Shown: positions 1 to 64,000 of the stretch, in pieces
Numbering within the stretch: the stretch's first letter is position 1
How the letters are laid out: every line of letters starts with the position of its first letter
Source of the DNA: Pseudoxanthomonas sp. Root65
GTDB lineage: Bacteria > Pseudomonadota > Gammaproteobacteria > Xanthomonadales > Xanthomonadaceae
NCBI RefSeq assembly: GCF_001427635.1
Contig: NZ_LMHA01000003.1
Coordinates: 124,001 to 188,000, forward strand
Reading direction: 5' to 3'
DNA: 64,000 nucleotides
Made by a program: the position numbers and the translations under genes
Notes under the pieces: generated by a model
Databases searched by the model: none
What the model saw: the letters and a program-made list of their open reading frames with translations, nothing else
What the model was told of the DNA's origin: nothing

Positions 1-743
1 AGGTGGTTGCGCAGAAACGCGGACAGGGAAGGCGACGCCGTGAAGGTGCGGGGATCCCAAGTCCGTCGTGCCACCAACAACGCCGCTTCCATGCGTGCCA
101 TGTCGGGAGCTTGCTCATCTTCGGCGAGTGCGATGAAGGGAGCGATCACACGTTGTTCGGCGCCGTCGCGCCCGGGGTCGCCGAGAGGAAGATCTCTGGT
201 GCCCCTCGAGCGCACGGACGAAAGGATCGCCGATGCCTGTGCGGGGTCGAGGCGTTCGCATGCGGGACGGCAACGTAGCTGCTGTTCCACGACCAGGACT
301 GCATCCATGCCGAACTTGCCGGCAAGCTCGGCGTAGACCTCGCTCCGTCGCGGTGTCTGCATCAGCAGGCGCATTGTTTTCTCAAGTGATGGACGCAGTT
401 CCAGTGGCGTCTTGTGGATTGCTGCAGCCTCAGGACCTAGTTCCAGACTCGATACGAACACGCGATGGATGCCAGCGTCGTCATCAAGACCCGCCAGGTT
501 CACCAGCCACACACCGAGCTCCCTGTCCTGGTGCCGTGAGCTCAACAACAGCTTGATCGCCAGCCTGCGGGAGGGTGCCGGGTTGGCTTGCAGCCATTCA
601 AGCGCCGGGTCGTTGTAGTGCTGGCGCCAGTCGTCCAGGCATTGCGCCGCCGTGCGGCAGGCCATCGATGGGCTCTCGCTGACGCATCCGGCCACGGCCA
701 GTGCCAGCAGGGATACCGCCAGGATTCCGGCTGATGTTGTCAT
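1..743 (-). CDS. Lipoprotein of unknown function (partial, C-terminus off the left edge)
   Basis: The minus strand is open from an ATG at 743 for 247 codons to the window edge with no stop, so the C-terminus lies outside. The first 20 residues are a lipoprotein signal: a hydrophobic stretch ending in the lipobox AVAGC, with Cys20 as the predicted lipidated residue. The mature part carries two more pairs of nearby cysteines (Cys29/Cys35 and an RCRPAC motif), which could form disulfides in the periplasm. I do not recognise the family. It is divergent from the MFS transporter, so 744-853 should hold both promoters. The reading frame and signal are seen directly; the envelope location is inferred. 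Confidence 0.72.
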   Translation of the reverse strand, partial: MTTSAGILAVSLLALAVAGCVSESPSMACRTAAQCLDDWRQHYNDPALEWLQANPAPSRRLAIKLLLSSRHQDRELGVWLVNLAGLDDDAGIHRVFVSSLELGPEAAAIHKTPLELRPSLEKTMRLLMQTPRRSEVYAELAGKFGMDAVLVVEQQLRCRPACERLDPAQASAILSSVRSRGTRDLPLGDPGRDGAEQRVIAPFIALAEDEQAPDMARMEAALLVARRTWDPRTFTASPSLSAFLRNH

Positions 744-853
744 GCAACCCCTCGCATGTAGACCGCTGCCAGCATACCGGCTGGCCGTGGTCGGGACACA
801 TCGTCCCCGTGGTTGCGACGTCCTGTCGCATGCCATCACCGATAATGGCGGCC

Positions 854-2116
854 ATGGATTCCAAGAAGACCCATTCGGCCGCACCGGCTTCCCTCTGGTC
901 CGGCCGCGGCCTGGTGCTGCTCGGCATCGTGCTGTCCGCGTTCAACCTGCGCACGGCGGTGACTTCGCTGACGCCGCTGCTCGACATGCTGGGCGGGACG
1001 TTCGGATTCGGCGCCACCATGACCGGCGTGTTCGGCATGCTGCCGACGGCGGCGTTCGCGCTGTTCGGCGTGGCCACGCCGGCGCTGGCGCATCGCATCG
1101 GGCTGGAACGGACGGCGTTGCTGGCCATATTGCTGGCCATGCTGGGTCTGCTGCTGCGCAGCGCGGCGGGCGACACGACGGCATTGATGGCGGCCTCGCT
1201 GACCGCGCTGGCCGGCATGGGCATCGGCAACATCGTGCTGCCGCCGCTGGTGAAGCGCTACTTCGCCGATCGCGTGGGCACGGTCAGCACGCTGTACATC
1301 ACCGTGCTGCAGGCGGGCACCATCCTGCCGGCGCTGGTGGCGGTGCCGGTGATGGAAGCCGCGGGCTGGCGCATCTCGCTGGGCCTGTGGGCGGTGTTCG
1401 CAGCGGCGTCGGCGGTGCCGTGGTGCCTGGTGCTGTGGCGGGAACGACAGCGGACGTCCTCGCTCGCGCGGATGCATGACGCCGCGGTCACCGTCGACGA
1501 CGAAGCGCCCGAACTGGCGGCGCCGCGTCCGATCGGGCGCGCCTGGCGCTCACCGGTGGCGTGGGGCATGGCGCTGATGTTCGGCATGACCTCGCTGGTC
1601 ACGTATTCGATGTTCACCTGGTTGCCGAAGCTGCTGGTGGAAGCCGGCGGCACGCCGGCGCTGGGCGGCACGATGGTGGCGCTGTTCTCCACGCTCGGCC
1701 TGGTGGCGTCGCTCAGCATGCCGCTGATCGCGGTGCGCATGCGCAATCCCTTCATCGTGGTGGTGGTCTGTGCGGGCTTCTACTTCGTCGCGTTCGCCGG
1801 CCTGCTGCTGGCGCCTATGGCCGCACCGGCGCTGTGGGTCGCGCTGCTCGGGTTGGGGCCGAGCACGTTCCCGCTGTCGCTGACCATGATCAACCTGCGC
1901 ACGCGCACGCCGGAGGGTTCGGCGGCGCTGTCCGGCTTCATGCAGGGCGTGGGCTACTCGCTGTCCTGCGCCGGTCCGCTCGCCTTCGGCCTGCTGCACG
2001 ACTACACCCACGGCTGGACGCTGCCGATGGCGTTCCTCGGTGGGTGTATCGTGATCCTGGTGATCGGCGGCTATCTGGCTTGCCGGCCGCGGTATCTGGA
2101 AGATACGTGGCATTAG
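854..2116 (+). CDS. MFS transporter, CynX/NimT-like family
   Basis: A 420-residue inner-membrane protein with about twelve hydrophobic segments, typical of a major facilitator. The stretch after the N-terminus (LSAFNLRTAVTSLTPLL) and the overall pattern resemble the CynX/NimT branch (cyanate and 2-nitroimidazole transport in E. coli). The substrate here cannot be read from sequence. Longer in-frame starts exist upstream (830, 845), but the protein after 854 begins with a short polar N-terminus directly before TM1, as is usual. No strong Shine-Dalgarno sequence is seen before any of them. It stands alone and is divergent from the lipoprotein gene. Confidence 0.85.
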   Translation: MDSKKTHSAAPASLWSGRGLVLLGIVLSAFNLRTAVTSLTPLLDMLGGTFGFGATMTGVFGMLPTAAFALFGVATPALAHRIGLERTALLAILLAMLGLLLRSAAGDTTALMAASLTALAGMGIGNIVLPPLVKRYFADRVGTVSTLYITVLQAGTILPALVAVPVMEAAGWRISLGLWAVFAAASAVPWCLVLWRERQRTSSLARMHDAAVTVDDEAPELAAPRPIGRAWRSPVAWGMALMFGMTSLVTYSMFTWLPKLLVEAGGTPALGGTMVALFSTLGLVASLSMPLIAVRMRNPFIVVVVCAGFYFVAFAGLLLAPMAAPALWVALLGLGPSTFPLSLTMINLRTRTPEGSAALSGFMQGVGYSLSCAGPLAFGLLHDYTHGWTLPMAFLGGCIVILVIGGYLACRPRYLEDTWH

Positions 2117-2203
2117 TCGGCCGTTCGTAGGGTCTAGTGAGGGATTGACGGGCCTCCCGCTGGATAGGAGCATCGAGGAAGACGTCCTTAGAGACTTGTC
2201 CCA

Positions 2204-2473
2204 ATGAAGAGCAAGCAGATGTCGATAGTGGTTTTGCGTGCCTTCGAGCTGTTTCTGTTGGGGGTCGCATGTTTTTTTCTGATTCCTCCAGTGCCCTCCA
2301 CGCCCGAGCGTTATGACCTCATGCCTGGGTTCGCCTTCGCGGGTACGGCGTTTCTCGCCAGTCTGGTGTTGGCAAATCGGCGCGGCGCCGAGAATGTGGC
2401 GACGATGCTCATCAAATTGGTCGGCTTTCTGATGTTCGGCTATGCCATCTATTTGAGGTGCGACTTTGGCTGA
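2204..2473 (+). CDS. Small membrane protein of unknown function
   Basis: An 89-residue ORF with three hydrophobic segments (about residues 8-27, 40-57 and 65-84), so probably a small integral membrane protein. Base composition is less GC-rich than in its neighbours and the ribosome binding site is weak. No family is recognised. It sits between the MFS gene and a dispersed repeat that separates it from the convergent SGNH hydrolase. The membrane pattern supports a real gene, but the evidence is modest. Confidence 0.5.
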   Translation: MKSKQMSIVVLRAFELFLLGVACFFLIPPVPSTPERYDLMPGFAFAGTAFLASLVLANRRGAENVATMLIKLVGFLMFGYAIYLRCDFG

Positions 2474-2527
2474 CGTGTTCTGCACCATCTCAAGTGGAGG
2501 ATGGGGTACTTCCGCTATGCGAAGCCC

Positions 2528-2594
2528 GTAGAATGGATAGAGTCGAACGCGGCTTCCCGTTGATAAGCCGCTTCGGCTCAACCCATCCTACGAA
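2528..2594. repeat. Dispersed intergenic repeat ending AACCCATCCTACGA
   Basis: The segment ends in CGGCTCAACCCATCCTACGA. Related sequence occurs at 54085-54120, 54901-55020 and 55520-55592 in this window, always outside genes. It separates the small membrane protein from the SGNH hydrolase 3' end. Confidence 0.6.
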
Positions 2595-2597
2595 GCC

Positions 2598-3491
2598 TCA
2601 CCCCAACTTGATCTCCAGCTTCGCCCGCATCTGCTGGCGGAACTTCGCTGCGAGCGCGGCGAATCCCGCGCTGGTCGGATGCATCTCGTCGAACCACTGG
2701 TCGCCGCGGCTCAGTACGCCGCGCAGGTCGACGAAGTCGAAGACCTTGCCGGTGGTGCGGTCGTCGCGCAGCGGAATCAGCACGTGGTCGACGAAACCGT
2801 CGATCAGCAGGCGGGCGAACTCGCGCTGCTGCTCGATGCGCGGCAGCACGTGCGCAACCTTGTTGCCGATCCACGGACCCACGCCTTTCTTCAGCAGCGC
2901 GGCCGCGCCCACGTTGCCCAGCGTCAGCCGGCCGGGCCGGCCCAGTTCGCGCGGGTAGTCGTAGGTGTGCGCCAGGATCGGCGTGTGCGGCCGGATCGCC
3001 TGGAAGGCGGTGACGAAGGCGCGGTAGCGGGCCAGCACCTCGGCGTAGCGTCCGGTCGCCACGACGCGCTGGTGCGCCGCCTCCGGACTCATCGGCGCGG
3101 CGCCACGTAAGGTGCTCTGCAGGAAGTCATCGACGAAGTCGTTGCCGCCGGCGCTCAGCAGCACCAGATCGAAGGCGAAGCCGCGGTACCAGGTGGACAG
3201 GTCGCGGATGCCACGCGCGGTGAACATGTCGAGGGCCAGGTCACCGCTGTCCTCGGTACGGAAGAACAGGCCACCGGCGCCGAATAATGGCACGCCTTTC
3301 TTCTCGTCCTCCGGCGCAGGGAACACCAGCCAGTCCAGCAGGTTCATCGCCAGCGGCGTGGAGAACCACGAATCGCCTTCGCAGAACACGATGGGCGTGG
3401 AGGCGAAGGCGGCGGGCCTGCGGGCGAGGGCGCGGTACAGCGTGCGGAACTCGCCGCGGCGGGTGGTCATCAACGACTGCGAAGCGGACAT
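2598..3491 (-). CDS. SGNH/GDSL-type hydrolase family protein
   Basis: A 297-residue protein with the hallmarks of an SGNH esterase/lipase fold: block I GDSWF near the N-terminus with the nucleophile Ser, block III GGND, and a C-terminal DEMHP carrying the Asp-x-x-His pair. No signal peptide is evident, so it may be cytoplasmic. Its ester substrate is unknown. The start at 3491 is chosen because GAGAGGAG lies just upstream. The frame stays open further upstream to 3584, but that extension is Arg/Gly-rich and not protein-like. Its upstream side faces the 42-bp tandem array. Confidence 0.82.
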   Translation of the reverse strand: MSASQSLMTTRRGEFRTLYRALARRPAAFASTPIVFCEGDSWFSTPLAMNLLDWLVFPAPEDEKKGVPLFGAGGLFFRTEDSGDLALDMFTARGIRDLSTWYRGFAFDLVLLSAGGNDFVDDFLQSTLRGAAPMSPEAAHQRVVATGRYAEVLARYRAFVTAFQAIRPHTPILAHTYDYPRELGRPGRLTLGNVGAAALLKKGVGPWIGNKVAHVLPRIEQQREFARLLIDGFVDHVLIPLRDDRTTGKVFDFVDLRGVLSRGDQWFDEMHPTSAGFAALAAKFRQQMRAKLEIKLG

Positions 3492-3636
3492 CGCGGCTCT
3501 CCTCTCGGGTGACGTTCCACGGACCAACGCGCGGGAAAGGTGAGGGCGGCCGCGGCAGCCGCCGCGGGACCGATGGGGCGACACCGCCGAGCGCCGATCC
3601 CGGCCCGATCCTGCGCCCTTCTTCTCACAAAAAGGT

Positions 3637-3910
3637 CCGGCGTTGCATGTTTTTGATTGGCCGTTGCATCAAAAAGATCCGGCAGTGGATGTTTTTGATC
3701 CATCGTTCCATCAAAAAGATCCGTCGTTGGATGTTTCTGATCGGTCTTTCCATCAAAAAGATCCGTCGTTGGATGTTTCTGATCGGTCGTTCCATCAAAA
3801 AGATCCGTCGCTGCATGTTTCTGATGCGTCGTTCCATCAAATAGATCCGGCGTTGCATGTTTTTGATGGGTCGTTCCATCGAAAAGATCCAGCGTTGGAT
3901 GTTTTCGGCC
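3637..3910. repeat. Tandem array of 42-bp palindromic units (six full copies plus a partial)
   Basis: Units start at 3637, 3679, 3721, 3763, 3805 and 3847, with a seventh degenerating after 3889. Each contains GGATGTTTTTGAT, about 10 bases, then ATCAAAAAGATCC. These arms are inverted copies with one mismatch. Arms of adjacent units can also pair across a 6-base loop, so two hairpin registers are possible. Because 42 is a multiple of three, several frames on both strands stay open and encode 14-residue repeats (for example SFHQKDPSLDVSDR). The array lies in the divergent intergenic region between the SGNH hydrolase and the epimerase-like gene and is clearly more AT-rich than its surroundings. 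Confidence 0.9.
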
Positions 3911-4171
3911 ATCTTTCGTGCCGACGGGGTCGGCACTCGGTCCTGGGCCGGGAGGGTCACGAGAAAGGCCTGACGCCCCGTCCCTCGACCGGCCGCATCC
4001 GCGCATCTCCGGGTCGGAAACCTCATGGAACCTGCTCCGGGCGCCAGGCCCAGGTCGTCCGTGAGCGTGCCCGCGCCGGACGCACAGGAAGTCACACCGA
4101 CTTCCGGCAGGGGTAGGGCGTCGGCGCCGGTGCTATCTATCACGCTCCTGTCCGTTGCTGGGGAGCACTGT

Positions 4172-5314
4172 ATGACCACCCGTCGTGACCTGTTCAAGCT
4201 GGGCGCACTGGCCGCCGCCGCGGCCGCGCTGCCGTCGTTCGCGTCCGCCGCCAGCGAGGCCAAACCGGTCGGCAAGGCCGCCAGGCCCCTGAACATCCTG
4301 ATCCTGGGCGGTACCGGCTTCACCGGCCCGTTCCAGGTGGACTACGCGCTCAAGCGCGGGCACAAGGTCACCCTGTTCAACCGCGGCAAGCGACCCTCGC
4401 CGGAATGGCCGGCCGTGGTCGAACAGTTGCATGGCGACCGCAACACCGGCGACCTGGCCGCGCTGAAGGGGCGAAAGTGGGACGTCTGCATCGACAACCC
4501 CACCAGCCTGCCGTTCTGGGTGCGCGATGCCGGCCAGGTGCTGAAGGGCAATGTGGGCCACTACCTCTTCATTTCCACCATCTCGGTCTATGCCGACGGC
4601 AGCAAGCCCGGCATCACCGAGACGTCCGCGCTGGCGCAGTACAAGGGCAAAGACCCGATGGCCGAGACGCAGGAGTCGCTCCGTGCCGACATCGGCAACC
4701 TGTACGGCCCGCTGAAGGCATTGAGCGAAGCCGAGGCGCACAAGCAGTTCGGCAAGAGCGTCACCATCGTGCGGCCGGGCTATATCGTCGGCCCGCGCGA
4801 CGAGACCGACCGCTTCACCTACTGGCCGCACCGGGTAGCGCAGGGCGGCGAGATCCTCGTGCCGGGCGACGGCGCCGATCCCATCCAGATCATCGACGGC
4901 CGCGACCTGGGCGAGTGGATGATCCGTCTGGCCGAAGCCAAGACCACCGGCGTGTTCAACGCCTGCGGCCCCGACTACACACTGTCGATGGACGCCATGC
5001 TGCACGGCTGCCAGGCGGTCACCGGCGGCGGTATGACGCTGACGCATGTGGCCCCGACGTTCCTGCAGGAACAGCAGGTCGGCCTGCCGATCTGGGTGCC
5101 GTCCAAGGACAGCGAGTACGCCGGCTACGGCTCGGTCAGCAACCAGCGCGCCATCGCCGCCGGCCTGACCTTCCGCCCCTTGGCCACCACCGTGCAGGAC
5201 CTGCTGGCGTGGTTCCGCGGCCTGCCGGCGGAACGGCAGGCCAAGCTCAATGCGGGGATCACGCGGGAGAAGGAAGCGGAGTTGTTGAAGGCGTGGCACG
5301 CGCGGAAGGGGTGA
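4172..5314 (+). CDS. Tat-exported NAD-dependent epimerase/dehydratase family protein
   Basis: A 380-residue protein. The N-terminus is a twin-arginine signal (TTRRDLFKLG followed by an alanine-rich hydrophobic stretch and SFASA). An extended-SDR Rossmann motif, ILGGTGFTG, follows near residue 50, so the family is the NAD(P)-dependent epimerase/dehydratases. Tat export would carry the folded, cofactor-loaded enzyme to the periplasm. The start at 4172 is chosen because it begins the Tat signal exactly; the longer frame from 4025 is Arg-rich and unlikely. The substrate is unknown. It is convergent with the next gene, whose stop lies 24 bp away. Confidence 0.85.
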   Translation: MTTRRDLFKLGALAAAAAALPSFASAASEAKPVGKAARPLNILILGGTGFTGPFQVDYALKRGHKVTLFNRGKRPSPEWPAVVEQLHGDRNTGDLAALKGRKWDVCIDNPTSLPFWVRDAGQVLKGNVGHYLFISTISVYADGSKPGITETSALAQYKGKDPMAETQESLRADIGNLYGPLKALSEAEAHKQFGKSVTIVRPGYIVGPRDETDRFTYWPHRVAQGGEILVPGDGADPIQIIDGRDLGEWMIRLAEAKTTGVFNACGPDYTLSMDAMLHGCQAVTGGGMTLTHVAPTFLQEQQVGLPIWVPSKDSEYAGYGSVSNQRAIAAGLTFRPLATTVQDLLAWFRGLPAERQAKLNAGITREKEAELLKAWHARKG

Positions 5315-5338
5315 GCCAAGCCCGTCGCACGCCGTCGT

Positions 5339-6412
5339 TCATGGCGGCGTGCATTCCCTGCGCGCCGCGTCGGTGGCACTGGTCGGTGTCGGTGCGCCGG
5401 GAGTCCGCGGTCGGTTGACGCCGAATGCGACGGGGGCCGCCTGCCGATACTGGGCGGAGAGGTTGCGCGCATGCGCGAGCGTGGCGTTGTCCATGCCAGC
5501 TTCGAGTTCGCGGAACTGACGTTCGAAACGCATACGCTGGCGCTCGCTGGGTGCCTGTCCGGGTGCTTGGCCCATCAGGCTCTGCGCTTGTTCCAGCAGT
5601 GCCCAGGCCTTGGCGGCATCCGGCTGCACCACTTGGTTGAGCAGCGACCCTCCTTCCGATCGTCGCGCTGGCGAATAGGCGCCGGCCAACGTCATCGTGA
5701 CCGCGAAATCGCCGGCTTCCACCGCACGCAGGGCGATCGTTTCGGCCTCCTGTCGATACACGCGCAACGCTTCCAGGTTGCTGAGCATGTCTTCGCGCCG
5801 GAACGGGCTGCCAATCGCGTAGTGGCGCATGGCAGGCACACTTCCTCCCAAGGCCGCGCTCCGCCAATAGCGCACGCGCTCGCCGGCGGCGAATGCGGGT
5901 ACGCCCTCGCAGTGCGTGCTTTCCTGGAGCAGTTGCTCGCTGCGCTTGACCATGGCCTCGCGCATCGCGCGCCGACGGGCTTCGGCTTCCGGACTCGGCG
6001 CCGGTCCCCGCTCCGCGGCATTGGCGGAATACGTCAGCACGTTGGCCGTTTGCTCCAGGCGCTGACGGACACTGTCGCAGTGGTCCATCTCCGCCGCCAA
6101 CCGGCAGGCGGCGCCGGCTTCGCCCGCATCGGCGCGTCGACGCAACTCGGGCAATGCCTCCCGCAACGGTGTATACAGGGGGGGCAGCGGTCCGGACGAT
6201 CCACGTGCTGTCGCGGTTGGTTGAACGCTTGGCGTTGCGGTGCTCGCCGCTGAAGTGCCGGGAACTGTCTCCGCACGGCCCGGGACCGGTGCGGGTGTCG
6301 CTTCTGCCTGCAACTGACTCGCACGCCCGCTCCACCAGCCGACACCGGCGGCGACGGGCAGCAGCACTAATGCGAGGACGAGGCCGATGCGTGCGTTGCG
6401 CTTGGAATCCAT
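5339..6412 (-). CDS. Membrane-anchored protein of unknown function with helical repeat-like region
   Basis: A 357-residue protein with one N-terminal membrane segment (about residues 10-28, ending GVGWWSG), then a Pro/Ala/Thr-rich linker and an Ala/Glu/Arg-rich helical region. Segments such as RADAGEAGAACRLA and AALGGSVPAMRHYAIGS resemble Sel1/TPR-like helical repeats. It is most likely anchored in the inner membrane with a periplasmic helical domain that binds partner proteins. No catalytic motif is seen. It is downstream of, and on the same strand as, DUF1800-DUF1501, but an 80-bp gap leaves co-transcription uncertain. Confidence 0.75.
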   Translation of the reverse strand: MDSKRNARIGLVLALVLLPVAAGVGWWSGRASQLQAEATPAPVPGRAETVPGTSAASTATPSVQPTATARGSSGPLPPLYTPLREALPELRRRADAGEAGAACRLAAEMDHCDSVRQRLEQTANVLTYSANAAERGPAPSPEAEARRRAMREAMVKRSEQLLQESTHCEGVPAFAAGERVRYWRSAALGGSVPAMRHYAIGSPFRREDMLSNLEALRVYRQEAETIALRAVEAGDFAVTMTLAGAYSPARRSEGGSLLNQVVQPDAAKAWALLEQAQSLMGQAPGQAPSERQRMRFERQFRELEAGMDNATLAHARNLSAQYRQAAPVAFGVNRPRTPGAPTPTSATDAARRECTPP

Positions 6413-6493
6413 GCCACTGCTTCGCGAGTTCCTTGAAGTTTCCAGCTCAACACAACAACCGGCAGCCCGGCAAGCCGGACAGGCGCAGTGGCC

Positions 6494-7978
6494 TCACCGC
6501 TCCCTTCGCACCAGCATCCGGTCCACCGGTCCGCGCCGCTGCCAGTCCGGCACGACGCGCTCGGTGGGTGCGTCCATCGCCGGCGTGGGCGACAGTGCAT
6601 CCGGCACCACCAGCGACGGAATCGACGTGGCGGTGGTCGCCTCGCCTTCGGCCTTGGGTGCCAGGTCGGTGCCCTGCACCAGGCCGAGCGGGGCATAGCC
6701 TGTATAGCCCGGGAAGACCTGGCTGAGGTTGGCGTTGCCCATGCGGCGGATCAGGATCTCCGACATCACGCGGCGGTAGTCGGTGGTGACCGGCACGTCG
6801 CCGAACGTGGGCGAAAGGATTTCCGGGTTCAGGCCCGGCCAGCTGCCGTAGAAGCGGCGGCCGTTCACGGGGCCGCCCAGCACCAGCATCGGATTGCCGT
6901 AGCCGTGGTCGGTGCCACCGTTGGCATTGGCGCGCACGCGGCGGCCGAATTCCGACTGCACCACCACCGTCACCCGCGCCATTTCGCCGCTGCCGTTGAG
7001 CTCGGCATAGAACGCCGCCAGCGCGGCGGACAGTTCGGCGATCTTGTTCTGGTAGTAGTGGTAGCCGCTGCCTGCGGTGCCCTGGCCCTCGTGCGTGTCC
7101 CAGCCGCCGAGATCCAGCGTGGCGTAACGCAGGCCCAGGTTGAAGCGGATGGTCTGCGCGATGGTCCACAGCTGCTGCGCGAAGTTGTTGTTGGGCCAGG
7201 TCGCCGGCAGGCTGGCGTAGCCTTGTTGCCCGATCAGGCGCAGCGCGCCGTCTGCGCGGCGACCACGGCTTTCCATGCCGGTCTGGCCGTTCCACAGCGA
7301 GGCTACGGTTTCGCTGACACCGCGCAGGCCGTTGGGCGAGTCGCTGCGCGTGCGCTGCCAGCTCCACGCGGTGGTGTTGAGCGAGAAGTCGCCGGGGCTG
7401 CTCATCGTCATCGCATCGATCGCGCCCATCAGGCCGGCCGGCTGCGTGCCGCCCACGCCGAGCGCAGGCAGGGTGCCGGTACCGTTGGGTCGGGTCTCCC
7501 AGGCGCGCGTCATCCAGCCGGTCGGCGAGCCGTACTTTCCGGGCGTGCCCAGGTCGATGTACAGCTGCGCGTCGAAGTGGCTGCGCGTCACCGTGGTCGC
7601 CATGCCGCAGGCGTGCACGATGGCCATCTTGCCGTCGTTCCACAGGTCGCGCAGGCCGCTCGCCGAAGGATGCAGGCCGAAACCGGTGCCGGCGCCGCCG
7701 GACAGCGTGAGCGGCAGCGCACCATAGGCGCCGCTGGTCTCGATCTTCAGGCTGGGCCGCGCCTCCTCGTAGAAGCCGCGGTCCACGCCATCGATGGGAA
7801 CCACCAGGTTCAGGCCATCGATGCCGCCACGCAGGAACAGGTGCACGACGGTGTCGTAGCTGTTGACGGCGGCATCGACGGGATCGGCGAACATCAGGCT
7901 GGCGCCGGTGGTGCCGACGATGGCGGCTGCGCCGCAGCCTTTGACGAACTCGCGTCGGGTCAGTCGGAAGTCGGTCAT
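6494..7978 (-). CDS. DUF1501 domain-containing protein, Tat-exported
   Basis: A 494-residue protein whose N-terminus is a Tat signal (LTRREFVKG followed by a hydrophobic Ala/Gly/Val stretch). The rest matches the DUF1501 pattern, including HLFLRGGIDGLN early and GGWDTHEGQ in the middle. DUF1501 proteins are related to the alkaline-phosphatase/sulfatase superfamily and are usually encoded next to DUF1800, as here, but have no established reaction. The start at 7978 sits 8 bp after the DUF1800 stop, so the two are almost certainly one operon. The upstream part of the open frame, to 8503, runs through the DUF1800 gene in another frame and is a shadow. Confidence 0.92.
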   Translation of the reverse strand: MTDFRLTRREFVKGCGAAAIVGTTGASLMFADPVDAAVNSYDTVVHLFLRGGIDGLNLVVPIDGVDRGFYEEARPSLKIETSGAYGALPLTLSGGAGTGFGLHPSASGLRDLWNDGKMAIVHACGMATTVTRSHFDAQLYIDLGTPGKYGSPTGWMTRAWETRPNGTGTLPALGVGGTQPAGLMGAIDAMTMSSPGDFSLNTTAWSWQRTRSDSPNGLRGVSETVASLWNGQTGMESRGRRADGALRLIGQQGYASLPATWPNNNFAQQLWTIAQTIRFNLGLRYATLDLGGWDTHEGQGTAGSGYHYYQNKIAELSAALAAFYAELNGSGEMARVTVVVQSEFGRRVRANANGGTDHGYGNPMLVLGGPVNGRRFYGSWPGLNPEILSPTFGDVPVTTDYRRVMSEILIRRMGNANLSQVFPGYTGYAPLGLVQGTDLAPKAEGEATTATSIPSLVVPDALSPTPAMDAPTERVVPDWQRRGPVDRMLVRRER

Positions 7979-7986
7979 CGCAGGCC

Positions 7987-9858
7987 TCAGCGGCTCATGA
8001 ATTCGGGAGTCATCAGGATCAGCGCCACCAGGCTGCGCAGGCGCTCGTGGTTGTAGTGCCGCTTCAGGTCGCTGCCCTGCCAGGTGTTGGTGTCGGTGAT
8101 GACGTAGGTGTTGGGGTCGCCGTTCTGCGCCAGGAAGGCGACCAGCGCCTGCTTGCGCGCGGCCTCGGGCTGGTAACCCAGGATGCGCGTGCACCAGAAC
8201 GTCACCAGGTTGTTCGCAGTCCAGTTGGCTACGGGTACGTTGGCGCGCGTGGTGTCGACGATCGGGTGCAGCGGTACCTCGCCGTCCCGCGTCTCGGTCA
8301 GCCAGCCCAGCAGTCGCCAGGTCATGGCGTACGAGTTGGATCCCGACCATGCCAGCCCGGTGTCCGGATACCCGTTCGGCGCAGGCCAGTTGTACGGCGT
8401 GTGGCCGGTGAAGCCGTACAGCCACATGAAGTCGCCGCTGCGGCCGTGATCCGGGCGGATCGTCCAGTCGCCACCGAGCGTGCGCATGGCGGCGACGGCG
8501 CAATCGAACGGGCGGCGGTTCTTCTGCCCGAAGCTGTTGATGAAGTCGTCGGAGTTCAGGATGTGGCGCAGCACGAGTTCGATCTGGTTGGGCGCGCGCC
8601 AGTTGGCGCGGAAGATCGCCGCGGCGCTGTCGATCAGCGCCTGCTTCGGCGTGTCGCTGATGAAGCGGCGGATCAGCTTCTTGCAGATGAACTTGGCCAC
8701 GCGCGGATGGCTGGCCAGGCGGTCCAGCACGTCGCGGCCATCCTTCAGTGCGGGCTGCTCGGGATAGATCAGCATGCCGAGCAGGAACTTCGGGCCGGCG
8801 TCGTGCCAGGACTGGCGGTAGACGAAGGTGCCGTCGTTCTCGCTGGGGAACTGCCAGTGGCCGTTCTTCGCCGACCAGCCGGTGAACGCAGCCGAGGTCT
8901 CGTACACGTCGATGTCGGTGTAGCCGATCGGGTAGGCCGGATCCTCGGGGCAGGGCGGCACCTGGAACGGGTCCATGAAGCCCAGGTAGTTCTCCGCGCC
9001 GAAGGTATGCAGTTCCAGCAGCTCACGGGCGAAGTTCTCGTTCGGGCCCGAGCGCGAGTTGCTGATGTTGTCCAGGTAATAGAGCATCGCCGTGCTCTGC
9101 GCGACGGCTTCCAGCATCACGCGGAAGTTGCCCTTGGCGTTGGCGCGGATCACGTCGCGGTCGTAGTGCACGAACACCGGGCCGGTGCTGAACTCGTTGC
9201 CCAGCACGTTGAAGTGGTCGTGCCAGAAGTTGACCAGCACCTCGCGCAGTTGCCGGCGCGAATGCACCGCCCGCACGAAGGCGGCGCGCTGCACTTCGTT
9301 GGCGGGACGGATGCGGATGCCGTATTCCGGATCGGTCACCACGTGGTCGGCCCAGAGCTGCGCCAGCGATTTGTTCAGCGTGGTGTAGCCGGCGGCAGTG
9401 AGGCGATTGGTGACGGCGCTGTCGTCGATCGCATCCCAGTTCAGCTGCCAGTCCACGTAGTTGGCCAACCGCTGCTGATTGGTGCTGCCCAGCGCATTGA
9501 ACTCGGCGATCGTGGTGGCGGTGGCGCCGTAGCTGAGGTTGTTGAGCGCCTGCACCGCGAACGGCGGGCGCGCCATCGTCACCAGGCGCGGATTCGACTG
9601 GCCCATCATCACGCGGCCGCCGCTCTCGAGGGCCACGGCTTCCGGTGCCGGCGTGGTGTCCTTCGGGCTGGCGCGCTCGCCGCCCTTCCACCCGTATAAG
9701 CGGTTCAGGCGCTGGCGCACCTGGGTGTCGAGGCTGGGTGGGGCCGCCTGCGGTTTCGCCAGCCCACGGGCGTCGAGACGGGCGCGCGTGGTGACGGCCT
9801 TGCGCCGCCATGAGCCGCGCGCGAAGAGCCGACGCCACGGGACGGTGTAGTACGCCAT
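7987..9858 (-). CDS. DUF1800 domain-containing protein
   Basis: A 623-residue protein with the DUF1800 pattern: FWHDHFNV near residue 215, NENFARELLELHTFG near 275, and a C-terminal LMTPEFMSR. The N-terminus is very basic (WRRLFARGSWRRK) and has no classical signal, so localisation is uncertain. It may travel with, or act on, the Tat-exported DUF1501 partner 8 bp downstream. Function is unknown for the family; the fixed pairing suggests one two-component envelope or exported system. It is the first gene of the two-gene unit, with its promoter expected in 9859-9956. Confidence 0.92.
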   Translation of the reverse strand: MAYYTVPWRRLFARGSWRRKAVTTRARLDARGLAKPQAAPPSLDTQVRQRLNRLYGWKGGERASPKDTTPAPEAVALESGGRVMMGQSNPRLVTMARPPFAVQALNNLSYGATATTIAEFNALGSTNQQRLANYVDWQLNWDAIDDSAVTNRLTAAGYTTLNKSLAQLWADHVVTDPEYGIRIRPANEVQRAAFVRAVHSRRQLREVLVNFWHDHFNVLGNEFSTGPVFVHYDRDVIRANAKGNFRVMLEAVAQSTAMLYYLDNISNSRSGPNENFARELLELHTFGAENYLGFMDPFQVPPCPEDPAYPIGYTDIDVYETSAAFTGWSAKNGHWQFPSENDGTFVYRQSWHDAGPKFLLGMLIYPEQPALKDGRDVLDRLASHPRVAKFICKKLIRRFISDTPKQALIDSAAAIFRANWRAPNQIELVLRHILNSDDFINSFGQKNRRPFDCAVAAMRTLGGDWTIRPDHGRSGDFMWLYGFTGHTPYNWPAPNGYPDTGLAWSGSNSYAMTWRLLGWLTETRDGEVPLHPIVDTTRANVPVANWTANNLVTFWCTRILGYQPEAARKQALVAFLAQNGDPNTYVITDTNTWQGSDLKRHYNHERLRSLVALILMTPEFMSR

Positions 9859-9956
9859 GCGGATTTCCCTGCCTTCCCCGGAATGCGGGAAGTATTGGGC
9901 AAGAGCCGCGCGCCGTTTGCGACCGCGCGCACAGCCCGGTCACGCCATCCGCGGCC

Positions 9957-11360
9957 TCAGACCCAACCGGTGGCGTAGAACACGCCGATCACCACGAAGA
10001 CCGCCGCGGTCTTGATCAGGGTGATGGCGAAGATGTCCTTGTACGACTGCCGGTGACTGAGGCCTGTGACCGCCAGCAGGGTGATGACCGCCCCATTGTG
10101 GGGCAGGGTGTCCATGCCGCCGGAGGCCATGGAGGCCACGCGGTGCAGCACGTCCATCGGGATGCCGGCCGCGTTGGCGTTGGCGATGAAGCTGTCCGCC
10201 ATCGCCGCCAGCGCGATGCTCATGCCACCCGAGGCCGAGCCGGTGATGCCCGCCAGCGCGGTGACCGAGATGGCTTCGTTGACCAGCGGATCGGGAATGG
10301 CCTGCAGCGCGTTGGCCACCACCAGGAAGCCGGGCAGGGCGGCGATGACTGCGCCGAAGCCGTATTCCGACGCGGTGTTCATCGACGCCAGCAGCGCGCC
10401 GCCGATGGCGCTCTTCGTACCCTCGGCGAAGCTGGCGAACACCGGCTTCCACGCGAACAGGATGACCGCGGCGATGCCCACCAGCAGCGCGCCCTGCACG
10501 GCCCAGATGGCGGCGACCTTGGCCACGTCCTGAACCACCGGCGCCGGGCTGCCGATCACCGCCGGCACGAACGACTGCGTTTCGCCGTAGAACCCCGGGA
10601 TCCAGCGGGTGAACAGGAAGTTGGCCACGCCCACAAGCAGCAGCGGCAGGATGGCGACCAGCGGATGCGCCAGCCGGTCGCCCTTGAACGGCTCGGGCTC
10701 GTTGCGCAGCTCGTCGTTGCCGGCGTAGCCCTCGCCGTTGCGCGCGGCCACGCGGCGGCGCCATTCCAGGTAGCTCATGCCGACGATCAGGATGAACACG
10801 CCGCCGAGCGTGCCCAGCACCGGCGCGGCCCAGCCGGTGGTGCCGAAGAACGAGGTGGGGATGATGTTCTGGATCTGCGGCGTGCCCGGCAGCGCATCCA
10901 TGGTGAAGGTGAAGGCGCCCAGCGCGATGGTGCCCGGCACCAGTCGCTTGGGGATGTTGCTCTGGCGGAACAGCTCGGCGGCGAACGGATACACCGCAAA
11001 TACCACCACGAACAGCGACACGCCGCCGTAGGTCAGCAGCGCGCAGACCAGCACGATCGACAGCATGGCGCGCTGCGCACCGACCACCTTGATGGTGGCG
11101 GCGACGATCGCCTTGGAGAAACCGGAGATCTCGATCAGCTTGCCGAACACCGCACCCAGCAGGAACACCGGGAAATACAGCTTGAGGAAGCCGACCATCT
11201 TGTCCATGAACAGGCCGGTGAACATGGGCGCAACCAGCGAGGGATCGGTCAGCAGCACCGCGCCGAGGGCCGCGATGGGCGCGAACAGGATGACGCTGTA
11301 GCCGCGGTAGGCCACGAACATCAGGAAGCACAGCGCGGCCAGCACGATCAGGAACGACAT
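9957..11360 (-). CDS. GntP-family permease, probable D-3-hydroxybutyrate transporter
   Basis: A 467-residue inner-membrane protein with about a dozen hydrophobic segments and the typical GntP N-terminus (short hydrophobic helix, then YRGYSVILFAPIAAL). The family transports gluconate and other hydroxy acids, including D-3-hydroxybutyrate in bdhA-linked members. The 3HB dehydrogenase and 3HB-oligomer hydrolase further along, and a 16-bp motif shared between their promoters, argue for 3HB here. That assignment is inference. The start at 11360 follows GAGGAG at good spacing; the frame to 11492 is a non-protein-like extension. It is divergent from the TonB receptor. Confidence 0.85.
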   Translation of the reverse strand: MSFLIVLAALCFLMFVAYRGYSVILFAPIAALGAVLLTDPSLVAPMFTGLFMDKMVGFLKLYFPVFLLGAVFGKLIEISGFSKAIVAATIKVVGAQRAMLSIVLVCALLTYGGVSLFVVVFAVYPFAAELFRQSNIPKRLVPGTIALGAFTFTMDALPGTPQIQNIIPTSFFGTTGWAAPVLGTLGGVFILIVGMSYLEWRRRVAARNGEGYAGNDELRNEPEPFKGDRLAHPLVAILPLLLVGVANFLFTRWIPGFYGETQSFVPAVIGSPAPVVQDVAKVAAIWAVQGALLVGIAAVILFAWKPVFASFAEGTKSAIGGALLASMNTASEYGFGAVIAALPGFLVVANALQAIPDPLVNEAISVTALAGITGSASGGMSIALAAMADSFIANANAAGIPMDVLHRVASMASGGMDTLPHNGAVITLLAVTGLSHRQSYKDIFAITLIKTAAVFVVIGVFYATGWV

Positions 11361-11430
11361 CCAGCACTCCTCGGCCAAGCGCCGGTTTCGGTGCGGCGAG
11401 TATCGGCAGCGGCCCGGTGCCCGGCCCACT

Positions 11431-11446
11431 GTACGAAGGTACGATG
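11431..11446 (+). promoter_or_regulatory. Putative regulator-binding motif shared with the 3HB dehydrogenase/hydrolase promoter
   Basis: The sequence GTACGAAGGTACGATG lies between the divergent GntP permease and TonB receptor genes, 70 bp and 84 bp from the two start codons. Near-identical GTACCAAAGTACGATG lies at 21111-21126 in the divergent bdhA/oligomer hydrolase region. GTAC repeats with a 4-base spacer give partial dyad symmetry. The nearby LuxR-type regulator is the natural candidate to bind it (inference). Confidence 0.55.
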
Positions 11447-11530
11447 CCGCCCGCGCGGCCCCGGCCCTAGTGTTCGCTGCAATCGGCGGCATCCGTCCGC
11501 CGCTCTGTCATACCCGGGAGGGGGAGACCC

Positions 11531-13750
11531 ATGAAGCGCAAGCACCTGAGCCTGGCCATCGGCTGTGTCCTGTTGTCGTCCATGCCGCTGGCGTGGGCGC
11601 AGGACGCCGCAACGACCGCCAGCGCGCCCGCCACCAACGCCACCACGCTCGATTCGGTCAAGGTGACCGCGCGCAAGCGCGAGGAAACCCTGCAGGACGT
11701 GCCGGTCGCGGTCACCGCCTTCACGCCGGAGACGCTGGACAAGCTCAACATCAAGGACCTGGGCGACCTGGACGCGCAGGTGCCCAACCTGACCGTCTAC
11801 GCCGCGCGCGGCTCGACCAGCACGGTGACCGCCTACATCCGCGGCGTGGGACAGGCCGATCCGCTGTGGGGCGTGGACCCGGGCGTGGGCATTTACCTGG
11901 ACGACGTGTACATCGCGCGTCCGCAGGGCGCGCTGCTGGACGTGTTCGACGTGGAGCGCATCGAAGTGCTGCGCGGCCCGCAGGGCACGCTGTACGGCAA
12001 GAACACCATCGGTGGCGCGATCAAGTACATTTCGCGCGGCCTGCCGCAGGAGACCACCGGCTTCGCCTCGGTCACCGTGGGCAACTACAACCAGCTGGAC
12101 GTCAAGGCGGCGCTGGGCGGCGAGATCGGCGGCAAGGACAGCGGCCTGCGCGGCCGCGTGTCGGTGGCGAGCATGAACCGCGACGGTTTCGGCACCAACA
12201 CCTTCACTGGCCAGGAAGTCAGCGACAAGGAAATCAACGCCGTGCGCATGCAGCTGGGTGCGTATTCGCAGGACGATTTCGACGTGCAGATCGCGTTCGA
12301 CTACATGGACGACCAATCCGGCGTGCGTGGCGCGAAGATGCTGGCGCCGAACCCGCTGGCCCCGACCTATCCGCCGACCGACGACCGCTACGACATCCGC
12401 AGCGGCATGAAGAACATCAACGACACCGAGATGAAGGGCGCCTCGGTTACCGCCAACTGGCGGCCGAGCGAGAACTGGGCATTCAAGTACGTGGCCGCCA
12501 AGCGCGAGTCCGACACCGAGACCAACATCGACTTCGACACCACGCCACGTCCACTGGTCGACGTGCGCGCGTTCTACAGCGACAGCCAGGTCAGCCAGGA
12601 ATTCCAGGCCAACTACGATGGCGGCGGTCGCGCGCGCGGCGTGATGGGCCTGTACTGGTTCAACGGCGACGCCGGCGGCCAGGTGCTGAACTACTTCTGG
12701 AATCCGCTGCTGGCCACCGGTCTGACCAACCCCTTGTTCGGCGATACCCAGGGCGTGGTCAATACCAAGAGCATCGCGCTGTACGCGGACTGGACCTTCG
12801 ACCTGACCGACCGGCTGAAGCTGGACGTCGGCGCGCGCTACACCGACGAGGACAAGCACGCGGTCGCGCTGAACCGCTTCTACACCAGCACCCAGTACGA
12901 CACCTCGTGGGGCACGGCGGCGAACTTCGACAAGACGGTGAACTTCAAGAACGTCTCGCCGAAGGTCTCGCTGGACTACCAGGTCACCCCGGACATCATG
13001 ATCTACGGCCTGGCCTCGCGCGGCTTCAAGTCGGGTGGCTACAACATCCGCGCCAACACCACCGCGGTGCCGCGCTCGGGCGAGCCGTTCGACGACGAGC
13101 AGGTCGACAGCTTCGAGATCGGCAGCAAGATGTCGTTCCTCGACCAGCGCATGTTCCTGAACCTGTCCGCGTTCCACAACAAGTACGAGGACATCCAGCT
13201 GTCGGTGTTCACCTCGTACACGCTGCCGAACGGTTCGCAGAGCTTCTTCGGCGACTTCACCAACGCCGGCAAGGGGACGGTCAACGGCGTGGAAGTGGAG
13301 TACCAGTTCCTGCCGACGGCCAACTGGCTGATCAGCGGCAACCTGGCCTGGCTGGACGCGAAGTACGACGAGTTCATCAGCAGCGGCGTCAACATCGCCG
13401 ACACGCAGTACTTCACCAATGCGCCGGAGTTCTCGGGTGCGCTGAACGTGGAATACCGCACCGACCTGGCCAGCGGCGGCAACCTGTCGGCGCGCGTGGG
13501 CTACTCCTACCAGTCGGAGGTGTGGCCGACGACCGACCTGAGCCCGGTGATCAAGCAGGAAGGCTACGGGCTGGTCAACGCCGGCGTGATCTGGAAGGTC
13601 AACGACGCTTGGAGCCTGTCGCTGCAGGGCACCAACCTGGCCGACGAGGAATACCGCACCACCGGCTACAACATCGCCGCCTACGGCGTGCTGACCGGCT
13701 TCTACGGTCCGCCGCGCCAGTACAGCCTGACCGCGCGCTACGACTTCTGA
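11531..13750 (+). CDS. TonB-dependent receptor
   Basis: A 739-residue outer-membrane receptor. It has a Sec signal peptide ending LAWAQ, a plug domain (about residues 40-170) with the typical VLRGPQGTLYGKNTIGGAI motif, a beta-barrel for the rest, and a terminal aromatic residue (ARYDF) as used for barrel assembly. A clear GGAGGGGGAG precedes the ATG. Family members import iron complexes, sugars or other nutrients; the substrate is not readable. Its place in the 3HB locus, with the shared motif in its promoter, suggests a hydroxybutyrate-related compound such as oligomers. It is transcribed toward the hybrid kinase 111 bp downstream. Confidence 0.93.
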   Translation: MKRKHLSLAIGCVLLSSMPLAWAQDAATTASAPATNATTLDSVKVTARKREETLQDVPVAVTAFTPETLDKLNIKDLGDLDAQVPNLTVYAARGSTSTVTAYIRGVGQADPLWGVDPGVGIYLDDVYIARPQGALLDVFDVERIEVLRGPQGTLYGKNTIGGAIKYISRGLPQETTGFASVTVGNYNQLDVKAALGGEIGGKDSGLRGRVSVASMNRDGFGTNTFTGQEVSDKEINAVRMQLGAYSQDDFDVQIAFDYMDDQSGVRGAKMLAPNPLAPTYPPTDDRYDIRSGMKNINDTEMKGASVTANWRPSENWAFKYVAAKRESDTETNIDFDTTPRPLVDVRAFYSDSQVSQEFQANYDGGGRARGVMGLYWFNGDAGGQVLNYFWNPLLATGLTNPLFGDTQGVVNTKSIALYADWTFDLTDRLKLDVGARYTDEDKHAVALNRFYTSTQYDTSWGTAANFDKTVNFKNVSPKVSLDYQVTPDIMIYGLASRGFKSGGYNIRANTTAVPRSGEPFDDEQVDSFEIGSKMSFLDQRMFLNLSAFHNKYEDIQLSVFTSYTLPNGSQSFFGDFTNAGKGTVNGVEVEYQFLPTANWLISGNLAWLDAKYDEFISSGVNIADTQYFTNAPEFSGALNVEYRTDLASGGNLSARVGYSYQSEVWPTTDLSPVIKQEGYGLVNAGVIWKVNDAWSLSLQGTNLADEEYRTTGYNIAAYGVLTGFYGPPRQYSLTARYDF

Positions 13751-13861
13751 GGACGCGCAAGGTAACGATGCGGGAACGGCAGCGCCGGGCGAAAGCCCGC
13801 CGTTGCTGCGTTATGCTCGCCGCATGCCACGCCATGCGCACCACGCCGGGGAAATGACGGG

Positions 13862-16800
13862 ATGCTGAGCGTCGGCATGGTGGTGCTGGCCGGGCTGCTG
13901 TGGCTGGGCGTGCTGTTCGGCACGGCGCTGTATGCCGAGCGTCGGCCGCACGTGCTGGCGGTGCAATGGCCGTACATCTATGCGCTGTCGCTGGCGGTGT
14001 ACTGCACCTCATGGACGTTCTTCGGCACGGTGACGCAGGCGGCGCGCTATGGCTGGCCGCTGCCGCCGACCTTCGTGGGCACCATCCTGCTGTACGTGTT
14101 CGGTGCGTTCCTGCTGGTGCGGCTGGTGCGGCTGGCACGCGAGTCGAATGCGACCTCGCTGGCGGACCTGATCGCCACGCGGCTGGGCAAGGACGGCTGG
14201 CTGGCCGCGACGGTGACCCTGGTCGCCGCGCTGGGGCTGATTCCCTACATCGCGCTGCAGCTGAAAGCGGTGGCGATGAGTTTCGCGCTGCTCACGCGTT
14301 CGCCCGGCAATGACGCCTTGCCGGCGTGGCAGGACAGCGCGTTGTACGTGGCGCTGGCGATGGCGGTGTTCGCCATGTTGTTCGGCACGCGCCGCGCGAG
14401 TGCGGTGGAGCACAACCGCGGGCTGATCCTGGCGATGGCGTTCGAGTCGCTGTTCAAGCTGGCGGCGATGCTGGCGCTGGGGCTGTTCGTCTGGTTCGGA
14501 TTGCCGGACCTGCCGCCGGCGCCGCCGGTGCCCTCGGCACCGCCGTCCACCACCTACGGGTTCCTGCCGCTGGTGGCACTGGGCGTGCTGGCGATGTTCA
14601 CCCTGCCGCACCAGGTGCACGTGGGGGTGGTGGAATGCCGCGACGAGCGCCACGTGCGCACCGCGCGCTGGCTGTTCCCGCTGTACATGGTGCTGATGGC
14701 CGCGCCGCTGCTGCCGCTGGCGCGGGCGGGCGGGGCGATGTTCGGCGATGCCGTACCGTCCGATCTTTACGTGCTGGCGCTGCCGCTGTCGCAGGGTCAT
14801 CAGGGCCTCGCGTTGCTGGCCTTCCTCGGCGGCCTGAGCGCGGCCACCGGCATGGTGGTGGTCAGCACGCTGACGCTCAGCCTGATGATCGGCAACCACT
14901 GGTTGGCGCCCGGCCTGCTGCGCGGCGGCTGGCTGCGCGGCCGCGGCGGCGACCTGCGGGGTGCGGTGCTGGCCCAACGCCGCGTCGGCATCGTGGCGGT
15001 GATGCTGCTGGCGTGGGCGTACAGCCGGCTGGTCGCCGGCAACGACGCGCTGGCCGACGTGGGCGCGGTGTCGTTCTCGGCGCTGGCCACACTGGCACCG
15101 GCGCTGGGGTTTGCGATCTGGCGTCCGCAAACGCCGCCGCGCGCGGTGATCGCCGGCATCGTCGCCGCATTCGCCGTCTGGATGTGGCTGCTGCTGTTGC
15201 CGGTGGCGATGGATGCGCGCGGCGTGGCGCCGGCGTGGTTGCAGAGTGGTCCGTTCGGTCTGGCCAGCCTGTCGCCGGATGGCTTCTTCGGTCTGACCGG
15301 CTGGAGCCGGTTGGGTCGGGCGGTCGGCGTCAGTCTGTTCCTCGGCACCGCAGTGACGTTCCTGGTGACGGGCTGGCACGGCAGCGCGCCGCGCCGCGCC
15401 GACAGCCGTGGTTTCGATGCGAAGACGCTGCGCGACGCCGGCCGTCGCTTCCTCTCGCGCGAACGCGTGGAGGAACTGCTGTCCGATGCGCCCCGCAGCG
15501 GCCCGGTTCCGGCACCCATCGAGGCACGGCTGGAGCGCGAACTGGCGGCGGTGCTGGGTTCGGCCTCGGCGCGCCTGCTGCTGGATGCCGCGCGCCGCGA
15601 GAGCGGCGACCTGGAAACCGTGGCCGCCATCGTCGGCGAGGTTTCGCAGGACCTTCGCTTCAACCAGCAGGTGCTGGAGGCCGCGCTGCAGAACATGAGC
15701 CAGGGCATCAGCGTGATCGACCGCGATCAGCGCCTGGTGGCCTGGAACCGGCGCTACGCGCAGATGTTCGGCTTCCCGCCGGAGGTCTTGCAGGTGGGGC
15801 GGCCGATCGCCGACCTGACCCGCTGGGCGCTGCAGCGCATGCCGCAACGCGGGTGGGACGAGCGTGCCCTGGAACGGCGGCTGGCCTTCATGCGCGCGGG
15901 CACGCCACACCTGACCGAGCGCGTCTTTCCCGACGGCAGCATCGTGGAGATCCGCGGCAATCCGATGCCGGGCGGCGGCTTCGTCGCCACCTATACCGAC
16001 GTCACCGCGTCGCGGCAGGCCGAGCGCGAACTGAAGCAGGCCAACGAGACGCTGGAACAGCGGGTGGTCGAGCGCACGGCGCTGCTGGAGCATGCCAAGC
16101 GCGAAGCCGAGCACGCGAACGATGCCAAGAGCCGCTTCCTGACCGCGATTGGCCACGATCTACTGCAGCCGCTGCACGCGGCGCAACTGTTCACCGATGC
16201 GCTGGCGCAGCAGCTGCCGGAGCCGCGCCAGCGCGAAACCGCGTTGCAGGTGCGCGGCGCGCTGGATTCCACCACCGACCTGCTGACCGGCTTGCTGGAC
16301 ATGTCGCGGCTGGAAGCGGGCGGCCTGTTGCCGGAACCGCGCGACCTGCCCTTGATGGAAGTGCTGGAACCGCTGGCCTCCGAGTTCCGCGTGCTGGCGC
16401 ACGAGCGCGGCCTGTCGTTCGCCATGGTGCCGACGCGGGCGTGGGTGCATACCGATCCGCAACTGCTGCGGCGCATCCTGCAGAACTTCCTCGCCAACGC
16501 CGTGCGCTATACCGCGCGCGGTGGTGTGCGGCTGGGCGTGCGGCGCATCGGTGAGCGCTTGCGCGTGGAGGTATGGGACACCGGCCCGGGCATCGCGCAG
16601 GCCGACCAGCAGCGGATCTTCGAGGAGTTCCGGCGCGGCGACGATGTGCCGGGGCAGGGGTTGGGGCTCGGACTGTCGATCGCGGACCGCATCGCCACGC
16701 TGCTGGACGCGCCGTTGTCGCTGCGCAGCCGGGTGGGGCGCGGCGCCGTCTTCGCGGTCGATCTGCCGCGGGCGACCGCACCCGTCGCCGCGCCGGTGGC

Positions 16801-17191
16801 GTTCGGCAAGCCGGGCCTCGCCGGTCGCCATGTGCTGGCAGTCGACAACGATCCCGTTGCGCTGTCCGCCTTGCAGCAGGTGCTCGAAGGGTGGGGATGT
16901 CGCGTCGCCACCGCCCGGGACAGCGTCGCCGCAGAAGACGCGTTGCGTGCACAGGCGGCCGACCTGTGGCTGTTCGATTACCACCTGGATGCTGGCGATA
17001 CGGGCGTTGCGATGGCCCAGCGTCTGCGTGCCACGCGTGGCCACCGCCCCTGCCTGATCCTCAGCGCCGACCAGACCGAAGCGGTCCGCCGCGCCGTGCG
17101 CGATGCCGAACTGCCGCTGCTGGCCAAGCCCGTGCGGCCGCTGGCGCTGAAGTCGGTGCTGGACCGGATGCTGGCGGCGCGAACGATGTAG
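13862..17191 (+). CDS. SSS-type hybrid sensor histidine kinase (CrbS/MxtR-like)
   Basis: A 1109-residue protein. Roughly residues 1-500 are a sodium:solute-symporter-like membrane module. A PAS domain follows at about 610-720, a HisKA domain with His765 in GHDLLQPLH, a HATPase domain with DTGPGI and a GLGLGL box, and a C-terminal receiver (about 995-1109) with phospho-acceptor Asp1039 and the conserved Lys in AKPV. This architecture is that of CrbS/MxtR kinases, which pair with LuxR-type regulators controlling acetate and short-chain carbon use. The matching regulator is probably the 19526-20188 gene. The symporter module may sense or transport the substrate. Which ligand it senses is inference. 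Confidence 0.9.
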   Translation: MLSVGMVVLAGLLWLGVLFGTALYAERRPHVLAVQWPYIYALSLAVYCTSWTFFGTVTQAARYGWPLPPTFVGTILLYVFGAFLLVRLVRLARESNATSLADLIATRLGKDGWLAATVTLVAALGLIPYIALQLKAVAMSFALLTRSPGNDALPAWQDSALYVALAMAVFAMLFGTRRASAVEHNRGLILAMAFESLFKLAAMLALGLFVWFGLPDLPPAPPVPSAPPSTTYGFLPLVALGVLAMFTLPHQVHVGVVECRDERHVRTARWLFPLYMVLMAAPLLPLARAGGAMFGDAVPSDLYVLALPLSQGHQGLALLAFLGGLSAATGMVVVSTLTLSLMIGNHWLAPGLLRGGWLRGRGGDLRGAVLAQRRVGIVAVMLLAWAYSRLVAGNDALADVGAVSFSALATLAPALGFAIWRPQTPPRAVIAGIVAAFAVWMWLLLLPVAMDARGVAPAWLQSGPFGLASLSPDGFFGLTGWSRLGRAVGVSLFLGTAVTFLVTGWHGSAPRRADSRGFDAKTLRDAGRRFLSRERVEELLSDAPRSGPVPAPIEARLERELAAVLGSASARLLLDAARRESGDLETVAAIVGEVSQDLRFNQQVLEAALQNMSQGISVIDRDQRLVAWNRRYAQMFGFPPEVLQVGRPIADLTRWALQRMPQRGWDERALERRLAFMRAGTPHLTERVFPDGSIVEIRGNPMPGGGFVATYTDVTASRQAERELKQANETLEQRVVERTALLEHAKREAEHANDAKSRFLTAIGHDLLQPLHAAQLFTDALAQQLPEPRQRETALQVRGALDSTTDLLTGLLDMSRLEAGGLLPEPRDLPLMEVLEPLASEFRVLAHERGLSFAMVPTRAWVHTDPQLLRRILQNFLANAVRYTARGGVRLGVRRIGERLRVEVWDTGPGIAQADQQRIFEEFRRGDDVPGQGLGLGLSIADRIATLLDAPLSLRSRVGRGAVFAVDLPRATAPVAAPVAFGKPGLAGRHVLAVDNDPVALSALQQVLEGWGCRVATARDSVAAEDALRAQAADLWLFDYHLDAGDTGVAMAQRLRATRGHRPCLILSADQTEAVRRAVRDAELPLLAKPVRPLALKSVLDRMLAARTM

Positions 17192-17199
17192 CCGCCATC

Positions 17200-17622
17200 G
17201 TCGTCCCAGCGAACGCTGGGACCCATCTTGCTCTTGCTTCGTAGCATTCCAGCGCCTTGTATCAGATCCGACGCAGAGCAACCGCAAAAGCGCAAATGGA
17301 TCCCAGCGTGCGCTGGGATGACGTCCTGGAGGGATGAGTGGTCTCGTCGTCCCAGCGAACGCTGGGACCCATCTTGCTCTTGCTTCGTAGCATTCCAGCG
17401 CGTTGGATCAAATCCGACGCAGAGCAACCGCAAGAAGCGCAAATGGATCCCAGCGTGCGCTGGGATGACGTCCTCGAGGGGCGGAAGAAGTTCCGTCATC
17501 CCGGCGAAAGCCGGGCCGCAGCGACTCGATTTCCAGGATTCGTGGTTGCTCAGAAAGCACTGGGTCCCGGCTTGACCCGCCCTCCGGCGGTTGAATGCCG
17601 CCGGGATGACGGCGTGAGTGGG
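17200..17622. repeat. Three intergenic hairpin repeats (two type A, one type B)
   Basis: This 464-bp gap between the kinase and the NUDIX gene is filled by two copies (17200-17335 and 17345-17480) of an element with outer hairpins GTCCCAGCGAACGCTGGGAC and ATCCCAGCGTGCGCTGGGAT. One copy (17500-17622) of an element starting CGTCATCCCGGCGAAAGCC follows. The same elements recur in the array at 18625-19517. No ORF in the gap looks like a protein. Confidence 0.85.
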
Positions 17623-17655
17623 TAGAATCCGCGCTTCGCCGCAGAAGGTTCTTCC

Positions 17656-18144
17656 ATGCCCTACACCCCCATCGTCGCCACCCTCGGTTACGTGCTGTCG
17701 CCCGATCGTTCGCAGGTGCTGCTGATCCATCGCAATGCGCGCCCGGACGACCAGCACCTGGGCAAGTACAACGGCCTGGGTGGCAAGATCGAGCGCGACG
17801 AGGACGTGGTGGCCGGCATGCGGCGCGAGATCCTGGAGGAGGCCGGCATCACCTGCGACGAGATGCGCCTGCGCGGCACCATCAGCTGGCCGGGCTTCGG
17901 CAAGAACGGCGAGGACTGGCTGGGTTTCCTCTTCGTGGTCACGGCCTACAGCGGCACGCCGTTCGAGCGCAATCCCGAGGGCACGCTTGAGTGGGTGCCG
18001 GTGGAGAAGATCATGGACCTGCCGTTGTGGGACGGCGACCGCCACTTCCTGCCGCTGGTGTTCGACGCCGATCCGCGCGGCTTCCACGGCGTCATGCCGT
18101 ACCGCGATGGCCGCATGGTGTCGTGGGATTATTCGCGCATCTGA
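17656..18144 (+). CDS. NUDIX hydrolase (8-oxo-dGTP diphosphatase type)
   Basis: A 162-residue protein with a perfect Nudix box: GGKIERDE, seven residues, then REILEEAGI, matching G-x5-E-x7-REU-x-EE-x-GU. The start at 17656 directly gives the first strand (YTPIVATLGYVLS). Such proteins hydrolyse a nucleoside diphosphate linked to another group; length and box fit an MTH1/MutT-like oxidised-nucleotide hydrolase, but the substrate is inferred. It stands between repeat clusters and is not obviously in an operon. Confidence 0.9.
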   Translation: MPYTPIVATLGYVLSPDRSQVLLIHRNARPDDQHLGKYNGLGGKIERDEDVVAGMRREILEEAGITCDEMRLRGTISWPGFGKNGEDWLGFLFVVTAYSGTPFERNPEGTLEWVPVEKIMDLPLWDGDRHFLPLVFDADPRGFHGVMPYRDGRMVSWDYSRI

Positions 18145-18162
18145 AGGCCGCGTGCTGGACCC

Positions 18163-18314
18163 TGTAGGAGCGACGTCAGTCGCGACCGCGGACCGCGGAC
18201 TTCGGATCCTTATCCATGGAGGACCTTGACCGGGGAAACAACTCTCTGGCGATCCTGCCTGGCGAAAGCGACAGGATCGCCTCGTATCCCGGTCGCGACT
18301 GACGTCGCTCCTGC
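18163..18314. repeat. REP-like inverted repeat doublet (GTAGGAGCGACGTCAGTCGCGAC)
   Basis: TGTAGGAGCGACGTCAGTCG at the left is matched in inverted orientation by CGACTGACGTCGCTCCTGCA at the right, with about 100 bp between. Two further doublets of the family lie at 23035-23142 and 26398-26530. Arms starting GTAG/GTGG and internally palindromic are typical of REP-type elements in xanthomonads and pseudomonads. Confidence 0.8.
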
Positions 18315-18340
18315 ACCAGGCCGCCTTGTGTTCCACGGCT

Positions 18341-18592
18341 GACGCTTGTCCACACGCCATGTGGAGAGCGCGTGGGAAACCGTGTGGATAACCGCGCCGG
18401 CGCCTTGTGTCGCAAGCCTGTCAAGATGTGTGGCGAATTTTTGACCAGGCCATGACGATGCGGTGTCCGGGTTGTCCACACCGGGTGTGGATGGTCTGTC
18501 GACCAACATGTGGATAAGCATCTGCACGCGTTGCGGCGCAAGGCTGTCAAGATGGGTGGCGAAATTATGATCATCGCCGATGGCGGTCTCAC
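18341..18592. other. Duplicated 126-bp module with DnaA-box-like sites
   Basis: TTGTCCACA occurs at 18346 and 18472, and TGTGGATAA (reverse of the perfect DnaA box TTATCCACA) at 18383 and 18509. Both pairs are exactly 126 bp apart. In each module the TTGTCCACA is followed after 4-5 bases by an inverted TGTGGA, and the TGTGGATAA is followed by a conserved tail, CTGTCAAGATGNGTGGCGAA. No coding frame is supported. This may be a DnaA-binding site or an unknown RNA; neither can be decided by eye. Confidence 0.6.
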
Positions 18593-18624
18593 GGCAATGA
18601 AGGTTTCACGCAATGGCGGTGTTC

Positions 18625-19517
18625 CGTCATCCCCGCGGTTTTCAACCGCCGAATGGCGGATCAAGCCGGCACCCAGCGACGTGCAGCACTCTCAAGCATG
18701 GGAAGCGAAAGACACTGGGTCCCGGCCTGCGCCGGGATGACGGTTCCCGCACCGCCGTCCCAGCGAACGCTGGGACCCATCTTGCTCTTGATTCGTAGCA
18801 TTCCAGCGCGTCTTATCCGATCCGACGCAGAGCAACCGCAAAAGCGCAAATGGATCCCAGCGTGCGCTGGGATGACGTCCTCGAGGGTGAGAAGTAGTGC
18901 CGTCATCCCGGCGAAAGCCGGGACCCAGCGACATGTAGCGCTCGCAAGCATGGAAAGCCAAAGACACTGGGTGCCGGCCTGCGCCGGGATGACGAATCCC
19001 GCGCCGTCGTCCCAGCGAAGGCTGGGACCCATTTTGATCTTGTTTGGTACACGTCCGACTCAGAGCAAACGCAAAAGCGCAAATGGATCCCAGCGTGCAC
19101 AGGGATGACCTCCTCGAGGGTGAGAAGTAGTGCCGTCATCCCGGCGAAAGCCGGGACCCAGCGACGTGTAGCGCTCGCAAGCATGGAAAGCCGAAGACAC
19201 TGGGTGCCGGCCTGCGCCGGGATGACGATTCCCCAGCCGTCGTCCCAGCGAACGCTGGGACCCATCTTGCTCTTGCTTCTTAGCATTCCAGTGCGTCGTA
19301 TCAGATCCGACGCAGAGCAACCGCAAAAGCGCAAATGGATCCCAGCGTGCGCTGGGATGACGTCCTCGAGGGCGAGAAGTAGTGCCGTCATCCCGGCGAA
19401 CGCCGGGACCCAGCGACTTGCATCGCTCTCGAGCATGGGAAGCGAAAGACACTGGGTCCTGGCTTGCGCAGGGATGACGGTTGCCGCGCCGCCGTCCCGG
19501 CCTGCGCCGGGATGACG
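18625..19517. repeat. Composite tandem array of type A and type B hairpin repeats
   Basis: The array reads B-A-B-A-B-A-B. Type A elements start near 18750, 19006 and 19240; type B elements lie at 18625-18742, 18900-18995, 19134-19229 and 19385-19516. The A elements contain CCAGCGAACGCTGG, and the B elements contain ATCCCGGCGAAAGCCGGGA and end CTGCGCCGGGATGACG. The ORFs crossing it repeat the same peptide (for example WIPACAGMTSS) and are artefacts of the repeats. It abuts the stop codon of the response regulator. Confidence 0.88.
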
Positions 19518-19525
19518 ATCCGGGC

Positions 19526-20188
19526 TTACTCGATCTGCCGTGCAGGATCCGCCAGTTCCAGTTCGCGCAACACGACGCCGGCCTGGGTTCGGTTGCGCAC
19601 GCCGAGGCGGTCGAAGATCGCGGAGAGATGGGCTTTCACGGTGCGCTCCTGCACGTCGAGGCGGTCGGCGATCTGCTTGTTCAGCAGGCCCTGCGCCACC
19701 AGCGTCAGTACGCGGAACTGTTGCGGCGACAGGCTGGCCAGGCGAGCGGCCAGGTCGGTGTCGTGCGCGGAGGACTGCGAACGGGCGACCGCACCGCGCA
19801 AGGAGGCGGGCAGCCATTGTTCGCAAGCGAGCACGCTACGGATCGCATCGCGCAGCTCATCCAGCCCCGAACTCTTCGGCAGGTAACCGGCGGCGCCATG
19901 GTCCAGCGCACGGCGCACCACGCGCGGGTCGTCGTTCGCCGACACCACCGCCACCGCGACCGCGGGGAACTGCGCGCGGATCGCCGCCAGTCCCGCCAGC
20001 CCGTGGTTGCCGGGCATGTGCAGGTCGAGCAGGACCAGGTCGATGTCGTCGTGCGCTTCCAGCGTGGCGATTACGCCGTCCAGTGATTCGGCCTCGCGCA
20101 CTGTCAGCTGCGCCACGGCATCCGCAGCGGCCCCGCGCAGGGCGGCGCGGAACAGCGGATGGTCATCGGCGATCAGCAGGTTAGGCAT
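19526..20188 (-). CDS. LuxR-family response regulator (CrbR/ErdR-like)
   Basis: A 220-residue two-domain regulator. The N-terminal receiver (about 1-120) has an acidic DDHP start, phospho-acceptor Asp in VLLDLHMPG and a conserved Lys in LPKSS. The C-terminal LuxR helix-turn-helix (about 150-215) has LLNKQIADRLDVQERTVKAH. The start at 20188 gives the canonical receiver N-terminus MPNLLIADDHP; the frame upstream to 20266 is low-complexity. It most likely receives phosphate from the hybrid kinase at 13862-17191 (inference from family pairing). It lies downstream of bdhA on the same strand, 100 bp away. Confidence 0.9.
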   Translation of the reverse strand: MPNLLIADDHPLFRAALRGAAADAVAQLTVREAESLDGVIATLEAHDDIDLVLLDLHMPGNHGLAGLAAIRAQFPAVAVAVVSANDDPRVVRRALDHGAAGYLPKSSGLDELRDAIRSVLACEQWLPASLRGAVARSQSSAHDTDLAARLASLSPQQFRVLTLVAQGLLNKQIADRLDVQERTVKAHLSAIFDRLGVRNRTQAGVVLRELELADPARQIE

Positions 20189-20288
20189 CAGGTGAGGCGT
20201 GAGTGGGGAGAAGTGAGGAGTGAGGAAAGGCCACCGCGAGGAGCTGGGCTTTGGCTCACTCCTCACTCCTCTCCACTATCCACTCGCC

Positions 20289-21056
20289 TCATTGCACGGT
20301 CCAGCCACCATCCACCACGATGGTCTGGCCGGTGATGTTGCGGGCGGCGGGCGAGGTGAGGAAGGCGGTGATGCCGGCCAGTTCGTCCAGGCCGATGAAC
20401 ACGCCCTTCGGCATCGGCTTCAGCATCACCTGGCTGACCACGTCGACCTCGGAGATGCCGCGCGTGCGCGCCTGGTCGGCGATCTGCTTGTCGACCAGCG
20501 GGGTCTTCACGTAGCTGGGACAGACCGTGTTGATGGTGATGTCGGTGTCGGCGGTTTCCAGCGCCAGTACCTTGGAGAAGCCGACCAGACCGTGCTTCGC
20601 GGCGACGTAGGCGCTCTTGTACGGACTGGCGACCAGGGCGTGGATGCTGCCGATGTTGACGATGCGGCCGAAGCCGCGCTCGCGCATGCCGGGCAGCACC
20701 GCGCGGGTCAGTCGGGCCACGCCGACCAGCATCACCTGCACCAGGAAGTCCCACTTCTCGATCGGGAAGTCCTCCAGCGGCGAGACGTGCTGCAGGCCGG
20801 CGTTGTTGACCAGTACGTCGATCGGCCGCGAGATCGTGGCCAGTGCGGCCTCGATGCTGTCCTGCGAAGTGACGTCCAGGGCGACCGCCTCGGCGGAGCC
20901 GCCTTCAGTGCGGATCTGCGTGGCGACCGCTTCGGCCGCCTCGAAGTTGAGGTCGCTGACGATCACGTGGCGACCGGCTTCGGCGAGCTGCGCGGCGATG
21001 CCAGCGCCGATGCCGCTGGCCGCGCCGGTGATGAGGAGGGTGTGGGTGGGCTGCAT
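20289..21056 (-). CDS. bdhA: 3-hydroxybutyrate dehydrogenase
   Basis: A 255-residue classical short-chain dehydrogenase. It has the cofactor motif TGAASGIG at residues 10-17, NNAG near 90, and the catalytic Ser-Tyr-Lys set in GSIHALVASPYKSAYVAAK. Length and the segment NTVCPSYVKTPLVDKQI fit D-3-hydroxybutyrate dehydrogenase, which oxidises D-3HB to acetoacetate with NAD. The neighbouring 3HB-oligomer hydrolase would supply its substrate. The two genes are divergent and share a 132-bp region containing the GTACCAAAGTACGATG motif. Cytoplasmic. Confidence 0.93.
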   Translation of the reverse strand: MQPTHTLLITGAASGIGAGIAAQLAEAGRHVIVSDLNFEAAEAVATQIRTEGGSAEAVALDVTSQDSIEAALATISRPIDVLVNNAGLQHVSPLEDFPIEKWDFLVQVMLVGVARLTRAVLPGMRERGFGRIVNIGSIHALVASPYKSAYVAAKHGLVGFSKVLALETADTDITINTVCPSYVKTPLVDKQIADQARTRGISEVDVVSQVMLKPMPKGVFIGLDELAGITAFLTSPAARNITGQTIVVDGGWTVQ

Positions 21057-21110
21057 GGGGAACTCCTGCGTGTCGTCGCTAGGGTAGCAGGCAGGCGCGC
21101 GCGCTTCGTG

Positions 21111-21126
21111 GTACCAAAGTACGATG
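21111..21126 (+). promoter_or_regulatory. Putative regulator-binding motif (second copy)
   Basis: GTACCAAAGTACGATG differs from the copy at 11431-11446 at only two positions and lies in the same kind of place: between two divergent genes of 3HB metabolism, 54 bp from bdhA and 62 bp from the hydrolase start. No third copy was found by eye in the window. Confidence 0.55.
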
Positions 21127-21188
21127 ACGGCGCTTCTCGCGAAGCGTAGTTTCGTGGCATTGACCGGAACCCTGGATGCTTTTCACGC

Positions 21189-23024
21189 ATGAACGCGAAG
21201 ACGCGCATTGCCTGTGGTGTGTTGCTCGGCGCGGCCCTGGCGGCCTGCAGCAGCGCCCCCTCCAAGCCTGAAGCGGTGGCCCACATGATCCAGCCCCAGC
21301 GCGTCACCGAGCACCGTGGCAGCGACGACCTGCTCACCGCCGGCCTGGGCCTGGACGGCCTGCGGGCGATGGCGGCGCCCGCGTTCGCCGACCCGGCCAA
21401 CCCGACCCCGGCCGAACTGCGCCGCCGCGCGGTCTGGGCGAACTGGCGCGGCATCGCCGATCTGTCGCTGACCGGCGGCTACGGTCAGGCCTATGGCAGC
21501 GTGGCCAGCGTGCCGGGACGCGAGTATTCCGCACTGGCGAAAGTGCCGGGTGCGTCCCAGCCGCATCGCGTGCTGGTGCAGGTGCCTGACAATTTCGACA
21601 CCACCAAGCGCTGTGTCGTCGTCACCGCCTCGTCCGGTTCGCGTGGTGTTTACGGCGCCATCGCCGTGGCGGCGCCCTGGGCGCTGCCGAAGGGGTGCGC
21701 GGTCGCCTACACCGACAAGGGCGCGGGCACCGATTACTTCGATCTGGATGAGCAGCGTGGCGCGCGCGAGGACGGCACGGTCGGCGAACTGGGTGTCGAC
21801 ACGCTCGCTTTCGTGCCCGACGCACCGGTCGGCGCCAGTGGCGTGGCGGTCAAGCACGCGCATTCCAAGGACAATCCGGAAGCGGACTGGGGCCGGCACG
21901 TGAAGCAGGCCGCCGAGTTTGCGCTGGCGTCGCTCGACCATGCCTTTCCGCAGGCCGCGCCGTTCCGCTTCGACAACACCCGCGTGATCGCCGTGGGCAT
22001 TTCCAATGGCGGCGGCGCGGTGCTGCGTGCCAGCGAAGAGGAGGGCGGCTGGCTGGACGCGGTGGTCGCCGGCGAGCCCAACATCCATGCGGCCGATGCG
22101 CCGGGGGCGCGCTCGCTGTACGACTACACCACCGAAGCCGCCTTGCTGATGCCGTGCGCGCTGCTGGACCTGCCGGCGGATGCGCTGCCGCAGCCGCCGC
22201 TTCGCGCGCAGGTCGAACCGCTGTGGGTGGCGCGCTGCGCCACGTTGAAAGCGGCCGGCCTGGTGACCGGCGCGGATGCGAAGGCGCAGGCGGCATCGGC
22301 GCGTTCGCAGTTAAAGGCGAACGGCTGGACCGACGAAGCGCTGGTGGCCGGCGCGCTCAGCGTCGGCTTCGACCTGTGGCGCGCGGTCGCGGTGACATAC
22401 GCCTCCGCGTACGGACGCTACGGCGTGGGCGAGCATCCGTGCGGCTTTGCGTTCTCGGCGCAGGACGCCGATTTCAGCGCACGCGCCGCCAGTGCCGCCG
22501 AGCGCGCCGCATGGTGGTCCGAGGGCAGCGGGATTCCGCCGGGGGCCGGGGTCGGTATCGTCGACATGAAGCTCGCCGCGCCGGACTTCACCCTGCCGGG
22601 CCTGCAGTGCCTGCGCGCGCTGCAGACCGGCAGCAGCGACGATGCACGCCGGGTGCAGGCCGGCATCGCGCAGACCGCGGCGCGCTTCCCGAAGACGCGC
22701 CGCCCGGTGGTGGTGATCCATGGTCTGGACGATGGACTGGTGCCGCCGGCCTTCTCCAGCGCGCCCTACGTGGAGGCCGCACGCGCCGCCAACCCCGACG
22801 TGCGCTACTGGCAGGTGCGGCATGCGCAGCACTTCGATGGCTTCCTTGCGCTGCCGGCGTACGGCACGCGCTATGTGCCATTGCTCCCCTATGTCTACGC
22901 GGCGCTGGACCAGGTCGATGCCACGCTGGATGGCAGCCGCGAGCTGCCGGCGAATGCGTTGATCAGTGCGCAGCCGCGGGGCGCGGGCAGCGTTGAGGCC
23001 AGCCAGTTGGCGATTCCGAGGTAG
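21189..23024 (+). CDS. 3-hydroxybutyrate oligomer hydrolase, lipoprotein form
   Basis: A 611-residue protein of the D-(-)-3-hydroxybutyrate oligomer hydrolase family, which cleaves 3HB dimers and oligomers to the monomer. The nucleophile motif is GISNG with Ser272. The C-terminal half has VIHGLDDGLVPP and RHAQHFDGF, giving candidate Asp and His of a triad. The N-terminus is a lipoprotein signal (LGAALAACSS), so it is probably lipid-anchored in the envelope and acts on imported or external oligomers. That fits a TonB receptor taking up oligomers. The ribosome binding site is weak. It is divergent from bdhA. Confidence 0.9.
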   Translation: MNAKTRIACGVLLGAALAACSSAPSKPEAVAHMIQPQRVTEHRGSDDLLTAGLGLDGLRAMAAPAFADPANPTPAELRRRAVWANWRGIADLSLTGGYGQAYGSVASVPGREYSALAKVPGASQPHRVLVQVPDNFDTTKRCVVVTASSGSRGVYGAIAVAAPWALPKGCAVAYTDKGAGTDYFDLDEQRGAREDGTVGELGVDTLAFVPDAPVGASGVAVKHAHSKDNPEADWGRHVKQAAEFALASLDHAFPQAAPFRFDNTRVIAVGISNGGGAVLRASEEEGGWLDAVVAGEPNIHAADAPGARSLYDYTTEAALLMPCALLDLPADALPQPPLRAQVEPLWVARCATLKAAGLVTGADAKAQAASARSQLKANGWTDEALVAGALSVGFDLWRAVAVTYASAYGRYGVGEHPCGFAFSAQDADFSARAASAAERAAWWSEGSGIPPGAGVGIVDMKLAAPDFTLPGLQCLRALQTGSSDDARRVQAGIAQTAARFPKTRRPVVVIHGLDDGLVPPAFSSAPYVEAARAANPDVRYWQVRHAQHFDGFLALPAYGTRYVPLLPYVYAALDQVDATLDGSRELPANALISAQPRGAGSVEASQLAIPR

Positions 23025-23034
23025 CTATCGACAG

Positions 23035-23142
23035 CTGTGGGAGCGACGTAAGTCGCGAATGGACCACCGGTCTTGTGGGAGGCGACCGGGAATTCCGGCT
23101 ATCAGGACTCCGTTCGATCGCGACTTACGTCGCTCCCACAAC
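23035..23142. repeat. REP-like inverted repeat doublet
   Basis: TGTGGGAGCGACGTAAGTCG is matched in inverted orientation by CGACTTACGTCGCTCCCACA about 70 bp later. Same family as 18163-18314 and 26398-26530. It fills most of the gap between the oligomer hydrolase and pssA. Confidence 0.85.
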
Positions 23143-23220
23143 GAGGAGCCGAGTCCCACCCACAACGGTTTCACCCGGTTCGGCTTACTCTGTAGGCCCG
23201 TTCCGGTCGCGCCCGCCCCC

Positions 23221-23835
23221 ATGTCCCGACACTTCTCGATGATCCGCGACTTCCAGCTGGCCGACTGGTTCACGCTGGGCAATGCGTTCTGCGGCACCGG
23301 CGCGGTGTTCGCCTCGATGCGCTTCCTGCAGGAGGGCATCCTGCGCGACCTGATGATCGGCATGGCGCTGATCCCGCTGGCCTTCATCTTCGATGCGCTG
23401 GACGGACGCGTGGCGCGCTGGCGCAAGCAGGCCTCGGTGCTGGGGCGGGAACTGGATTCGCTGGCCGACGTGATCTCCTTCGGCGTGGCGCCGGCGGCGC
23501 TGGCCTACGCCTGCGGCATGCAGGGCGGCTGGGACTGGCTGGTGCTGTCGTACTTCGTGGCCTGCGGCGTCAGCCGGCTGGCGCGCTACAACGTCACCGC
23601 CGAGACGCTGGCCGACGGCGGCGACAAGGTGAAGTTCTTCGAGGGCACGCCCATCCCCACCAGTCTGGTGCTGGTGGTGCTGCTGGCCATCGCGGCCTAT
23701 CTGGGCCACGTGGGCCCGCAGCTGTGGCTGGGCGAGGTGAAGCTGGGGCCCTGGCTGTTGCACCCGCTGGTGCTGCTGTATGCGGTGTCCGGCACGCTGA
23801 TGATCAGCAAGACGCTGCGCATTCCCAAGCCCTGA
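23221..23835 (+). CDS. pssA: CDP-diacylglycerol--serine O-phosphatidyltransferase
   Basis: A 204-residue integral membrane enzyme of the CDP-alcohol phosphatidyltransferase family. It carries the signature DG-x2-AR-x8-G-x3-D-x3-D as DGRVARW, then GRELDSLAD, near residues 60-82. It makes phosphatidylserine, the precursor of phosphatidylethanolamine. The start at 23221 is the first ATG before the conserved DFQLADWFTLGNAFCG; the frame upstream runs through the REP doublet. Its place beside PHB genes may be incidental. Confidence 0.92.
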   Translation: MSRHFSMIRDFQLADWFTLGNAFCGTGAVFASMRFLQEGILRDLMIGMALIPLAFIFDALDGRVARWRKQASVLGRELDSLADVISFGVAPAALAYACGMQGGWDWLVLSYFVACGVSRLARYNVTAETLADGGDKVKFFEGTPIPTSLVLVVLLAIAAYLGHVGPQLWLGEVKLGPWLLHPLVLLYAVSGTLMISKTLRIPKP

Positions 23836-23907
23836 GCACCGTGAGGTGAGGGCGCGTCATGCACGCGCGGCCTGCCGCGGCTAGAATCGGTCGGGAAGGG
23901 AGGGCAC

Positions 23908-25311
23908 ATGGCAAATTCCGTTCCACCGTGGCCGGGCGATTTCGAATCGGTGGCCCAGCAGTACTGGAGTCTGTGGGGCGATGCCCTGCGGCAGTCCGGC
24001 GCAACGCCGACGATGGCCATGCCGGGCGTGGCCCCGGGCTGGCAGCAGACGGTCGACTGGTGGTCGAAGCTGGTGCCCGGCGGGCAGCCGCAGGTCGACG
24101 AGGCCGTCGGCCGGTTCCAGCGACAGGCAGGGCAGTGGTTCGGGCAGATGCAGCAGGTCGCCGCGCAGTTCACCGGCCGCGACCATGACGCCACCGACAT
24201 CGGTCGCGCCTGGCGTTCGGCGCTGGGCATGGCCGAACCCACCCCGGCGCACAACCCGTTCGCCGACATCTTCCGCAGCATGCAGGGCGGCGCGCACGGC
24301 ATGGACGGCTGGATGCAGCAGGTGCGCCCCTGGCTGGACAACCTGCAGCGCGACGGCGACCGCTGGATGCACCTGCCCACGTTCGGCCTGTCGCGCGAGC
24401 ACCAGGAGCGCTGGCAGCAACTGGCGCAGGCCTACCAGGACTACCAGCGACAGGTCGGCGAGTACGACCAGCTGATGCTGCAGGTGGCGCAGGATGCGTT
24501 TGCGCGCTTCGAGCGCAAGCTGGAGGAACACGCCGAACCCGGCCGCCAGCTGCAGAACGCCCGCGCGCTGTTCGACCTCTGGATCGATGCGGCCGAAGAA
24601 GCCTACGCACAGGTGGCGATGTCCAACGACTTCCGCCATGCCTACGGTGGCCTGGCCAACGCGCAGGCGCGGTTGCGCCTCGGCGTGCAGCGCGAGGTCG
24701 AACAGGTCTGCACGCTGTTCGGCATGCCGACCCGCACCGAAGTCGACTCCGCCCACCGCAAGGTCGTCGAACTGGAACGCGCACTGCGCAAGCTGACGCG
24801 TGCGCAGCAGTCGGCCCCCGTGCGCCGCGCGCCCGTCCAGCGGCAACCCGCACCTGCCGACGCTCCGGTTGCCGCGGAAGCCCCGCCGCCGGCTCCGGCG
24901 GCCGCAACGCCGAAGCCGGCCAGGAAGCGCGCGCCGGCCCGGCGCAAGCCGGCGCCAGCGCCCAAGGCCGCAGCGAAGAAGCGTGCCGCCGCCACGAAAG
25001 CGGCACCGAAGAAGCGGGCTCGCCGCGCCGTGGCCGCAGCTGCGCCAGTGGCGACAAGAACGGCGCGTGCGCCGGTGGCGACTGGCAAGGCCGCCGCACC
25101 TGCCAAGGCGAAGAAGCGCGCTGCCAAGGCGCTGCCGAAGGCGCCGGTGACGAAGAAAGCAGCCAAGAAGCTTGCGCCCGCATCGAGCGCGAAGCCCGCG
25201 CCTGGCTCGGTGGTATCGATGAAGGACTGGGTGGCACGCAACGCGACGCGCGCGGCCACCGCGGACAAGCCGAAGGCAGGCAAGAAGGCCAAGCGGGGTA
25301 GCGGCAAATGA
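23908..25311 (+). CDS. phaE: Class III PHA synthase subunit PhaE with histone-like basic tail
   Basis: A 467-residue protein. About residues 1-290 match PhaE, the non-catalytic partner of class III PHA synthase (MANSVPPWPGDFESVAQQYW at the start, helical middle). From about residue 300 it continues as a Pro/Ala/Lys/Arg-rich tail with KKRAAATKAAPKKRARRA-type repeats. This resembles histone H1 and the tails of the DNA-binding PHB proteins PhaF and PhaM. A strong GGGAAGGGAGGG precedes the ATG. Its stop overlaps the phaC start (ATGA), so the two are coupled. Confidence 0.92.
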   Translation: MANSVPPWPGDFESVAQQYWSLWGDALRQSGATPTMAMPGVAPGWQQTVDWWSKLVPGGQPQVDEAVGRFQRQAGQWFGQMQQVAAQFTGRDHDATDIGRAWRSALGMAEPTPAHNPFADIFRSMQGGAHGMDGWMQQVRPWLDNLQRDGDRWMHLPTFGLSREHQERWQQLAQAYQDYQRQVGEYDQLMLQVAQDAFARFERKLEEHAEPGRQLQNARALFDLWIDAAEEAYAQVAMSNDFRHAYGGLANAQARLRLGVQREVEQVCTLFGMPTRTEVDSAHRKVVELERALRKLTRAQQSAPVRRAPVQRQPAPADAPVAAEAPPPAPAAATPKPARKRAPARRKPAPAPKAAAKKRAAATKAAPKKRARRAVAAAAPVATRTARAPVATGKAAAPAKAKKRAAKALPKAPVTKKAAKKLAPASSAKPAPGSVVSMKDWVARNATRAATADKPKAGKKAKRGSGK

Positions 25312-26378
25312 ACGGGCCGCTCAACTTCACCGCCGAAGCACTGGCCCACGAGGCCACCACGCTGACGCAGAAGCTCTCCGCCGGCCTGCACACGCTGCCG
25401 GAGGTCGAGGAGGTGCACTACGGCGCCACGCCGAAGCAGGAAGTCTGGCGCGACGGCAAGGTGGTGCTGTACCGCTTCATCGGCGAGAAGGCGCCGACGG
25501 CGAAAATCCCGCTGCTGATCGTCTACGCGCTGGTCAACCGGCCGTACATGGTGGACCTGCAGCACGACCGCTCGCTGGTGAAGGGCCTGCTGGCGCAGGG
25601 CGAAGATGTCTACGTCATCGACTGGGGCTACCCCGACCGGTCCGACCGCTTCCTCGAACTGGACGACTACATCAACCGCTTCATCGACGGCGCAGTGGAC
25701 CACCTGCGCGACAGCAGCGGCCGCGACGCGGTCAACGTGCTGGGCATCTGCCAGGGCGGCGCGTTCTCGCTGTGCTACGCCTCGCTGCACCCGGAGAAGG
25801 TCAAGAACCTGATCACCATGGTGACGCCGGTGGATTTCCACACGCCGGACAACATGCTCTCGCACTGGACGCGCGAGCTGGACGTGGACCTGTTCGTCGA
25901 TGCGCTGGGCAACGTGCCGGCCGACATGATGAATGCCTGTTACCTGATGCTGAAGCCGTTCCGGCTGAACCTGCAGAAGTACGTGGGGCTGGTCGACATC
26001 CTGGACGACAAGCGTGCCATCGAGGATTTCCTGCGTATGGAGAAGTGGATCTTCGACTCTCCGGACCTGGCAGGCGAAGCCTTCCGCCAGTTCATCAAGC
26101 AGTTCTACCAGCGCAACGGCTTCATCAAGGGCGGCATCGAGATCGGCGGCGAAGCGGTGGACCTGGGTTTCGTCGACATGCCGGTGCTGAACATCTACGC
26201 CGAACAGGACCACCTGGTGCCGCCGGATGCCTCGCGCGCGCTGAAGGACGTGGTTGGCACCGCCGACTACACCGAGCTGAGCTTCAAGGGTGGCCATATC
26301 GGCATCTACGTGTCCAGCCGTGCGCAGCGCGAAGTGCCGACGGCGATCCATCACTGGCTGGGGCAACGCGCGCGGTAG
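25308..26378 (+). CDS. phaC: Class III polyhydroxyalkanoate synthase catalytic subunit PhaC
   Basis: A 356-residue alpha/beta hydrolase-fold synthase, the usual length for class III. The lipase-like box is GICQGG with catalytic Cys148; Asp301 (EQDHLVPP) and His330 (FKGGHIG) complete the triad, almost the numbering of the Allochromatium enzyme. With PhaE it polymerises 3-hydroxybutyryl-CoA into PHB at granule surfaces. Its start overlaps the phaE stop by four bases. No phaA or phaB is in the window. Confidence 0.96.
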   Translation: MNGPLNFTAEALAHEATTLTQKLSAGLHTLPEVEEVHYGATPKQEVWRDGKVVLYRFIGEKAPTAKIPLLIVYALVNRPYMVDLQHDRSLVKGLLAQGEDVYVIDWGYPDRSDRFLELDDYINRFIDGAVDHLRDSSGRDAVNVLGICQGGAFSLCYASLHPEKVKNLITMVTPVDFHTPDNMLSHWTRELDVDLFVDALGNVPADMMNACYLMLKPFRLNLQKYVGLVDILDDKRAIEDFLRMEKWIFDSPDLAGEAFRQFIKQFYQRNGFIKGGIEIGGEAVDLGFVDMPVLNIYAEQDHLVPPDASRALKDVVGTADYTELSFKGGHIGIYVSSRAQREVPTAIHHWLGQRAR

Positions 26379-26397
26379 GCGCGTGCGTGTTTGCTCT

Positions 26398-26530
26398 TGT
26401 GGGAGCGACGTAAGTCGCGATCGCCCGACCCCGTGCTTCATCGATCCTATCGTTCGCCTGACGGGCGCGTTTCGACGCATGCTTCATCACGATAACCGGT
26501 AGCGATCGCGACTCACGTCGCTCCCACAAC
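26398..26530. repeat. REP-like inverted repeat doublet
   Basis: TGTGGGAGCGACGTAAGTCG on the left and its inverted partner CGACTCACGTCGCTCCCACA on the right enclose about 90 bp. Third member of the family in this window, directly after phaC. Confidence 0.85.
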
Positions 26531-26577
26531 GGCGGGGCGGCATGTGCCGCTCACCCTCGCTGACATAGACTGTCGCC

Positions 26578-26955
26578 ATGCATCGATACCTGCTCACCAT
26601 CCTCTGTCTGCTCGCCTTCGCCAGCTCTGCGCCGGCCGCACCTTCACCAACCGCCAAGCGCGAGATCCAGGGGCTGATGGATGCGCTGTCGGCCTCGTCG
26701 TGCGAGTTCCAGCGCAACGGCACGTGGCACGGGCGTGAAGAAGCGCGCAAGCATCTGCAGCGCAAGTACGACTACCTGCTCAAGCGCGACCTGGCCGACA
26801 CCGCCGAGCTGTTCATCGAGCGTGCCGCCAGCAAGAGCAGCATCAGCGGACGTGCCTACCAGGTGCGCTGTCCCGGCCAGCCTACACAGCCGGCGGCCAC
26901 CTGGTTCAGGGCGAAGCTGGCGGCGCTGCGTGGTTCAGGCGCGCCGGTCCGCTGA
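26578..26955 (+). CDS. DUF5329 family periplasmic protein
   Basis: A 125-residue protein with a Sec signal peptide (hydrophobic LLTILCLLAFA, cleavage near APAAPS). A small domain follows with FQRNGTWHGREEARKHLQRKY and a Cys pair (SSCEF and VRCPG) that could be disulfide-bonded. This matches the DUF5329 pattern, whose function is unknown. It is predicted periplasmic. The gene stands alone after the REP doublet; pspC-like follows on the same strand 42 bp later. Confidence 0.78.
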   Translation: MHRYLLTILCLLAFASSAPAAPSPTAKREIQGLMDALSASSCEFQRNGTWHGREEARKHLQRKYDYLLKRDLADTAELFIERAASKSSISGRAYQVRCPGQPTQPAATWFRAKLAALRGSGAPVR

Positions 26956-26997
26956 CGCGCTAGACTGGCCGCGGACCATGACGCGGAGTGGCTGGCG

Positions 26998-27204
26998 ATG
27001 AACGACACGCGTTCCAAACCGTTCGCACGCTCGTTGAACGACCGCATGATCGCCGGCGTGATGGGCGGCATTGCGCACCGCTATGGCTGGAGCGCCACGC
27101 TGCTGCGCGTGCTGTTCGTGATCGTGTCGATCGCATCGGCGGCGTTCCCGGGCATCCTGGTCTATCTGATCCTCTGGCTGCTGATGCCCAACGAACAGGA
27201 TTGA
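26998..27204 (+). CDS. PspC domain-containing small membrane protein
   Basis: A 68-residue protein with the PspC signature: a short polar N-terminus, DRMIAGVMGGIAHRYGW, and one long hydrophobic helix ending LILWLLMPNEQ. PspC proteins are linked to the phage-shock envelope stress response, but this is the single-domain form without pspA/B nearby, so its role is uncertain. The next gene begins 3 bp after its stop and is probably co-transcribed. Confidence 0.88.
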   Translation: MNDTRSKPFARSLNDRMIAGVMGGIAHRYGWSATLLRVLFVIVSIASAAFPGILVYLILWLLMPNEQD

Positions 27205-27207
27205 GCC

Positions 27208-27654
27208 ATGGCGCCAGCGGGGCTGTGGATCGCACGTGTGCTCGGTGTCGTCTGGGCGGTGCCCAATTCGCTGATCGGGCTGATCGCCGGCGCCGCCGGC
27301 ATGCCGTTCGGCGCGCGTGCGGAATGGAGCCGGCGCGATTTCGCCCTCGTCTTCCATCGCTGGCCGTGGGGACCGGGGGGCGCCATCACCTTCGGCAACA
27401 CCATCCTGCACACCGGCGAGACGCTGGAATCCGAATGCATCACCTACGAGCACCGCGCCGGACGCACGCAGCACCCGCGCATCCGCTTGGGCGACCATGA
27501 GCGCGCGCACGTCTACCAGTACATGGTGCTGGGGCCGCTGTTCCTGCCGGTCTATCTGGTGTGCGGCGGCGTCAGCGTGCGCAATCCGTTCGAGCGCGCT
27601 GCGGATCGATACGCCATGACCGGCAAGGGCTGGTGGCCCTCGCGGTCAGCGTAG
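27208..27654 (+). CDS. Small membrane protein with HExxH-like motif, function unknown
   Basis: A 148-residue protein with an N-terminal hydrophobic region (VLGVVWAVPNSLIGLIAGAAG) and a second one after the motif (LGPLFLPVYLVCGG). In between lies GDHERAHVYQY, an H-E-x-x-H arrangement as in zinc metallopeptidases. A downstream Glu in NPFERAADRYA could serve as a third ligand. Activity is not established. The gene starts 3 bp after the PspC-like gene. Confidence 0.7.
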   Translation: MAPAGLWIARVLGVVWAVPNSLIGLIAGAAGMPFGARAEWSRRDFALVFHRWPWGPGGAITFGNTILHTGETLESECITYEHRAGRTQHPRIRLGDHERAHVYQYMVLGPLFLPVYLVCGGVSVRNPFERAADRYAMTGKGWWPSRSA

Positions 27655-27659
27655 TCGCA

Positions 27660-27842
27660 TCAATGAGGTCTGGCCCGTCCTGATCCGGATTTCTTGCCGC
27701 CGCCATCCTGCTTGTTGACGGTGGCCCAGGCGATGCGCTCGGCTTCGTCTTTCGAGCGTCCCTGCGCGCGTTCGGAGGCTTCGATGTGTTCGGCCTGGCG
27801 CTTCTGTTTGTCGGTGTAGGCGGATTTGTCACCACGAGGCAT
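27660..27842 (-). CDS. Small KGG-type protein, often annotated as plasmid stabilization protein
   Basis: A 60-residue hydrophilic protein beginning MPRGDKSAYTDKQKRQAEHI and ending in a Gly/Lys/Ser tail after WATVNKQDGGGKKSGSG. This pattern is widespread in proteobacteria under the name plasmid stabilization protein, but no toxin or antitoxin function is shown and no partner gene is adjacent. The start at 27842 is preferred over the frame to 27914 because it begins the conserved block. Confidence 0.75.
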   Translation of the reverse strand: MPRGDKSAYTDKQKRQAEHIEASERAQGRSKDEAERIAWATVNKQDGGGKKSGSGRARPH

Positions 27843-27939
27843 GACGGCGCTCCTGTGAGGGTGCGATGCCAGCGTGCGACGCGGCACGTAATCGCGGCAT
27901 GACGGCAGCGTCAACGGAAGCGAAGCGAGCGCGCCTCGT

Positions 27940-29154
27940 TCAGCGTTCCAGCCGGTCGAACGAGAACAGCGGCCACAGGGCGTGCCGGCGCCGCTCGATC
28001 AACGCACGCAGCAGGCCGGCACCGAGCATGCTGTAGGTGATGCCGTTGCCGCCGTAGGCCATCGCGAAGTGCACCCGCGGTCCCCACTGCGGGTGCGGAC
28101 CGAAGAACGGCAGGCCATCCTCGGTCTCGGCGAAGGTGCCGGCCCAGGAGAACGCCGGGGTCAGTGCCAGTTCGGGAAAGAGGCGATGCAGCCGCTTCAG
28201 CAACGTCTGTGCCTTCTTGTCCACGCGGGCGTCGCGCTTGGCAGGGATGTCCACGGCATCGTCCTCGCCGCCCAGCAGCAGCCGGCGGTCGGAGGTGGTG
28301 CGCGCATACAGGTAGGGGCGCGCGGTTTCCCACAGCAGCGTGTCGGCGAGAAAGCCCAGCGCCGCTTCCGGCAGCGAATCGCTGATGACGGCATAGCTGC
28401 TGCGGTTGCGGGCCACGGATTTCTTCAGCCAGTGCTGGCTGGCGTAGCCCGCGGCCACCACCAAGTACGACGCGCGCACGGTCAGGCCGGTATCGGTGCG
28501 CAGCGCCACGCCTCGCGTGGTGGTGGCGATGTCGTCCACGCGGGTCCGGTCGAAGACCGAGGCGCCCTGTTTCTGCAGCCGCTGCAGCAGGCGATGGGTC
28601 AGGCGGTACGGATCCACGCGTGCGGCCTGCCGGCTGAGCAGGGCGGCAGGCGCATCGAAGCCGTAATCGTCGCGCACGCGCTCGGACGACAGCAGTTCCA
28701 CCTCCAGTCCGTGCTTCTGCCGTGCGGCGCACTCTTCTTCCAGGCTGCCGACATCGCGGCGCCGGCTGGCGTAGTACAGGCTGCGGTTGCGGGCGAAACC
28801 GACGTCGCGCCAGGCCGAGGCGACCTCGTGCAGTTGGTCGATGGCGTCGGCGCAGGCGCGATAGGCGAGGGCGGCATTGTCTTCACCGTGGCGCTTGGCC
28901 AGGTCGACCAGGTGCGTGTCGATCTCGTACTGCAGCAGCGCGGTGCTGGCGGCGGTGCTGCCCCAGCCGATGTCGCGCTGCTCCAGCACCGCCACATCGA
29001 AGCCATGCTGCACCAGCTCATCGGCGATCAGCGCACCGGTGATGCCGCCGCCGAGCACCGCCACGTCGCAGCGATGGTCGGCGTCCAGCTGCGGGAACGC
29101 CTGCATCAGCCCGTTGCTGACCGCCCAGAAGGGGTAACCACTTTTCAGATCCAT
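27940..29154 (-). CDS. FAD-dependent oxidoreductase (DAO family)
   Basis: A 404-residue flavoprotein with the Rossmann FAD motif VAVLGGGITGALIADEL near residues 30-46, then VLEQRDIGWGSTAAS, a typical glycine-oxidase/D-amino-acid-oxidase second block. The C-terminal FAD-contact region contains FAMAYGGNGITYSMLGAGLL. The substrate is probably an amine or amino acid but is unknown. No signal peptide. It is downstream of and parallel to a TetR regulator 72 bp away, a possible regulatory pair. Confidence 0.88.
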   Translation of the reverse strand: MDLKSGYPFWAVSNGLMQAFPQLDADHRCDVAVLGGGITGALIADELVQHGFDVAVLEQRDIGWGSTAASTALLQYEIDTHLVDLAKRHGEDNAALAYRACADAIDQLHEVASAWRDVGFARNRSLYYASRRRDVGSLEEECAARQKHGLEVELLSSERVRDDYGFDAPAALLSRQAARVDPYRLTHRLLQRLQKQGASVFDRTRVDDIATTTRGVALRTDTGLTVRASYLVVAAGYASQHWLKKSVARNRSSYAVISDSLPEAALGFLADTLLWETARPYLYARTTSDRRLLLGGEDDAVDIPAKRDARVDKKAQTLLKRLHRLFPELALTPAFSWAGTFAETEDGLPFFGPHPQWGPRVHFAMAYGGNGITYSMLGAGLLRALIERRRHALWPLFSFDRLER

Positions 29155-29226
29155 GCACGCCCCGCCGGTGTTCGATGCGGGGATGCTGGCAGCCCGCCCG
29201 ACAGGACGGGGTGAAGGTGCGCCGGA

Positions 29227-29934
29227 TCAGCGCGGCAGTGCGCCCCGCAGGAACAGGTCCACCGACGCCAGCGCCTGCGCTTCCAGCGTGTCGACGTCGG
29301 GCATGTGGGTGCTGCCGGCGGCCAGCCGCACCACCTGGTCGCCGAACAGGCTCATGTAGAACTGGGCCGCGGCCGCCTTGGGCGAGGGCAGTTGCAGGCG
29401 CCCGGCGGCGACCTGCTGCTCGAAGTAGTCCTCCAGCGTCTGCCGGATCGACGCCACCACATGGTCGAAGAACCAGTCGCGCAGCGCCGGGAACGACTGC
29501 CCTTCGCCGATCACGATGCGGTACACCACCTGCGAGTCGCGGCCGGCCATCAGCTGCGCCATCCGGATCGCCACCCGGCGCAGCGCCTGTTCGGGCGACA
29601 GTTCGGTCAGGTTGAGATCGCTGAGCACGTGGATGTGCATGTCCATGCGCCGCTCGAGGATGGCGCAGGCCAGGCCTTCCTTATCGCCGAAGATGCGGTA
29701 CAGCGTGGCCAGCGAACCGCCGGCGCGCGCCACGATCTCGCTCAGGCGCGCATGCTGGTAGCCCTTCTCCGCGAATACCTCGGTGGCCGCATCCAGGAAC
29801 TTCTCCGCCCGGATCTCGCCGCGGCGGCAGAGATCCACCTGTGGTCGCTGGCGCAGCGGCAAGGTGCTGTGGGTGGTGTCGTTGAAAACGTTTTCCAGAT
29901 AGTCGGACGGAATGCTCACGGTAAGTCCCTGCAC
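29227..29934 (-). CDS. TetR/AcrR-family transcriptional regulator
   Basis: A 235-residue protein with an N-terminal helix-turn-helix at about residues 38-90 (ILDAATEVFAEKGYQHARLS-like segment, then GGSLATLYRIFGDKEGL) and a helical ligand-binding C-terminal domain. The start at 29934 leaves an N-terminal extension of about 35 residues before the HTH; a shorter start is possible. A likely target is itself or the flavoprotein gene directly downstream. The ligand is unknown. Confidence 0.87.
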   Translation of the reverse strand: MQGLTVSIPSDYLENVFNDTTHSTLPLRQRPQVDLCRRGEIRAEKFLDAATEVFAEKGYQHARLSEIVARAGGSLATLYRIFGDKEGLACAILERRMDMHIHVLSDLNLTELSPEQALRRVAIRMAQLMAGRDSQVVYRIVIGEGQSFPALRDWFFDHVVASIRQTLEDYFEQQVAAGRLQLPSPKAAAAQFYMSLFGDQVVRLAAGSTHMPDVDTLEAQALASVDLFLRGALPR

Positions 29935-30017
29935 GTGGCTGGGTGGTGATGTGGCCCCAGCCTAGCAAAAAGGTCGTATCACTGTGGCAACTGCATGACG
30001 GACGGACGCGCGTCGCG

Positions 30018-30422
30018 CTAAAGGTAACGCGTGTAGTCGGGCGTTTCCTGCCAGCGGTCGTGTGCACCATCCACGTAAGTGACCGGCGCGGCATCCAGTT
30101 CCTCGGGCGTGACATTCTCCAGGCAGCCCAGGTTGACGCCGTAGATGCGCTCCCCGCCCGGCACGTTGTTGCCGATCCCGAACGGGCGCACGCCACAGGT
30201 CCGGCAGAAGTGGTGCGAGTTGCGCAGGCTGTTGAACCGGTACTCGGTCAGCTCGTCATCGCCGGCCAGCAGGCGGAAGCGGTCCGGCGTGACGATGGCC
30301 GGCCAGAACCGGTTGCGCCGGCAGATCGAGCAGTTGCACCGGTAGGTCGGCTGGGTCAGGTCGATGTCCGCCTCGAAGCGGACCGCCCCGCAATGGCAAC
30401 TCCCCGTATAGGTCTTCAGCAT
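30018..30422 (-). CDS. GFA family (CENP-V/GFA domain) protein
   Basis: A 134-residue protein with three Cys clusters typical of the GFA zinc-binding fold: CHCGAV, CNCSIC and CRTCGV. The family was named for glutathione-dependent formaldehyde activation, but most members have no proven activity. The start at 30422 gives MLKTYTGSCHCG. A paralogue with the same layout lies at 31840-32265 on the other side of the HD-GYP gene. This gene is divergent from the HD-GYP gene. Confidence 0.88.
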   Translation of the reverse strand: MLKTYTGSCHCGAVRFEADIDLTQPTYRCNCSICRRNRFWPAIVTPDRFRLLAGDDELTEYRFNSLRNSHHFCRTCGVRPFGIGNNVPGGERIYGVNLGCLENVTPEELDAAPVTYVDGAHDRWQETPDYTRYL

Positions 30423-30521
30423 CCGGCCTCCCGTGCCGATATCGATGCCGGGACGGTCGGGCTGTCCCGCCGGCACCGCCGGAACGCAGAGCGTAACCGA
30501 CCCCGGTCGGTGGAGTCGTAC

Positions 30522-31766
30522 ATGCTGAAGACACTCGATGTTGCAGAGCTCCGGCCGGGCATGCACGTGCAGAAACTGCTCGGCCCATGGATGCAGCATC
30601 CCTTCTGGCGGACCTCGTTCGTGGTGGACGAGGAGCGGCTGGCACAGCTGCAGGACAGCGGCGTGGAACAGGTGGTCGTGGACCTGTCGCGTGGCGGCTG
30701 GGAAGCGGACCTGCAGGCGCCCGTGGCTGCTGCCGAGCCGGCCGATGGCGCTGCCGTCATCTCCAGCGAAGCCGATGCCGATGCCGCCGCGCCCGCGGAG
30801 CGGCGCCGGGTCCTGCTGCCCGACGCCCCCGCCGATTTCACCTCCGAACTGGCCCGCGCCCGGCGCATCTGCGGCGAGGCCCGCGACGCGGTGGAGGCCA
30901 TGTTCCGCGAAGTGCGCATGGGCCGTGGCGTCGATCCCGGCCATGTGCTGCCGCTGATCGGGGACATCACCGGCTCGGTCGACCGCCATCCCACCGCGCT
31001 GGTCAGCGTGGCACGGCTGAAGGACGCCGACAGCTACACCTACCTGCACTCGGTCGCGGTCAGCGCCCTGATGGTGATGCTGGGGCGCGAGATCGGCCTG
31101 TCCGGCCCCGACCTGCACGAGGCCGCGCTCGGCGGCCTGCTGCACGACATGGGCAAGGCGGCCATGCCGCTGCACGTGCTCAACAAGCCCGGCAAGCTGA
31201 CTGACGACGAATTCGATGTCATCCGCCAGCATCCCGTGCACGGCGAGCGCCTGCTGCGCGAAGGCGGCGTCACCCAGGCAGGTGTGCTGCACATCACCCG
31301 CCATCATCACGAGCGCATGGACGGCACCGGCTACCCCAACCGGCTGCCGGGCGCCGCGCTGCCCGTGCTCACCCGCATGGGCGCCATCTGCGATGTCTAC
31401 GACGCCGTCACTTCCAACCGCCCCTACAAGAACGGCTGGGACCCGGGCGAATCGCTGCGCCGGATGGCCAGTTGGCAGGGCCACTTCGACCCTGCGCTGT
31501 TGAAAGCTTTCGTGCGCAGCCTCGGCATCTACCCGGTGGGCACGCTGGTGCGGTTGTCCAGCGAGCGGCTGGCGGTGGTGGTGGAACAGAACCCCGCCAC
31601 GCTGCTGGCGCCGCGCGTGCGCGTGTTCTACTCCGCCAAGTCGCGCACGCACCTGCTGCTGGCCGACATCGACCTGGCCACCACCGACGGCCGTGAGCGC
31701 ATCATCGGCATCGAGTCGCCGGAGAAATGGGGCTTCCGCGAACTCGAGAAGCTCTGGCTGCCCTGA
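30522..31766 (+). CDS. DUF3391 plus HD-GYP domain phosphodiesterase
   Basis: A 414-residue protein. About residues 1-130 are DUF3391 (MLKTLDVAELRPGMHVQKL), and about 160-360 an HD-GYP domain with HDMGK, HHHERMDGTGYP and the expected spacing. HD-GYP enzymes hydrolyse cyclic di-GMP; all key residues I can check are present. No receiver or membrane segment is seen, so it is cytoplasmic and its input is the DUF3391 part. The start at 30522 begins the conserved DUF3391 motif. Confidence 0.92.
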   Translation: MLKTLDVAELRPGMHVQKLLGPWMQHPFWRTSFVVDEERLAQLQDSGVEQVVVDLSRGGWEADLQAPVAAAEPADGAAVISSEADADAAAPAERRRVLLPDAPADFTSELARARRICGEARDAVEAMFREVRMGRGVDPGHVLPLIGDITGSVDRHPTALVSVARLKDADSYTYLHSVAVSALMVMLGREIGLSGPDLHEAALGGLLHDMGKAAMPLHVLNKPGKLTDDEFDVIRQHPVHGERLLREGGVTQAGVLHITRHHHERMDGTGYPNRLPGAALPVLTRMGAICDVYDAVTSNRPYKNGWDPGESLRRMASWQGHFDPALLKAFVRSLGIYPVGTLVRLSSERLAVVVEQNPATLLAPRVRVFYSAKSRTHLLLADIDLATTDGRERIIGIESPEKWGFRELEKLWLP

Positions 31767-31839
31767 GCGCGGCCGCTGTCGATTCCGGTACTGCCCGCTC
31801 GTCGTCTTCACATCCACGACAGAACGGGAGGAGACCGCC

Positions 31840-32265
31840 GTGCACACCTATTCCGGCAGTTGCCATTGCGGCGCCGTGCGCTACGCGTGCGACCTGGACC
31901 TGTCCGCCGGCACGCGGCGCTGCAACTGCAGCTTCTGCCTGAAGACCCGCATGTGGAAGGTGTTCGTGCTGGGCGAGGACCGCTTCCGCCTGCTGCAGGG
32001 CGTCGACGCGCTGTCCGACTACCGCGCGCGTGCCTCCGGGTGGCCCGAAGGCCATGTCCACCACTACTTCTGCCGCCACTGCGGCGTGCGTGGTTTCAGC
32101 AAGGGTTATCTGGAGATGGCGCCCTTCAACGGCTGGTTCCACGCGGTCAACGTCGCCACCCTGGATGGCCTGGACGACGCCCGGTTCGCTGCCATTCCCG
32201 TGCAGTACGAGGACGGTCGCCGCGACGACTGGGACCATCCGCCCTTGCATGCCGGCTACCTGTAG
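31840..32265 (+). CDS. GFA family protein (second copy)
   Basis: A 141-residue paralogue of 30018-30422, with CHCGAV, CNCSFC and CRHCGV clusters. The GTG at 31840 is chosen as start because GGGAGGAG precedes it and it begins the conserved HTYSGSCHCG; the ATG-started longer frame runs through the HD-GYP gene. Predicted zinc-binding and cytoplasmic, activity unknown. Confidence 0.85.
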   Translation: MHTYSGSCHCGAVRYACDLDLSAGTRRCNCSFCLKTRMWKVFVLGEDRFRLLQGVDALSDYRARASGWPEGHVHHYFCRHCGVRGFSKGYLEMAPFNGWFHAVNVATLDGLDDARFAAIPVQYEDGRRDDWDHPPLHAGYL

Positions 32266-32390
32266 GCCGGCGGACTTCCGGCACGTGCGGAATGCATGCG
32301 AGGCCGGCGAGGATGGCCCGCCACGACGCCCGTTCCCGTGCCAGGAGACGGGCGCGATAGGGCCCCATCCCCGCATACGAAGGACGCCGC

Positions 32391-32822
32391 ATGTCCCTGT
32401 TGTCCCTGCTCATGGCCGCCACCGCCGCCACCTCGCCCGCGCCCATGGTGGATGCCGCCACCCTGGCCGCCATCGAAGCCACCTGCCTGGATTACGTGGA
32501 CGGCCAGCTGGAAGGCGATCCCGCGCGCGTCGCGCGCGCCCTGCATCCTGACCTGGCCAAGCGCGCGGTGACCGGCGACACGCCCGACGAACGCCTCGGC
32601 CTTCGCCGCATGTCGAAGGAGGAGCTGGTCTCGCTCACGCGCCAGGGCGTGCTGAAGACGCCGAAGGAGCAGTGGAACCGCAGCTGCCGCATCCTCGACG
32701 TCACCGCCGAAACTGCCGCCGTGAGGCTGGAGACGCCGTGGTTCGTCGATCACTTCCACATGGGTCGCTACGGCGACCGCTGGATCATCGTCAATGCGCT
32801 GTGGCACATGAAGCCGCGTTGA
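32391..32822 (+). CDS. NTF2-like (putative lumazine-binding) exported protein
   Basis: A 143-residue protein with a short hydrophobic N-terminus (LLSLLMAATAA, probable signal). An NTF2-like domain follows: AIEATCLDYVDGQLEGD, RALHPDLAKR, VDHFHMGRYGDRWIIVNALWHM. This is the pattern of putative lumazine-binding/SnoaL-like proteins, whose cone-shaped fold binds small molecules or acts as an enzyme. The reaction is unknown. It is convergent with the following membrane protein (6-bp gap). Confidence 0.82.
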   Translation: MSLLSLLMAATAATSPAPMVDAATLAAIEATCLDYVDGQLEGDPARVARALHPDLAKRAVTGDTPDERLGLRRMSKEELVSLTRQGVLKTPKEQWNRSCRILDVTAETAAVRLETPWFVDHFHMGRYGDRWIIVNALWHMKPR

Positions 32823-32828
32823 TCGTCG

Positions 32829-33386
32829 TCACTGGGCCACGGCAGCCTTGCGATACAGCACGGCTGCCGCCAGCCACGCCGCGGTGCAGAGGCCGGTGAA
32901 GGCCAGGACGAATAGCGCCGGTGTCTGCGACGCGATCCACACGGCAATCGCGCCACTCACGACCTGCAGCGCCGCCATCGCGGACAGCGTGAGCGCCATC
33001 CCGCGCGCCTGAAGTCTCGAGATCGCGGCGCCGATGACGCCCACCAGCAGCACCGCGGCAAACAGCAGGTTCGCCGGATGCTCCGGTTCGTCGACGATGC
33101 CGACGGCGAGGTTTGCCCACACCAGCAAGAAGGCGGTGCCGATGGCCAGCAGGCTCGCCAGCAGATGGGCCGGCACGCGCGCCACGCGCAGGGCTGCCTC
33201 GAAGGCGAGGCAGGCGACCAGCAGCATCGCGCCGAACAGCGCGAAATCGCGGCCGGTCCACGCCACCTCGTCGGTGAAACGCATCGCCACCCATGGCAGC
33301 GCCAGCAGGGCCAGCGCGCCGCCCCACGACAGCGGGCGCAGCACGCGGATACAGGCATTTGCTTCAGGCATCGTATCGCTGGTCAT
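32829..33386 (-). CDS. Integral membrane protein of unknown function
   Basis: A 185-residue protein with about five or six hydrophobic segments spread evenly from residue 18 to the end and no soluble domain. No catalytic motif is seen and no family is recognised. GGGAGGAACG precedes the ATG at 33386, which decides the start over the ATG at 33422. Confidence 0.7.
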   Translation of the reverse strand: MTSDTMPEANACIRVLRPLSWGGALALLALPWVAMRFTDEVAWTGRDFALFGAMLLVACLAFEAALRVARVPAHLLASLLAIGTAFLLVWANLAVGIVDEPEHPANLLFAAVLLVGVIGAAISRLQARGMALTLSAMAALQVVSGAIAVWIASQTPALFVLAFTGLCTAAWLAAAVLYRKAAVAQ

Positions 33387-33532
33387 CTTCGTTCCTCCCG
33401 CCCGCAGGGCGCCGGGCGACATGCTGGGCTGGGATGATGTGCCGGCGGCGGGGGCCGTGTGAAGTCAGCACGAAGTCGGCCGTCAGGGTGTCGGCACGTG
33501 CGCTCCGCGGCATCGCCTCGGGACCCGCAGAA

Positions 33533-34549
33533 TCACGACGCCTCGGGCAGCACATCGCCATCCGGAGTTTCCCGCTGGTCCCAATGCGTCTTGACCTGAA
33601 GGATGCGCGGCATGGACGCGAGGAACGCGTCGACCAGCCGCGGCTCGAAGTGGCTGCCGCTGTCCTCGGTGATCTTGGAGATCACCACGTCGAGTGGCCA
33701 AGGGTCCTTGTACGGCCGTCGTGTCGCCAGCGCATCGAAAACATCGGCGACGGCGACGATGCGTGCGGATTCGGGAATCTCGCTGCCGGACAGGCCGCGC
33801 GGATAGCCTGATCCGTCCCAGCGTTCGTGGTGGTTCAGCGCCACTTCCGCCGCAAGCTGGAACAGCGGCGCTCGGCTGCGACTCAGGATCTCGAAGCCGA
33901 TCTCGGTGTGACGCTTCATCGTGGACCATTCGCGCGGGTTCAACTTCCCCGGCTTCTTCAGGATCTCGTCGGGTATCCCGATCTTGCCGGTGTCGTGCAT
34001 CGGTGCGGCCTGTTCCAGCAGTTGGGCACGCCCGCTATCCCAGCCGACCGCTTCGGCCAGCACGCGGGCGTAGGCCGCCATGCGCCAGATGTGCGCGCCG
34101 GTATCGGAATCGTTGTAGTGGCCTGCCACGCCGAGCATCTGGATCGCATCCTGGTAGCTCCTGTTCAGTGCCGAGGTGCGGACCAGCGAGAGATGCGTAT
34201 TGACGCGCGCGCGCAGGATGAAGGGCGACACCGGCTTGGTGATGTAGTCCACGCCGCCGCAGGCGAAGCCGGTACGTTCGTCCACTTCCCGGTCCAACGC
34301 GGTGACGAAGATGATCGGAATGTGCTCGGTGCCGCTGTGCGCCTTCAATGCCCATGCGACTTCGTAGCCATCCATGCCGGGCATCTCCACGTCCAGCAGG
34401 ATCAGGCTGGGCGCATGTTTCTCTACCGCACGCAACGCCTGCACGCCGTCACGGGCGAGCACGAGGCGATGGTCCTCGCCCAGGATCTGCCGGAACAGCG
34501 CCAGATTGTTCGGCTCGTCGTCGACGCAAAGGATAGGTCCGTTGGGCAT
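33533..34549 (-). CDS. Response regulator with HD-GYP output (RpfG-like)
   Basis: A 338-residue protein. The receiver (about 1-125) has CVDDEPNNL, phospho-acceptor Asp in LILLDVEMPGMDG and a Lys in ITKPVS. The HD-GYP domain (about 145-325) has MHDTGKIGIP and HHERWDGSGYPRGL. It should hydrolyse cyclic di-GMP when phosphorylated, as RpfG does. It begins 3 bp after the stop of the large hybrid kinase, so the two are an operon and presumably cognate partners. Confidence 0.94.
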   Translation of the reverse strand: MPNGPILCVDDEPNNLALFRQILGEDHRLVLARDGVQALRAVEKHAPSLILLDVEMPGMDGYEVAWALKAHSGTEHIPIIFVTALDREVDERTGFACGGVDYITKPVSPFILRARVNTHLSLVRTSALNRSYQDAIQMLGVAGHYNDSDTGAHIWRMAAYARVLAEAVGWDSGRAQLLEQAAPMHDTGKIGIPDEILKKPGKLNPREWSTMKRHTEIGFEILSRSRAPLFQLAAEVALNHHERWDGSGYPRGLSGSEIPESARIVAVADVFDALATRRPYKDPWPLDVVISKITEDSGSHFEPRLVDAFLASMPRILQVKTHWDQRETPDGDVLPEAS

Positions 34550-34552
34550 GCA

Positions 34553-37500
34553 TCATTCCCCTGTCGTGTCCGGCGGGATGTCGCCGCGCTGCCATGCATC
34601 CAGCAGCGAGCGGGCGTGCCGCTCCGCAGCCCGATAATCGAACTCTTCGACCGCCATCGCCATGCGTTCGCGCTCGACGCGGGGCAGGCGAGCCGCCAGG
34701 CCGGCGAGCGATGTTTCGATGGCCTTGGGATCGTCGCCGTCGAGTGCGTGCAGAAAATCCTGCAGCGACGCGACCGGGTCCGCGTCCGGACAGGTCGCCG
34801 CCGCATCATCGGTGCTCGGGTCGGGGGGCACGTAGCGCGCGACATCGTCCATCGTCTCCTGCAACGTCAGGCGCAGCTCCGGAAGCAGCTCCGTCACGCT
34901 GGCGCCCTGCCGCAACTGGTCCTCGATCCGGGCGCAGATCGCCACCAGACCGGGCAGGGCGAGCGAAGCCGCGGCGCCGCGCATGCGGTGGATATCAGAG
35001 CAGGCCTGCATGGTGTCGTGCCGTTCCAGGCTCGCCTGCAGCGCATCCACGGCCCCGCCGTAGCGACGGGAAAACTGCAGCAGATACCGCTTGTAGGGCG
35101 TCTCGTCGCGCCAGTAGGCCAGGCCCTTCTCCACATCCAGCCGTTGCGGATCCACGCCATCGGGGACAGGCCCGGCACGCATGCCCGAGGCTGCCTTCAT
35201 CTCGCCATCAGGCTGCAGGGCGTACCTCCGCGGCGCGCAGCGCACGATGGTCGCGATCAGGTCGTCGACCTCGAAGGGCTTGGCGATGAACGCGTTCATG
35301 CCGACGTCGAGGGCGGCGTCCTGCTGTGGCTTGAAGGCGCCGGCGGTCAATGCGATGACAGGCAGTCCGGCCAGGTCGGGCGAGGCGCGAATGCGCCGGG
35401 TCGCCTCGTAGCCGTCCATCTCCGGCATCTGCACGTCCATCAGCACCGCGTCGAAGCGATCGGGGTCGGCCTGCAGTCTGGCCACCGCCTCGCGGCCATC
35501 GGACGCCCGCTCCACCCGTGCGCCTTCGCCTTCGAGGATGCGGTTGGCCACTTCCAGGTTTATCTCGCTGTCGTCGACCACCAGCAGCCGGTAACCCGCC
35601 AGGCGTCGGCCACTGCGGACAGGGGCGCGCAGGGCCGCCAGTCCCGGATCCCGGCGTGCCAGTACCTCGTTGATCACGTTGTAGAGCACCGACGCCGTGA
35701 CGGGCTTGGTCAGCACCGCATCCACGGAGGCGCGCTGTGCTTCGTGGTCCACCAGCTTCCGCTCGAATGCGGTGACCATGATGATGATCGGCTGGCGCGA
35801 CGTGCTCGACCGCCGCCGGATATCGGCTGCGGCGGTCAGTCCATCGATCCCGGGCATCTGCCAGTCCATCAGCACTACGTCGTAGCCGGCAGCGTCCTCC
35901 TCGCCGATCAGGGTCAGCGCACGTTCGCCCGAGTCCGCCGCTTCGGCCGTCCAGCCGAAGCCCTTGATGATCAGGCTCAGGTTGTCGCGCGCCACGTCGT
36001 GATCGTCGACGACCAGCACGTGATAGGCGTCCTTCGCCGCGGCATCGGTGCCGGGCACGTCGGTGAGCGGAAACACGACCTCGAAATGGAACCGGCTGCC
36101 TTCGTCCTGCTCGCTGTCGACGACCAGCACGCCGCCCATCAACTGGACCAGCCGATGGCTGATGCTCAGGCCCAGGCCCGTGCCGCCGTACTTGCGCGTG
36201 GTCGACGAATCGACCTGGGAGAACGGCGAGAAGATCATCTTCCGTTTCGCTGCCGGGATGCCGATGCCGGTATCGGCGACCGTGAAGTGCAGCCGCGCGA
36301 ACCCGGCATCCGCATGCGCCAGCCGGCGTACGGTCAGGGCGACTTCGCCACGCTCGGTGAACTTGATCGCATTGCTTACCAGGTTCACCAGTACCTGGCC
36401 CAGGCGCAGCGCGTCGCCCCGCAGGTAGCGGGCGCCCTCGGGGGCGGGCGATACCAGCATCTCCACGGCCTTGGTGTCGACTGCCGACGCCATCAGGGCG
36501 GCGACGTTGTCGAGCACCTCGGCCAGGTCGAACGGCGCGTCCTCCAGATCGATGCGACCGGCCTCGATCTTCGAGAAGTCCAGCACGTCATTGATGATGC
36601 TGAGCAGCGAGCGCGCGGCGATGTTGATCTTGCGGGCCATGTCCAGCGCCACCGCGGGAAGTTCCACACGGTCCAGCAGATAGAGCATGCCGAGGATCGC
36701 ATTCATGGGCGTGCGTATCTCGTGGCTCATGTTGGCCAGGAAATCGCTCTTGGACCGGTTGGCCTGCTCCGCCGCACTGATGGCCTGGTGAAGCTCGGCG
36801 TCGCGTCGTTTCTGCTCGGTCAGATCCGCCGCCATGACCAGGAAACCCGATGGCTCGCCCTGCTCGTCGCGCAGAACGCTGACGTTCAGCGCGACAGGCA
36901 GCTGGGTGCCATCACGCCTCACGTAGGTCCACTCCGCGATATCGCTGCCACCCTGTGTCGCGATGGACGCGATCTGCGCGAACGAGGCTGCCACGTGCCG
37001 GTCCAGCAGCGCCGACAACGCCAGCGAGCGCGACCACAGCTCGGCATCGTCGTGCAGTCCATCGATGCTGGCGCCGCTGGTCATGTCGGCGGCGGCGTGG
37101 CCCAGCATGCGCTCGGCCGCGGGATTGAACAGCGTGATCCTTCCCTGCAGATCGATGGCGATGATCGCGTAACCCGCGTGCTCCAGGATCGCACCGAGTC
37201 GCGACGAATACGTGCGGATCTGTGCCGTACGCTCGAGCACCTGCTGCTCCAGCGTGGCGTTGAGGCGCATGACGCTTTCTTCCTGCCGCTTGCGCTCGGT
37301 GATGTCGATGATGAACGCCAGCGCGTAACGCCCGTCCGCCATGCTGATCGGATTCAGTCCGATCTCGATCGGTACGCGCGAGCCATCGCGGCGCAAGCCG
37401 TACAGGTCGCGGCCGGCCCCCATGGGACGGGCTTCCGGCAGGGCGAAGTAGCGTTCGATGTAGCCGGCGTGATGTCGCTTCACCTCATTGGGCAACAGGC

Positions 37501-39037
37501 GGTCCATCGGCCTTCCCAACAGCTCTTCACGTGGATAGCCGAACAGTTCCTCCGCCTTGGCGTTCGCGAGCTGGATCAGTCCTGTCTGGTCGACCATCAG
37601 GATCGCACTGGGCGACGCTTCCACGACCCGGCGGAACTGCTCCTCCGCACGGACATGGCGCGTGATGTCGTGGAGGAACAGCGACAGGCCCTGACTGTGG
37701 CCTGCGGTATCCCGCACGCTCGACACGCTGACCACCGTGTCCAGCACGCTGCCATCCTTGCGGCGCAGGCGGCACGGCGCGCTGGAGACCTCGGTGACCG
37801 GGCGGGGGATGGCGGGCCGCTGCTGGTCGTCCACCAGCAATGCCTGCAAGGGTTGGCCGAGGGCTTCGGATTCCGCGTAGCCCAGCATGCGTTCTGCTGC
37901 GGCGTTCCACAGGGTGATGCGGCCCTCCGCATCGCACGCGATGATCCCGTCCGTCGATCCGGACACCAGCGCCGACAGCTTGGCATGGTCAAGGAAGGCG
38001 GCGCGGCGGCGTTCCCGCGAAAGCGAGGCCGTATACCACAGCGCCACGGTCAGCAGGCCGAAGAACGCGGTCACTGCGCCCACCAGCCAGGGCGGTGCCA
38101 ACGCCAGGCTGGCCGCGTGACCCGGTCGCGCCCGCACCTGCAGGCGCCACTCGCGCCCATGGACCTGCAGTCGACGCTCCGTGGCCAGCGGCGAATCGGC
38201 CAGCGCCGCGAAGCCGTCTGTTGAAAGGAAAGGCGGCGACGGGCTGCGTTCGCCGGTGTCCGATAGCGAGAGTGCGTAAGGTTGTGCTTCGCTGCCCAGC
38301 CCCGCCAGTACTGCATCGATCGTCAGGGGGGCATAGGCCCAGCCCTGCGTGGCCTGCCAGCGCTCGTCGTCGCTGGCCGGTTGCGCACCATCCCGGTACA
38401 CCGGCAACAACAGCAGGAACCCCTGTCGGACCAGGCCTTCCTGCTGGATGAGCGTGAGCGGCGGGGTCAGCGTGGCCTTGCCACTCCGCGCCGCGAGGAT
38501 GGCCGACTGCCTGCGCGTGCGCTCGGATGCGATGTCGAAGCCGATCGCCTTGCGATTGGACGCGGACGGCTCGATGTACAGGATGACGAACCGGTCATCC
38601 GGATGCGGCGCGAGCGCATGTGTTGCGAAGTCGGGCATGCCGTCGTCGCGCGCACGCCGCACGAACGCGGCTTCGTCGCCGGGGGACACGCGCTGGATGT
38701 AGCCGAAACCGCGTACGCCGGGAAATTCCCGCGCGTAGTCGCGCGAGAGGCTGTAGCCGAGGAAGCGGGCGCGACTGAGTTGCGGGCCGGCGGCGATCAC
38801 CGCACCGCGCGCGCCCCGCAGGCCATGCTCGTAGGCGCCCATCCGCTCCTGCAAGGTGGTGGCCACCTGGTCCGCCAACTGTCCGAAGCGGTGGGCCTGG
38901 CGTTCGGTGTTGGCGCGCTGGCAGGCCCAGGCAGCCAGCAAGGCCAGACCGACGACGGCCAACAGCAGTCCACAGAGGACCCAGCGGCGAACGGGCGGCC
39001 GCATGAGCGTGGGACGACTTCCACTTCCTTCTGGCAT
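34553..39037 (-). CDS. CHASE-PAS hybrid sensor histidine kinase with two receivers and HPt
   Basis: A 1494-residue membrane sensor. In order: TM1 (about 20-38); a periplasmic CHASE domain (GVRGFGYIQRVSPGDEAAF near 110); TM2 near 320; three PAS domains (about 350-740); HisKA with His772 in NMSHEIRTPMNAIL; HATPase ending in GTGLGLSISHRLV; receiver 1 (near 1005) with LMDWQMPGIDG; receiver 2 (near 1150) with LMDVQMPEMDGYEA; and a C-terminal HPt with IHRMRGAAASL. It can run a full phosphorelay and probably hands phosphate to the REC-HD-GYP protein 3 bp downstream. A perfect CRP/Clp operator lies 86 bp upstream of its start. Confidence 0.94.
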   Translation of the reverse strand: MPEGSGSRPTLMRPPVRRWVLCGLLLAVVGLALLAAWACQRANTERQAHRFGQLADQVATTLQERMGAYEHGLRGARGAVIAAGPQLSRARFLGYSLSRDYAREFPGVRGFGYIQRVSPGDEAAFVRRARDDGMPDFATHALAPHPDDRFVILYIEPSASNRKAIGFDIASERTRRQSAILAARSGKATLTPPLTLIQQEGLVRQGFLLLLPVYRDGAQPASDDERWQATQGWAYAPLTIDAVLAGLGSEAQPYALSLSDTGERSPSPPFLSTDGFAALADSPLATERRLQVHGREWRLQVRARPGHAASLALAPPWLVGAVTAFFGLLTVALWYTASLSRERRRAAFLDHAKLSALVSGSTDGIIACDAEGRITLWNAAAERMLGYAESEALGQPLQALLVDDQQRPAIPRPVTEVSSAPCRLRRKDGSVLDTVVSVSSVRDTAGHSQGLSLFLHDITRHVRAEEQFRRVVEASPSAILMVDQTGLIQLANAKAEELFGYPREELLGRPMDRLLPNEVKRHHAGYIERYFALPEARPMGAGRDLYGLRRDGSRVPIEIGLNPISMADGRYALAFIIDITERKRQEESVMRLNATLEQQVLERTAQIRTYSSRLGAILEHAGYAIIAIDLQGRITLFNPAAERMLGHAAADMTSGASIDGLHDDAELWSRSLALSALLDRHVAASFAQIASIATQGGSDIAEWTYVRRDGTQLPVALNVSVLRDEQGEPSGFLVMAADLTEQKRRDAELHQAISAAEQANRSKSDFLANMSHEIRTPMNAILGMLYLLDRVELPAVALDMARKINIAARSLLSIINDVLDFSKIEAGRIDLEDAPFDLAEVLDNVAALMASAVDTKAVEMLVSPAPEGARYLRGDALRLGQVLVNLVSNAIKFTERGEVALTVRRLAHADAGFARLHFTVADTGIGIPAAKRKMIFSPFSQVDSSTTRKYGGTGLGLSISHRLVQLMGGVLVVDSEQDEGSRFHFEVVFPLTDVPGTDAAAKDAYHVLVVDDHDVARDNLSLIIKGFGWTAEAADSGERALTLIGEEDAAGYDVVLMDWQMPGIDGLTAAADIRRRSSTSRQPIIIMVTAFERKLVDHEAQRASVDAVLTKPVTASVLYNVINEVLARRDPGLAALRAPVRSGRRLAGYRLLVVDDSEINLEVANRILEGEGARVERASDGREAVARLQADPDRFDAVLMDVQMPEMDGYEATRRIRASPDLAGLPVIALTAGAFKPQQDAALDVGMNAFIAKPFEVDDLIATIVRCAPRRYALQPDGEMKAASGMRAGPVPDGVDPQRLDVEKGLAYWRDETPYKRYLLQFSRRYGGAVDALQASLERHDTMQACSDIHRMRGAAASLALPGLVAICARIEDQLRQGASVTELLPELRLTLQETMDDVARYVPPDPSTDDAAATCPDADPVASLQDFLHALDGDDPKAIETSLAGLAARLPRVERERMAMAVEEFDYRAAERHARSLLDAWQRGDIPPDTTGE

Positions 39038-39122
39038 GTACCCACCTCATGTCCCCAGACATGGGCGGGCCCGCGTACGCGCTACGGGCCCGGACAAGCA
39101 CGACCCGGGCACTCTAGGCCAG

Positions 39123-39138
39123 TGTGACTTGAGTCACA
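39123..39138. promoter_or_regulatory. CRP/Clp-type operator TGTGACTTGAGTCACA
   Basis: This is an exact TGTGA-N6-TCACA dyad. That is the consensus of E. coli CRP, also bound by Clp, the CRP homologue of xanthomonads whose DNA binding is blocked by cyclic di-GMP. It lies upstream of the hybrid kinase/HD-GYP operon, 86 bp from the start codon, and after the stop of the gene at 39180-39695. The match is seen directly; the binding protein is inferred. Confidence 0.75.
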
Positions 39139-39179
39139 AGCCTCCGGTCGGCACGCGGTGACCGGTCAGGGTGGACGGG

Positions 39180-39695
39180 TCAAGGCATGTTGCCCGCCGC
39201 CCGGTGCGCGTAGCTCAGCACCCGCGTGACCTGCCATTGGCCATCGCGTTCGCGCCAGATCATCACGAAGTCCGCCTCGCCCGCGCAGGTCGTTTCCGTC
39301 ATCGCGCAGAAACGGTGGTTGCCCTGCACGATGGCGCCGAAACCCTGGATCGGGAACACCGCCAGCGTACCCGGTACGCGTTCGCGCCGGTAATGGCCGC
39401 ACACGTTGGCGCGCGTGCGTCCGATCATCTCGTCGCGCGTCCAGGTGACGCCGCCGGTGTCGTGGTAGAACTCCACCGCCGGGTCGAAGTAGGCGGCATG
39501 CTTCGCCAGTTGCGCGGGATCGGCACAGGTGTTGAAGGCATCGAACAGCGCCGAGTCCAGCGCATCGATAACCTGCGTGAGCTGTTCCCGGGTGCGTCCA
39601 GCCGCGGCGGCGGTGTCCACCGCGCCGAACAGCAGCGCGCTGCCCATCAGGCCCGACAGCGCAGCCCTCGCGATCCGCGACCGCGCAACGCTCAC
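39180..39695 (-). CDS. Exported SnoaL/DUF4440-like (NTF2 fold) protein
   Basis: A 171-residue protein with a signal peptide (basic start, hydrophobic SGLMGSALLFGAV, cleavage near AAAAG). An NTF2-like domain follows with YFDPAVEFYHDTGGVTWTRDEMIG and a Trp/Arg-rich strand FVMIWRERDGQW. Such domains bind small ligands or act as hydrolase-like enzymes; no specific reaction is known. The start is a GTG at 39695 whose last two bases lie in the TGA of the preceding gene, so translation is coupled. The frame upstream to 40304 is a shadow. Confidence 0.75.
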   Translation of the reverse strand: MSVARSRIARAALSGLMGSALLFGAVDTAAAAGRTREQLTQVIDALDSALFDAFNTCADPAQLAKHAAYFDPAVEFYHDTGGVTWTRDEMIGRTRANVCGHYRRERVPGTLAVFPIQGFGAIVQGNHRFCAMTETTCAGEADFVMIWRERDGQWQVTRVLSYAHRAAGNMP

Positions 39696-39916
39696 GCCGA
39701 CACCAGCGGTGAGCGCGGACGCCCGCCCAGCAGGCGCGCCGGCAGCATCAGCAACGCATGCAGGAAGGCGAACAGCGCCGAGAAGGTGATGCCGACCAGC
39801 CGGAACGGCAACGACAGCAGCCAGACGAACGGCCACGCCACCAGGGCCAGCACGGCCAGCGGCCAGCACACGACGAACAGCAGGCACCAGGCGAGCAGGG
39901 CGACGAGGGTCTTCAT
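39692..39916 (-). CDS. Small integral membrane protein
   Basis: A 74-residue protein almost entirely hydrophobic, with two or three membrane helices (about 3-32 and 38-62) and a short basic C-terminus (ARLLGGRPRSP). No family function is known. Its stop overlaps the GTG start of the downstream exported NTF2-like gene, which points to co-translation of the two. Confidence 0.75.
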   Translation of the reverse strand: MKTLVALLAWCLLFVVCWPLAVLALVAWPFVWLLSLPFRLVGITFSALFAFLHALLMLPARLLGGRPRSPLVSA

Positions 39917-40057
39917 GGAGTGGCTCCTTCAGCGGCCAGCGGATCACGAGGCGACCATCGTGGATGGCCCATCGTCGGTCTGCCACCGCCCTGCGACGAA
40001 TCGCCAAGGGGAGCGATGAAGGCGCCCGCGGCGCGCGCGAATCTGCGCGCGTGGCGC

Positions 40058-40537
40058 TCAGGGCTGCGGCGGCAGCAACGGTGCCTCGGCCGGGGGCGGT
40101 CCGCGCCGCACCACGTCGCGCTGCATCGTCGCCAGCACGCGCAGCAGGCGGTTCTGCGTGGTGCGCGGCAGCTTGCGCTGGTCCATCGCCCACATCAGGT
40201 CCTCGACCAGCGCGTTGAAGTCGGCTTCGCCCACGGTCACGTGCTTGTGCGCCTCGACCATCGGCTTGCCGGCGTAGGTGCAGGGGCCACCGGACTGCAC
40301 GCACAGGAACTCCACCAGCCGGTCGTTGAGATGGATGATGTCCACGTCGGCGAAGTGATGGGCGATGCGCGGATCATCGGACACGCGGAACAGCAACGTC
40401 TCCACCAGTGCCTCGATGCCGCTGCGCTGTCCCAGTTCGCGGTACAGCGTGTCGTCGCGCGGTGGCGTGGAGGCACAGCCGGCCACCGCCATCAGGCCGG
40501 CCAGCAGCAGTGCGGTGGCGATGCGCAGGATCGTCAT
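40058..40537 (-). CDS. Group I truncated hemoglobin, lipoprotein
   Basis: A 159-residue protein. The N-terminus is a lipoprotein signal (LLAGLMAVAGCAS), placing it in the envelope. The globin part has LYRELGQRSGIEALVETLLFRV and the proximal-His region AHKHVTVGEADFNALVEDL. The C-terminus is Pro-rich. Truncated hemoglobins bind oxygen or NO; export as a lipoprotein suggests scavenging or sensing in the periplasm. It begins one base after the stop of the DUF3034 gene, as the last gene of a four-gene operon. Confidence 0.88.
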   Translation of the reverse strand: MTILRIATALLLAGLMAVAGCASTPPRDDTLYRELGQRSGIEALVETLLFRVSDDPRIAHHFADVDIIHLNDRLVEFLCVQSGGPCTYAGKPMVEAHKHVTVGEADFNALVEDLMWAMDQRKLPRTTQNRLLRVLATMQRDVVRRGPPPAEAPLLPPQP

Positions 40538-40538
40538 C

Positions 40539-41411
40539 TCAGAAGCTCCACTGCACCGAGACGTAGGCGCCGCGCTGGTCGTCCAGCGTGGCGATGCTGC
40601 CCAGGTCCGCCCACGCGCCGACCACGGCGACCCGCTTGTTGGGGAACCAGGCGATGAACACATCGCGCCAGTCGTCCTCGCCGGCAAAACCCAGGTTGTC
40701 GGGTTTCTGCCGGTACTCCACGCCGATCGCAAGACCCGGATCCAGCAGCACCGCCGCCGATCCTTCCCATACCCACTGGCGGTCTGCGCGCCGATCGCCG
40801 CCGAAGCCGAGCAGCCCGGCCTGGTTGGCGTTGGTCGAGCGCAACGTGGCGTTGAGCAGCAGCGGGTAGCCGCCGGCTGCATCGAGGAACAGCTTGCTGG
40901 CGCTGACGTAGGCGTCGGTGCCGTGGTCCTCGCGCGCACCCACCGCCAGCGGCAGTGCGCCGTCGCGCAGGCGCTTGTGCTGCACGCCCACGCTGACCTG
41001 CGGCAGGGTGTTGTAGACCAGGTCCCCGGCCAGGCGCACCTTCATGCCGTAGATATCCTGTTCCAGCGCATCCCACGGCAGTGCGAGCCGGCGCTGCAGT
41101 TCGCCCAGGTCGAACGACTGCCGTGCGAACGACACTTCCACCCGATTGGCGAACGTGTACGAGGCGCCGTACGCATCCAGCGCGTAGTCGCCGGTGTCCA
41201 CGCGCGTGTAGAAGGCGGTGCCGCCGTGCTGGTCATCGGTGCCGTAACCGGACAGCACCGCCCACGGCACGATGCCGCCACCGGCCGCGCCTTCGATCTG
41301 GGTAGCACCGCCGGTGGCCAGCAGGCGTCCTTGGCCGGCGAGGGCGGGCGGCGCCGGGAGCAGTGCGGCCAGCGCGCAGGCCAGCGGCAGGGCGCGGACG
41401 GCAGGGGTCAT
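40539..41411 (-). CDS. DUF3034 family outer-membrane-like protein
   Basis: A 290-residue protein with a Sec signal (ALAALLPAPPALAGQG). The rest is Gly- and aromatic-rich with alternating strands and a C-terminal phenylalanine (VSVQWSF), the signature of an outer-membrane beta-barrel. It matches the DUF3034 pattern. The ATG at 41411 overlaps the stop of the GGDEF-EAL gene (ATGA). A pore or receptor for the redox operon is the likely role, inferred from context. Confidence 0.85.
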   Translation of the reverse strand: MTPAVRALPLACALAALLPAPPALAGQGRLLATGGATQIEGAAGGGIVPWAVLSGYGTDDQHGGTAFYTRVDTGDYALDAYGASYTFANRVEVSFARQSFDLGELQRRLALPWDALEQDIYGMKVRLAGDLVYNTLPQVSVGVQHKRLRDGALPLAVGAREDHGTDAYVSASKLFLDAAGGYPLLLNATLRSTNANQAGLLGFGGDRRADRQWVWEGSAAVLLDPGLAIGVEYRQKPDNLGFAGEDDWRDVFIAWFPNKRVAVVGAWADLGSIATLDDQRGAYVSVQWSF

Positions 41412-43756
41412 GCGTCGGTTTCCAGCGCCAGGTCGTCGGCGGGCGTTGCGGCTTCGCGGCGGCGGCACCAGTCCAGCAGGTCCGCGCTGCCGAGCGGGGC
41501 GCTGAACAGGTAGCCCTGCACCATGTCGCAGCGGTAGTGGCGCAGCAGCGCCAGCGCCCGATCGTTCTCCACGCCCTCGGCGATCACCGACAGGCCCATG
41601 TTGTGGCCCAGTTCGATGGTCGAACGCACGATCACCGCATCGTCGCTGCCTTCCTCCAGCTGCATGACGAAGCTCTTGTCGATCTTCAGCTCGTCCACCG
41701 GCATGCGCTTGAGCTGCGCCAGCGAAGAGTAGCCGGTGCCGAAATCGTCGATCGCCAGCCGCACGCCGCAGGCCTTCAGCCGATGCAGCATGCGCAGCGC
41801 GTAGTCGATGTCCTGCATCAGCGCGCTTTCGGTGACCTCCAGGATCAAGCGCGCCGCCGGCACGCCATGCGCCGCCAGCCGTTGTTCGATGTAGTCCGGC
41901 AGGTCCGCATCCAGCAGGTCCATCGCCGACAGGTTGACCGCCAGCCCCAGGTCCAGGCCGCCGGCCCGCCAGCCGGCATTGCAGGCCATCGCATGGTCCA
42001 GCACGAAGCGCGTCAGCTCGTGGATGAAGCCCGAGCGCTCGGCCAGCGGAATGAACTCGTCCGGCGCCACCGGGCCCAGCACCGGATGCCGCCAGCGCAC
42101 CAGCGCTTCCACGTGCTGCACGTGCGCGCTGGCTGCATCCAGCTTCGGCTGGAACTTCAGCTCCAGTTGTCCGCCCGCGATCGCCTGGCGCAGGTCGGTC
42201 ATCAGCTGCAGTTGCCGCAGGTGCGATTCGTCGCGACCCGGCTGGTACACCGCCACGCCGCCATGCGCGGCCTTGGCGTCGTACAGCGCAATGTCGGCCC
42301 GCCGCAGCAGCGTGTCCGGATCGTCGCCGTGCTGCGGATGGCAGGCCAGGCCGAAGCTGCCCTCGACACCCACCCGGGTAGTGGACAGGTCCAGCGGCTG
42401 CTTCAGCGTATGCCACAGCGCCTGCGCCTGCGCGCGTGCCGCCTCGCACGACAGCCCGGGCAGCATCACCATGAATTCATCGCCGCCCAGGCGCGCCACC
42501 AGTTGCGTGTCATCCAGCGCACCGCGCAGGCGCTGTGCGACTTCGCGCAGCACCTGGTCGCCGAACGCATGGCCCAGGGTGTCGTTGATCTCCTTGAAGC
42601 GGTTCACGTCCATCACCAGCACGGCCACCTCACCGCCGGCGTCGATCGCCGTCTGCAGGCGGTCGTAGGCATGGCGGCGGTTGGGCAGGCCGGTCAGGCC
42701 GTCGTGGTGGGCCTGGTGCAGGATGCGTTCCTCGCGCGCGGCGATGTCGGCCTGCATGCGGCCGAACGCACCGGCCAGCTCCACGATCTCGCGGCTGCCA
42801 CCGGTGACCGGCGCCTGCGAATAGTCGCCGGCCTGGATGCGCTGCGCGGCCTGCGCCAGCCGCGACACCGGCTGGCTGATGCCGCGGCCCAGCGCCACCG
42901 CCACGCCGACAGCTAGCAATGTGGCCAGCCCGGACAGCAGCAGGATGCGCGAGCGCAGCGTGCGGTAAGGCGCCAGTGCGCGGTCGTACGAATCCAGCAA
43001 CACCAGCCGCGCATTGTCGCCGCGGGTCAGCGGATGCGAATCGGACAGGTAGTGGTCGGGGCCCACGGCGAGCTCGTGCACGCGGTCGCCGTCCGGTGTC
43101 CAGGCGTTGGCGAACATCGCACGCCGGTCGGCGGGCAGGGTGGAGGCATGCACGCGCGTGCGGTTGCCGACGGTGGTGACGAAGGCGGCTTCCAGCCCGG
43201 TGAGACGCTGGTACTCGCTTGCCACCGCGTCGTCATAGCGATGGCCCACGGCCAGCCAGCCGACCCGCTCAGGCGCCATCACCGGCAGCATCACCACCAG
43301 GTACAGCGCATCGTTCACCACCAGCGTCTGCAGCGCCACGCCTTCACTGACCGCCTGTCGCGTCATGCCCGCCAGCACGTCCGCCGCCGGTGCGGTCATC
43401 CCATCGGCGCTGGCCTGCCAGCGGCCGTCGCGGTCGAGCAGCCAGGCCAGGTCGGCGCCGATGCGGGTGCCGTGGTTGTCCAGGGCCGAGCGCAGCGTCG
43501 GCAGGTCGCCACTGGCCACGGCCGCGCGGAAACCGAAGTCGTCCGCCAGCACCGAGGCCGAGGCCAGCAACTGCTCGGAGCGGCTCTGCTGGAACTGCTC
43601 CCACACGCGGTGGCCCACGCTCAGTTCCTGCTCCAGCCGCGACGACACCGCGCGCTGGGTAGCCACCGTCACCACCGCGAACGTGGCCAGCTGCGCCGCA
43701 GCCACCACGGCGATCATCACCGCGATGACACGTGTCTGGAAACGGCGAGGCTTCAA
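41408..43756 (-). CDS. GGDEF-EAL dual cyclic-di-GMP protein with periplasmic sensor
   Basis: A 782-residue protein: TM1 (about 10-31), a periplasmic Cache-like sensor (about 35-280), TM2 (about 282-302), HAMP (about 305-357), GGDEF (about 375-505) and EAL (about 515-765). The synthase motif RLGGDEF is intact, and I see no RxxD inhibitory site before it. The EAL motif appears as EALVRW, with ESALMQD, DDFGTGYSSL and related blocks intact, so both activities are possible. Start and stop overlap neighbouring genes by four bases each, a tight operon. Confidence 0.93.
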   Translation of the reverse strand: MKPRRFQTRVIAVMIAVVAAAQLATFAVVTVATQRAVSSRLEQELSVGHRVWEQFQQSRSEQLLASASVLADDFGFRAAVASGDLPTLRSALDNHGTRIGADLAWLLDRDGRWQASADGMTAPAADVLAGMTRQAVSEGVALQTLVVNDALYLVVMLPVMAPERVGWLAVGHRYDDAVASEYQRLTGLEAAFVTTVGNRTRVHASTLPADRRAMFANAWTPDGDRVHELAVGPDHYLSDSHPLTRGDNARLVLLDSYDRALAPYRTLRSRILLLSGLATLLAVGVAVALGRGISQPVSRLAQAAQRIQAGDYSQAPVTGGSREIVELAGAFGRMQADIAAREERILHQAHHDGLTGLPNRRHAYDRLQTAIDAGGEVAVLVMDVNRFKEINDTLGHAFGDQVLREVAQRLRGALDDTQLVARLGGDEFMVMLPGLSCEAARAQAQALWHTLKQPLDLSTTRVGVEGSFGLACHPQHGDDPDTLLRRADIALYDAKAAHGGVAVYQPGRDESHLRQLQLMTDLRQAIAGGQLELKFQPKLDAASAHVQHVEALVRWRHPVLGPVAPDEFIPLAERSGFIHELTRFVLDHAMACNAGWRAGGLDLGLAVNLSAMDLLDADLPDYIEQRLAAHGVPAARLILEVTESALMQDIDYALRMLHRLKACGVRLAIDDFGTGYSSLAQLKRMPVDELKIDKSFVMQLEEGSDDAVIVRSTIELGHNMGLSVIAEGVENDRALALLRHYRCDMVQGYLFSAPLGSADLLDWCRRREAATPADDLALETDA

Positions 43757-44430
43757 GGCGTGGTGCCCTTCGACTGGCGGAACTTCTCCTGCAGCGAGCG
43801 CAGGCGATCATTGCCGCGCACCTGTTCCTGCACCGGGACCAGCGCCACCTGCAGCGTCGCCGACGTGCCCGCCGCCGGCACCACCAGCGCGCGCTCCAGC
43901 GGCGCACCGGCGCCACGGACATGCCACACGCGCAGCGTGTAGCGGCCGGGCGGCACGTCGAGGGTCAGGTGGCCATCGGCGGTGGTCTTGCCGAAATGCG
44001 GTGTATCGAGCACCACGATGTGGCCGATCATCCAGTCGTGGATGTTGCAGCCCACCACCACCACGCCCGGCTTCTCGAAGCGGATCGGTGCGGCCTTGTT
44101 GCCCGAGTACAGCGGGATCTCGAACTGCCGCGGCTGCGAGAACGAATAGACGTGGTGCTGGATGTTGTCGCGGTTGGGGAAGGCGACCACCGCGCCGGCC
44201 TGCACCGGCAGCACGCCGGGCACGAAGGCCGAATGCTGCTGGTCCATGCGCGCGGTGGCGGTGCGGGTCGTCGACGGCGTTGCGCCATGCAGGCTGACCA
44301 CGGCATCGCTGACCGGGCCGCCGCTGCTGCCCACCGCGATGCGGACCTCCGCCGCCTGCGCACCCGATGCCAGCACCATGGCCAGCAACAGTCCCGACCG
44401 CGTCCACCCCTCGCGCCGCTGCGCTCGCAT
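43753..44430 (-). CDS. Cupredoxin-domain periplasmic protein (methylamine-utilization-like)
   Basis: A 225-residue protein with a Sec signal (GLLLAMVLASGAQAAE). A beta-sandwich follows with copper-site features: FPNRDNIQHHVYSFS supplies one His, and VVGCNIHDWMIG supplies Cys, His and Met ligands of a type 1 site. Proteins of this kind are often labelled methylamine utilization protein; no methylamine genes are present here. It is the first gene of the operon with GGDEF-EAL, DUF3034 and the hemoglobin. The start at 44430 precedes a proper signal peptide; a longer start at 44484 is possible. Confidence 0.85.
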   Translation of the reverse strand: MRAQRREGWTRSGLLLAMVLASGAQAAEVRIAVGSSGGPVSDAVVSLHGATPSTTRTATARMDQQHSAFVPGVLPVQAGAVVAFPNRDNIQHHVYSFSQPRQFEIPLYSGNKAAPIRFEKPGVVVVGCNIHDWMIGHIVVLDTPHFGKTTADGHLTLDVPPGRYTLRVWHVRGAGAPLERALVVPAAGTSATLQVALVPVQEQVRGNDRLRSLQEKFRQSKGTTP

Positions 44431-44651
44431 CCCCGTCCCCCGTCTGATCCAGGCAGTTGAAGCAAATCCCGTGCCATGCGTCACATTCCCGTCGTAACGC
44501 AGGCTGGGCGCATCGTTCCGCTGCCGGCGACGCCGGGCGTGCGCAGGCTGCGACTGAAACTGACGTTACGCGACAGGATGACGCCCGGATGCAGGTCCGG
44601 TCACGTCGCCTGCCTGGTTGCAGCCGGCGTGTCCCGGCTGCCGTCGCCTGC

Positions 44652-45686
44652 TCAGTCCACGCCCATCAGTCGACGCGTGACCTGGGCGGCATCGCGTCCG
44701 GCCAGCGTGCCTGGCCGCGAGCCGGCCCACAGTGGCGAGAAATCGTCGCGGCCCAGCGCTTCGGCCGCACCTCGCAGCGGGGCCAGGGCCTGAGAGGCCC
44801 AGGGGAACGCGGGGGGCAGTACCGACAGGGGCCCCAGGTCGCGCATCAGCCGGTTGACCAGGCCTCGCGCGGGCCGGCCGCTGAACAGGTTGGTGAGTGC
44901 AGCGTCGCGCCCGGGCTGTTGCAGGGCCGCGCGATGCACGGCCGGGGTGGTCGCCTCCGGGCACAGCAGGTAGGCAGTGCCGGCCTGCACCGCGCTGGCG
45001 CCGGCCGCGAGCAGGGCCTGCACATCGGCGCGGTCGCCGACGCCGCCGGCCGCGATCACCGGCACGGTCAATGCCTTCGACAGCGACGCCACCAGCTCGC
45101 GCGTGCCGGGCTGCCGGCCCAGGTCATCGGACAGGAAATACCCGCGATGCCCGCCGGCCTCGATGCCCTGCGCGATCACCGCATCCACGCCCTGGCGTTG
45201 CAGCCACACGCCTTCTTCCAGCGTCGTCGCCGACGACAGGACCGCGGCGCCCCAGCCCTTGATGCGCGCCAGCAGCGCGGAGTCAGGCAGGCCGAAGTGG
45301 AAGCTCACGATCCGCGGCTGGAACGCCTCCAGCAGATCGACGGTGGCGGCATCGAGCGGACGCCGCGCGCCCGCCGTGGAAGGTGCGGGCGGCGCGATGC
45401 CGTACTCGGCGTAGTACGGCGTCAGCGCATCGCGCCAGCGCCGTGCTTCGCCGGCATCGGGTTCCGCCATCGCATGGCAGAAGAAGTTGAGGTTGACCGG
45501 CTGCGGCAGCGTGGCGAAGGTCTGCAGCGCGGCTTCAAGCTGCGTCGAGTCCAGCATCGCGCAGGGCATCGAGCCCAGGCCACCCGCGGCGGTGACGGCG
45601 ATGGCCAGCGCTTCGTCCTGCACGCCGGCCATCGGCGCCTGGATCAGCGGCAGGTCGGTACCGAGCAACGAGGCGAGCGTGGTCAT
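44652..45686 (-). CDS. Nitronate monooxygenase family flavoprotein
   Basis: A 344-residue TIM-barrel protein beginning with the family pattern LPLIQAPMAGVQDEALA and AAGGLGSMPCAML. FMN-phosphate-binding segments follow near PVIAAGGVGDRADVQALLAAGASAVQAGTAYL, typical of nitronate monooxygenase (2-nitropropane dioxygenase). It would oxidise alkyl nitronates or related substrates using FMN. Cytoplasmic. It is not clearly in an operon. Confidence 0.9.
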   Translation of the reverse strand: MTTLASLLGTDLPLIQAPMAGVQDEALAIAVTAAGGLGSMPCAMLDSTQLEAALQTFATLPQPVNLNFFCHAMAEPDAGEARRWRDALTPYYAEYGIAPPAPSTAGARRPLDAATVDLLEAFQPRIVSFHFGLPDSALLARIKGWGAAVLSSATTLEEGVWLQRQGVDAVIAQGIEAGGHRGYFLSDDLGRQPGTRELVASLSKALTVPVIAAGGVGDRADVQALLAAGASAVQAGTAYLLCPEATTPAVHRAALQQPGRDAALTNLFSGRPARGLVNRLMRDLGPLSVLPPAFPWASQALAPLRGAAEALGRDDFSPLWAGSRPGTLAGRDAAQVTRRLMGVD

Positions 45687-45789
45687 GCCGACAGCTTACG
45701 GGCTGCGGACATGCCTGGCAGGAATCTGGAGGCGGAAACCCGCGACGTCCGGCATCGCGTGTGTTCGAGCCTTACGGGGGCGCCTGTCC

Positions 45790-46062
45790 TCACTCCGGCG
45801 TCGCGAAGTCGGCCAAGGCGGTACCGTCGACGTCGAGCAGCCGGTCCAGGCGCACCCGCTCGCCGGTCGCCAGTTCGGCGTATTCAATGCCATCGCGGGC
45901 GGACAGGGTGACGATGCGGGTGTCGCGCTGCTGCGGCAGGCCGGCGTCATCCAGGAACCGGATGACGACCGTGGCACGCCGGGTGGCGGTGGCTTCCAGC
46001 ACGTCGTGGAATTCGCAGTTGATGGGCACGTAGGGCACCGGCGTGTCGGGCATGGCAGGCAT
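45790..46062 (-). CDS. Rho-binding antiterminator (Rof-like)
   Basis: About 90 residues with the Rof pattern: VPINCEFHDVLEATATRRATV at the start, RDGIEYAELATGERVRLDRL near the end. Rof binds transcription terminator Rho and lowers termination in E. coli. The start is uncertain: ATGs lie at 46089, 46062 and 46053. The conserved block begins soon after 46053, and a weak purine stretch precedes 46062. Confidence 0.75.
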   Translation of the reverse strand: MPAMPDTPVPYVPINCEFHDVLEATATRRATVVIRFLDDAGLPQQRDTRIVTLSARDGIEYAELATGERVRLDRLLDVDGTALADFATPE

Positions 46063-46260
46063 TCCGTGCAGGGGATGGACAGGCAGCATGGTGCGTATCG
46101 CGGTGCATGTCCTGCAGCATCGTGCGGTCCATCGCAGGGCGGCAGCGGCAGGCGCGGTCGCGCCATCGTCGCAGTAAGCTGCCGGCAGACGCCCGTGGAT
46201 GCCTGTCGATTCCAGGCGGACCGCTTCGTCGCTTGGACATCACCCTGCAAGGACATCCTG

Positions 46261-46632
46261 ATGAAATACCTCGGTCTGGCCTATTTCACCCCCGAAAAAT
46301 TCGCCGCCCTGCGTCCGGACGAGATCGAGGCGCTGGTCAGCCAGTGCCCGGCGCGGGACGAGCAGATGCGCGCCACCGGCAAGGTGATGATGGCCGCATC
46401 GCTGGGCGACCTGGACGGCTGGAAGACGCTGCGTCCGCGCAACGGCCGCACGCAGGTCAGCGATGGCCCGTATACCGAGGCGAAGGAAGTGGTGGGCGGC
46501 TTGTTCATCATCGACGCGGACAGCCCCGAAGAGGCGGTGCGCATCGCCTCGCTGCATCCGGCGGCCACGCTCGGAGAGGAGGGCGGTTGGGCCGTCGAAC
46601 TGATTCCGATGGAGTTCCATGTCGGGGGATGA
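46261..46632 (+). CDS. YCII-related (DGPF-domain) protein
   Basis: A 123-residue protein starting MKYLGLAYFTPEKFAAL. It has the DGPY motif within VSDGPYTEAKEVVGGLFIIDA, the hallmark of the DGPF branch of the YCII fold. A catalytic role is suggested for YCII (His-Asp), but most members have unknown function, and many sit beside ECF sigma factors, which is not the case here. It is followed by the HIT gene 19 bp on. A second YCII-like protein lies at 50076-50414. Confidence 0.85.
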   Translation: MKYLGLAYFTPEKFAALRPDEIEALVSQCPARDEQMRATGKVMMAASLGDLDGWKTLRPRNGRTQVSDGPYTEAKEVVGGLFIIDADSPEEAVRIASLHPAATLGEEGGWAVELIPMEFHVGG

Positions 46633-46651
46633 GCAGGACAGGAGACGACAC

Positions 46652-47161
46652 ATGATCCAGCTTCCGGTAAGAGACCCCTGCGACCTCTGCATCGCCGCGC
46701 GCGACGAACCGTGGAAGATCATCGATGAAGGCGAGCACACGCTGACGGTGATCAACCCGTGGCAATTCGAGGCCGGCCAGTGCTGCGTCATCACGCGCCG
46801 GCATGTCGCCACGCTGCTCGATCTTTCCGCGCCGGAGTGCTCAGCCATCCTGCAGGCCGCCAAGCGCGTGGCCGAAGCCCTCGTCGGCGCCTACCGGCCG
46901 CTGGGCATCCTCACGTTCCAGAACAACGGCGTGTACAGCGGGCAGGAAACGCCGCACTTCCATTTCCATGTCGTTCCCCGCCAGCCGGGTAGCGACTGGG
47001 GTATCGGTCCGCCGCAACTCGCCACGTTCGATGGCGCCGGACGTGCGCGCGGTACCCCGCACGATCCCGCCGGCGATACGGAGCGCATGGCGCGCGTCCG
47101 CGTGTCGACCGACACGCTGGCCGAACGCGTGGAACGGATCCGCGCACATCTCCCGCCGTAG
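46652..47161 (+). CDS. HIT family protein
   Basis: A 169-residue protein with the histidine triad HFHFHVVP near residue 108 and a Cys pair near the N-terminus (CDLC). HIT proteins are nucleotide hydrolases or transferases acting on AMP-linked substrates. The start at 46652 gives MIQLPVRDPCDLC; the upstream in-frame ATG at 46619 lies inside the YCII gene. The short spacing suggests co-transcription with the YCII gene. Confidence 0.9.
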   Translation: MIQLPVRDPCDLCIAARDEPWKIIDEGEHTLTVINPWQFEAGQCCVITRRHVATLLDLSAPECSAILQAAKRVAEALVGAYRPLGILTFQNNGVYSGQETPHFHFHVVPRQPGSDWGIGPPQLATFDGAGRARGTPHDPAGDTERMARVRVSTDTLAERVERIRAHLPP

Positions 47162-47367
47162 TGCGCAGGACAGACCGGCATCGCGTCTACGCGCGACAAG
47201 AGCGATCCACGTAACCCGGGTAGAGCCGCAGGCGAAACCCGGGGATGCGAGATCGCCCGGTCATCGCGATGCGTCGACGGGCAGGGCCCCGGTTTTCCGT
47301 GCGCTGCGCAACACCCGCACCATCGGGTTCACGCCGGCTTCGCGCGTTCCTGCGGCACAGTTTGCTC

Positions 47368-47715
47368 ATGGCCCAACTGAACATCCTGTACGTCGACGAC
47401 GACGACACGCACCGCGCCATGATCGCGGAGGCCATCGCGGTGGCCGGACATACTGTGACCCAGGCCGCCACCGCCACGGCGGCGCTCGAGCTGCTGCGGC
47501 AGGGCCGCTACGACTGCATCGTGACGGATTACTGGATGCCCGACATCACCGGCGCTGCGGTGGCGCAGGAGGCGCGCGCACTGCACCCGTGGGCCACGGT
47601 CTGCGTGGTGTCGGGGCACGACAAGAGCGATATGGAAGGATTGCCGCCCGGCACCCTGCTGATGACCAAGCCCTTCAGCCTGCCGCTGCTGCTGGACGTG
47701 CTGACGCCGCGGTAG
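47368..47715 (+). CDS. Single-domain response regulator
   Basis: A 115-residue receiver without an output domain: ILYVDDDDTHR at the start, phospho-acceptor Asp in CIVTDYWMPDITG, Thr/Ser in VVSGHDKS and a Lys in MTKPFS. It probably relays phosphate or acts by protein contact. No kinase is adjacent. The start at 47368 fits the first beta strand; the frame upstream to 47245 is not protein-like. Confidence 0.88.
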   Translation: MAQLNILYVDDDDTHRAMIAEAIAVAGHTVTQAATATAALELLRQGRYDCIVTDYWMPDITGAAVAQEARALHPWATVCVVSGHDKSDMEGLPPGTLLMTKPFSLPLLLDVLTPR

Positions 47716-47754
47716 ACGGATCGTGGCCGCTTCGCCGGGAAACGGACGCGCGCG

Positions 47755-48699
47755 TCATGCCGGCCGATCGTCCCGCGACCGTGGCGGCTGGATCGCTGGC
47801 GCATGCTGCGCCATCAGGTCCACGATCCAGTCGATGAACACGCGCAGCTTGCGGCTGACATGGCGGTTGGGCGGGAAGGCCAGGTACATCGGCATCGGGG
47901 CCAGCTGCCAGTCCGCGAACAGCGGGACCAGTTCGCCGCGCTCGACCGGGGCGCGTGCCATGTACTGCGGAAGCCACAGCACGCCCAGTCCCGCAATGCC
48001 GGCGGCGAGATAGGCGTTGCCATCGTCCACCGACAGCACATGCCGGCCCTGCACGCGCAGCTGTTCGTCGCCGCGCTGCAGGTCGTAGGCCGGCGGCACG
48101 CCGGTGCGCGAGCCGCGGTAGCCGACGATGCGGTGGGGATCGTCTTCCAGCGCCTGCGGATGTGCCGGCGTGCCCACCCGCGCCAGGTAGGCAGGCGCGG
48201 CGTACATGCCCAGCAGCAGGTCGCCGACATGCCGCGCACGCAGCGAGGGGTCGGTAAGCTCGCCGCCGCGCACCACGCAGTCCACGTTCTCGTCGATCAG
48301 GTCCACCTGGCGATCGCTCGCGCCCAGGTCCAGTTGGATGTCCGGGTAGCGCGCATGGAAGGCGGGCAGGGCGGGCACCACGATCAGGTTGGCCAGCGGT
48401 GCGGGCACGTCCACGCGCAGCCGCCCGCGCGGGGCGTCCGATGCGGCCGACAGGCTGGTCTCGGCGTCGTCCAGGTCGGCCAGCAGGCGCACCACGCGCT
48501 CGTAGTACGCGGCACCGTCGGCGGTGACGTTGAGCTTGCGCGTGGTGCGGTGGAGCAGCTTCACCCGCAGATGGGTCTCCAGGTGCTGCACCAGCTGCGT
48601 CACCCGCGTGCGGCTGGTCTGCAGTGTGTCGGCCGCTCGGGTAAAGCTGCCGGTCTCGACCACGCGGACGAAGGCCTGCATCGCGTCGATGCGGTCCAT
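47755..48699 (-). CDS. LysR-family transcriptional regulator
   Basis: A 314-residue regulator with the LysR helix-turn-helix at residues 3-62 (MQAFVRVVETGSFTRAADTLQTSRTRV block) and a C-terminal co-inducer domain. It is divergent from the ridA-like gene (138 bp between them), which is the usual LysR arrangement, so that gene is a likely target. The inducer is unknown. Confidence 0.92.
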   Translation of the reverse strand: MDRIDAMQAFVRVVETGSFTRAADTLQTSRTRVTQLVQHLETHLRVKLLHRTTRKLNVTADGAAYYERVVRLLADLDDAETSLSAASDAPRGRLRVDVPAPLANLIVVPALPAFHARYPDIQLDLGASDRQVDLIDENVDCVVRGGELTDPSLRARHVGDLLLGMYAAPAYLARVGTPAHPQALEDDPHRIVGYRGSRTGVPPAYDLQRGDEQLRVQGRHVLSVDDGNAYLAAGIAGLGVLWLPQYMARAPVERGELVPLFADWQLAPMPMYLAFPPNRHVSRKLRVFIDWIVDLMAQHAPAIQPPRSRDDRPA

Positions 48700-48837
48700 G
48701 CGGGCTCCTGGGGGGGAAGGGGATTGTCCTGATTCTACAAACAGTGATCCCCGGATCGCCGTCTATATCTCCCCTGCGGTGCTGCCTACAGTGGCCGCCA
48801 CGTAGCGGGGCCGCCGGCCCCTCAAGGAGATTCCCCC

Positions 48838-49230
48838 ATGAACACCCGTGACGTCGTCTTTCCTGCGGGCCGCCAGGCCCTGTATGAGCACTATCGCTAT
48901 TCACCCGCCGTGCGCGCCGATGGCTTCCTGTTCGTGTCCGGACAGGTGGGCAGTCGCGAGGACGGCTCGCCCGAGCCGGACTTCGAAGCCCAGGTGCGGC
49001 TGGCCTTCGCCAATCTCCAGGCGACCCTGCAGGCCGCCGGATGCGGGCTGGACGATATCGTCGACGTGACCACCTTCCATACCGATCCGGCGCGCCAGTT
49101 CGACACCGTGCTGGCGGTCAAGAACGAGATCTTTCCGCAGGCGCCGTATCCCACCTGGACCGCCCTCGGCGTGACCTGGCTGGCCGGCTTCGATTTCGAG
49201 ATCAAGGTCATCGCCCGCCTGCCGCGCTGA
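48838..49230 (+). CDS. RidA family protein
   Basis: A 130-residue protein of the RidA/YjgF family: LFVSGQVGSREDG near residue 34 and VKNEIFPQAPYPTWTALGV near 97. RidA enzymes remove reactive enamine/imine intermediates; this branch may have another deaminase-like role. A good CAAGGAG precedes the ATG. Probably controlled by the divergent LysR protein (inference from layout). Confidence 0.92.
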   Translation: MNTRDVVFPAGRQALYEHYRYSPAVRADGFLFVSGQVGSREDGSPEPDFEAQVRLAFANLQATLQAAGCGLDDIVDVTTFHTDPARQFDTVLAVKNEIFPQAPYPTWTALGVTWLAGFDFEIKVIARLPR

Positions 49231-49240
49231 GCCCGCTTCC

Positions 49241-49936
49241 TCACGCTGCCAGTGCCGCCTCCACGGCGGCGCTGGCGTGCAGGGCGGTGGTGTCGAACAG
49301 CGGCACGCGTGCGTCCTGCGCGCCCACCAGCAGGCCGATCTCGGTGCAGCCCAGGATGATGGCGTCCGCGCCGCGGGCCACCAGGTCGTCCATGATGCGG
49401 CGGTAGGCGGCGCGCGCGTCATCGCGGATCACGCCCCGGCACAGTTCCTCGTAGATCACGTCGTGCACCACCGTGCGGTCGTCCGCCTCCGGCACGATCA
49501 CCTGCAGGCCATGCGCCTGCTGCAGGCGCTGGCGGTAGAAGTCCTGTTCCATGGTGAAGCGGGTGCCCAGCAGGCCGACCGTGCGGTGCCCGGCGGCGGT
49601 GATCGCCGCGCCGGTGGCGTCGGCGATGTGCAGCAGCGGAATGGACACCGCCGCCTCGATCTGCGGCGCCACCTTGTGCATGGTGTTGGTGCACAGCACC
49701 AGCAGGTCGGCACCGGCCGCCTGCACGCGGCGCGCCGCATCGGCCATCATGTCGCCGGCCGCGGCCCAGTCGCCTGCGTGCTGCAGCTGTTCGACCTGGT
49801 GGAAGTCCACGCTGTACAGCACCACGCGCGCCGAATGCAGGCCACCGAGACGCGCCTTGATGCCTTCGTTGACCTGGCGGTAATAGGGCACCGTCGATTC
49901 CCAGCTCATCCCGCCGATCAGCCCGATCGTCTTCAT
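49241..49936 (-). CDS. Aspartate/glutamate racemase family protein
   Basis: A 231-residue protein with both catalytic cysteine motifs: LVLCTNTMHK in the first half and ILGCTEIGLLV in the second, and a GLIGGMSWEST start. Such enzymes racemise Asp or Glu without cofactor. Here the aspartate racemase branch fits the GGMSWEST pattern best. It ends 10 bp from the ridA-like stop (convergent). Confidence 0.93.
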   Translation of the reverse strand: MKTIGLIGGMSWESTVPYYRQVNEGIKARLGGLHSARVVLYSVDFHQVEQLQHAGDWAAAGDMMADAARRVQAAGADLLVLCTNTMHKVAPQIEAAVSIPLLHIADATGAAITAAGHRTVGLLGTRFTMEQDFYRQRLQQAHGLQVIVPEADDRTVVHDVIYEELCRGVIRDDARAAYRRIMDDLVARGADAIILGCTEIGLLVGAQDARVPLFDTTALHASAAVEAALAA

Positions 49937-50075
49937 GCGTGTTCCGCCGCCTGTGTGGTCACGGGCCCATTATGCGTGGCCGTGTGCGGCCGAGGGTTGA
50001 GCGCTCTTGCCGGTGAGGGTAGGTTGCGTTGCACACGGCGGTCCGATCCCGCCACCGCTCCGCAGAGGACGCCCG

Positions 50076-50414
50076 ATGAAATACCTGATCTCCTTTCCCA
50101 GCGCCGCCATGGAGGTGTCGGGGAGTGAGCTTGACGCCGCCGGGCGCGATTCGCGCGCGGTGATCGCAGCGGCGAAAGCCGCAGGCGTGTACGTCTTCGG
50201 CGGCGGCATCGACGAGCGCGTGCCCCCGGTGTTGGTCTCCGGTGACGCGACGGTCACCGAAGGGGGCTACCCGTGGGCACCGCCGCTCAACGGCGGCTTC
50301 TGCGTGCTCGAGCTGCCGACGCGCGACGACGCTATCGCCTGGGCCGCGCGCATCGCCAAGGCCTGCCGCTGCGATCAGGAGCTGCGGGTCTTCATGTTCG
50401 ATCCGGCGTCGTGA
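50076..50414 (+). CDS. YCII-related protein (second copy)
   Basis: A 112-residue protein starting MKYLISFPSAAM with a YCII/DGPF-like layout (VTEGGYPWAPPLNGGFCVLELPTRDDAIAWAARIA). GAGGAC precedes the ATG at 50076. Function unknown. It is a more distant relative of 46261-46632; the exact DGPF motif is replaced by the segment around EGGY. Confidence 0.78.
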   Translation: MKYLISFPSAAMEVSGSELDAAGRDSRAVIAAAKAAGVYVFGGGIDERVPPVLVSGDATVTEGGYPWAPPLNGGFCVLELPTRDDAIAWAARIAKACRCDQELRVFMFDPAS

Positions 50415-50590
50415 GGCAGAGGATGCCGTCGCGGCATGGACTGGGCCGAGCCTGCGAAGCCCACCCTCGCAATGTCGGAAGATACCGATGTCGCGCATCA
50501 CACCGTTCGGCCCAACCCCTGGCGCTTTCCATCGCCGCCGCACTGCAGGAACACTACCCCATGCCACGACTCCAGCCGGGAACGAACACC

Positions 50591-51880
50591 ATGCCGAACA
50601 GATCGCTCCATGCGCGCGCGACGATGGGTGCACTCATCGCGCTCCTCTTCTCGACCGCCGTCGCCGCCCAGGATCTGGCCGTGGTCGGCGCCCGCGTGTA
50701 TCCCGCGCCCGACGCGGCGCCCATCGACGACGCCACCGTGGTGATCCGCGAGGGCCGGCTCACGGCCGTGGGCGCGCGCGGCAGCGTGGTCGTGCCATCG
50801 GGGATACGCGTGGTGGACGGGCGGGGCACGAGCGTGACGGCGGGCTTCTGGAACAGCCACATCCACCTGATCAAGCCGCCCTTCCTGACGCCCGACGCGC
50901 AGCCGGCGGCGGCGTTGGACGAAGCCCTGCGCGAGCGCTTCACCCGCTGGGGTTTCACCACCCTGTTCGATATCGCCTCGCTGCCGGGCGATGCGCGCGG
51001 CCTGCGCGCGCGCATCGAGGGCGGCGAGGTGGTCGGTCCGCAGCTGCTGACGGTGGACATGCCGTTCTTTCCCGAACACGGCACGCCGATCTATGTGCGC
51101 GAGCTGTGGGAGCAGACCAAGGCGCCGAGTGCGGAAGTGGCCACCGCCGAACAGGCGCGCTCGCGTGTGCGTGCGCAGATCCAGGCGGGGGCGGATGGCG
51201 TGAAGCTGTTCACCGGCGCCATCCTCGGCGGACCCGGCAAGGTGTTGCCCATGCCGCAGGACATCGCCAAGGCGGCCGTGGACGAGGCACACGCCCACCG
51301 CAGGCCGGTGTTCGCCCATCCCACCGACCGCGCCGGGCTGGACGTGGCGGTGGACAGCGGCGTGGATGTCTTGGCCCATGCGGCCCCGGATGCGGGCGAC
51401 TGGTCGCCGGACTTCGTGGCGCGGCTGAAGGCCGGCAACGTGGCCTTCGTGCCCACGCTGACCCTGTTCGATTCAGAGCTGCGCCGCGAAGCCGTGCCCG
51501 AGCCGGTGCTGGCGAAGTTCCTCGGCGCGGCGCAGCAGCAGCTCGGTGCGATGGCGCAGGGCGGGGGACGGGTGCTGTTCGGGACCGACGCCGGCTACAT
51601 CGATATCTACGACACGCGGCTGGAGTACCGGCTGATGGCGGCGTCCGGTCTGGACTGGCGGCAGATCCTCGCCAGCCTCACCACCGCACCGGCGCAGCAC
51701 TTCGGCCAGGCGGCGGTGCGTGGCCGGGTGGCGGAAGGACTGGCGGGCGATCTGGTGCTGCTGGGCTCCGATCCCCAGGTCACGCCGGAGGCGTATGCCG
51801 ACGTGCGCATGACGGTGCGCGGTGGGCGGGTGATTTACGAGGAGGCGGTGAAGGCGGATGCTGTTCCCGACGGCGACTGA
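50591..51880 (+). CDS. Amidohydrolase family protein, exported
   Basis: A 429-residue metal-dependent hydrolase. It has a Sec signal (ALIALLFSTAVAAQ), a small beta domain, the metal-binding NSHIHL near residue 90, GVKLFTGAI and a late FGTDAGY with the conserved Asp. The substrate is unknown; related proteins include imidazolonepropionase-like and prolidase-like enzymes. An in-frame ATG 30 bp upstream (50561) is also possible; 50591 gives a standard-length signal peptide. Confidence 0.88.
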   Translation: MPNRSLHARATMGALIALLFSTAVAAQDLAVVGARVYPAPDAAPIDDATVVIREGRLTAVGARGSVVVPSGIRVVDGRGTSVTAGFWNSHIHLIKPPFLTPDAQPAAALDEALRERFTRWGFTTLFDIASLPGDARGLRARIEGGEVVGPQLLTVDMPFFPEHGTPIYVRELWEQTKAPSAEVATAEQARSRVRAQIQAGADGVKLFTGAILGGPGKVLPMPQDIAKAAVDEAHAHRRPVFAHPTDRAGLDVAVDSGVDVLAHAAPDAGDWSPDFVARLKAGNVAFVPTLTLFDSELRREAVPEPVLAKFLGAAQQQLGAMAQGGGRVLFGTDAGYIDIYDTRLEYRLMAASGLDWRQILASLTTAPAQHFGQAAVRGRVAEGLAGDLVLLGSDPQVTPEAYADVRMTVRGGRVIYEEAVKADAVPDGD

Positions 51881-51952
51881 TTCACTACTTGCCGGGCCGT
51901 CGATGTCATCCGTCGTTATCCATCTCGCTCAGCCTCCAGAGGTTGGTCCCGC

Positions 51953-52312
51953 ATGACAGACATCCATGACGCTCCTGGCTTCGGTGACACGGTCAGGATC
52001 AGGCACACGACGGAGACGTTCCAGGCGGGCATCGCCGGACATGAAGGGACGGTCTATGGCTTCACGACGCCCTCCGTCACCGGCGTGGAGACGGTCGGCG
52101 CACTGGCGGACGACTTCGCGCTAAACGTGCATGTCGAGGCTTTGAACGCGGCCTTCTGGCTCGATCCGAGCAATATCGAGCTGGTATCGCGTCCCGACAC
52201 GCTGACGCTCACGGTCGGTAACAAGCGCATCGTCCTCACGCGGACGGAGGACGGCTGTCAGGAGGAAATCGAGAACATCGTGCCCTCCCGTCCATGGTGG
52301 AGATTCTGGTAG
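51953..52312 (+). CDS. Conserved hypothetical protein
   Basis: A 119-residue soluble protein with a small beta-rich domain (FGDTVRIRHTTETFQAGIAGHEGTV near the start, YGFTTPSVTGVETVG following) and a Trp-rich C-terminus (PSRPWWRFW). I recognise the pattern as conserved but without assigned function. It is the last gene before the palindrome mosaic. Confidence 0.72.
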   Translation: MTDIHDAPGFGDTVRIRHTTETFQAGIAGHEGTVYGFTTPSVTGVETVGALADDFALNVHVEALNAAFWLDPSNIELVSRPDTLTLTVGNKRIVLTRTEDGCQEEIENIVPSRPWWRFW

Positions 52313-52459
52313 CCGATGAGCGTGGGCCGCGGGTGAGAACGCGGTAGCGGGAAACGGGAAGATCGAGCAGGCGGCGCTTGCCTTCGTTCGATCCAGCGTG
52401 AGACACCGTGGCGCCGGTGGGCGCATGTCGATGACATAGCGCATGACGTCCGGCGGCAT

Positions 52460-52795
52460 GGCCGACGATACCAATCCCTATCGCGCGACATACGGCGCGA
52501 TATGTCGCGCCATAGGCGCGCGTATGTCGCGTGATACCGACCGGTATGGCGCGTGATACCGGTTGGTATCTCGCGACACACTCCTCGATATCGACGGCCA
52601 TATGCGGCGACATGTCGCGAGATGCTGGCGCGCATGTCGGGAGACACTGCGCCGTATGGCGCGCGATACGCATCGATATGTCGCGAGATACCGATCGGTA
52701 TCTCAAGTGATACCGGTTGGTATCTCCGTTCATAACCACGCATGTGCCGCGACACACTGCGGTATATGTCGCGACACTCGCTGAGTGTGTCGCGC
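52460..52795. repeat. Mosaic of short palindromes (GATACC...GGTATC, CGCGACATA...TATGTCGCG)
   Basis: About 335 bp built from short dyads. CGCGACATA pairs with TATGTCGCG (52484-52509). GATACC/GGTATC-type palindromes lie at 52534-52547, 52555-52570, 52687-52702 (GATACCGATCGGTATC, a perfect 16-mer) and 52709-52724. A GCGACACTC/GAGTGTGTCGC pair ends the block near 52793. Words such as TATGTCGCG and TCGCGAGAT recur. ORFs on both strands encode repeated short peptides (VSRDI, ARHTA), as expected of repeats, so I do not call a gene. It lies between the genes at 51953 and 52902. Confidence 0.85.
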
Positions 52796-52901
52796 GTGCA
52801 GGACGGATGAAATGTTAGAGGTTTTTTCCTGCACGGCGTCCTACAGTGGTCGTGCTCACCAGAGGGTGGGCTATCCCAACGACAAGGAAACAAGGACGAC
52901 C

Positions 52902-53396
52902 ATGAGTCAGAACATCGTAGACATCACGTTTGAAGAAACCGCACTGGCCGACGTCGACGCCGCCCTGAGGACGCTCGACGCGGGACTGACCGGGTTGATC
53001 GCGCTGGACCCGGTCAAGCGGCGCCGGCTGCACAAGATGGGCGACAAGTCGGAGGCGTTCTGCCGGCTGGCCGTGGATGTGTTGACGGCCAACCCGCAGA
53101 TCCTGCCGCCGACGTTCGACCTGGCCGCGCTGCAGCGCGATGTCGCGGCGCTGGACGCGTTGCGGTCCCGCACGGTGGTGGTGATGCGCCTGTACCAGAA
53201 GATGCTGGACACCGAGATGGCCCTGGGCAGCGACATCATGTCCAACAGCGTGGAGGGCTATCAGCTGCTCAAGCTGGCCGGCAAGAGCGGCGGCCTGGAT
53301 ACGCTGCGCAAGCAGATGTCGGTGCGGTTCAAGTACAGGCGGATGAGGGATGAAGAGGAAGGGGAGCCGGAGGCAGAGGGTGAGGTGCCGGCGTAG
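52902..53396 (+). CDS. Hypothetical protein downstream of the palindrome mosaic
   Basis: A 164-residue, probably helical soluble protein with a Glu-rich C-terminus (MRDEEEGEPEAEGEVPA). AAGGAAACAAGGA precedes the ATG. A strong Rho-independent terminator follows 35 bp after the stop, so it is probably a single transcription unit. No family is recognised. Confidence 0.75.
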   Translation: MSQNIVDITFEETALADVDAALRTLDAGLTGLIALDPVKRRRLHKMGDKSEAFCRLAVDVLTANPQILPPTFDLAALQRDVAALDALRSRTVVVMRLYQKMLDTEMALGSDIMSNSVEGYQLLKLAGKSGGLDTLRKQMSVRFKYRRMRDEEEGEPEAEGEVPA

Positions 53397-53431
53397 CGGA
53401 TCCCGATCGTGGTGTTTCGAGGGTAGAAAGC

Positions 53432-53458
53432 AAAGGGGGCCGTATGGCCCCCTTTTTC
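53432..53458 (+). terminator. Rho-independent terminator
   Basis: AAAGGGGGCC, loop GTAT, GGCCCCCTTTTTC: a 7-bp GC stem (10 bp with the A-T pairs) followed by five T. It lies just after the gene at 52902-53396. Confidence 0.92.
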
Positions 53459-53681
53459 ATTTCTGCACGATTACCGCGATACGTTAAGACGAGCCAGCGA
53501 AGCCTAGGATGGGAATGTCAGAAGCGTGCAGTGTTTGTCTTCAGCACGTAGAGATGATGGGTTAGCGGACCGACACCCTAGAGGTGGCCGCTCGCACGTG
53601 CGGTTGGGTTGGGATCTGGATATGGTCCAGAATTCACACCACGATGGTTGCACCGGGCAGTCCCAAGCCAATGAGATTGAC

Positions 53682-54011
53682 ATGAGTACGTTACCGCTCC
53701 GCGCTAGCTATGTTTTCGAGAGAGATTCAGATCTTGGGGGTAAGCAGCACGAGGAAGCATATGTGCACGCTTTCGCCCGGGTGCTGGCCTCCGTCAGTGC
53801 GCTATTGGGATATCAAGTAACAGTGGGGTACAAAGGGCGCTTCCTGAGCGCCGACGATGGCATTGAGCGGATGTCGGAATTTTCCCGCTCTGTGTACTGG
53901 GATCAGGAAGATGCTGTGAGGTTGCCTCTGACGGGCAGCGAGCTAGAGCTGCTGTGCAACGCGGATCCCATCGCGTTTGCGCTACTGTCGAGAGGCGAAC
54001 GGTTTCCCTAA
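53682..54011 (+). CDS. Orphan hypothetical protein in low-GC patch
   Basis: A 109-residue ORF starting MSTLPLRASYVFERDSD, with an acidic, soluble composition (VYWDQEDAVRLPLTGSELELL). Codon use is less GC-biased than in flanking genes, which suggests transferred DNA. No family is recognised and no clear ribosome binding site is seen. The start at 53682 is chosen over 53526 because the upstream 52 residues look random. Confidence 0.5.
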   Translation: MSTLPLRASYVFERDSDLGGKQHEEAYVHAFARVLASVSALLGYQVTVGYKGRFLSADDGIERMSEFSRSVYWDQEDAVRLPLTGSELELLCNADPIAFALLSRGERFP

Positions 54012-54084
54012 GAGCGTCGAGGGATAGCGCAGTGTGGGCTGAGCGCAGCGACACCCATTGTCGTGACACCGGCTGACCATCATT

Positions 54085-54226
54085 GATGGGTATCGCCTGC
54101 GGCACAACCCATCCTACGAGTTACGCAGGTCGGAAACGGCGAAACCCCGGAGGTCTGGGATTTGATCGCGGTGCGCGGTGGGACTCAAATCAACGCATTT
54201 TTCAGGGACAGCGGATTTTGAGTCCC
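54085..54226 (-). pseudogene. Eroded direct copy of the tRNA-Leu 3' half, terminator and adjacent repeat
   Basis: 54085-54226 aligns colinearly with 55557-55699: the AACCCATCCTACGA repeat, the CCCCGGAGGT hairpin (a decayed terminator), the T-arm (GGTGGGACTC) and the anticodon arm (GCGGATTTTGAGTCC). The 5' half of the tRNA is absent and several bases of the T-arm have changed, so no tRNA can fold. It lies in direct orientation relative to the intact gene, as an attachment-site copy or segmental duplication would. Confidence 0.78.
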
Positions 54227-54328
54227 ATGAGCCGGCTGCTGGCTCTTGTTGGACCCAATGGCATCAATGGGTTAGCTATTGGGATTGACTGACTGCCGGG
54301 GGCGGATATTGTCGGCGGTGACCCACCA

Positions 54329-54898
54329 GTGTCCCAAGGCCGCAGCGTGTCCGACCCGATTACAGATGTCTTAAAATCTCTGGCGAGCCCTAAAGTTATG
54401 GGGTCTCTGTTCGTTGCCACGGCGACGATTCTTTTGCTGAGTTGGGGAGGGTTTCTACCGTCTCCGTTGCACTCACAGCTTACGTGGATATGGCTGGCGC
54501 TATTTCTTTCTGGCGGCGCTTTGATTGTGCATCTCATTACCTCTATTGCCGACTGGTGGAAGGTCAGGCGGAATAAGGCAAGCGACAAACGAACGTCCGA
54601 TCTTTTTAGGTTCGGGAAGTACCAGCATTTCAGCCCGCAAGAAAAGGCTGTGCTTAGGGCGTTCGTTGATAAGCACTCAAGTGTCCTGCTGCTGAGAGAG
54701 CTTGCCAAAAGTGACGATGAGGTTTTGGTTGTCAGGCAATTATGCCAGCGCAAGTTCTTGCATGCTCCTAGAGCGGAGTATGGCTGGGTCGATGATAAGG
54801 GCCAGAAAATTATCATGTATGCGGATCACTACGAAGCCCTCATGTATCGTCCGAAGCTCGTCGATTCTGTTTCAAAGCCGAGAACATTCGGCGGGTAG
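54329..54898 (+). CDS. SieB-like two-helix membrane protein (possible superinfection exclusion)
   Basis: A 189-residue protein with two membrane helices (about 24-46 and 54-75) and a cytoplasmic part after KVRRNKASDKR. The soluble part has FSPQEKAVLRAFVDKHSSVLLLRELA and VVRQLCQRKFLHAPRAEYG, similar in layout to superinfection exclusion B proteins. The resemblance is by pattern only. The start is a GTG at 54329, and a GTG at 54347 is also possible. Base composition is low for the window. It lies between the tRNA-Leu copies. Confidence 0.55.
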   Translation: MSQGRSVSDPITDVLKSLASPKVMGSLFVATATILLLSWGGFLPSPLHSQLTWIWLALFLSGGALIVHLITSIADWWKVRRNKASDKRTSDLFRFGKYQHFSPQEKAVLRAFVDKHSSVLLLRELAKSDDEVLVVRQLCQRKFLHAPRAEYGWVDDKGQKIIMYADHYEALMYRPKLVDSVSKPRTFGG

Positions 54899-54900
54899 CT

Positions 54901-55020
54901 TGTAGGATGGGTTGAACGGAGCGATACCCATCGCCATGATGCTGGCACTCTACGATTGATGGATGGTAGACCCGCTTCACCGTTGAGAGCCGCCCGCGGC
55001 TCGACCCATCCAACGAGGCT
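54901..55020. repeat. Dispersed repeat doublet (GTAGGATGGGTTGA ... CGACCCATCCAACGA)
   Basis: Left arm TGTAGGATGGGTTGAACGGA and inverted right arm CTCGACCCATCCAACGAGGC enclose about 85 bp. This is the complete form of the AACCCATCCTACGA family found also at 2528-2594 and 55520-55592. It separates the SieB-like gene from the next orphan gene. Confidence 0.72.
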
Positions 55021-55036
55021 GCGCGACGGACAGAAA

Positions 55037-55480
55037 ATGATGAGTTACGGTCCTCCAGAAACCGTGCACGTGGAGAACGAGTGGTACGACGGTCCGCGCG
55101 CCGGGGTTGCCGACATTGGTGGCGTGCCACATCGGTTCAAATCGCTTTTCGACGAAAAGGACGATGAGTACCTGGGGACGTTCCTGGTCTGGCCCTTGGA
55201 GGAGGACTTGGTCGATCTCGAGCGGGAACAGTGGCAGATATTCGTCGCCTGGGATGCACGCTACGAATTAGGCGAGGTGAGCAACGATTCCCATCCCGGA
55301 TATGGCGGCAAGAACGCGAGATGGGATGAGATCGAGGCCATTCTCAAGCCCAGCAGGGACGAGATTCCCACATTAGCCAAGCGAGCCGTGGCCGAGATCA
55401 CTTACCTGGATCGCGAGGTGCGCTATGCGAGTTCCGGGCCCAAGTACATGTTGGGCTGGAAACTTCTGGAGAGCGTGTAG
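55037..55480 (+). CDS. Orphan hypothetical protein in tRNA islet
   Basis: A 147-residue acidic soluble protein (MMSYGPPETVHVENEWYDGP, later WQIFVAWDARYEL and LTK-free helical C-terminus EITYLDREVRYASSGPKYMLGWKLL). No known family is recognised. It lies between the intact tRNA-Leu and the eroded copy, so it is probably cargo of the islet. The ATG at 55037 (or 55040) follows the repeat at 54901-55020. Confidence 0.6.
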   Translation: MMSYGPPETVHVENEWYDGPRAGVADIGGVPHRFKSLFDEKDDEYLGTFLVWPLEEDLVDLEREQWQIFVAWDARYELGEVSNDSHPGYGGKNARWDEIEAILKPSRDEIPTLAKRAVAEITYLDREVRYASSGPKYMLGWKLLESV

Positions 55481-55519
55481 GTTGGGGCTTGGCTGCAAGC
55501 GACGTTCAACGGCGGAGAC

Positions 55520-55592
55520 CGTCTACCCATCGCTCGCGGCCTGCCGGCATCATGGCGATGGGTATCGCTTCGCTCAACCCATCCTACGAAAT
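55520..55592. repeat. Dispersed repeat, AACCCATCCTACGA family
   Basis: GATGGGTATCGCTTCGCTC followed by AACCCATCCTACGAA. Its right end is the start of the stretch that is also found at 54085-54120, so it is part of the direct duplication. It lies just 3' of the tRNA-Leu terminator. Confidence 0.65.
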
Positions 55593-55610
55593 GCGCGGGC
55601 GCCGGAAACG

Positions 55611-55634
55611 AAAAAACCCCGGAGGTCCGGGGTT
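55611..55634 (-). terminator. tRNA-Leu Rho-independent terminator
   Basis: On the minus strand CAAACCCCGG, loop ACCT, CCGGGGTTTTTT: a strong stem with a T run directly 3' of the tRNA-Leu CCA end. A decayed copy lies near 54141-54162. Confidence 0.85.
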
Positions 55635-55640
55635 TGATCT

Positions 55641-55726
55641 TGGTGCCGAAGGTGGGACTCGAACCCACACGCTTTTAAGGGCGGCGGATTTTGAGTCCGC
55701 TGCGTCTACCATTCCGCCACTTCGGC
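55641..55726 (-). tRNA. tRNA-Leu (anticodon CAA)
   Basis: On the minus strand: acceptor GCCGAAG pairs with CTTCGGC, D-arm with GGCGGAATGGTAGACGC, anticodon stem-loop GCGGACTCAAAATCCGC with CAA in the loop, a long variable arm typical of tRNA-Leu, T-arm GTGGGTTCGAGTCCCAC, and an encoded CCA at the 3' end. The length (86 nt with CCA) fits the class II tRNA form. Confidence 0.96.
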
Positions 55727-55787
55727 GCGGACGCGGAGTATAGCCGAGCCCGGCCTCCCACCGACAGGGGCGCGGCCCCGCACTGCC

Positions 55788-56375
55788 TCAGTTGACCTGG
55801 TCCGTCCCCAGCAACCGCTCACCGCGGCGCTGCCAGCCCTCCGCGCCGGCCTCTTCCTCCGGCGTGAAGATCCCGCAGCGGACCATCGTGCGCTGGTACA
55901 CATGCAGACTGACCGCAATCGCCTTGTCGCTGGGATTGCGGATGGTGTGGTACTCGTGCGGCGGAATCAGGCTGCCCGCGGAGCCCGTGCCGGCCTCGAT
56001 GGTGCCCGCCTGGATGAACCGGTAGCGCACGTCATCGTGCTCGGCCAGCTCGTACTGCGTGATCTCCAACCGCCCGCGCCACACCCCTTCCACGCACCAC
56101 ATCCCCGAATGATCGTGGATCTTGGTGCCCTGGCCCGGGCCCCACGTCATCGCGATGACGCTGTAGCCATGCTCCGGACTGGTGTACAGCTCGCGCCGCG
56201 CGTAATGGTCCGAGATCGGCTCCAGCACACAGGCCGGCAGATGCACGTCCTCGTCGCAGATCAGTTCGCACAGCGACTTGCGCAGCGCATCGGTTACGGC
56301 ACGGTCGTCGCCCAGGGCGACGGCGGCGTCCAGCGACGCGACCAGTTTGTCGGCGCCGGGAAAATCGAGGGTCAT
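55788..56375 (-). CDS. Cysteine dioxygenase family protein
   Basis: A 195-residue cupin with the iron-binding motif KIHDHSGMWCVEGVWRGRLE near residues 84-103 and a third His in PHEYHTIRN. It fits the bacterial cysteine dioxygenase/3-mercaptopropionate dioxygenase family, which oxidises a thiol group to a sulfinate. The upstream neighbour on the same strand (metX-like) makes a cysteine or methionine precursor, so a sulfur-amino-acid link is possible. Substrate not proven. Confidence 0.85.
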   Translation of the reverse strand: MTLDFPGADKLVASLDAAVALGDDRAVTDALRKSLCELICDEDVHLPACVLEPISDHYARRELYTSPEHGYSVIAMTWGPGQGTKIHDHSGMWCVEGVWRGRLEITQYELAEHDDVRYRFIQAGTIEAGTGSAGSLIPPHEYHTIRNPSDKAIAVSLHVYQRTMVRCGIFTPEEEAGAEGWQRRGERLLGTDQVN

Positions 56376-56457
56376 AGGGCGGCCCCGGTAAGAATGTGCG
56401 CCCAGTTTACCGGGTGGGGCGGGGACTGGGTTCTGCGGTGCGGGAATCTGGGGTGGG

Positions 56458-56585
56458 ATAAGCCCCTCTCCCGCCGGGATAGGGGTTGGGGTGAGGGTTG
56501 GCGGAGTGGCCTGGTTTCGGCGGCCCGCACACCCTCATCCGGCGCTGCGCGCCACCTTCTCCCGGGGGGAGAAGGGAAGAGCCGG
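56458..56585. repeat. Intergenic repeat of the CCCTCTCCC / CTTCTCCC type
   Basis: CCCCTCTCCCGCCGGGATAG at the left and CCACCTTCTCCCGGGGGGAG at the right enclose about 90 bp of purine/pyrimidine-rich sequence with CACCCTCATCCGGCG. The same words occur at 58778-58807 and 62915-63113. It fills the gap between the cysteine dioxygenase-like gene and metX. Confidence 0.7.
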
Positions 56586-56587
56586 CA

Positions 56588-57715
56588 TCACAGGCTACCC
56601 AGGAACCCCGCCACCGCCGGGCCGAACCGTTCGAAATCCACCAGGAACGCGTCGTGCCCCTGCGGCGACTCCAGCGGCAGGAACTCCGCCTGCGCGCCGC
56701 CGGCGGCCAGGCCCTCGGCGATCTGCTGTTGCTGTTGCAGCGGGAACAGGATGTCGGTGGTGGCGCCGATCGCCAGCGCGCGCTGCACGCGGATCTTCGC
56801 CAGCCCCTTCATCACGTCGCCGTCGGCGCGCTCGTCGCCGGCGTATTCGGCCAGATCGAACCAGTCCATCGAGCGGCTGAGGTACAGATAGCAGTTGGGA
56901 TCGAAGCGGCGCACGAAGCGGCGCGCATGGCCTTCCAGGTAACTCTCCACCTGGAACTCCAGCCCGAACGGTTCCTCGTCGGGACGGTCCGATTCCAGCC
57001 GCACACGACCGAAGCGGCCATCCCATTCCAGCGCCGAGCGATAGGTGATCACGCCCAGCTTGCGCGCCATGCGCATGCCGGATTCGGGATACGTGTCGTC
57101 GTCGTACTGGCCCCCGTTCCAGTTCGGATCCAGGCGGATCGCCTCGCGTTGCAGCGAGCGGATGGCGATGGAGAACGGCAGCGCCTGCGCGCTGCCGGAG
57201 ATGTTGATGTGCGTGCGTGCGGCACCCGGATGCAGCAGCAGGTAGGCCAGTGCGGTCATCCCGCCCATCGAGTTGCCGATGATGCAGGCCAGTTGCTCGA
57301 TGCCCAGCCCGCGCACCACGTCGAAGGCCGCATTGGCGCCGTCTTCCACCGACAGCTCGGGAAAGTCGAGGCGGTACAGCGCGCCGGTATCCGGATTGAC
57401 CGAGGCCGGCCCGGTCGAACCCTTGCAGCTGCCCAGCGAATTCACGCACACCACGAACCAGCGCTCGGTATCGATCGGCTTGCCCGGCCCGAGCATCGCC
57501 TCCCACCAGCCCTCGGCGTCGTTGCCGGGATTGCGCGCGGCATGCGCGTCAGGCGACAGCCCGGTGACGATGAGCACCGCATTGTCGCGGCGTTCGTTGA
57601 GCGTGCCCCAGGTTTCGTATGCCATCCGCGCACCATGCAGCGCACCGCCGCGCTTCATGCGGAACGGCGAGGGCAGGGGATGGAAGCGGGTGCCGGGGGG
57701 GATGAATTCGGTCAT
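56588..57715 (-). CDS. metX: MetX-family acyltransferase, probably serine O-succinyltransferase
   Basis: A 375-residue alpha/beta-hydrolase acyltransferase with the nucleophile in GNSMGGMTALAYL and late SPQGHDAF with the catalytic His. The start MTEFIPPGTRFHPLPSPFRM and the segment GSCKGSTGPASVNP match the branch found in Xanthomonas that was shown to be L-serine O-succinyltransferase rather than homoserine acetyltransferase. It would then serve cysteine synthesis by a succinyl route. Assignment is by resemblance; homoserine acylation cannot be excluded by eye. Confidence 0.88.
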   Translation of the reverse strand: MTEFIPPGTRFHPLPSPFRMKRGGALHGARMAYETWGTLNERRDNAVLIVTGLSPDAHAARNPGNDAEGWWEAMLGPGKPIDTERWFVVCVNSLGSCKGSTGPASVNPDTGALYRLDFPELSVEDGANAAFDVVRGLGIEQLACIIGNSMGGMTALAYLLLHPGAARTHINISGSAQALPFSIAIRSLQREAIRLDPNWNGGQYDDDTYPESGMRMARKLGVITYRSALEWDGRFGRVRLESDRPDEEPFGLEFQVESYLEGHARRFVRRFDPNCYLYLSRSMDWFDLAEYAGDERADGDVMKGLAKIRVQRALAIGATTDILFPLQQQQQIAEGLAAGGAQAEFLPLESPQGHDAFLVDFERFGPAVAGFLGSL

Positions 57716-57742
57716 CCCTTAAGTGTAGCGATCCGGGCGGCG

Positions 57743-58675
57743 CTATTCGCCCTGCCAGCGCAAGCCGACTCGCACCGGCAGGTGGTCCGAACCGATGTCG
57801 GGCCCCCGTTCCGCGTGCGTGCCGGCAAACCCCGACGAGACCAGCACATGGTCGATGCCGATACCGAATACGCCTCTCGCCTCGCTGGGATACGTGGGTG
57901 CCCATCCGGAAACGCGACGCAGGGAACGCATGTCGCTGCCAAGCAATGCACTGGACCACGGCGTGGCATTGAGGTCGCCGGCGACAATGGTCGGTTGGGT
58001 GATCGCCGCCGAGGCGAGTTCGCGCAGCAGGCCGTCGCGTGCGCGGTACTTGCGGGTGGCCATGGGGGGTTTCGGATGCGCGGCGATGAGATGGACGGTA
58101 CGGCCGCCGATGGCGAGATCGGCCTCCATCCGCAGCGCGCCCAGTCCATCGGCCAGCACGCGCACGTTGGACAGGGGGCGATCGGAGAGTACGCCCAGAC
58201 CGGGCGGAGACGCGAGCGGATGCAGCGCGCGGTGTACGAAACCGCCGTACTGCCGTTCGGCCAGCGCGGCCGCGTAGTCCGGCGACAGTTCTGTCAGCAC
58301 CACCAGATTGGCCGGCTTCTGCTGCAACCAGTCGAGCAGTGCGTCGGGGTCGTGCTGGCGGATGTTGACGTTGGCGACCGCCACCACGAGATCCGGCACT
58401 GCCTCCGAGCGTGGTGCAACGGCACTGGCGGTGAGCCATGGCAGGGCCAGCAGTGGCAGGCCCAGCACCCAGCGCCTGTCGCGCAGGGCGCCCAGCAGGC
58501 AGACGATCAGCCAGACCGCGCCGTAGAGCGGCTGCCAGTGCGCGAACAGGTCCAGTGCCCAGCCGACGGATCCTTGGCCGGGCATCCATGCGCGCTGCAG
58601 TGGCAGCAGCAGTCCGAGCAGCGCAGGTGCCGAGAGCCATAGAACAGGCCGTGACACGACGCGTGCGCGCTTCAT
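57743..58675 (-). CDS. Membrane-anchored endonuclease/exonuclease/phosphatase family protein
   Basis: A 310-residue protein with three or four N-terminal hydrophobic segments (about 10-80) and a C-terminal EEP domain. Conserved blocks seen: LVVAVANVNIRQHDPDAL, LTELSPDY, VAGDLNATPWS and GSDHLPVRVGL, which hold the metal and catalytic residues. The domain should face the periplasm or cytoplasm depending on the helix count. The substrate (nucleic acid or phospholipid) is unknown. metX lies 27 bp downstream on the same strand, a likely operon. Confidence 0.85.
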   Translation of the reverse strand: MKRARVVSRPVLWLSAPALLGLLLPLQRAWMPGQGSVGWALDLFAHWQPLYGAVWLIVCLLGALRDRRWVLGLPLLALPWLTASAVAPRSEAVPDLVVAVANVNIRQHDPDALLDWLQQKPANLVVLTELSPDYAAALAERQYGGFVHRALHPLASPPGLGVLSDRPLSNVRVLADGLGALRMEADLAIGGRTVHLIAAHPKPPMATRKYRARDGLLRELASAAITQPTIVAGDLNATPWSSALLGSDMRSLRRVSGWAPTYPSEARGVFGIGIDHVLVSSGFAGTHAERGPDIGSDHLPVRVGLRWQGE

Positions 58676-58777
58676 GCAGTGGGCCGGAGGTGGATCATCG
58701 CCGGAGTGTAGGGAAGGCGGTGGAACGATGCCATGTCATGCAGGCAAGGCGGTGATGCATCGAAGCGCAGCGTCCTT

Positions 58778-58807
58778 GTCCCTCTCCCCGCTTCGCAGGG
58801 AGAAGGA
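58778..58807. repeat. Short hairpin repeat of the CCTCTCCC / GGGAGAAGG type
   Basis: CCCTCTCCCC, loop GCTTCGCA, GGGAGAAGGA forms a hairpin between ccmI and the EEP gene. It belongs to the same family of words as 56458-56585 and 62915-63113. Confidence 0.6.
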
Positions 58808-58837
58808 ACATCGCCGCGCGCAGGAGGAAATGCCGTG

Positions 58838-59854
58838 CTACGGCACCACGCGATCGATCGTCAGCGTGTAGGTGTTGCCGGCCTTGACGTCGGCGGTGAC
58901 GGCGGCGGCTTCCAGGTCGCCGGTCTGCGCGGCGGGGCCGTTGCCCTTGGCGATGCGGGCGACCAGTTGCACCTGCGGAAGCTGCGACAGCTTCATCGTA
59001 GGCATCGGACTGTCGCCGTCGCCTAGGGGCACGGTCACGGGGAACGCGGACACCGGCAGGCGCTTGGCGGCGACCGGCATCGGCGGGCCACCGATCTGGC
59101 GGGCGAACACGAACAGCGTGTCGCCCGGCGCGAGCTTGTCCTTCAATGCCGGTGCCAGGTCCACGGTGACCGTGAGCAGTGCGGGCGCGGTGTCGGCCGA
59201 GGCGGCCGATGCGGTGTCCGCGAGCGGCGGCAGGCCGGCGTCGGCGCGGGCTTCGTTGATCTGCGTGCGCAGGGTGGCGGCGGTGTTGGGATCGACCTTG
59301 GCCAGCAGCGGTTCCCAGGTCTTCGCCGCTTCGGCGTGCTTGCCTTCCTGCCGCTGTGCGAGGCCGACGAACCACAGCGCGCGCTGGTGGTCGGGATTGA
59401 TCGCCACGGCCTTGTCCAGCAATGCGATGGCCTGCGTGTCGAGCTTGCGCTCGGGGTTGTTGAACAGGCGTGCCTGCGCGGCTTCGACCAGCAGGTCGGC
59501 ATCGGTGGGCAGCAGCTGTACGGCGCGCTCGAAGGCCTTCTGCGCGTCGCCGAAGCGTTGCAGGGCGGCGTAGGACTTGCCCAGCAGGCGCCAGCCCTCG
59601 GGCTCGTTAGGCTGCTTCGCCAGTTCGGCTTCGAGTTGCGCGACGGCGTCGTCCAGCGTGGCCGGCATGGCGGCCGCGGCCTGCGGTTCCAGCGCGGCGG
59701 GCGTGCCGACCACGCGGTACAGCGCGAACGTGGCGATGCCCAGCGTCGCCACGCCGGCCAGTACCAGCCCGCGTGCATCGCGCCACAACGGCCACAGCAC
59801 CGCCAGCAGCACGGCCAGCGACAGCACGATGGCGAGGATCACGAAGACGGTCAT
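58838..59854 (-). CDS. ccmI: Cytochrome c maturation protein CcmI
   Basis: A 338-residue protein with two N-terminal membrane segments (about 1-22 and 28-48). TPR repeats follow (about 75-190, with WRLLGKSYAALQRFGDAQKAFERA and RALWFVGLAQRQEGKH), then a C-terminal domain of strands ending TLTIDRVVP. CcmI presents apocytochrome to the CcmF/H heme lyase. Its ATG shares one base with the ccmH stop (TGATG), as the last gene of the ccm operon. Confidence 0.93.
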   Translation of the reverse strand: MTVFVILAIVLSLAVLLAVLWPLWRDARGLVLAGVATLGIATFALYRVVGTPAALEPQAAAAMPATLDDAVAQLEAELAKQPNEPEGWRLLGKSYAALQRFGDAQKAFERAVQLLPTDADLLVEAAQARLFNNPERKLDTQAIALLDKAVAINPDHQRALWFVGLAQRQEGKHAEAAKTWEPLLAKVDPNTAATLRTQINEARADAGLPPLADTASAASADTAPALLTVTVDLAPALKDKLAPGDTLFVFARQIGGPPMPVAAKRLPVSAFPVTVPLGDGDSPMPTMKLSQLPQVQLVARIAKGNGPAAQTGDLEAAAVTADVKAGNTYTLTIDRVVP

Positions 59855-60378
59855 CACCACTCCTGCTCGGTGTCGTCGGTGGCGGGCGCCGGTTGCTTCG
59901 CGCGCTTGGCCACGATGCGGCCGACCCACACGCCACCGGCCAGCAGCAGCAACAGCGGACCGAACCACAGGATGTAGGTCGCGGGTGCGACGTCGGGCTT
60001 GTACAGCACGAACTCGCCGTAGCGCTCGACCAGGAACTGCTTCACCTGGGCGTCGTCCTTGCCCTGGCGCATCAGGTCCAGCACTTCGCGACGCAGGTCG
60101 TGCGCGATCTGCGCGTTGGAGTCGGCCAGCGACTGGTTCTGGCACATCACGCAGCGCAGTTCGGCGGTGAGCCGGTGGAAGCGCGCTTCCTCGGTCGCGT
60201 CGGTGAACTGCAGCGGGGTGGGGTCGCTGGCCTGCGCGAAGGCGGCGAAACTGCAAGCGGCCAGGCACAGCGCGAGCACCCACCGTAGAGCCGAGCCTGC
60301 TCGGCTGCGCGAGGTCGGAACGGAGAGCGGCCGAGCAGGCTCGGCTCTACGCTCGGAGGTGACAGACATCCTGCTCAT
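59854..60378 (-). CDS. ccmH: Cytochrome c maturation protein CcmH with REP-encoded N-terminus
   Basis: A 174-residue protein. After an unusual stretch of about 24 residues (RRAEPARPLSVPTSRSRAG at its core) comes a normal signal peptide (VLALCLAACSFAAFAQA), the redox motif RCVMCQNQS with its Cys pair, and a C-terminal membrane anchor (LLLLLAGGVWVGRIV). CcmH reduces the apocytochrome c cysteines for heme attachment. The extra N-terminal stretch is encoded by the SMAG-type REP element. The ATG at 60378 overlaps the ccmG stop (ATGA), which favours it; a GTG just before the signal peptide would bypass the REP. Confidence 0.92.
   Translation of the reverse strand: MSRMSVTSERRAEPARPLSVPTSRSRAGSALRWVLALCLAACSFAAFAQASDPTPLQFTDATEEARFHRLTAELRCVMCQNQSLADSNAQIAHDLRREVLDLMRQGKDDAQVKQFLVERYGEFVLYKPDVAPATYILWFGPLLLLLAGGVWVGRIVAKRAKQPAPATDDTEQEW
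60284..60352. repeat. SMAG-type REP element inside ccmH
   Basis: GTAGAGCCGAGCCTGCTCGG at the left and its inverted partner CCGAGCAGGCTCGGCTCTAC at the right, about 25 bp apart. The GTAGAGCCGAGC start is that of the SMAG REP family of Stenotrophomonas. It lies between the ccmH start codon and its signal peptide, in frame. Confidence 0.9.
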
Positions 60379-60971
60379 CGGCCGGCTTCGATCTTTTCCA
60401 GCGCCGGTATCAGCTGGTGGTCGATGATGGCCTGGTCGATGGCGCCGACATGCTTCCAGCGGACGATGCCGTTGCCGTCGACGAGGAAGGTTTCCGGCGC
60501 GCCGTAGATGCCCCAGTCGATGGCCGCGCGGCCTTCGAGGTCGGCGATGACCATCATGTAGGGATTGCCGAACTGCTCCAGCCAGCGCAGCGCGTCCTCG
60601 CGTTCGTCCTTGAGGTTGTAGCCGATGAAGCGCACGCGCTTGGTCAGCGCGAACTGGGTCAGTACGGGATGCTCGACGCGACACTCCGGGCACCAGCTGC
60701 CCCACACGTTCATCACGTAAGGCTGGCCGGCGAGGTCGGCGTTGGTGACGCGCCTGGCCGGGTCGTGCAGCAGCGGCAGGTCGAACGCGGGTGCCGGCTT
60801 GCCGATCAGCGGCGAGGGCAATGCATCACGGCCGGCGCGGTCGGACTGGGACACGCCGTAGTACAGCAGACCCATCAGGCCGACGAAGAACAGGCCGATG
60901 ATGACCAGCGCGAAGGTCAGCGCACCGCGCGAGCGCTGCGGCGAGGGCGGGAGTTCGGATGCGTTGTTCAT
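60375..60971 (-). CDS. ccmG: Thiol:disulfide interchange protein CcmG (DsbE family)
   Basis: A 198-residue protein with an N-terminal membrane anchor (about 20-42, FALVIIGLFFVGLMGLLYYGV). A thioredoxin-like domain follows with the WCPEC active site in VWGSWCPECRVEHPV, and YGAPETFLVDGNG with the cis-proline loop. It keeps CcmH and apocytochrome cysteines reduced. Its ATG overlaps the ccmF stop and its stop overlaps the ccmH start. Confidence 0.95.
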   Translation of the reverse strand: MNNASELPPSPQRSRGALTFALVIIGLFFVGLMGLLYYGVSQSDRAGRDALPSPLIGKPAPAFDLPLLHDPARRVTNADLAGQPYVMNVWGSWCPECRVEHPVLTQFALTKRVRFIGYNLKDEREDALRWLEQFGNPYMMVIADLEGRAAIDWGIYGAPETFLVDGNGIVRWKHVGAIDQAIIDHQLIPALEKIEAGR

Positions 60972-62908
60972 GCGGGACGCGCCTCGGCGTTCTTGTGGTT
61001 CCGGAACCGGCGGTCGGCGGCGGTGACGAAGCCGCCCAGCGCCATCAGCGCGGCGCCGAGCCAGATCCAGCGGACGAAGGGTTTGATGTGCACGCGCAAT
61101 GCCCAGGCGTCGTTGCCCAGCGGTTCGCCGATGGCGACGTAGACGTCGCCCAGCACGCCGGGCTTGATGCCGGCTTCGGTCATCACCTGGCCGCCGCTGG
61201 CGTAGGCGCGCTTTTCCGGATGCAGCAGCACCACGGGCTTGCCGTCGCGCAGCACCTGCACGTGGCCGCGGTCGGACAGATAGTTGGGCCCCTGGGTTTC
61301 ATCGACGCCCTGGAAGTGGAAGCCCCAGCGCCCGACCTCGACCGTCTGGCCCGGCTTGACCGCCAGTTCGCGCTGCACGTTCAACCCTTCCACCAGCAGC
61401 GCGCCGACCAGGAACACGGCGACACCGGTATGCGCCAGCGTCATGCCGAGCATCTCGGGCGTGAAGCGGCCGTTGGCGCGCAGGCGTTGCCAGACGAAGC
61501 GCAGCGTGCCCAGCCCGACCCAGGCCGCGCCGAGGATGCCGGCGGCGACCTTCAGCTTGCCCTGCGGCGCCATGAAGTACGCGATGGCGGCCAGTATGAG
61601 CGCCAGCCCGGCCCACGGCAGCAGCATGGCGAACGGCTTGGCCAGGTTGTCGCGCTGCCATTTGGTGATCGGCCCGAACGGGACCAGCGCCACGAGCGGC
61701 GCCATCAGCACGATGAACAGCAGGCTGAAGTACGGCGGACCGACCGAGATCTTGCCGAGGTTCAGCGCATCGGCGATCAGCGGATACAGCGTGCCCAGCA
61801 GCACCATGGCGCAGGCGGCGGTCAGCAGCAGGTTGTTGGCCAGCAGCAGGGTCTCGCGCGAACTGGCGGCGAAGTACGATTTTTCCGATTCGCCGTCGGC
61901 CAGCTGCGGCGCGCGCAACGCGTACAGCAGCAGCGAGCTGCCGATCACGATGCCGAGGAAGATCAGGATGAACACGCCGCGGGTGGGATCGGCGGCGAAC
62001 GCGTGCACGCTGGTGATCACGCCGGAGCGCACCAGGAACGTACCCAGCAGCGACAGCGAGAACGCGGCGATGGCCAACAGCAGGGTCCAGCCGCGGAACG
62101 CGCCGCGCTTCTCGGTGACCGCCTGCGAATGGATCAGCGCCGCGCCGACCAGCCACGGCATGAAACTGGCGTTCTCGACCGGATCCCAGAACCACCAGCC
62201 GCCCCAGCCCAGTTCGTAGTACGCCCACCAGCTGCCCAGTGCGATGCCCAGCGTCAGGAAGCCCCAGGCGATGTTGGTCCACGGCCGCGTCCAGCGCAGC
62301 CAGCGCGCATCCACGTGGCCGTCGAGCAGCGCGGCGATGGCGAACGCGAACGGCACCACGAAACCCACGTAGCCCACGTACAGCAGCGGCGGATGGATGA
62401 TCATCCCCGGGTCCTGCAGCAGCGGGTTGAGGTCGCGCCCTTCGCCGGGCGAGGGCAGCAGCCGCACGAACGGATTGGAGGTGAAGATCAGGAAGGCGAG
62501 GAAACCGATCGCCACCACGCCCATCACGCCCAGCACGCGCGCCATCACCACGTCCGGCAGGCGGCGCGAGAACAGCGCCACCGCACCGGTCCACAGCGCC
62601 AGCACCAGCGCCCACAGCAGCAGCGAACCTTCGTGCGAGCCCCACACCGCGGTGTAGCGGTAGACCATCGGCAGCAGCGAGTTGGAGTTGTCGGCCACGT
62701 ACTTGACCGAGAAGTCCTGCGTCACGAACGCCACGGTCAGCGCGATGAAGGCCAGCATCACCAGCCACAGCTGCGCGTAGGCGGCCGGGCGCGCGACCGC
62801 CATCCACGCGGCCTTGTTGCGTTGCGCGCCGGCCAGCGGCAGCACCGACTGCAGGATGGCCACCAGCAGCGCCAGGATCAGCGCGATTTGTCCGAGTTCA
62901 GGAAGCAT
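60968..62908 (-). CDS. ccmF: Heme lyase subunit CcmF
   Basis: A 646-residue integral membrane protein with about fifteen hydrophobic segments. The tryptophan-rich heme-handling motif is GWGGWWFWDPVENASFMPWL near residue 235, and HPPLLYVGYVGF and RSGVITSVHAF provide conserved His residues. CcmF attaches heme to apocytochrome c with CcmH and CcmI. It starts 216 bp after ccmE; the gap contains repeats. The ccmG gene is coupled downstream by a four-base overlap. Confidence 0.96.
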   Translation of the reverse strand: MLPELGQIALILALLVAILQSVLPLAGAQRNKAAWMAVARPAAYAQLWLVMLAFIALTVAFVTQDFSVKYVADNSNSLLPMVYRYTAVWGSHEGSLLLWALVLALWTGAVALFSRRLPDVVMARVLGVMGVVAIGFLAFLIFTSNPFVRLLPSPGEGRDLNPLLQDPGMIIHPPLLYVGYVGFVVPFAFAIAALLDGHVDARWLRWTRPWTNIAWGFLTLGIALGSWWAYYELGWGGWWFWDPVENASFMPWLVGAALIHSQAVTEKRGAFRGWTLLLAIAAFSLSLLGTFLVRSGVITSVHAFAADPTRGVFILIFLGIVIGSSLLLYALRAPQLADGESEKSYFAASSRETLLLANNLLLTAACAMVLLGTLYPLIADALNLGKISVGPPYFSLLFIVLMAPLVALVPFGPITKWQRDNLAKPFAMLLPWAGLALILAAIAYFMAPQGKLKVAAGILGAAWVGLGTLRFVWQRLRANGRFTPEMLGMTLAHTGVAVFLVGALLVEGLNVQRELAVKPGQTVEVGRWGFHFQGVDETQGPNYLSDRGHVQVLRDGKPVVLLHPEKRAYASGGQVMTEAGIKPGVLGDVYVAIGEPLGNDAWALRVHIKPFVRWIWLGAALMALGGFVTAADRRFRNHKNAEARPA

Positions 62909-62914
62909 GCGTAT

Positions 62915-63113
62915 TCCATCCCCTCTCCCTGCATAGCGGGGAGAGGGTGCCGAAGGCGGGTGAGGGGCGAGCGGAGTCGCTGACGTTCAAACGAGGGTAG
63001 TGCGTCCGCGGGCGCTGGTCGGGATTCGTGCGCATGCGCTGGGAAGCGAAAGCGCCCCTCATCCGGCCTCCGGCCACCTTCTCCCCGCAGGCGGGGAGAA
63101 GGGAAAACCCCGA
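62915..63113. repeat. Intergenic repeat doublet between ccmE and ccmF
   Basis: CCCCTCTCCCTGCATAGCGGGGAGAGGG at the left forms its own hairpin, and CACCTTCTCCCCGCAGGCGGGGAGAAGG at the right forms another; GTGAGGGGCGAG and CGCCCCTCATCC are inverted. Same family as 56458-56585. It breaks the otherwise gapless ccm operon. Confidence 0.75.
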
Positions 63114-63124
63114 GCGTGACTGGC

Positions 63125-63586
63125 TCAATTCGCCGACCCCGCGGGTGTCGCGGGCACGTCGTGCTTCTGGTGCGCCTTGCCCATCTTGTCGGCGACTTCC
63201 TTCGGCATGTAAGCCTCGTCGTGCTTGGCCAGCACGTCTTCGGCGACGAACACGCCGTCCTGCATGGTGCCGGTGGCGACCACGGCCTGGCCCTCGCGGA
63301 ACAGGTCCGGCAGGATCTTGCCGTAGCGCACGGTCAGCTGCGCATCGCCGTCGGTGACGCGGAAGTGCGAGGTCAGCGAGCCGGCCTCGCGGGCGAACGA
63401 ACCCTTCTCCACCATGCCGCCGAGCCGGAAGCGTGCCTGCTTGGCGTCGCCGCGCAGGACTTCGGCGGGGGTGTAGAGGTAGGCCACGTTGCGTTCCAGC
63501 GCCATCGCGATGAGCGTGGTGGCGATGCCGGCCACCACGACGGCGAGCAGCACGAACAGCAGGCGACGGCGGCGTACGGGGTTCAT
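63125..63586 (-). CDS. ccmE: Heme chaperone CcmE
   Basis: A 153-residue protein with an N-terminal membrane anchor (about 8-28, [21 protein letters not shown]) and a beta-barrel domain. The heme-binding HDEAY motif ([12 protein letters not shown]) near residue 122 holds heme covalently through its His. It takes heme from CcmC and hands it to CcmF. The start is 3 bp downstream of the ccmD stop. Confidence 0.95.
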
Positions 63587-63589
63587 CGG

Positions 63590-63757
63590 TCAGCGTTCCA
63601 GATCGGCGGGGGCGGCGTGGCGGCGGGCGTCGCGCGCCACGCGCAGGCGGGCGGCGCGCAGTTCGCGGCGCACCTGCAGGCGCGGTGCCAGGAAGTCCCA
63701 GCCCAGCACCACGGCGAACACGGCATAGGCGCCGATGACGTATTCCAGATAGGTCAT
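63590..63757 (-). CDS. ccmD: Heme exporter protein CcmD
   Basis: A 55-residue protein, MTYLEYVIGAYAVFAVVLGW at the start: one membrane helix followed by an Arg-rich cytoplasmic helix (RRELRAARLRVARDARRHA). That is the CcmD layout. It helps release holo-CcmE from CcmC. The ATG at 63757 overlaps the ccmC stop (ATGA), and the stop lies 3 bp before ccmE. Confidence 0.92.
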   Translation of the reverse strand: MTYLEYVIGAYAVFAVVLGWDFLAPRLQVRRELRAARLRVARDARRHAAPADLER

Positions 63758-64000
63758 GGCGCGGTCTCCCGGGTGGCGGCGAGTTTGGCCACCCAGTCCT
63801 TGCCGGCTTCGCGGCGCAGGTTGTCGGCGCGGGCGCGCGCCAGCAGCGAGCCGAGGAACCAGAACTTGGTGGCGATGACCATCAGCACCAGCGGCAGCAG
63901 CATGCTGTCGTCCATGCTGGATTCACCGAACACGCGGATGGTCTGGCCCTGGTGCAGCGAGTTCCACCACACCACCGAGTAGCGGATCACCGGCAGCAGC
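63754..64000 (-). CDS. ccmC: Heme transporter CcmC (partial, N-terminus off the right edge)
   Basis: The last 81 codons of CcmC: IRYSVVWWNSLHQG with the conserved Trp and His of the heme-handling site, a final membrane helix (LLPLVLMVIATKFWFLGSLL), and a basic tail. The frame is open to the window edge. CcmC transfers heme to CcmE. Its stop overlaps the ccmD start. Confidence 0.93.
   Translation of the reverse strand, partial: LLPVIRYSVVWWNSLHQGQTIRVFGESSMDDSMLLPLVLMVIATKFWFLGSLLARARADNLRREAGKDWVAKLAATRETAP

Follow-up and report, generated by a model that had tools for sequence, protein, structure and literature searches.

A conserved palindromic motif as the probable operator of a CrbS/CrbR-like two-component system at the 3-hydroxybutyrate oligomer locus of Xanthomonadaceae

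Introduction

Why do two separate divergent promoter regions within one 3-hydroxybutyrate (3HB) locus carry nearly the same short sequence, and which protein might read it? The question is raised by a 64,000-nucleotide stretch of the Pseudoxanthomonas sp. Root65 genome (NZ_LMHA01000003.1, positions 124,001 to 188,000; hereafter the window), for which a preliminary description made from the sequence alone had proposed that a 16-bp motif joins outer-membrane uptake, oligomer cleavage, transport and oxidation in a compact regulon. A possible precedent is CrbS/CrbR (MxtR/ErdR), an acetate two-component system with its own promoter motif, ACTU (PMC5715377, PMC8402216), which in the available parts of these reports is already marked at acs in 4/5 Xanthomonas (Table 3). 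Here we describe a computational analysis of the motif, its neighbouring genes and its distribution among bacterial genomes, which supports the regulon idea well, with a conserved motif and a linked regulator, and from which we infer binding and co-regulation. The preliminary description mentioned neither the hybrid kinase nor the relation to CrbS/CrbR and ACTU, nor the palindromic form of the motif and its constant distance from promoter elements, all of which are reported below.

Results

Two sites of the form GTAC-N4-GTAC, each an imperfect palindrome without assigned strand, were defined in the window. Operator 1 (11427..11446; CACT-GTAC-GAAG-GTACGATG, containing the 16-mer at 11431-11446) lies in the gap between a GntP-like permease gene (9957..11360, minus strand), a candidate 3HB transporter, and a gene for a TonB-dependent receptor with plug and barrel domains (11531..13750, plus strand). 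The Pfam GntP_permease domain was found in 5/9 aligned permease proteins, and the window's own protein has no Pfam match itself. Operator 2 (21107..21126; CGTG-GTAC-CAAA-GTACGATG, containing the 16-mer at 21111-21126) separates the genes for 3HB dehydrogenase (20289..21056, minus strand; TIGR01963, 354.3 bits, cut-off 307.05) and 3HB-oligomer hydrolase (21189..23024, plus strand; Pfam 3HBOH, 457.4 bits). As had been claimed, the two 16-mers lie on the same strand, differ at two positions and stand 54-84 bp from all four start codons (70 bp for the permease, 84 for the receptor, 54 for the dehydrogenase and 62 for the hydrolase). The 16-bp unit proposed earlier is a real motif, but conservation extends beyond it, to flanking arms of partial symmetry and a -10 element at a fixed distance. 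Pairing in these arms is uneven, the -1/12 pair matching in 22/97 and 0/27 sites and the -3/14 pair in 3/97 hydrolase sites.

The impression that the window holds no other copy was confirmed at up to two mismatches. Allowing three gave two additional matches, for a total of 4 against a shuffle mean of 0.61, a comparison that alone proves little because the pattern was derived from both sites themselves. Across the whole genome (3.89 Mb) the two operators are the sole sites with at most one mismatch, and they alone match the composite pattern GTACGATG-N19-22-TAnnnT. A single additional site with two mismatches (contig C1, position 1115752) was discarded as unconvincing after reading of the surrounding sequence. 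The many random copies that the preliminary description had named as damaging to its proposal were thus not found, and with two sites per 3.89 Mb at this stringency we reject the reading of the motif as a scattered element.

Nor did the other danger it had named, a lack of conservation at orthologous loci, materialise: the motif is strongly kept in related genera. At no more than one mismatch it occurs in 96/149 genomes of the family, compared with 6 for a reversed-pattern control, and it lies upstream of the oligomer hydrolase, on the same strand and with at most two mismatches, in 97/98 loci read. When loci were picked by the regulator rather than the motif, 85/86 had a site upstream of the hydrolase, a result reached by 1/3650 shuffles; for 53 divergent GntP-like/receptor pairs, the best variant site beat 95% of shuffles in 49. 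This family-wide conservation, with placement beyond that of shuffles, leads us to reject a chance repeat. No enrichment of the 16-mer was seen beyond the family (15/196 genomes vs 25 for the control).

Among 11 off-locus sites that were read, two (L137 and L138) stand upstream of a 3HB dehydrogenase gene that has moved elsewhere, one (L141) is a remnant in the old locus and one (L143) precedes a hydrolase gene. L139, L140, L142, L146, L147, L148 and, in Root65 itself, L174 appeared chance-like by reading, their neighbour genes being untyped. The 21 genomes without a dehydrogenase at the locus all have one elsewhere, preceded in 12 by a motif-like site reached by at most 3% of shuffles; the other nine showed no clear site. 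The pattern applied here had been relaxed with knowledge of two of these sites, and a single genus contributes five of the 12 positives.

Key to the interpretation of the motif is its spacing from predicted promoter elements. In the window, predicted -10 elements lie 31.5 bp from the centre of operator 1 on the receptor side (TAGTGT, 11468..11473, plus strand) and 30.5 bp from the centre of operator 2 on both the hydrolase side (TAGTTT, 21147..21152, plus strand) and the side of the dehydrogenase-regulator genes (extended -10, TGCTACCCT, 21081..21089, minus strand). Orthologous loci keep this arrangement, with TAnnnT at 30.5-32.5 bp in 49/53 receptor-side intergenic regions and at exactly 30.5 bp in 81/97 hydrolase-side regions, the latter including the extended form TGnTAnnnT in 61/97; the comparison count in the spacer was 0/1455. 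Opposite the hydrolase, TAnnnT is found at 30.5 bp (34 loci), at 31.5 bp (15 loci) or one helical turn further, at 41.5-42.5 bp (21 loci), so that the hydrolase site often has a -10 about 31 bp away on both sides. A palindrome at this distance is consistent with a class II activator. Least well supported in the proposed regulon is the promoter on the GntP side. Its possible -10 (GATACT, 11399..11404, minus strand, 32.5 bp from the centre of operator 1) is weak, and at the expected distance 0/27 loci have TAnnnT, a conserved block GAnACT standing there instead. Alteromonad-type loci that encode a related kinase, regulator and receptor show GTAC-N4-GTAC with TAnnnT at exactly 31.5 bp in 9/10 cases, and none of nine has a left-hand TAnnnT at 30-32 bp. 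Given these 27 and 9 loci, two-sided control is poorly supported at operator 1.

Which regulator might read the site? The preliminary description had placed a LuxR-type gene next to the second site; linked it is, but 922 bp separate the two, the regulator gene lying behind the dehydrogenase gene on the same strand. This response regulator (19526..20188, minus strand; Response_reg and GerE domains) is a CrbR/ErdR paralog whose best NCBIfam model is ErdR, at 217.8 bits, below the curated cut-off of 390; the acs-linked paralog in Root65 likewise falls under it, at 241.5 bits. Because the motif occurs in 93/106 genomes with this regulator class and in 3/43 without, counted per genome regardless of kinship in the tree and with the class delimited by a score cut-off that was picked once the distribution had been viewed, the local regulator is the best candidate reader. 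Presence varies within 11 genera, regulator and motif tending to be kept or missing jointly. Clade support for the class is weak (0.50). Thirteen regulator-bearing genomes have no site at one mismatch or fewer. In 10 of these a site with two mismatches is present at the locus; G034 retains the hydrolase but not the motif, and no site was seen in G094 or in G110, the latter on a short contig. A third ErdR-like regulator is encoded in the Root65 genome at C1:1027408.

The candidate partner of this regulator is a hybrid histidine kinase of SLC5 type (13862..17191, plus strand), a CrbS paralog in which PAS, HisKA, HATPase and C-terminal receiver domains are present by Pfam. A profile of 15 sequences of its SLC5 region matches PDB 10ED (CbrA SLC5-STAC) at 5.8e-102, the match extending to residue 533 of the 606-residue chain, and SLC5 transporters are the first structural matches of its AlphaFold model (pLDDT 82). 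Pfam SSF matches 2/15 of the kinase members, the window's own kinase not among them. The kinase gene has no operator site of its own and may be co-expressed behind the receptor gene, 111 bp away. All 11 regulator-bearing genomes that were tested keep a close kinase, and all 4 family genomes tested that have no such regulator lack one, which, together with the gene neighbourhood, suggests that the two proteins are partners.

Discussion

We consider it probable, at roughly 0.8, that a dedicated two-component system, paralogous to CrbS/CrbR, controls the use of 3HB oligomers and that the motif serves as its operator. In the proposed mechanism the SLC5-type kinase would sense 3HB or a related compound and pass phosphate to the LuxR-type regulator, a dimer of which would bind the imperfect palindrome with its GTAC-N4-GTAC core. 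Bound about 42 bp upstream of the predicted start point, where no good -35 is kept, it would recruit RNA polymerase to the -10 promoters. Operator 1 would then control the receptor in the outer membrane and, probably, the permease as well, the ligands of both being suggested by their gene neighbourhood, while operator 2 would drive the hydrolase and the dehydrogenase-regulator genes, giving positive feedback on the regulator.

As far as the available text of the published accounts goes, the 3HB system shares with CrbS/CrbR an SLC5-type hybrid kinase, a LuxR-type regulator and the use of a small acid. Like ACTU (PMC5715377), its operators are imperfect palindromes built on an AC-N4-GT core and placed immediately before a promoter of sigma-70 type, as judged for both window operators by predicted start points. 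This likeness raises the alternative that the site is an ACTU variant read by the acs-linked CrbR, which would place the locus in the acetate regulon and leave the local regulator with some other role. The core AC-SAAR-GT common to ACTU (PMC5715377, available text) and the 3HB operators and the 49% identity between the two regulators speak for it. However, the regulator gene linked to acs is the other paralog, part of a separate CrbS/CrbR-like pair that coexists in this genome, and at acs promoters the published ACTU-type site GAC-N4-GTC stands in 19/21 cases and GTAC-N4-GTAC in 0/21. The window operators lack the KAC-N4-GTC half-sites that we read from the ACTU sequences listed in the available text (PMC5715377), having GTAC where ACTU has GAC/GTC. 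Only 2/29 genomes with the other regulator class alone, as assigned by score, have a site with at most one mismatch, namely a relic in the 3HB locus of G032 and one in G030 with no 3HB gene seen nearby. Furthermore, the recognition helices of the two classes (QERTVKAH for the 3HB regulator, SEATVKAH for the CrbR type) differ at invariant positions, with R182 in 102/102 of the 3HB-locus class and A182 in 21/21 acs-linked paralogs. We therefore regard membership of the acetate regulon as unlikely. The 3HB system also differs from CrbS/CrbR, as described in these sources, in that its targets are genes of 3HB uptake, hydrolysis and oxidation and that its operators sit between divergent genes.

A repressor that blocks polymerase from a palindrome overlapping the -35 region until 3HB is sensed would be compatible with the position of the operator, which overlaps the expected -35 place, and 15/88 hydrolase promoters match four of six -35 bases there (vs 6.2% of shuffles, part of the hexamer being the fixed motif itself). 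No promoter among the 88 reaches at least five of six, as expected for activator-dependent promoters, and activation from the corresponding position, -52 to -36, is described for CrbR, the nearest relative to have been studied (PMC5715377, available text); repression is accordingly very unlikely. Co-occurrence inside one gene cluster cannot alone name the reader, and an unlinked global or carbon-source factor might read the site while the local two-component genes merely travel with the cluster. This we consider most improbable, since the motif-bearing hydrolase, regulator and kinase are all retained in G022 and G067 though dispersed, and CrbR-like regulators in alteromonad-type loci adjoin the same GTAC-N4-GTAC architecture.

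In Pseudomonas, 3HB use is under HbcR, a sigma-54 type regulator that controls 3HB dehydrogenase and a permease. Unlike that system, the locus described here would use a LuxR-type response regulator and -10 promoters, and no enhancer-binding protein was found among its typed neighbour genes. The pyruvate system RpuS/RpuR of Sinorhizobium, a two-component system of SLC5/STAC type, is in the available text likewise dedicated to one small acid and has a conserved promoter motif. There, however, the motif takes the form of an imperfect direct repeat, and the mctP operon is the target (PMC9100948). Among the literature matches listed, judged by titles and with subscription papers mostly uncovered, none was found to describe a two-component 3HB regulon with a CrbS-type kinase, GntP permease and TonB receptor.

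If the dedicated two-component system is real, a regulator, an operator and a signal class could be assigned to a conserved 3HB-oligomer scavenging cluster, and the TonB receptor and GntP-like permease would be tied to polyester oligomers by shared regulation, beyond neighbourhood. The SLC5/STAC kinases, for which the available sources cite members serving acetate, pyruvate and histidine, would gain a branch linked to 3HB, and there would be a natural example of paralogous regulators that have divided their DNA code. More tentatively, and at odds that we put just short of even, a branch of SLC5 transceptor kinases may sense 3HB or its oligomers, its regulators having been recoded from the acetate-type GAC-N4-GTC to GTAC-N4-GTAC by a small number of substitutions in the recognition helix (S180 to Q, A182 to R or T). 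Such an architecture would be common to Xanthomonadaceae and alteromonad-type bacteria, with three regulator classes, two operator types, no cross-talk and one operator serving two divergent promoters.

Two genomes outside the family may be mentioned separately: G159 has two sites 9.85 kb apart, and G150 has one site with a single mismatch together with a 54%-identical kinase.

The proposed 3HB operator and its conservation

The 16-bp sequence found at 11431-11446 (site 1, between the genes for a GntP-like permease and a TonB receptor) and again at 21111-21126 (site 2, between those for 3-hydroxybutyrate (3HB) dehydrogenase and 3HB-oligomer hydrolase) is best read as a predicted operator through which a two-component system dedicated to 3HB, paralogous to the known acetate system CrbS/CrbR, would activate the adjacent promoters; for this 3HB system we infer binding, phosphotransfer, ligand and activation. 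Both copies were confirmed where the preliminary description had placed them, on a single strand with two differences between them; the gaps to the four start codons range from 54 to 84 bp. The LuxR-type response regulator (19526-20188, minus strand) described as lying next to site 2 is linked to it but does not adjoin it, being 922 bp away, behind the dehydrogenase gene on the same strand. The motif is not scattered: a scan of the 3.89-Mb genome with the 16-mer returned no further copy at up to one mismatch and one more at two. It is also kept in orthologous loci, as had been proposed for comparison, with a match at up to one mismatch in 96/149 Xanthomonadaceae genomes and a reversed-pattern control in 6.

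In a sample of 20-kb regions around the regulator from 77 genomes, plus further regions, the motif (up to two mismatches) precedes the oligomer hydrolase gene, on the hydrolase strand, in 97 of the 98 loci where the hydrolase match was usable, L125 being the sole locus with no such upstream motif. Excluding the window and 11 further loci picked by motif hits leaves regulator-chosen loci only, 85/86 of which carry the motif; 1/3650 shuffles of the 77-genome set match. GntP-like/receptor intergenic regions hold it at up to two mismatches in 27 loci; many of the remaining loci have as their best site GTCC-GAAG-GTAC, with AG after it in place of CGATG. Among 53 divergent GntP-like/receptor pairs, the best site exceeds 95% of composition-preserving shuffles in 49, and a -10 element lies at 30.5-32.5 bp in 49. 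Hydrolase and receptor site counts are restricted to sites oriented towards the respective gene; listings made without this restriction give the same motif orientation. Eight more distant loci from named records show GGAC-TTTC-GTAC-GATG on the hydrolase strand (four), a GTACGAAAGTAC version (two) or no clear site (two), and the 16-mer itself is not enriched in genomes outside the family. Two genomes belong to other families of the same order: in G159, one-mismatch sites at C13:49407 and 59260 are separated by 9.85 kb, a spacing like that of the window, and G150 has a single one-mismatch site (C1:126119) and two SLC5-type kinases (54% and 41%).

Operator anatomy and promoter spacing

The operator core is an inverted repeat. 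Matched bases at pairs 0/11 and 3/8 are each found in at least 93/97 hydrolase sites and 27/27 receptor sites; for pair 1/10 the respective counts are 81 and 26. Pair 2/9 matches in 97/97 hydrolase sites and 6/27 receptor sites, the latter because most receptor sites read GTCC. The outer pairs are uneven (-2/13, 76 and 16; -4/15, 49 and 26; -3/14, 3 and 24; -1/12, 22 and 0), and one locus, L169, carries the near-perfect palindrome CATCGTAC-CTAA-GTACGACG.

On the hydrolase side, TAnnnT lies exactly 30.5 bp from the operator centre in 81/97 loci (TGnTAnnnT in 61); on the opposite side it lies at 30.5 bp in 34, at 31.5 bp in 15 and a helical turn further (41.5-42.5 bp) in 21. At the receptor site it stands at 31.5 bp on the receptor side in 22/27 and on the permease side in 0/27, where a conserved block, GAnACT, is found instead. 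The corresponding window distances are 30.5 and 30.5 bp at site 2 and 31.5 and 32.5 bp at site 1. A -35 element matching at 5/6 or more positions is absent from all 88 hydrolase promoters examined, and a 4/6 match occurs in 15, versus 6.2% of shuffles. Transcription usually starts 6-7 bp behind the -10, which would put the operator centre at about -42, where class II activators sit. ACTU, the published CrbS/CrbR promoter motif, lies at -52 to -36 in P. fluorescens (PMC5715377).

The hydrolase ATG starts 42.5 bp from the operator centre in 65/97 loci, and since this is the expected transcription start, a leaderless hydrolase mRNA is suggested there; the window's ATG is 30 bp beyond that point (21153-21189).

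Relation to the acetate system

The best NCBIfam model for the regulator is ErdR, another name for CrbR (217.8 bits, under the cut-off of 390). The hybrid histidine kinase (13862-17191, plus strand) matches the CbrA SLC5-STAC structure 10ED at 5.8e-102, and SLC5 transporters are the first matches to its predicted structure. Two further ErdR-like regulators are encoded in the genome, one directly behind acs, the CrbS/CrbR target, and one elsewhere; another SLC5-type kinase gene lies about 10 kb from acs. Two paralogous systems thus coexist. Named proteins closely related to the acs-linked regulator come mostly from Pseudoxanthomonas, so the source organism probably belongs to that genus or near it. 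The site at acs is GAC-N4-GTC, and the 3HB system would use GTAC-N4-GTAC and serve different targets: among 21 acs promoters, 19 carry the former and none the latter. PMC5715377 already marks the ACTU motif at acs in 4/5 Xanthomonas.

Aligning 123 regulators from the family placed 102 with the window regulator (clade support 0.50); the other 21 are acs-linked (0.97). R182 and D175 occur in all 102 and Q180 in 97, while A182 and S180 occur in 21/21 acs-linked proteins; in named genomes from outside these families, such as Pseudomonas and Acinetobacter, the CrbR-like regulators mostly read YSA at 175, 180 and 182, a few differing (YTA, WSA and FTA, for example). Systems of this kind have been described before; to the extent of our literature searches, both the operator code and the set of targets are new.

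Co-occurrence of regulator, kinase and motif

With the regulator class assigned by a score threshold picked after an E-value gap had been seen, the motif occurs in 93/106 genomes with the regulator versus 3/43 without (Fisher p 2e-21, kinship ignored), and 11 genera include species of both kinds. Ten of the 13 regulator genomes lacking a match at up to one mismatch have a two-mismatch site at the locus. The three matches without regulator comprise two in sequence taken as unrelated (G030, G095) and an apparent relic in the old locus of G032 (L141), where hydrolase and regulator are absent and an operator with one mismatch, its -10 damaged, persists near a 3HB-dehydrogenase-like gene. A kinase closer than the acs-type is kept in 11/11 tested regulator genomes, even far from the locus (identity 50% in G034, 65-74% in the others); 4/4 tested family genomes without regulator have the acs-type kinase only (42-44%). 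Three loci (L131, L132, L214) combine regulator, kinase and receptor with no hydrolase within the fetched stretch, and have a palindromic site, GTACCTAGGTACGCTG, upstream of the regulator; their target may differ.

Where the dehydrogenase is missing from the locus (21 genomes), exactly one per genome was found elsewhere at the threshold used. A motif-like upstream site, equalled by at most 3% of shuffles, precedes it in 12, five of them from a single genus, under a pattern loosened once two of the 12 were known; no such site was found in the other nine.

Alteromonad-type loci and neighbourhood

Ten alteromonad-type loci from named records encode a CrbR-like regulator together with a TonB receptor and an SLC5-type kinase, each of the latter two at 35-40%. 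GTAC-N4-GTAC precedes the receptor, with TAnnnT exactly 31.5 bp away, in nine; none was found upstream of the receptor in the tenth, L262. Of these nine loci, six have GntP-like genes and three a 3HB dehydrogenase. Eight of their nine regulators share the recognition helix QET(T)(I/V)KQH, which makes them a third class (L272 has SESTVKQH). Since these proteins are no closer to the window proteins than acetate-type ones are, a common 3HB origin does not follow. This link and control on the permease side are the main grounds on which our confidence in the operator reading is slightly lowered.

Much of the kinase-to-regulator stretch around a Nudix gene (17199-19534) is taken up by several direct-repeat families with units of 91-300 nt; in one family, a 135-nt unit occurs in 4 copies with up to 96% identity. 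Directly behind the 3HB locus (23908-26378) lie genes for a class III PHA synthase (PhaC, TIGR01836, 558 bits) and a PhaE-like partner; many relatives thus have their polymer-synthesis genes next to those for scavenging oligomers.
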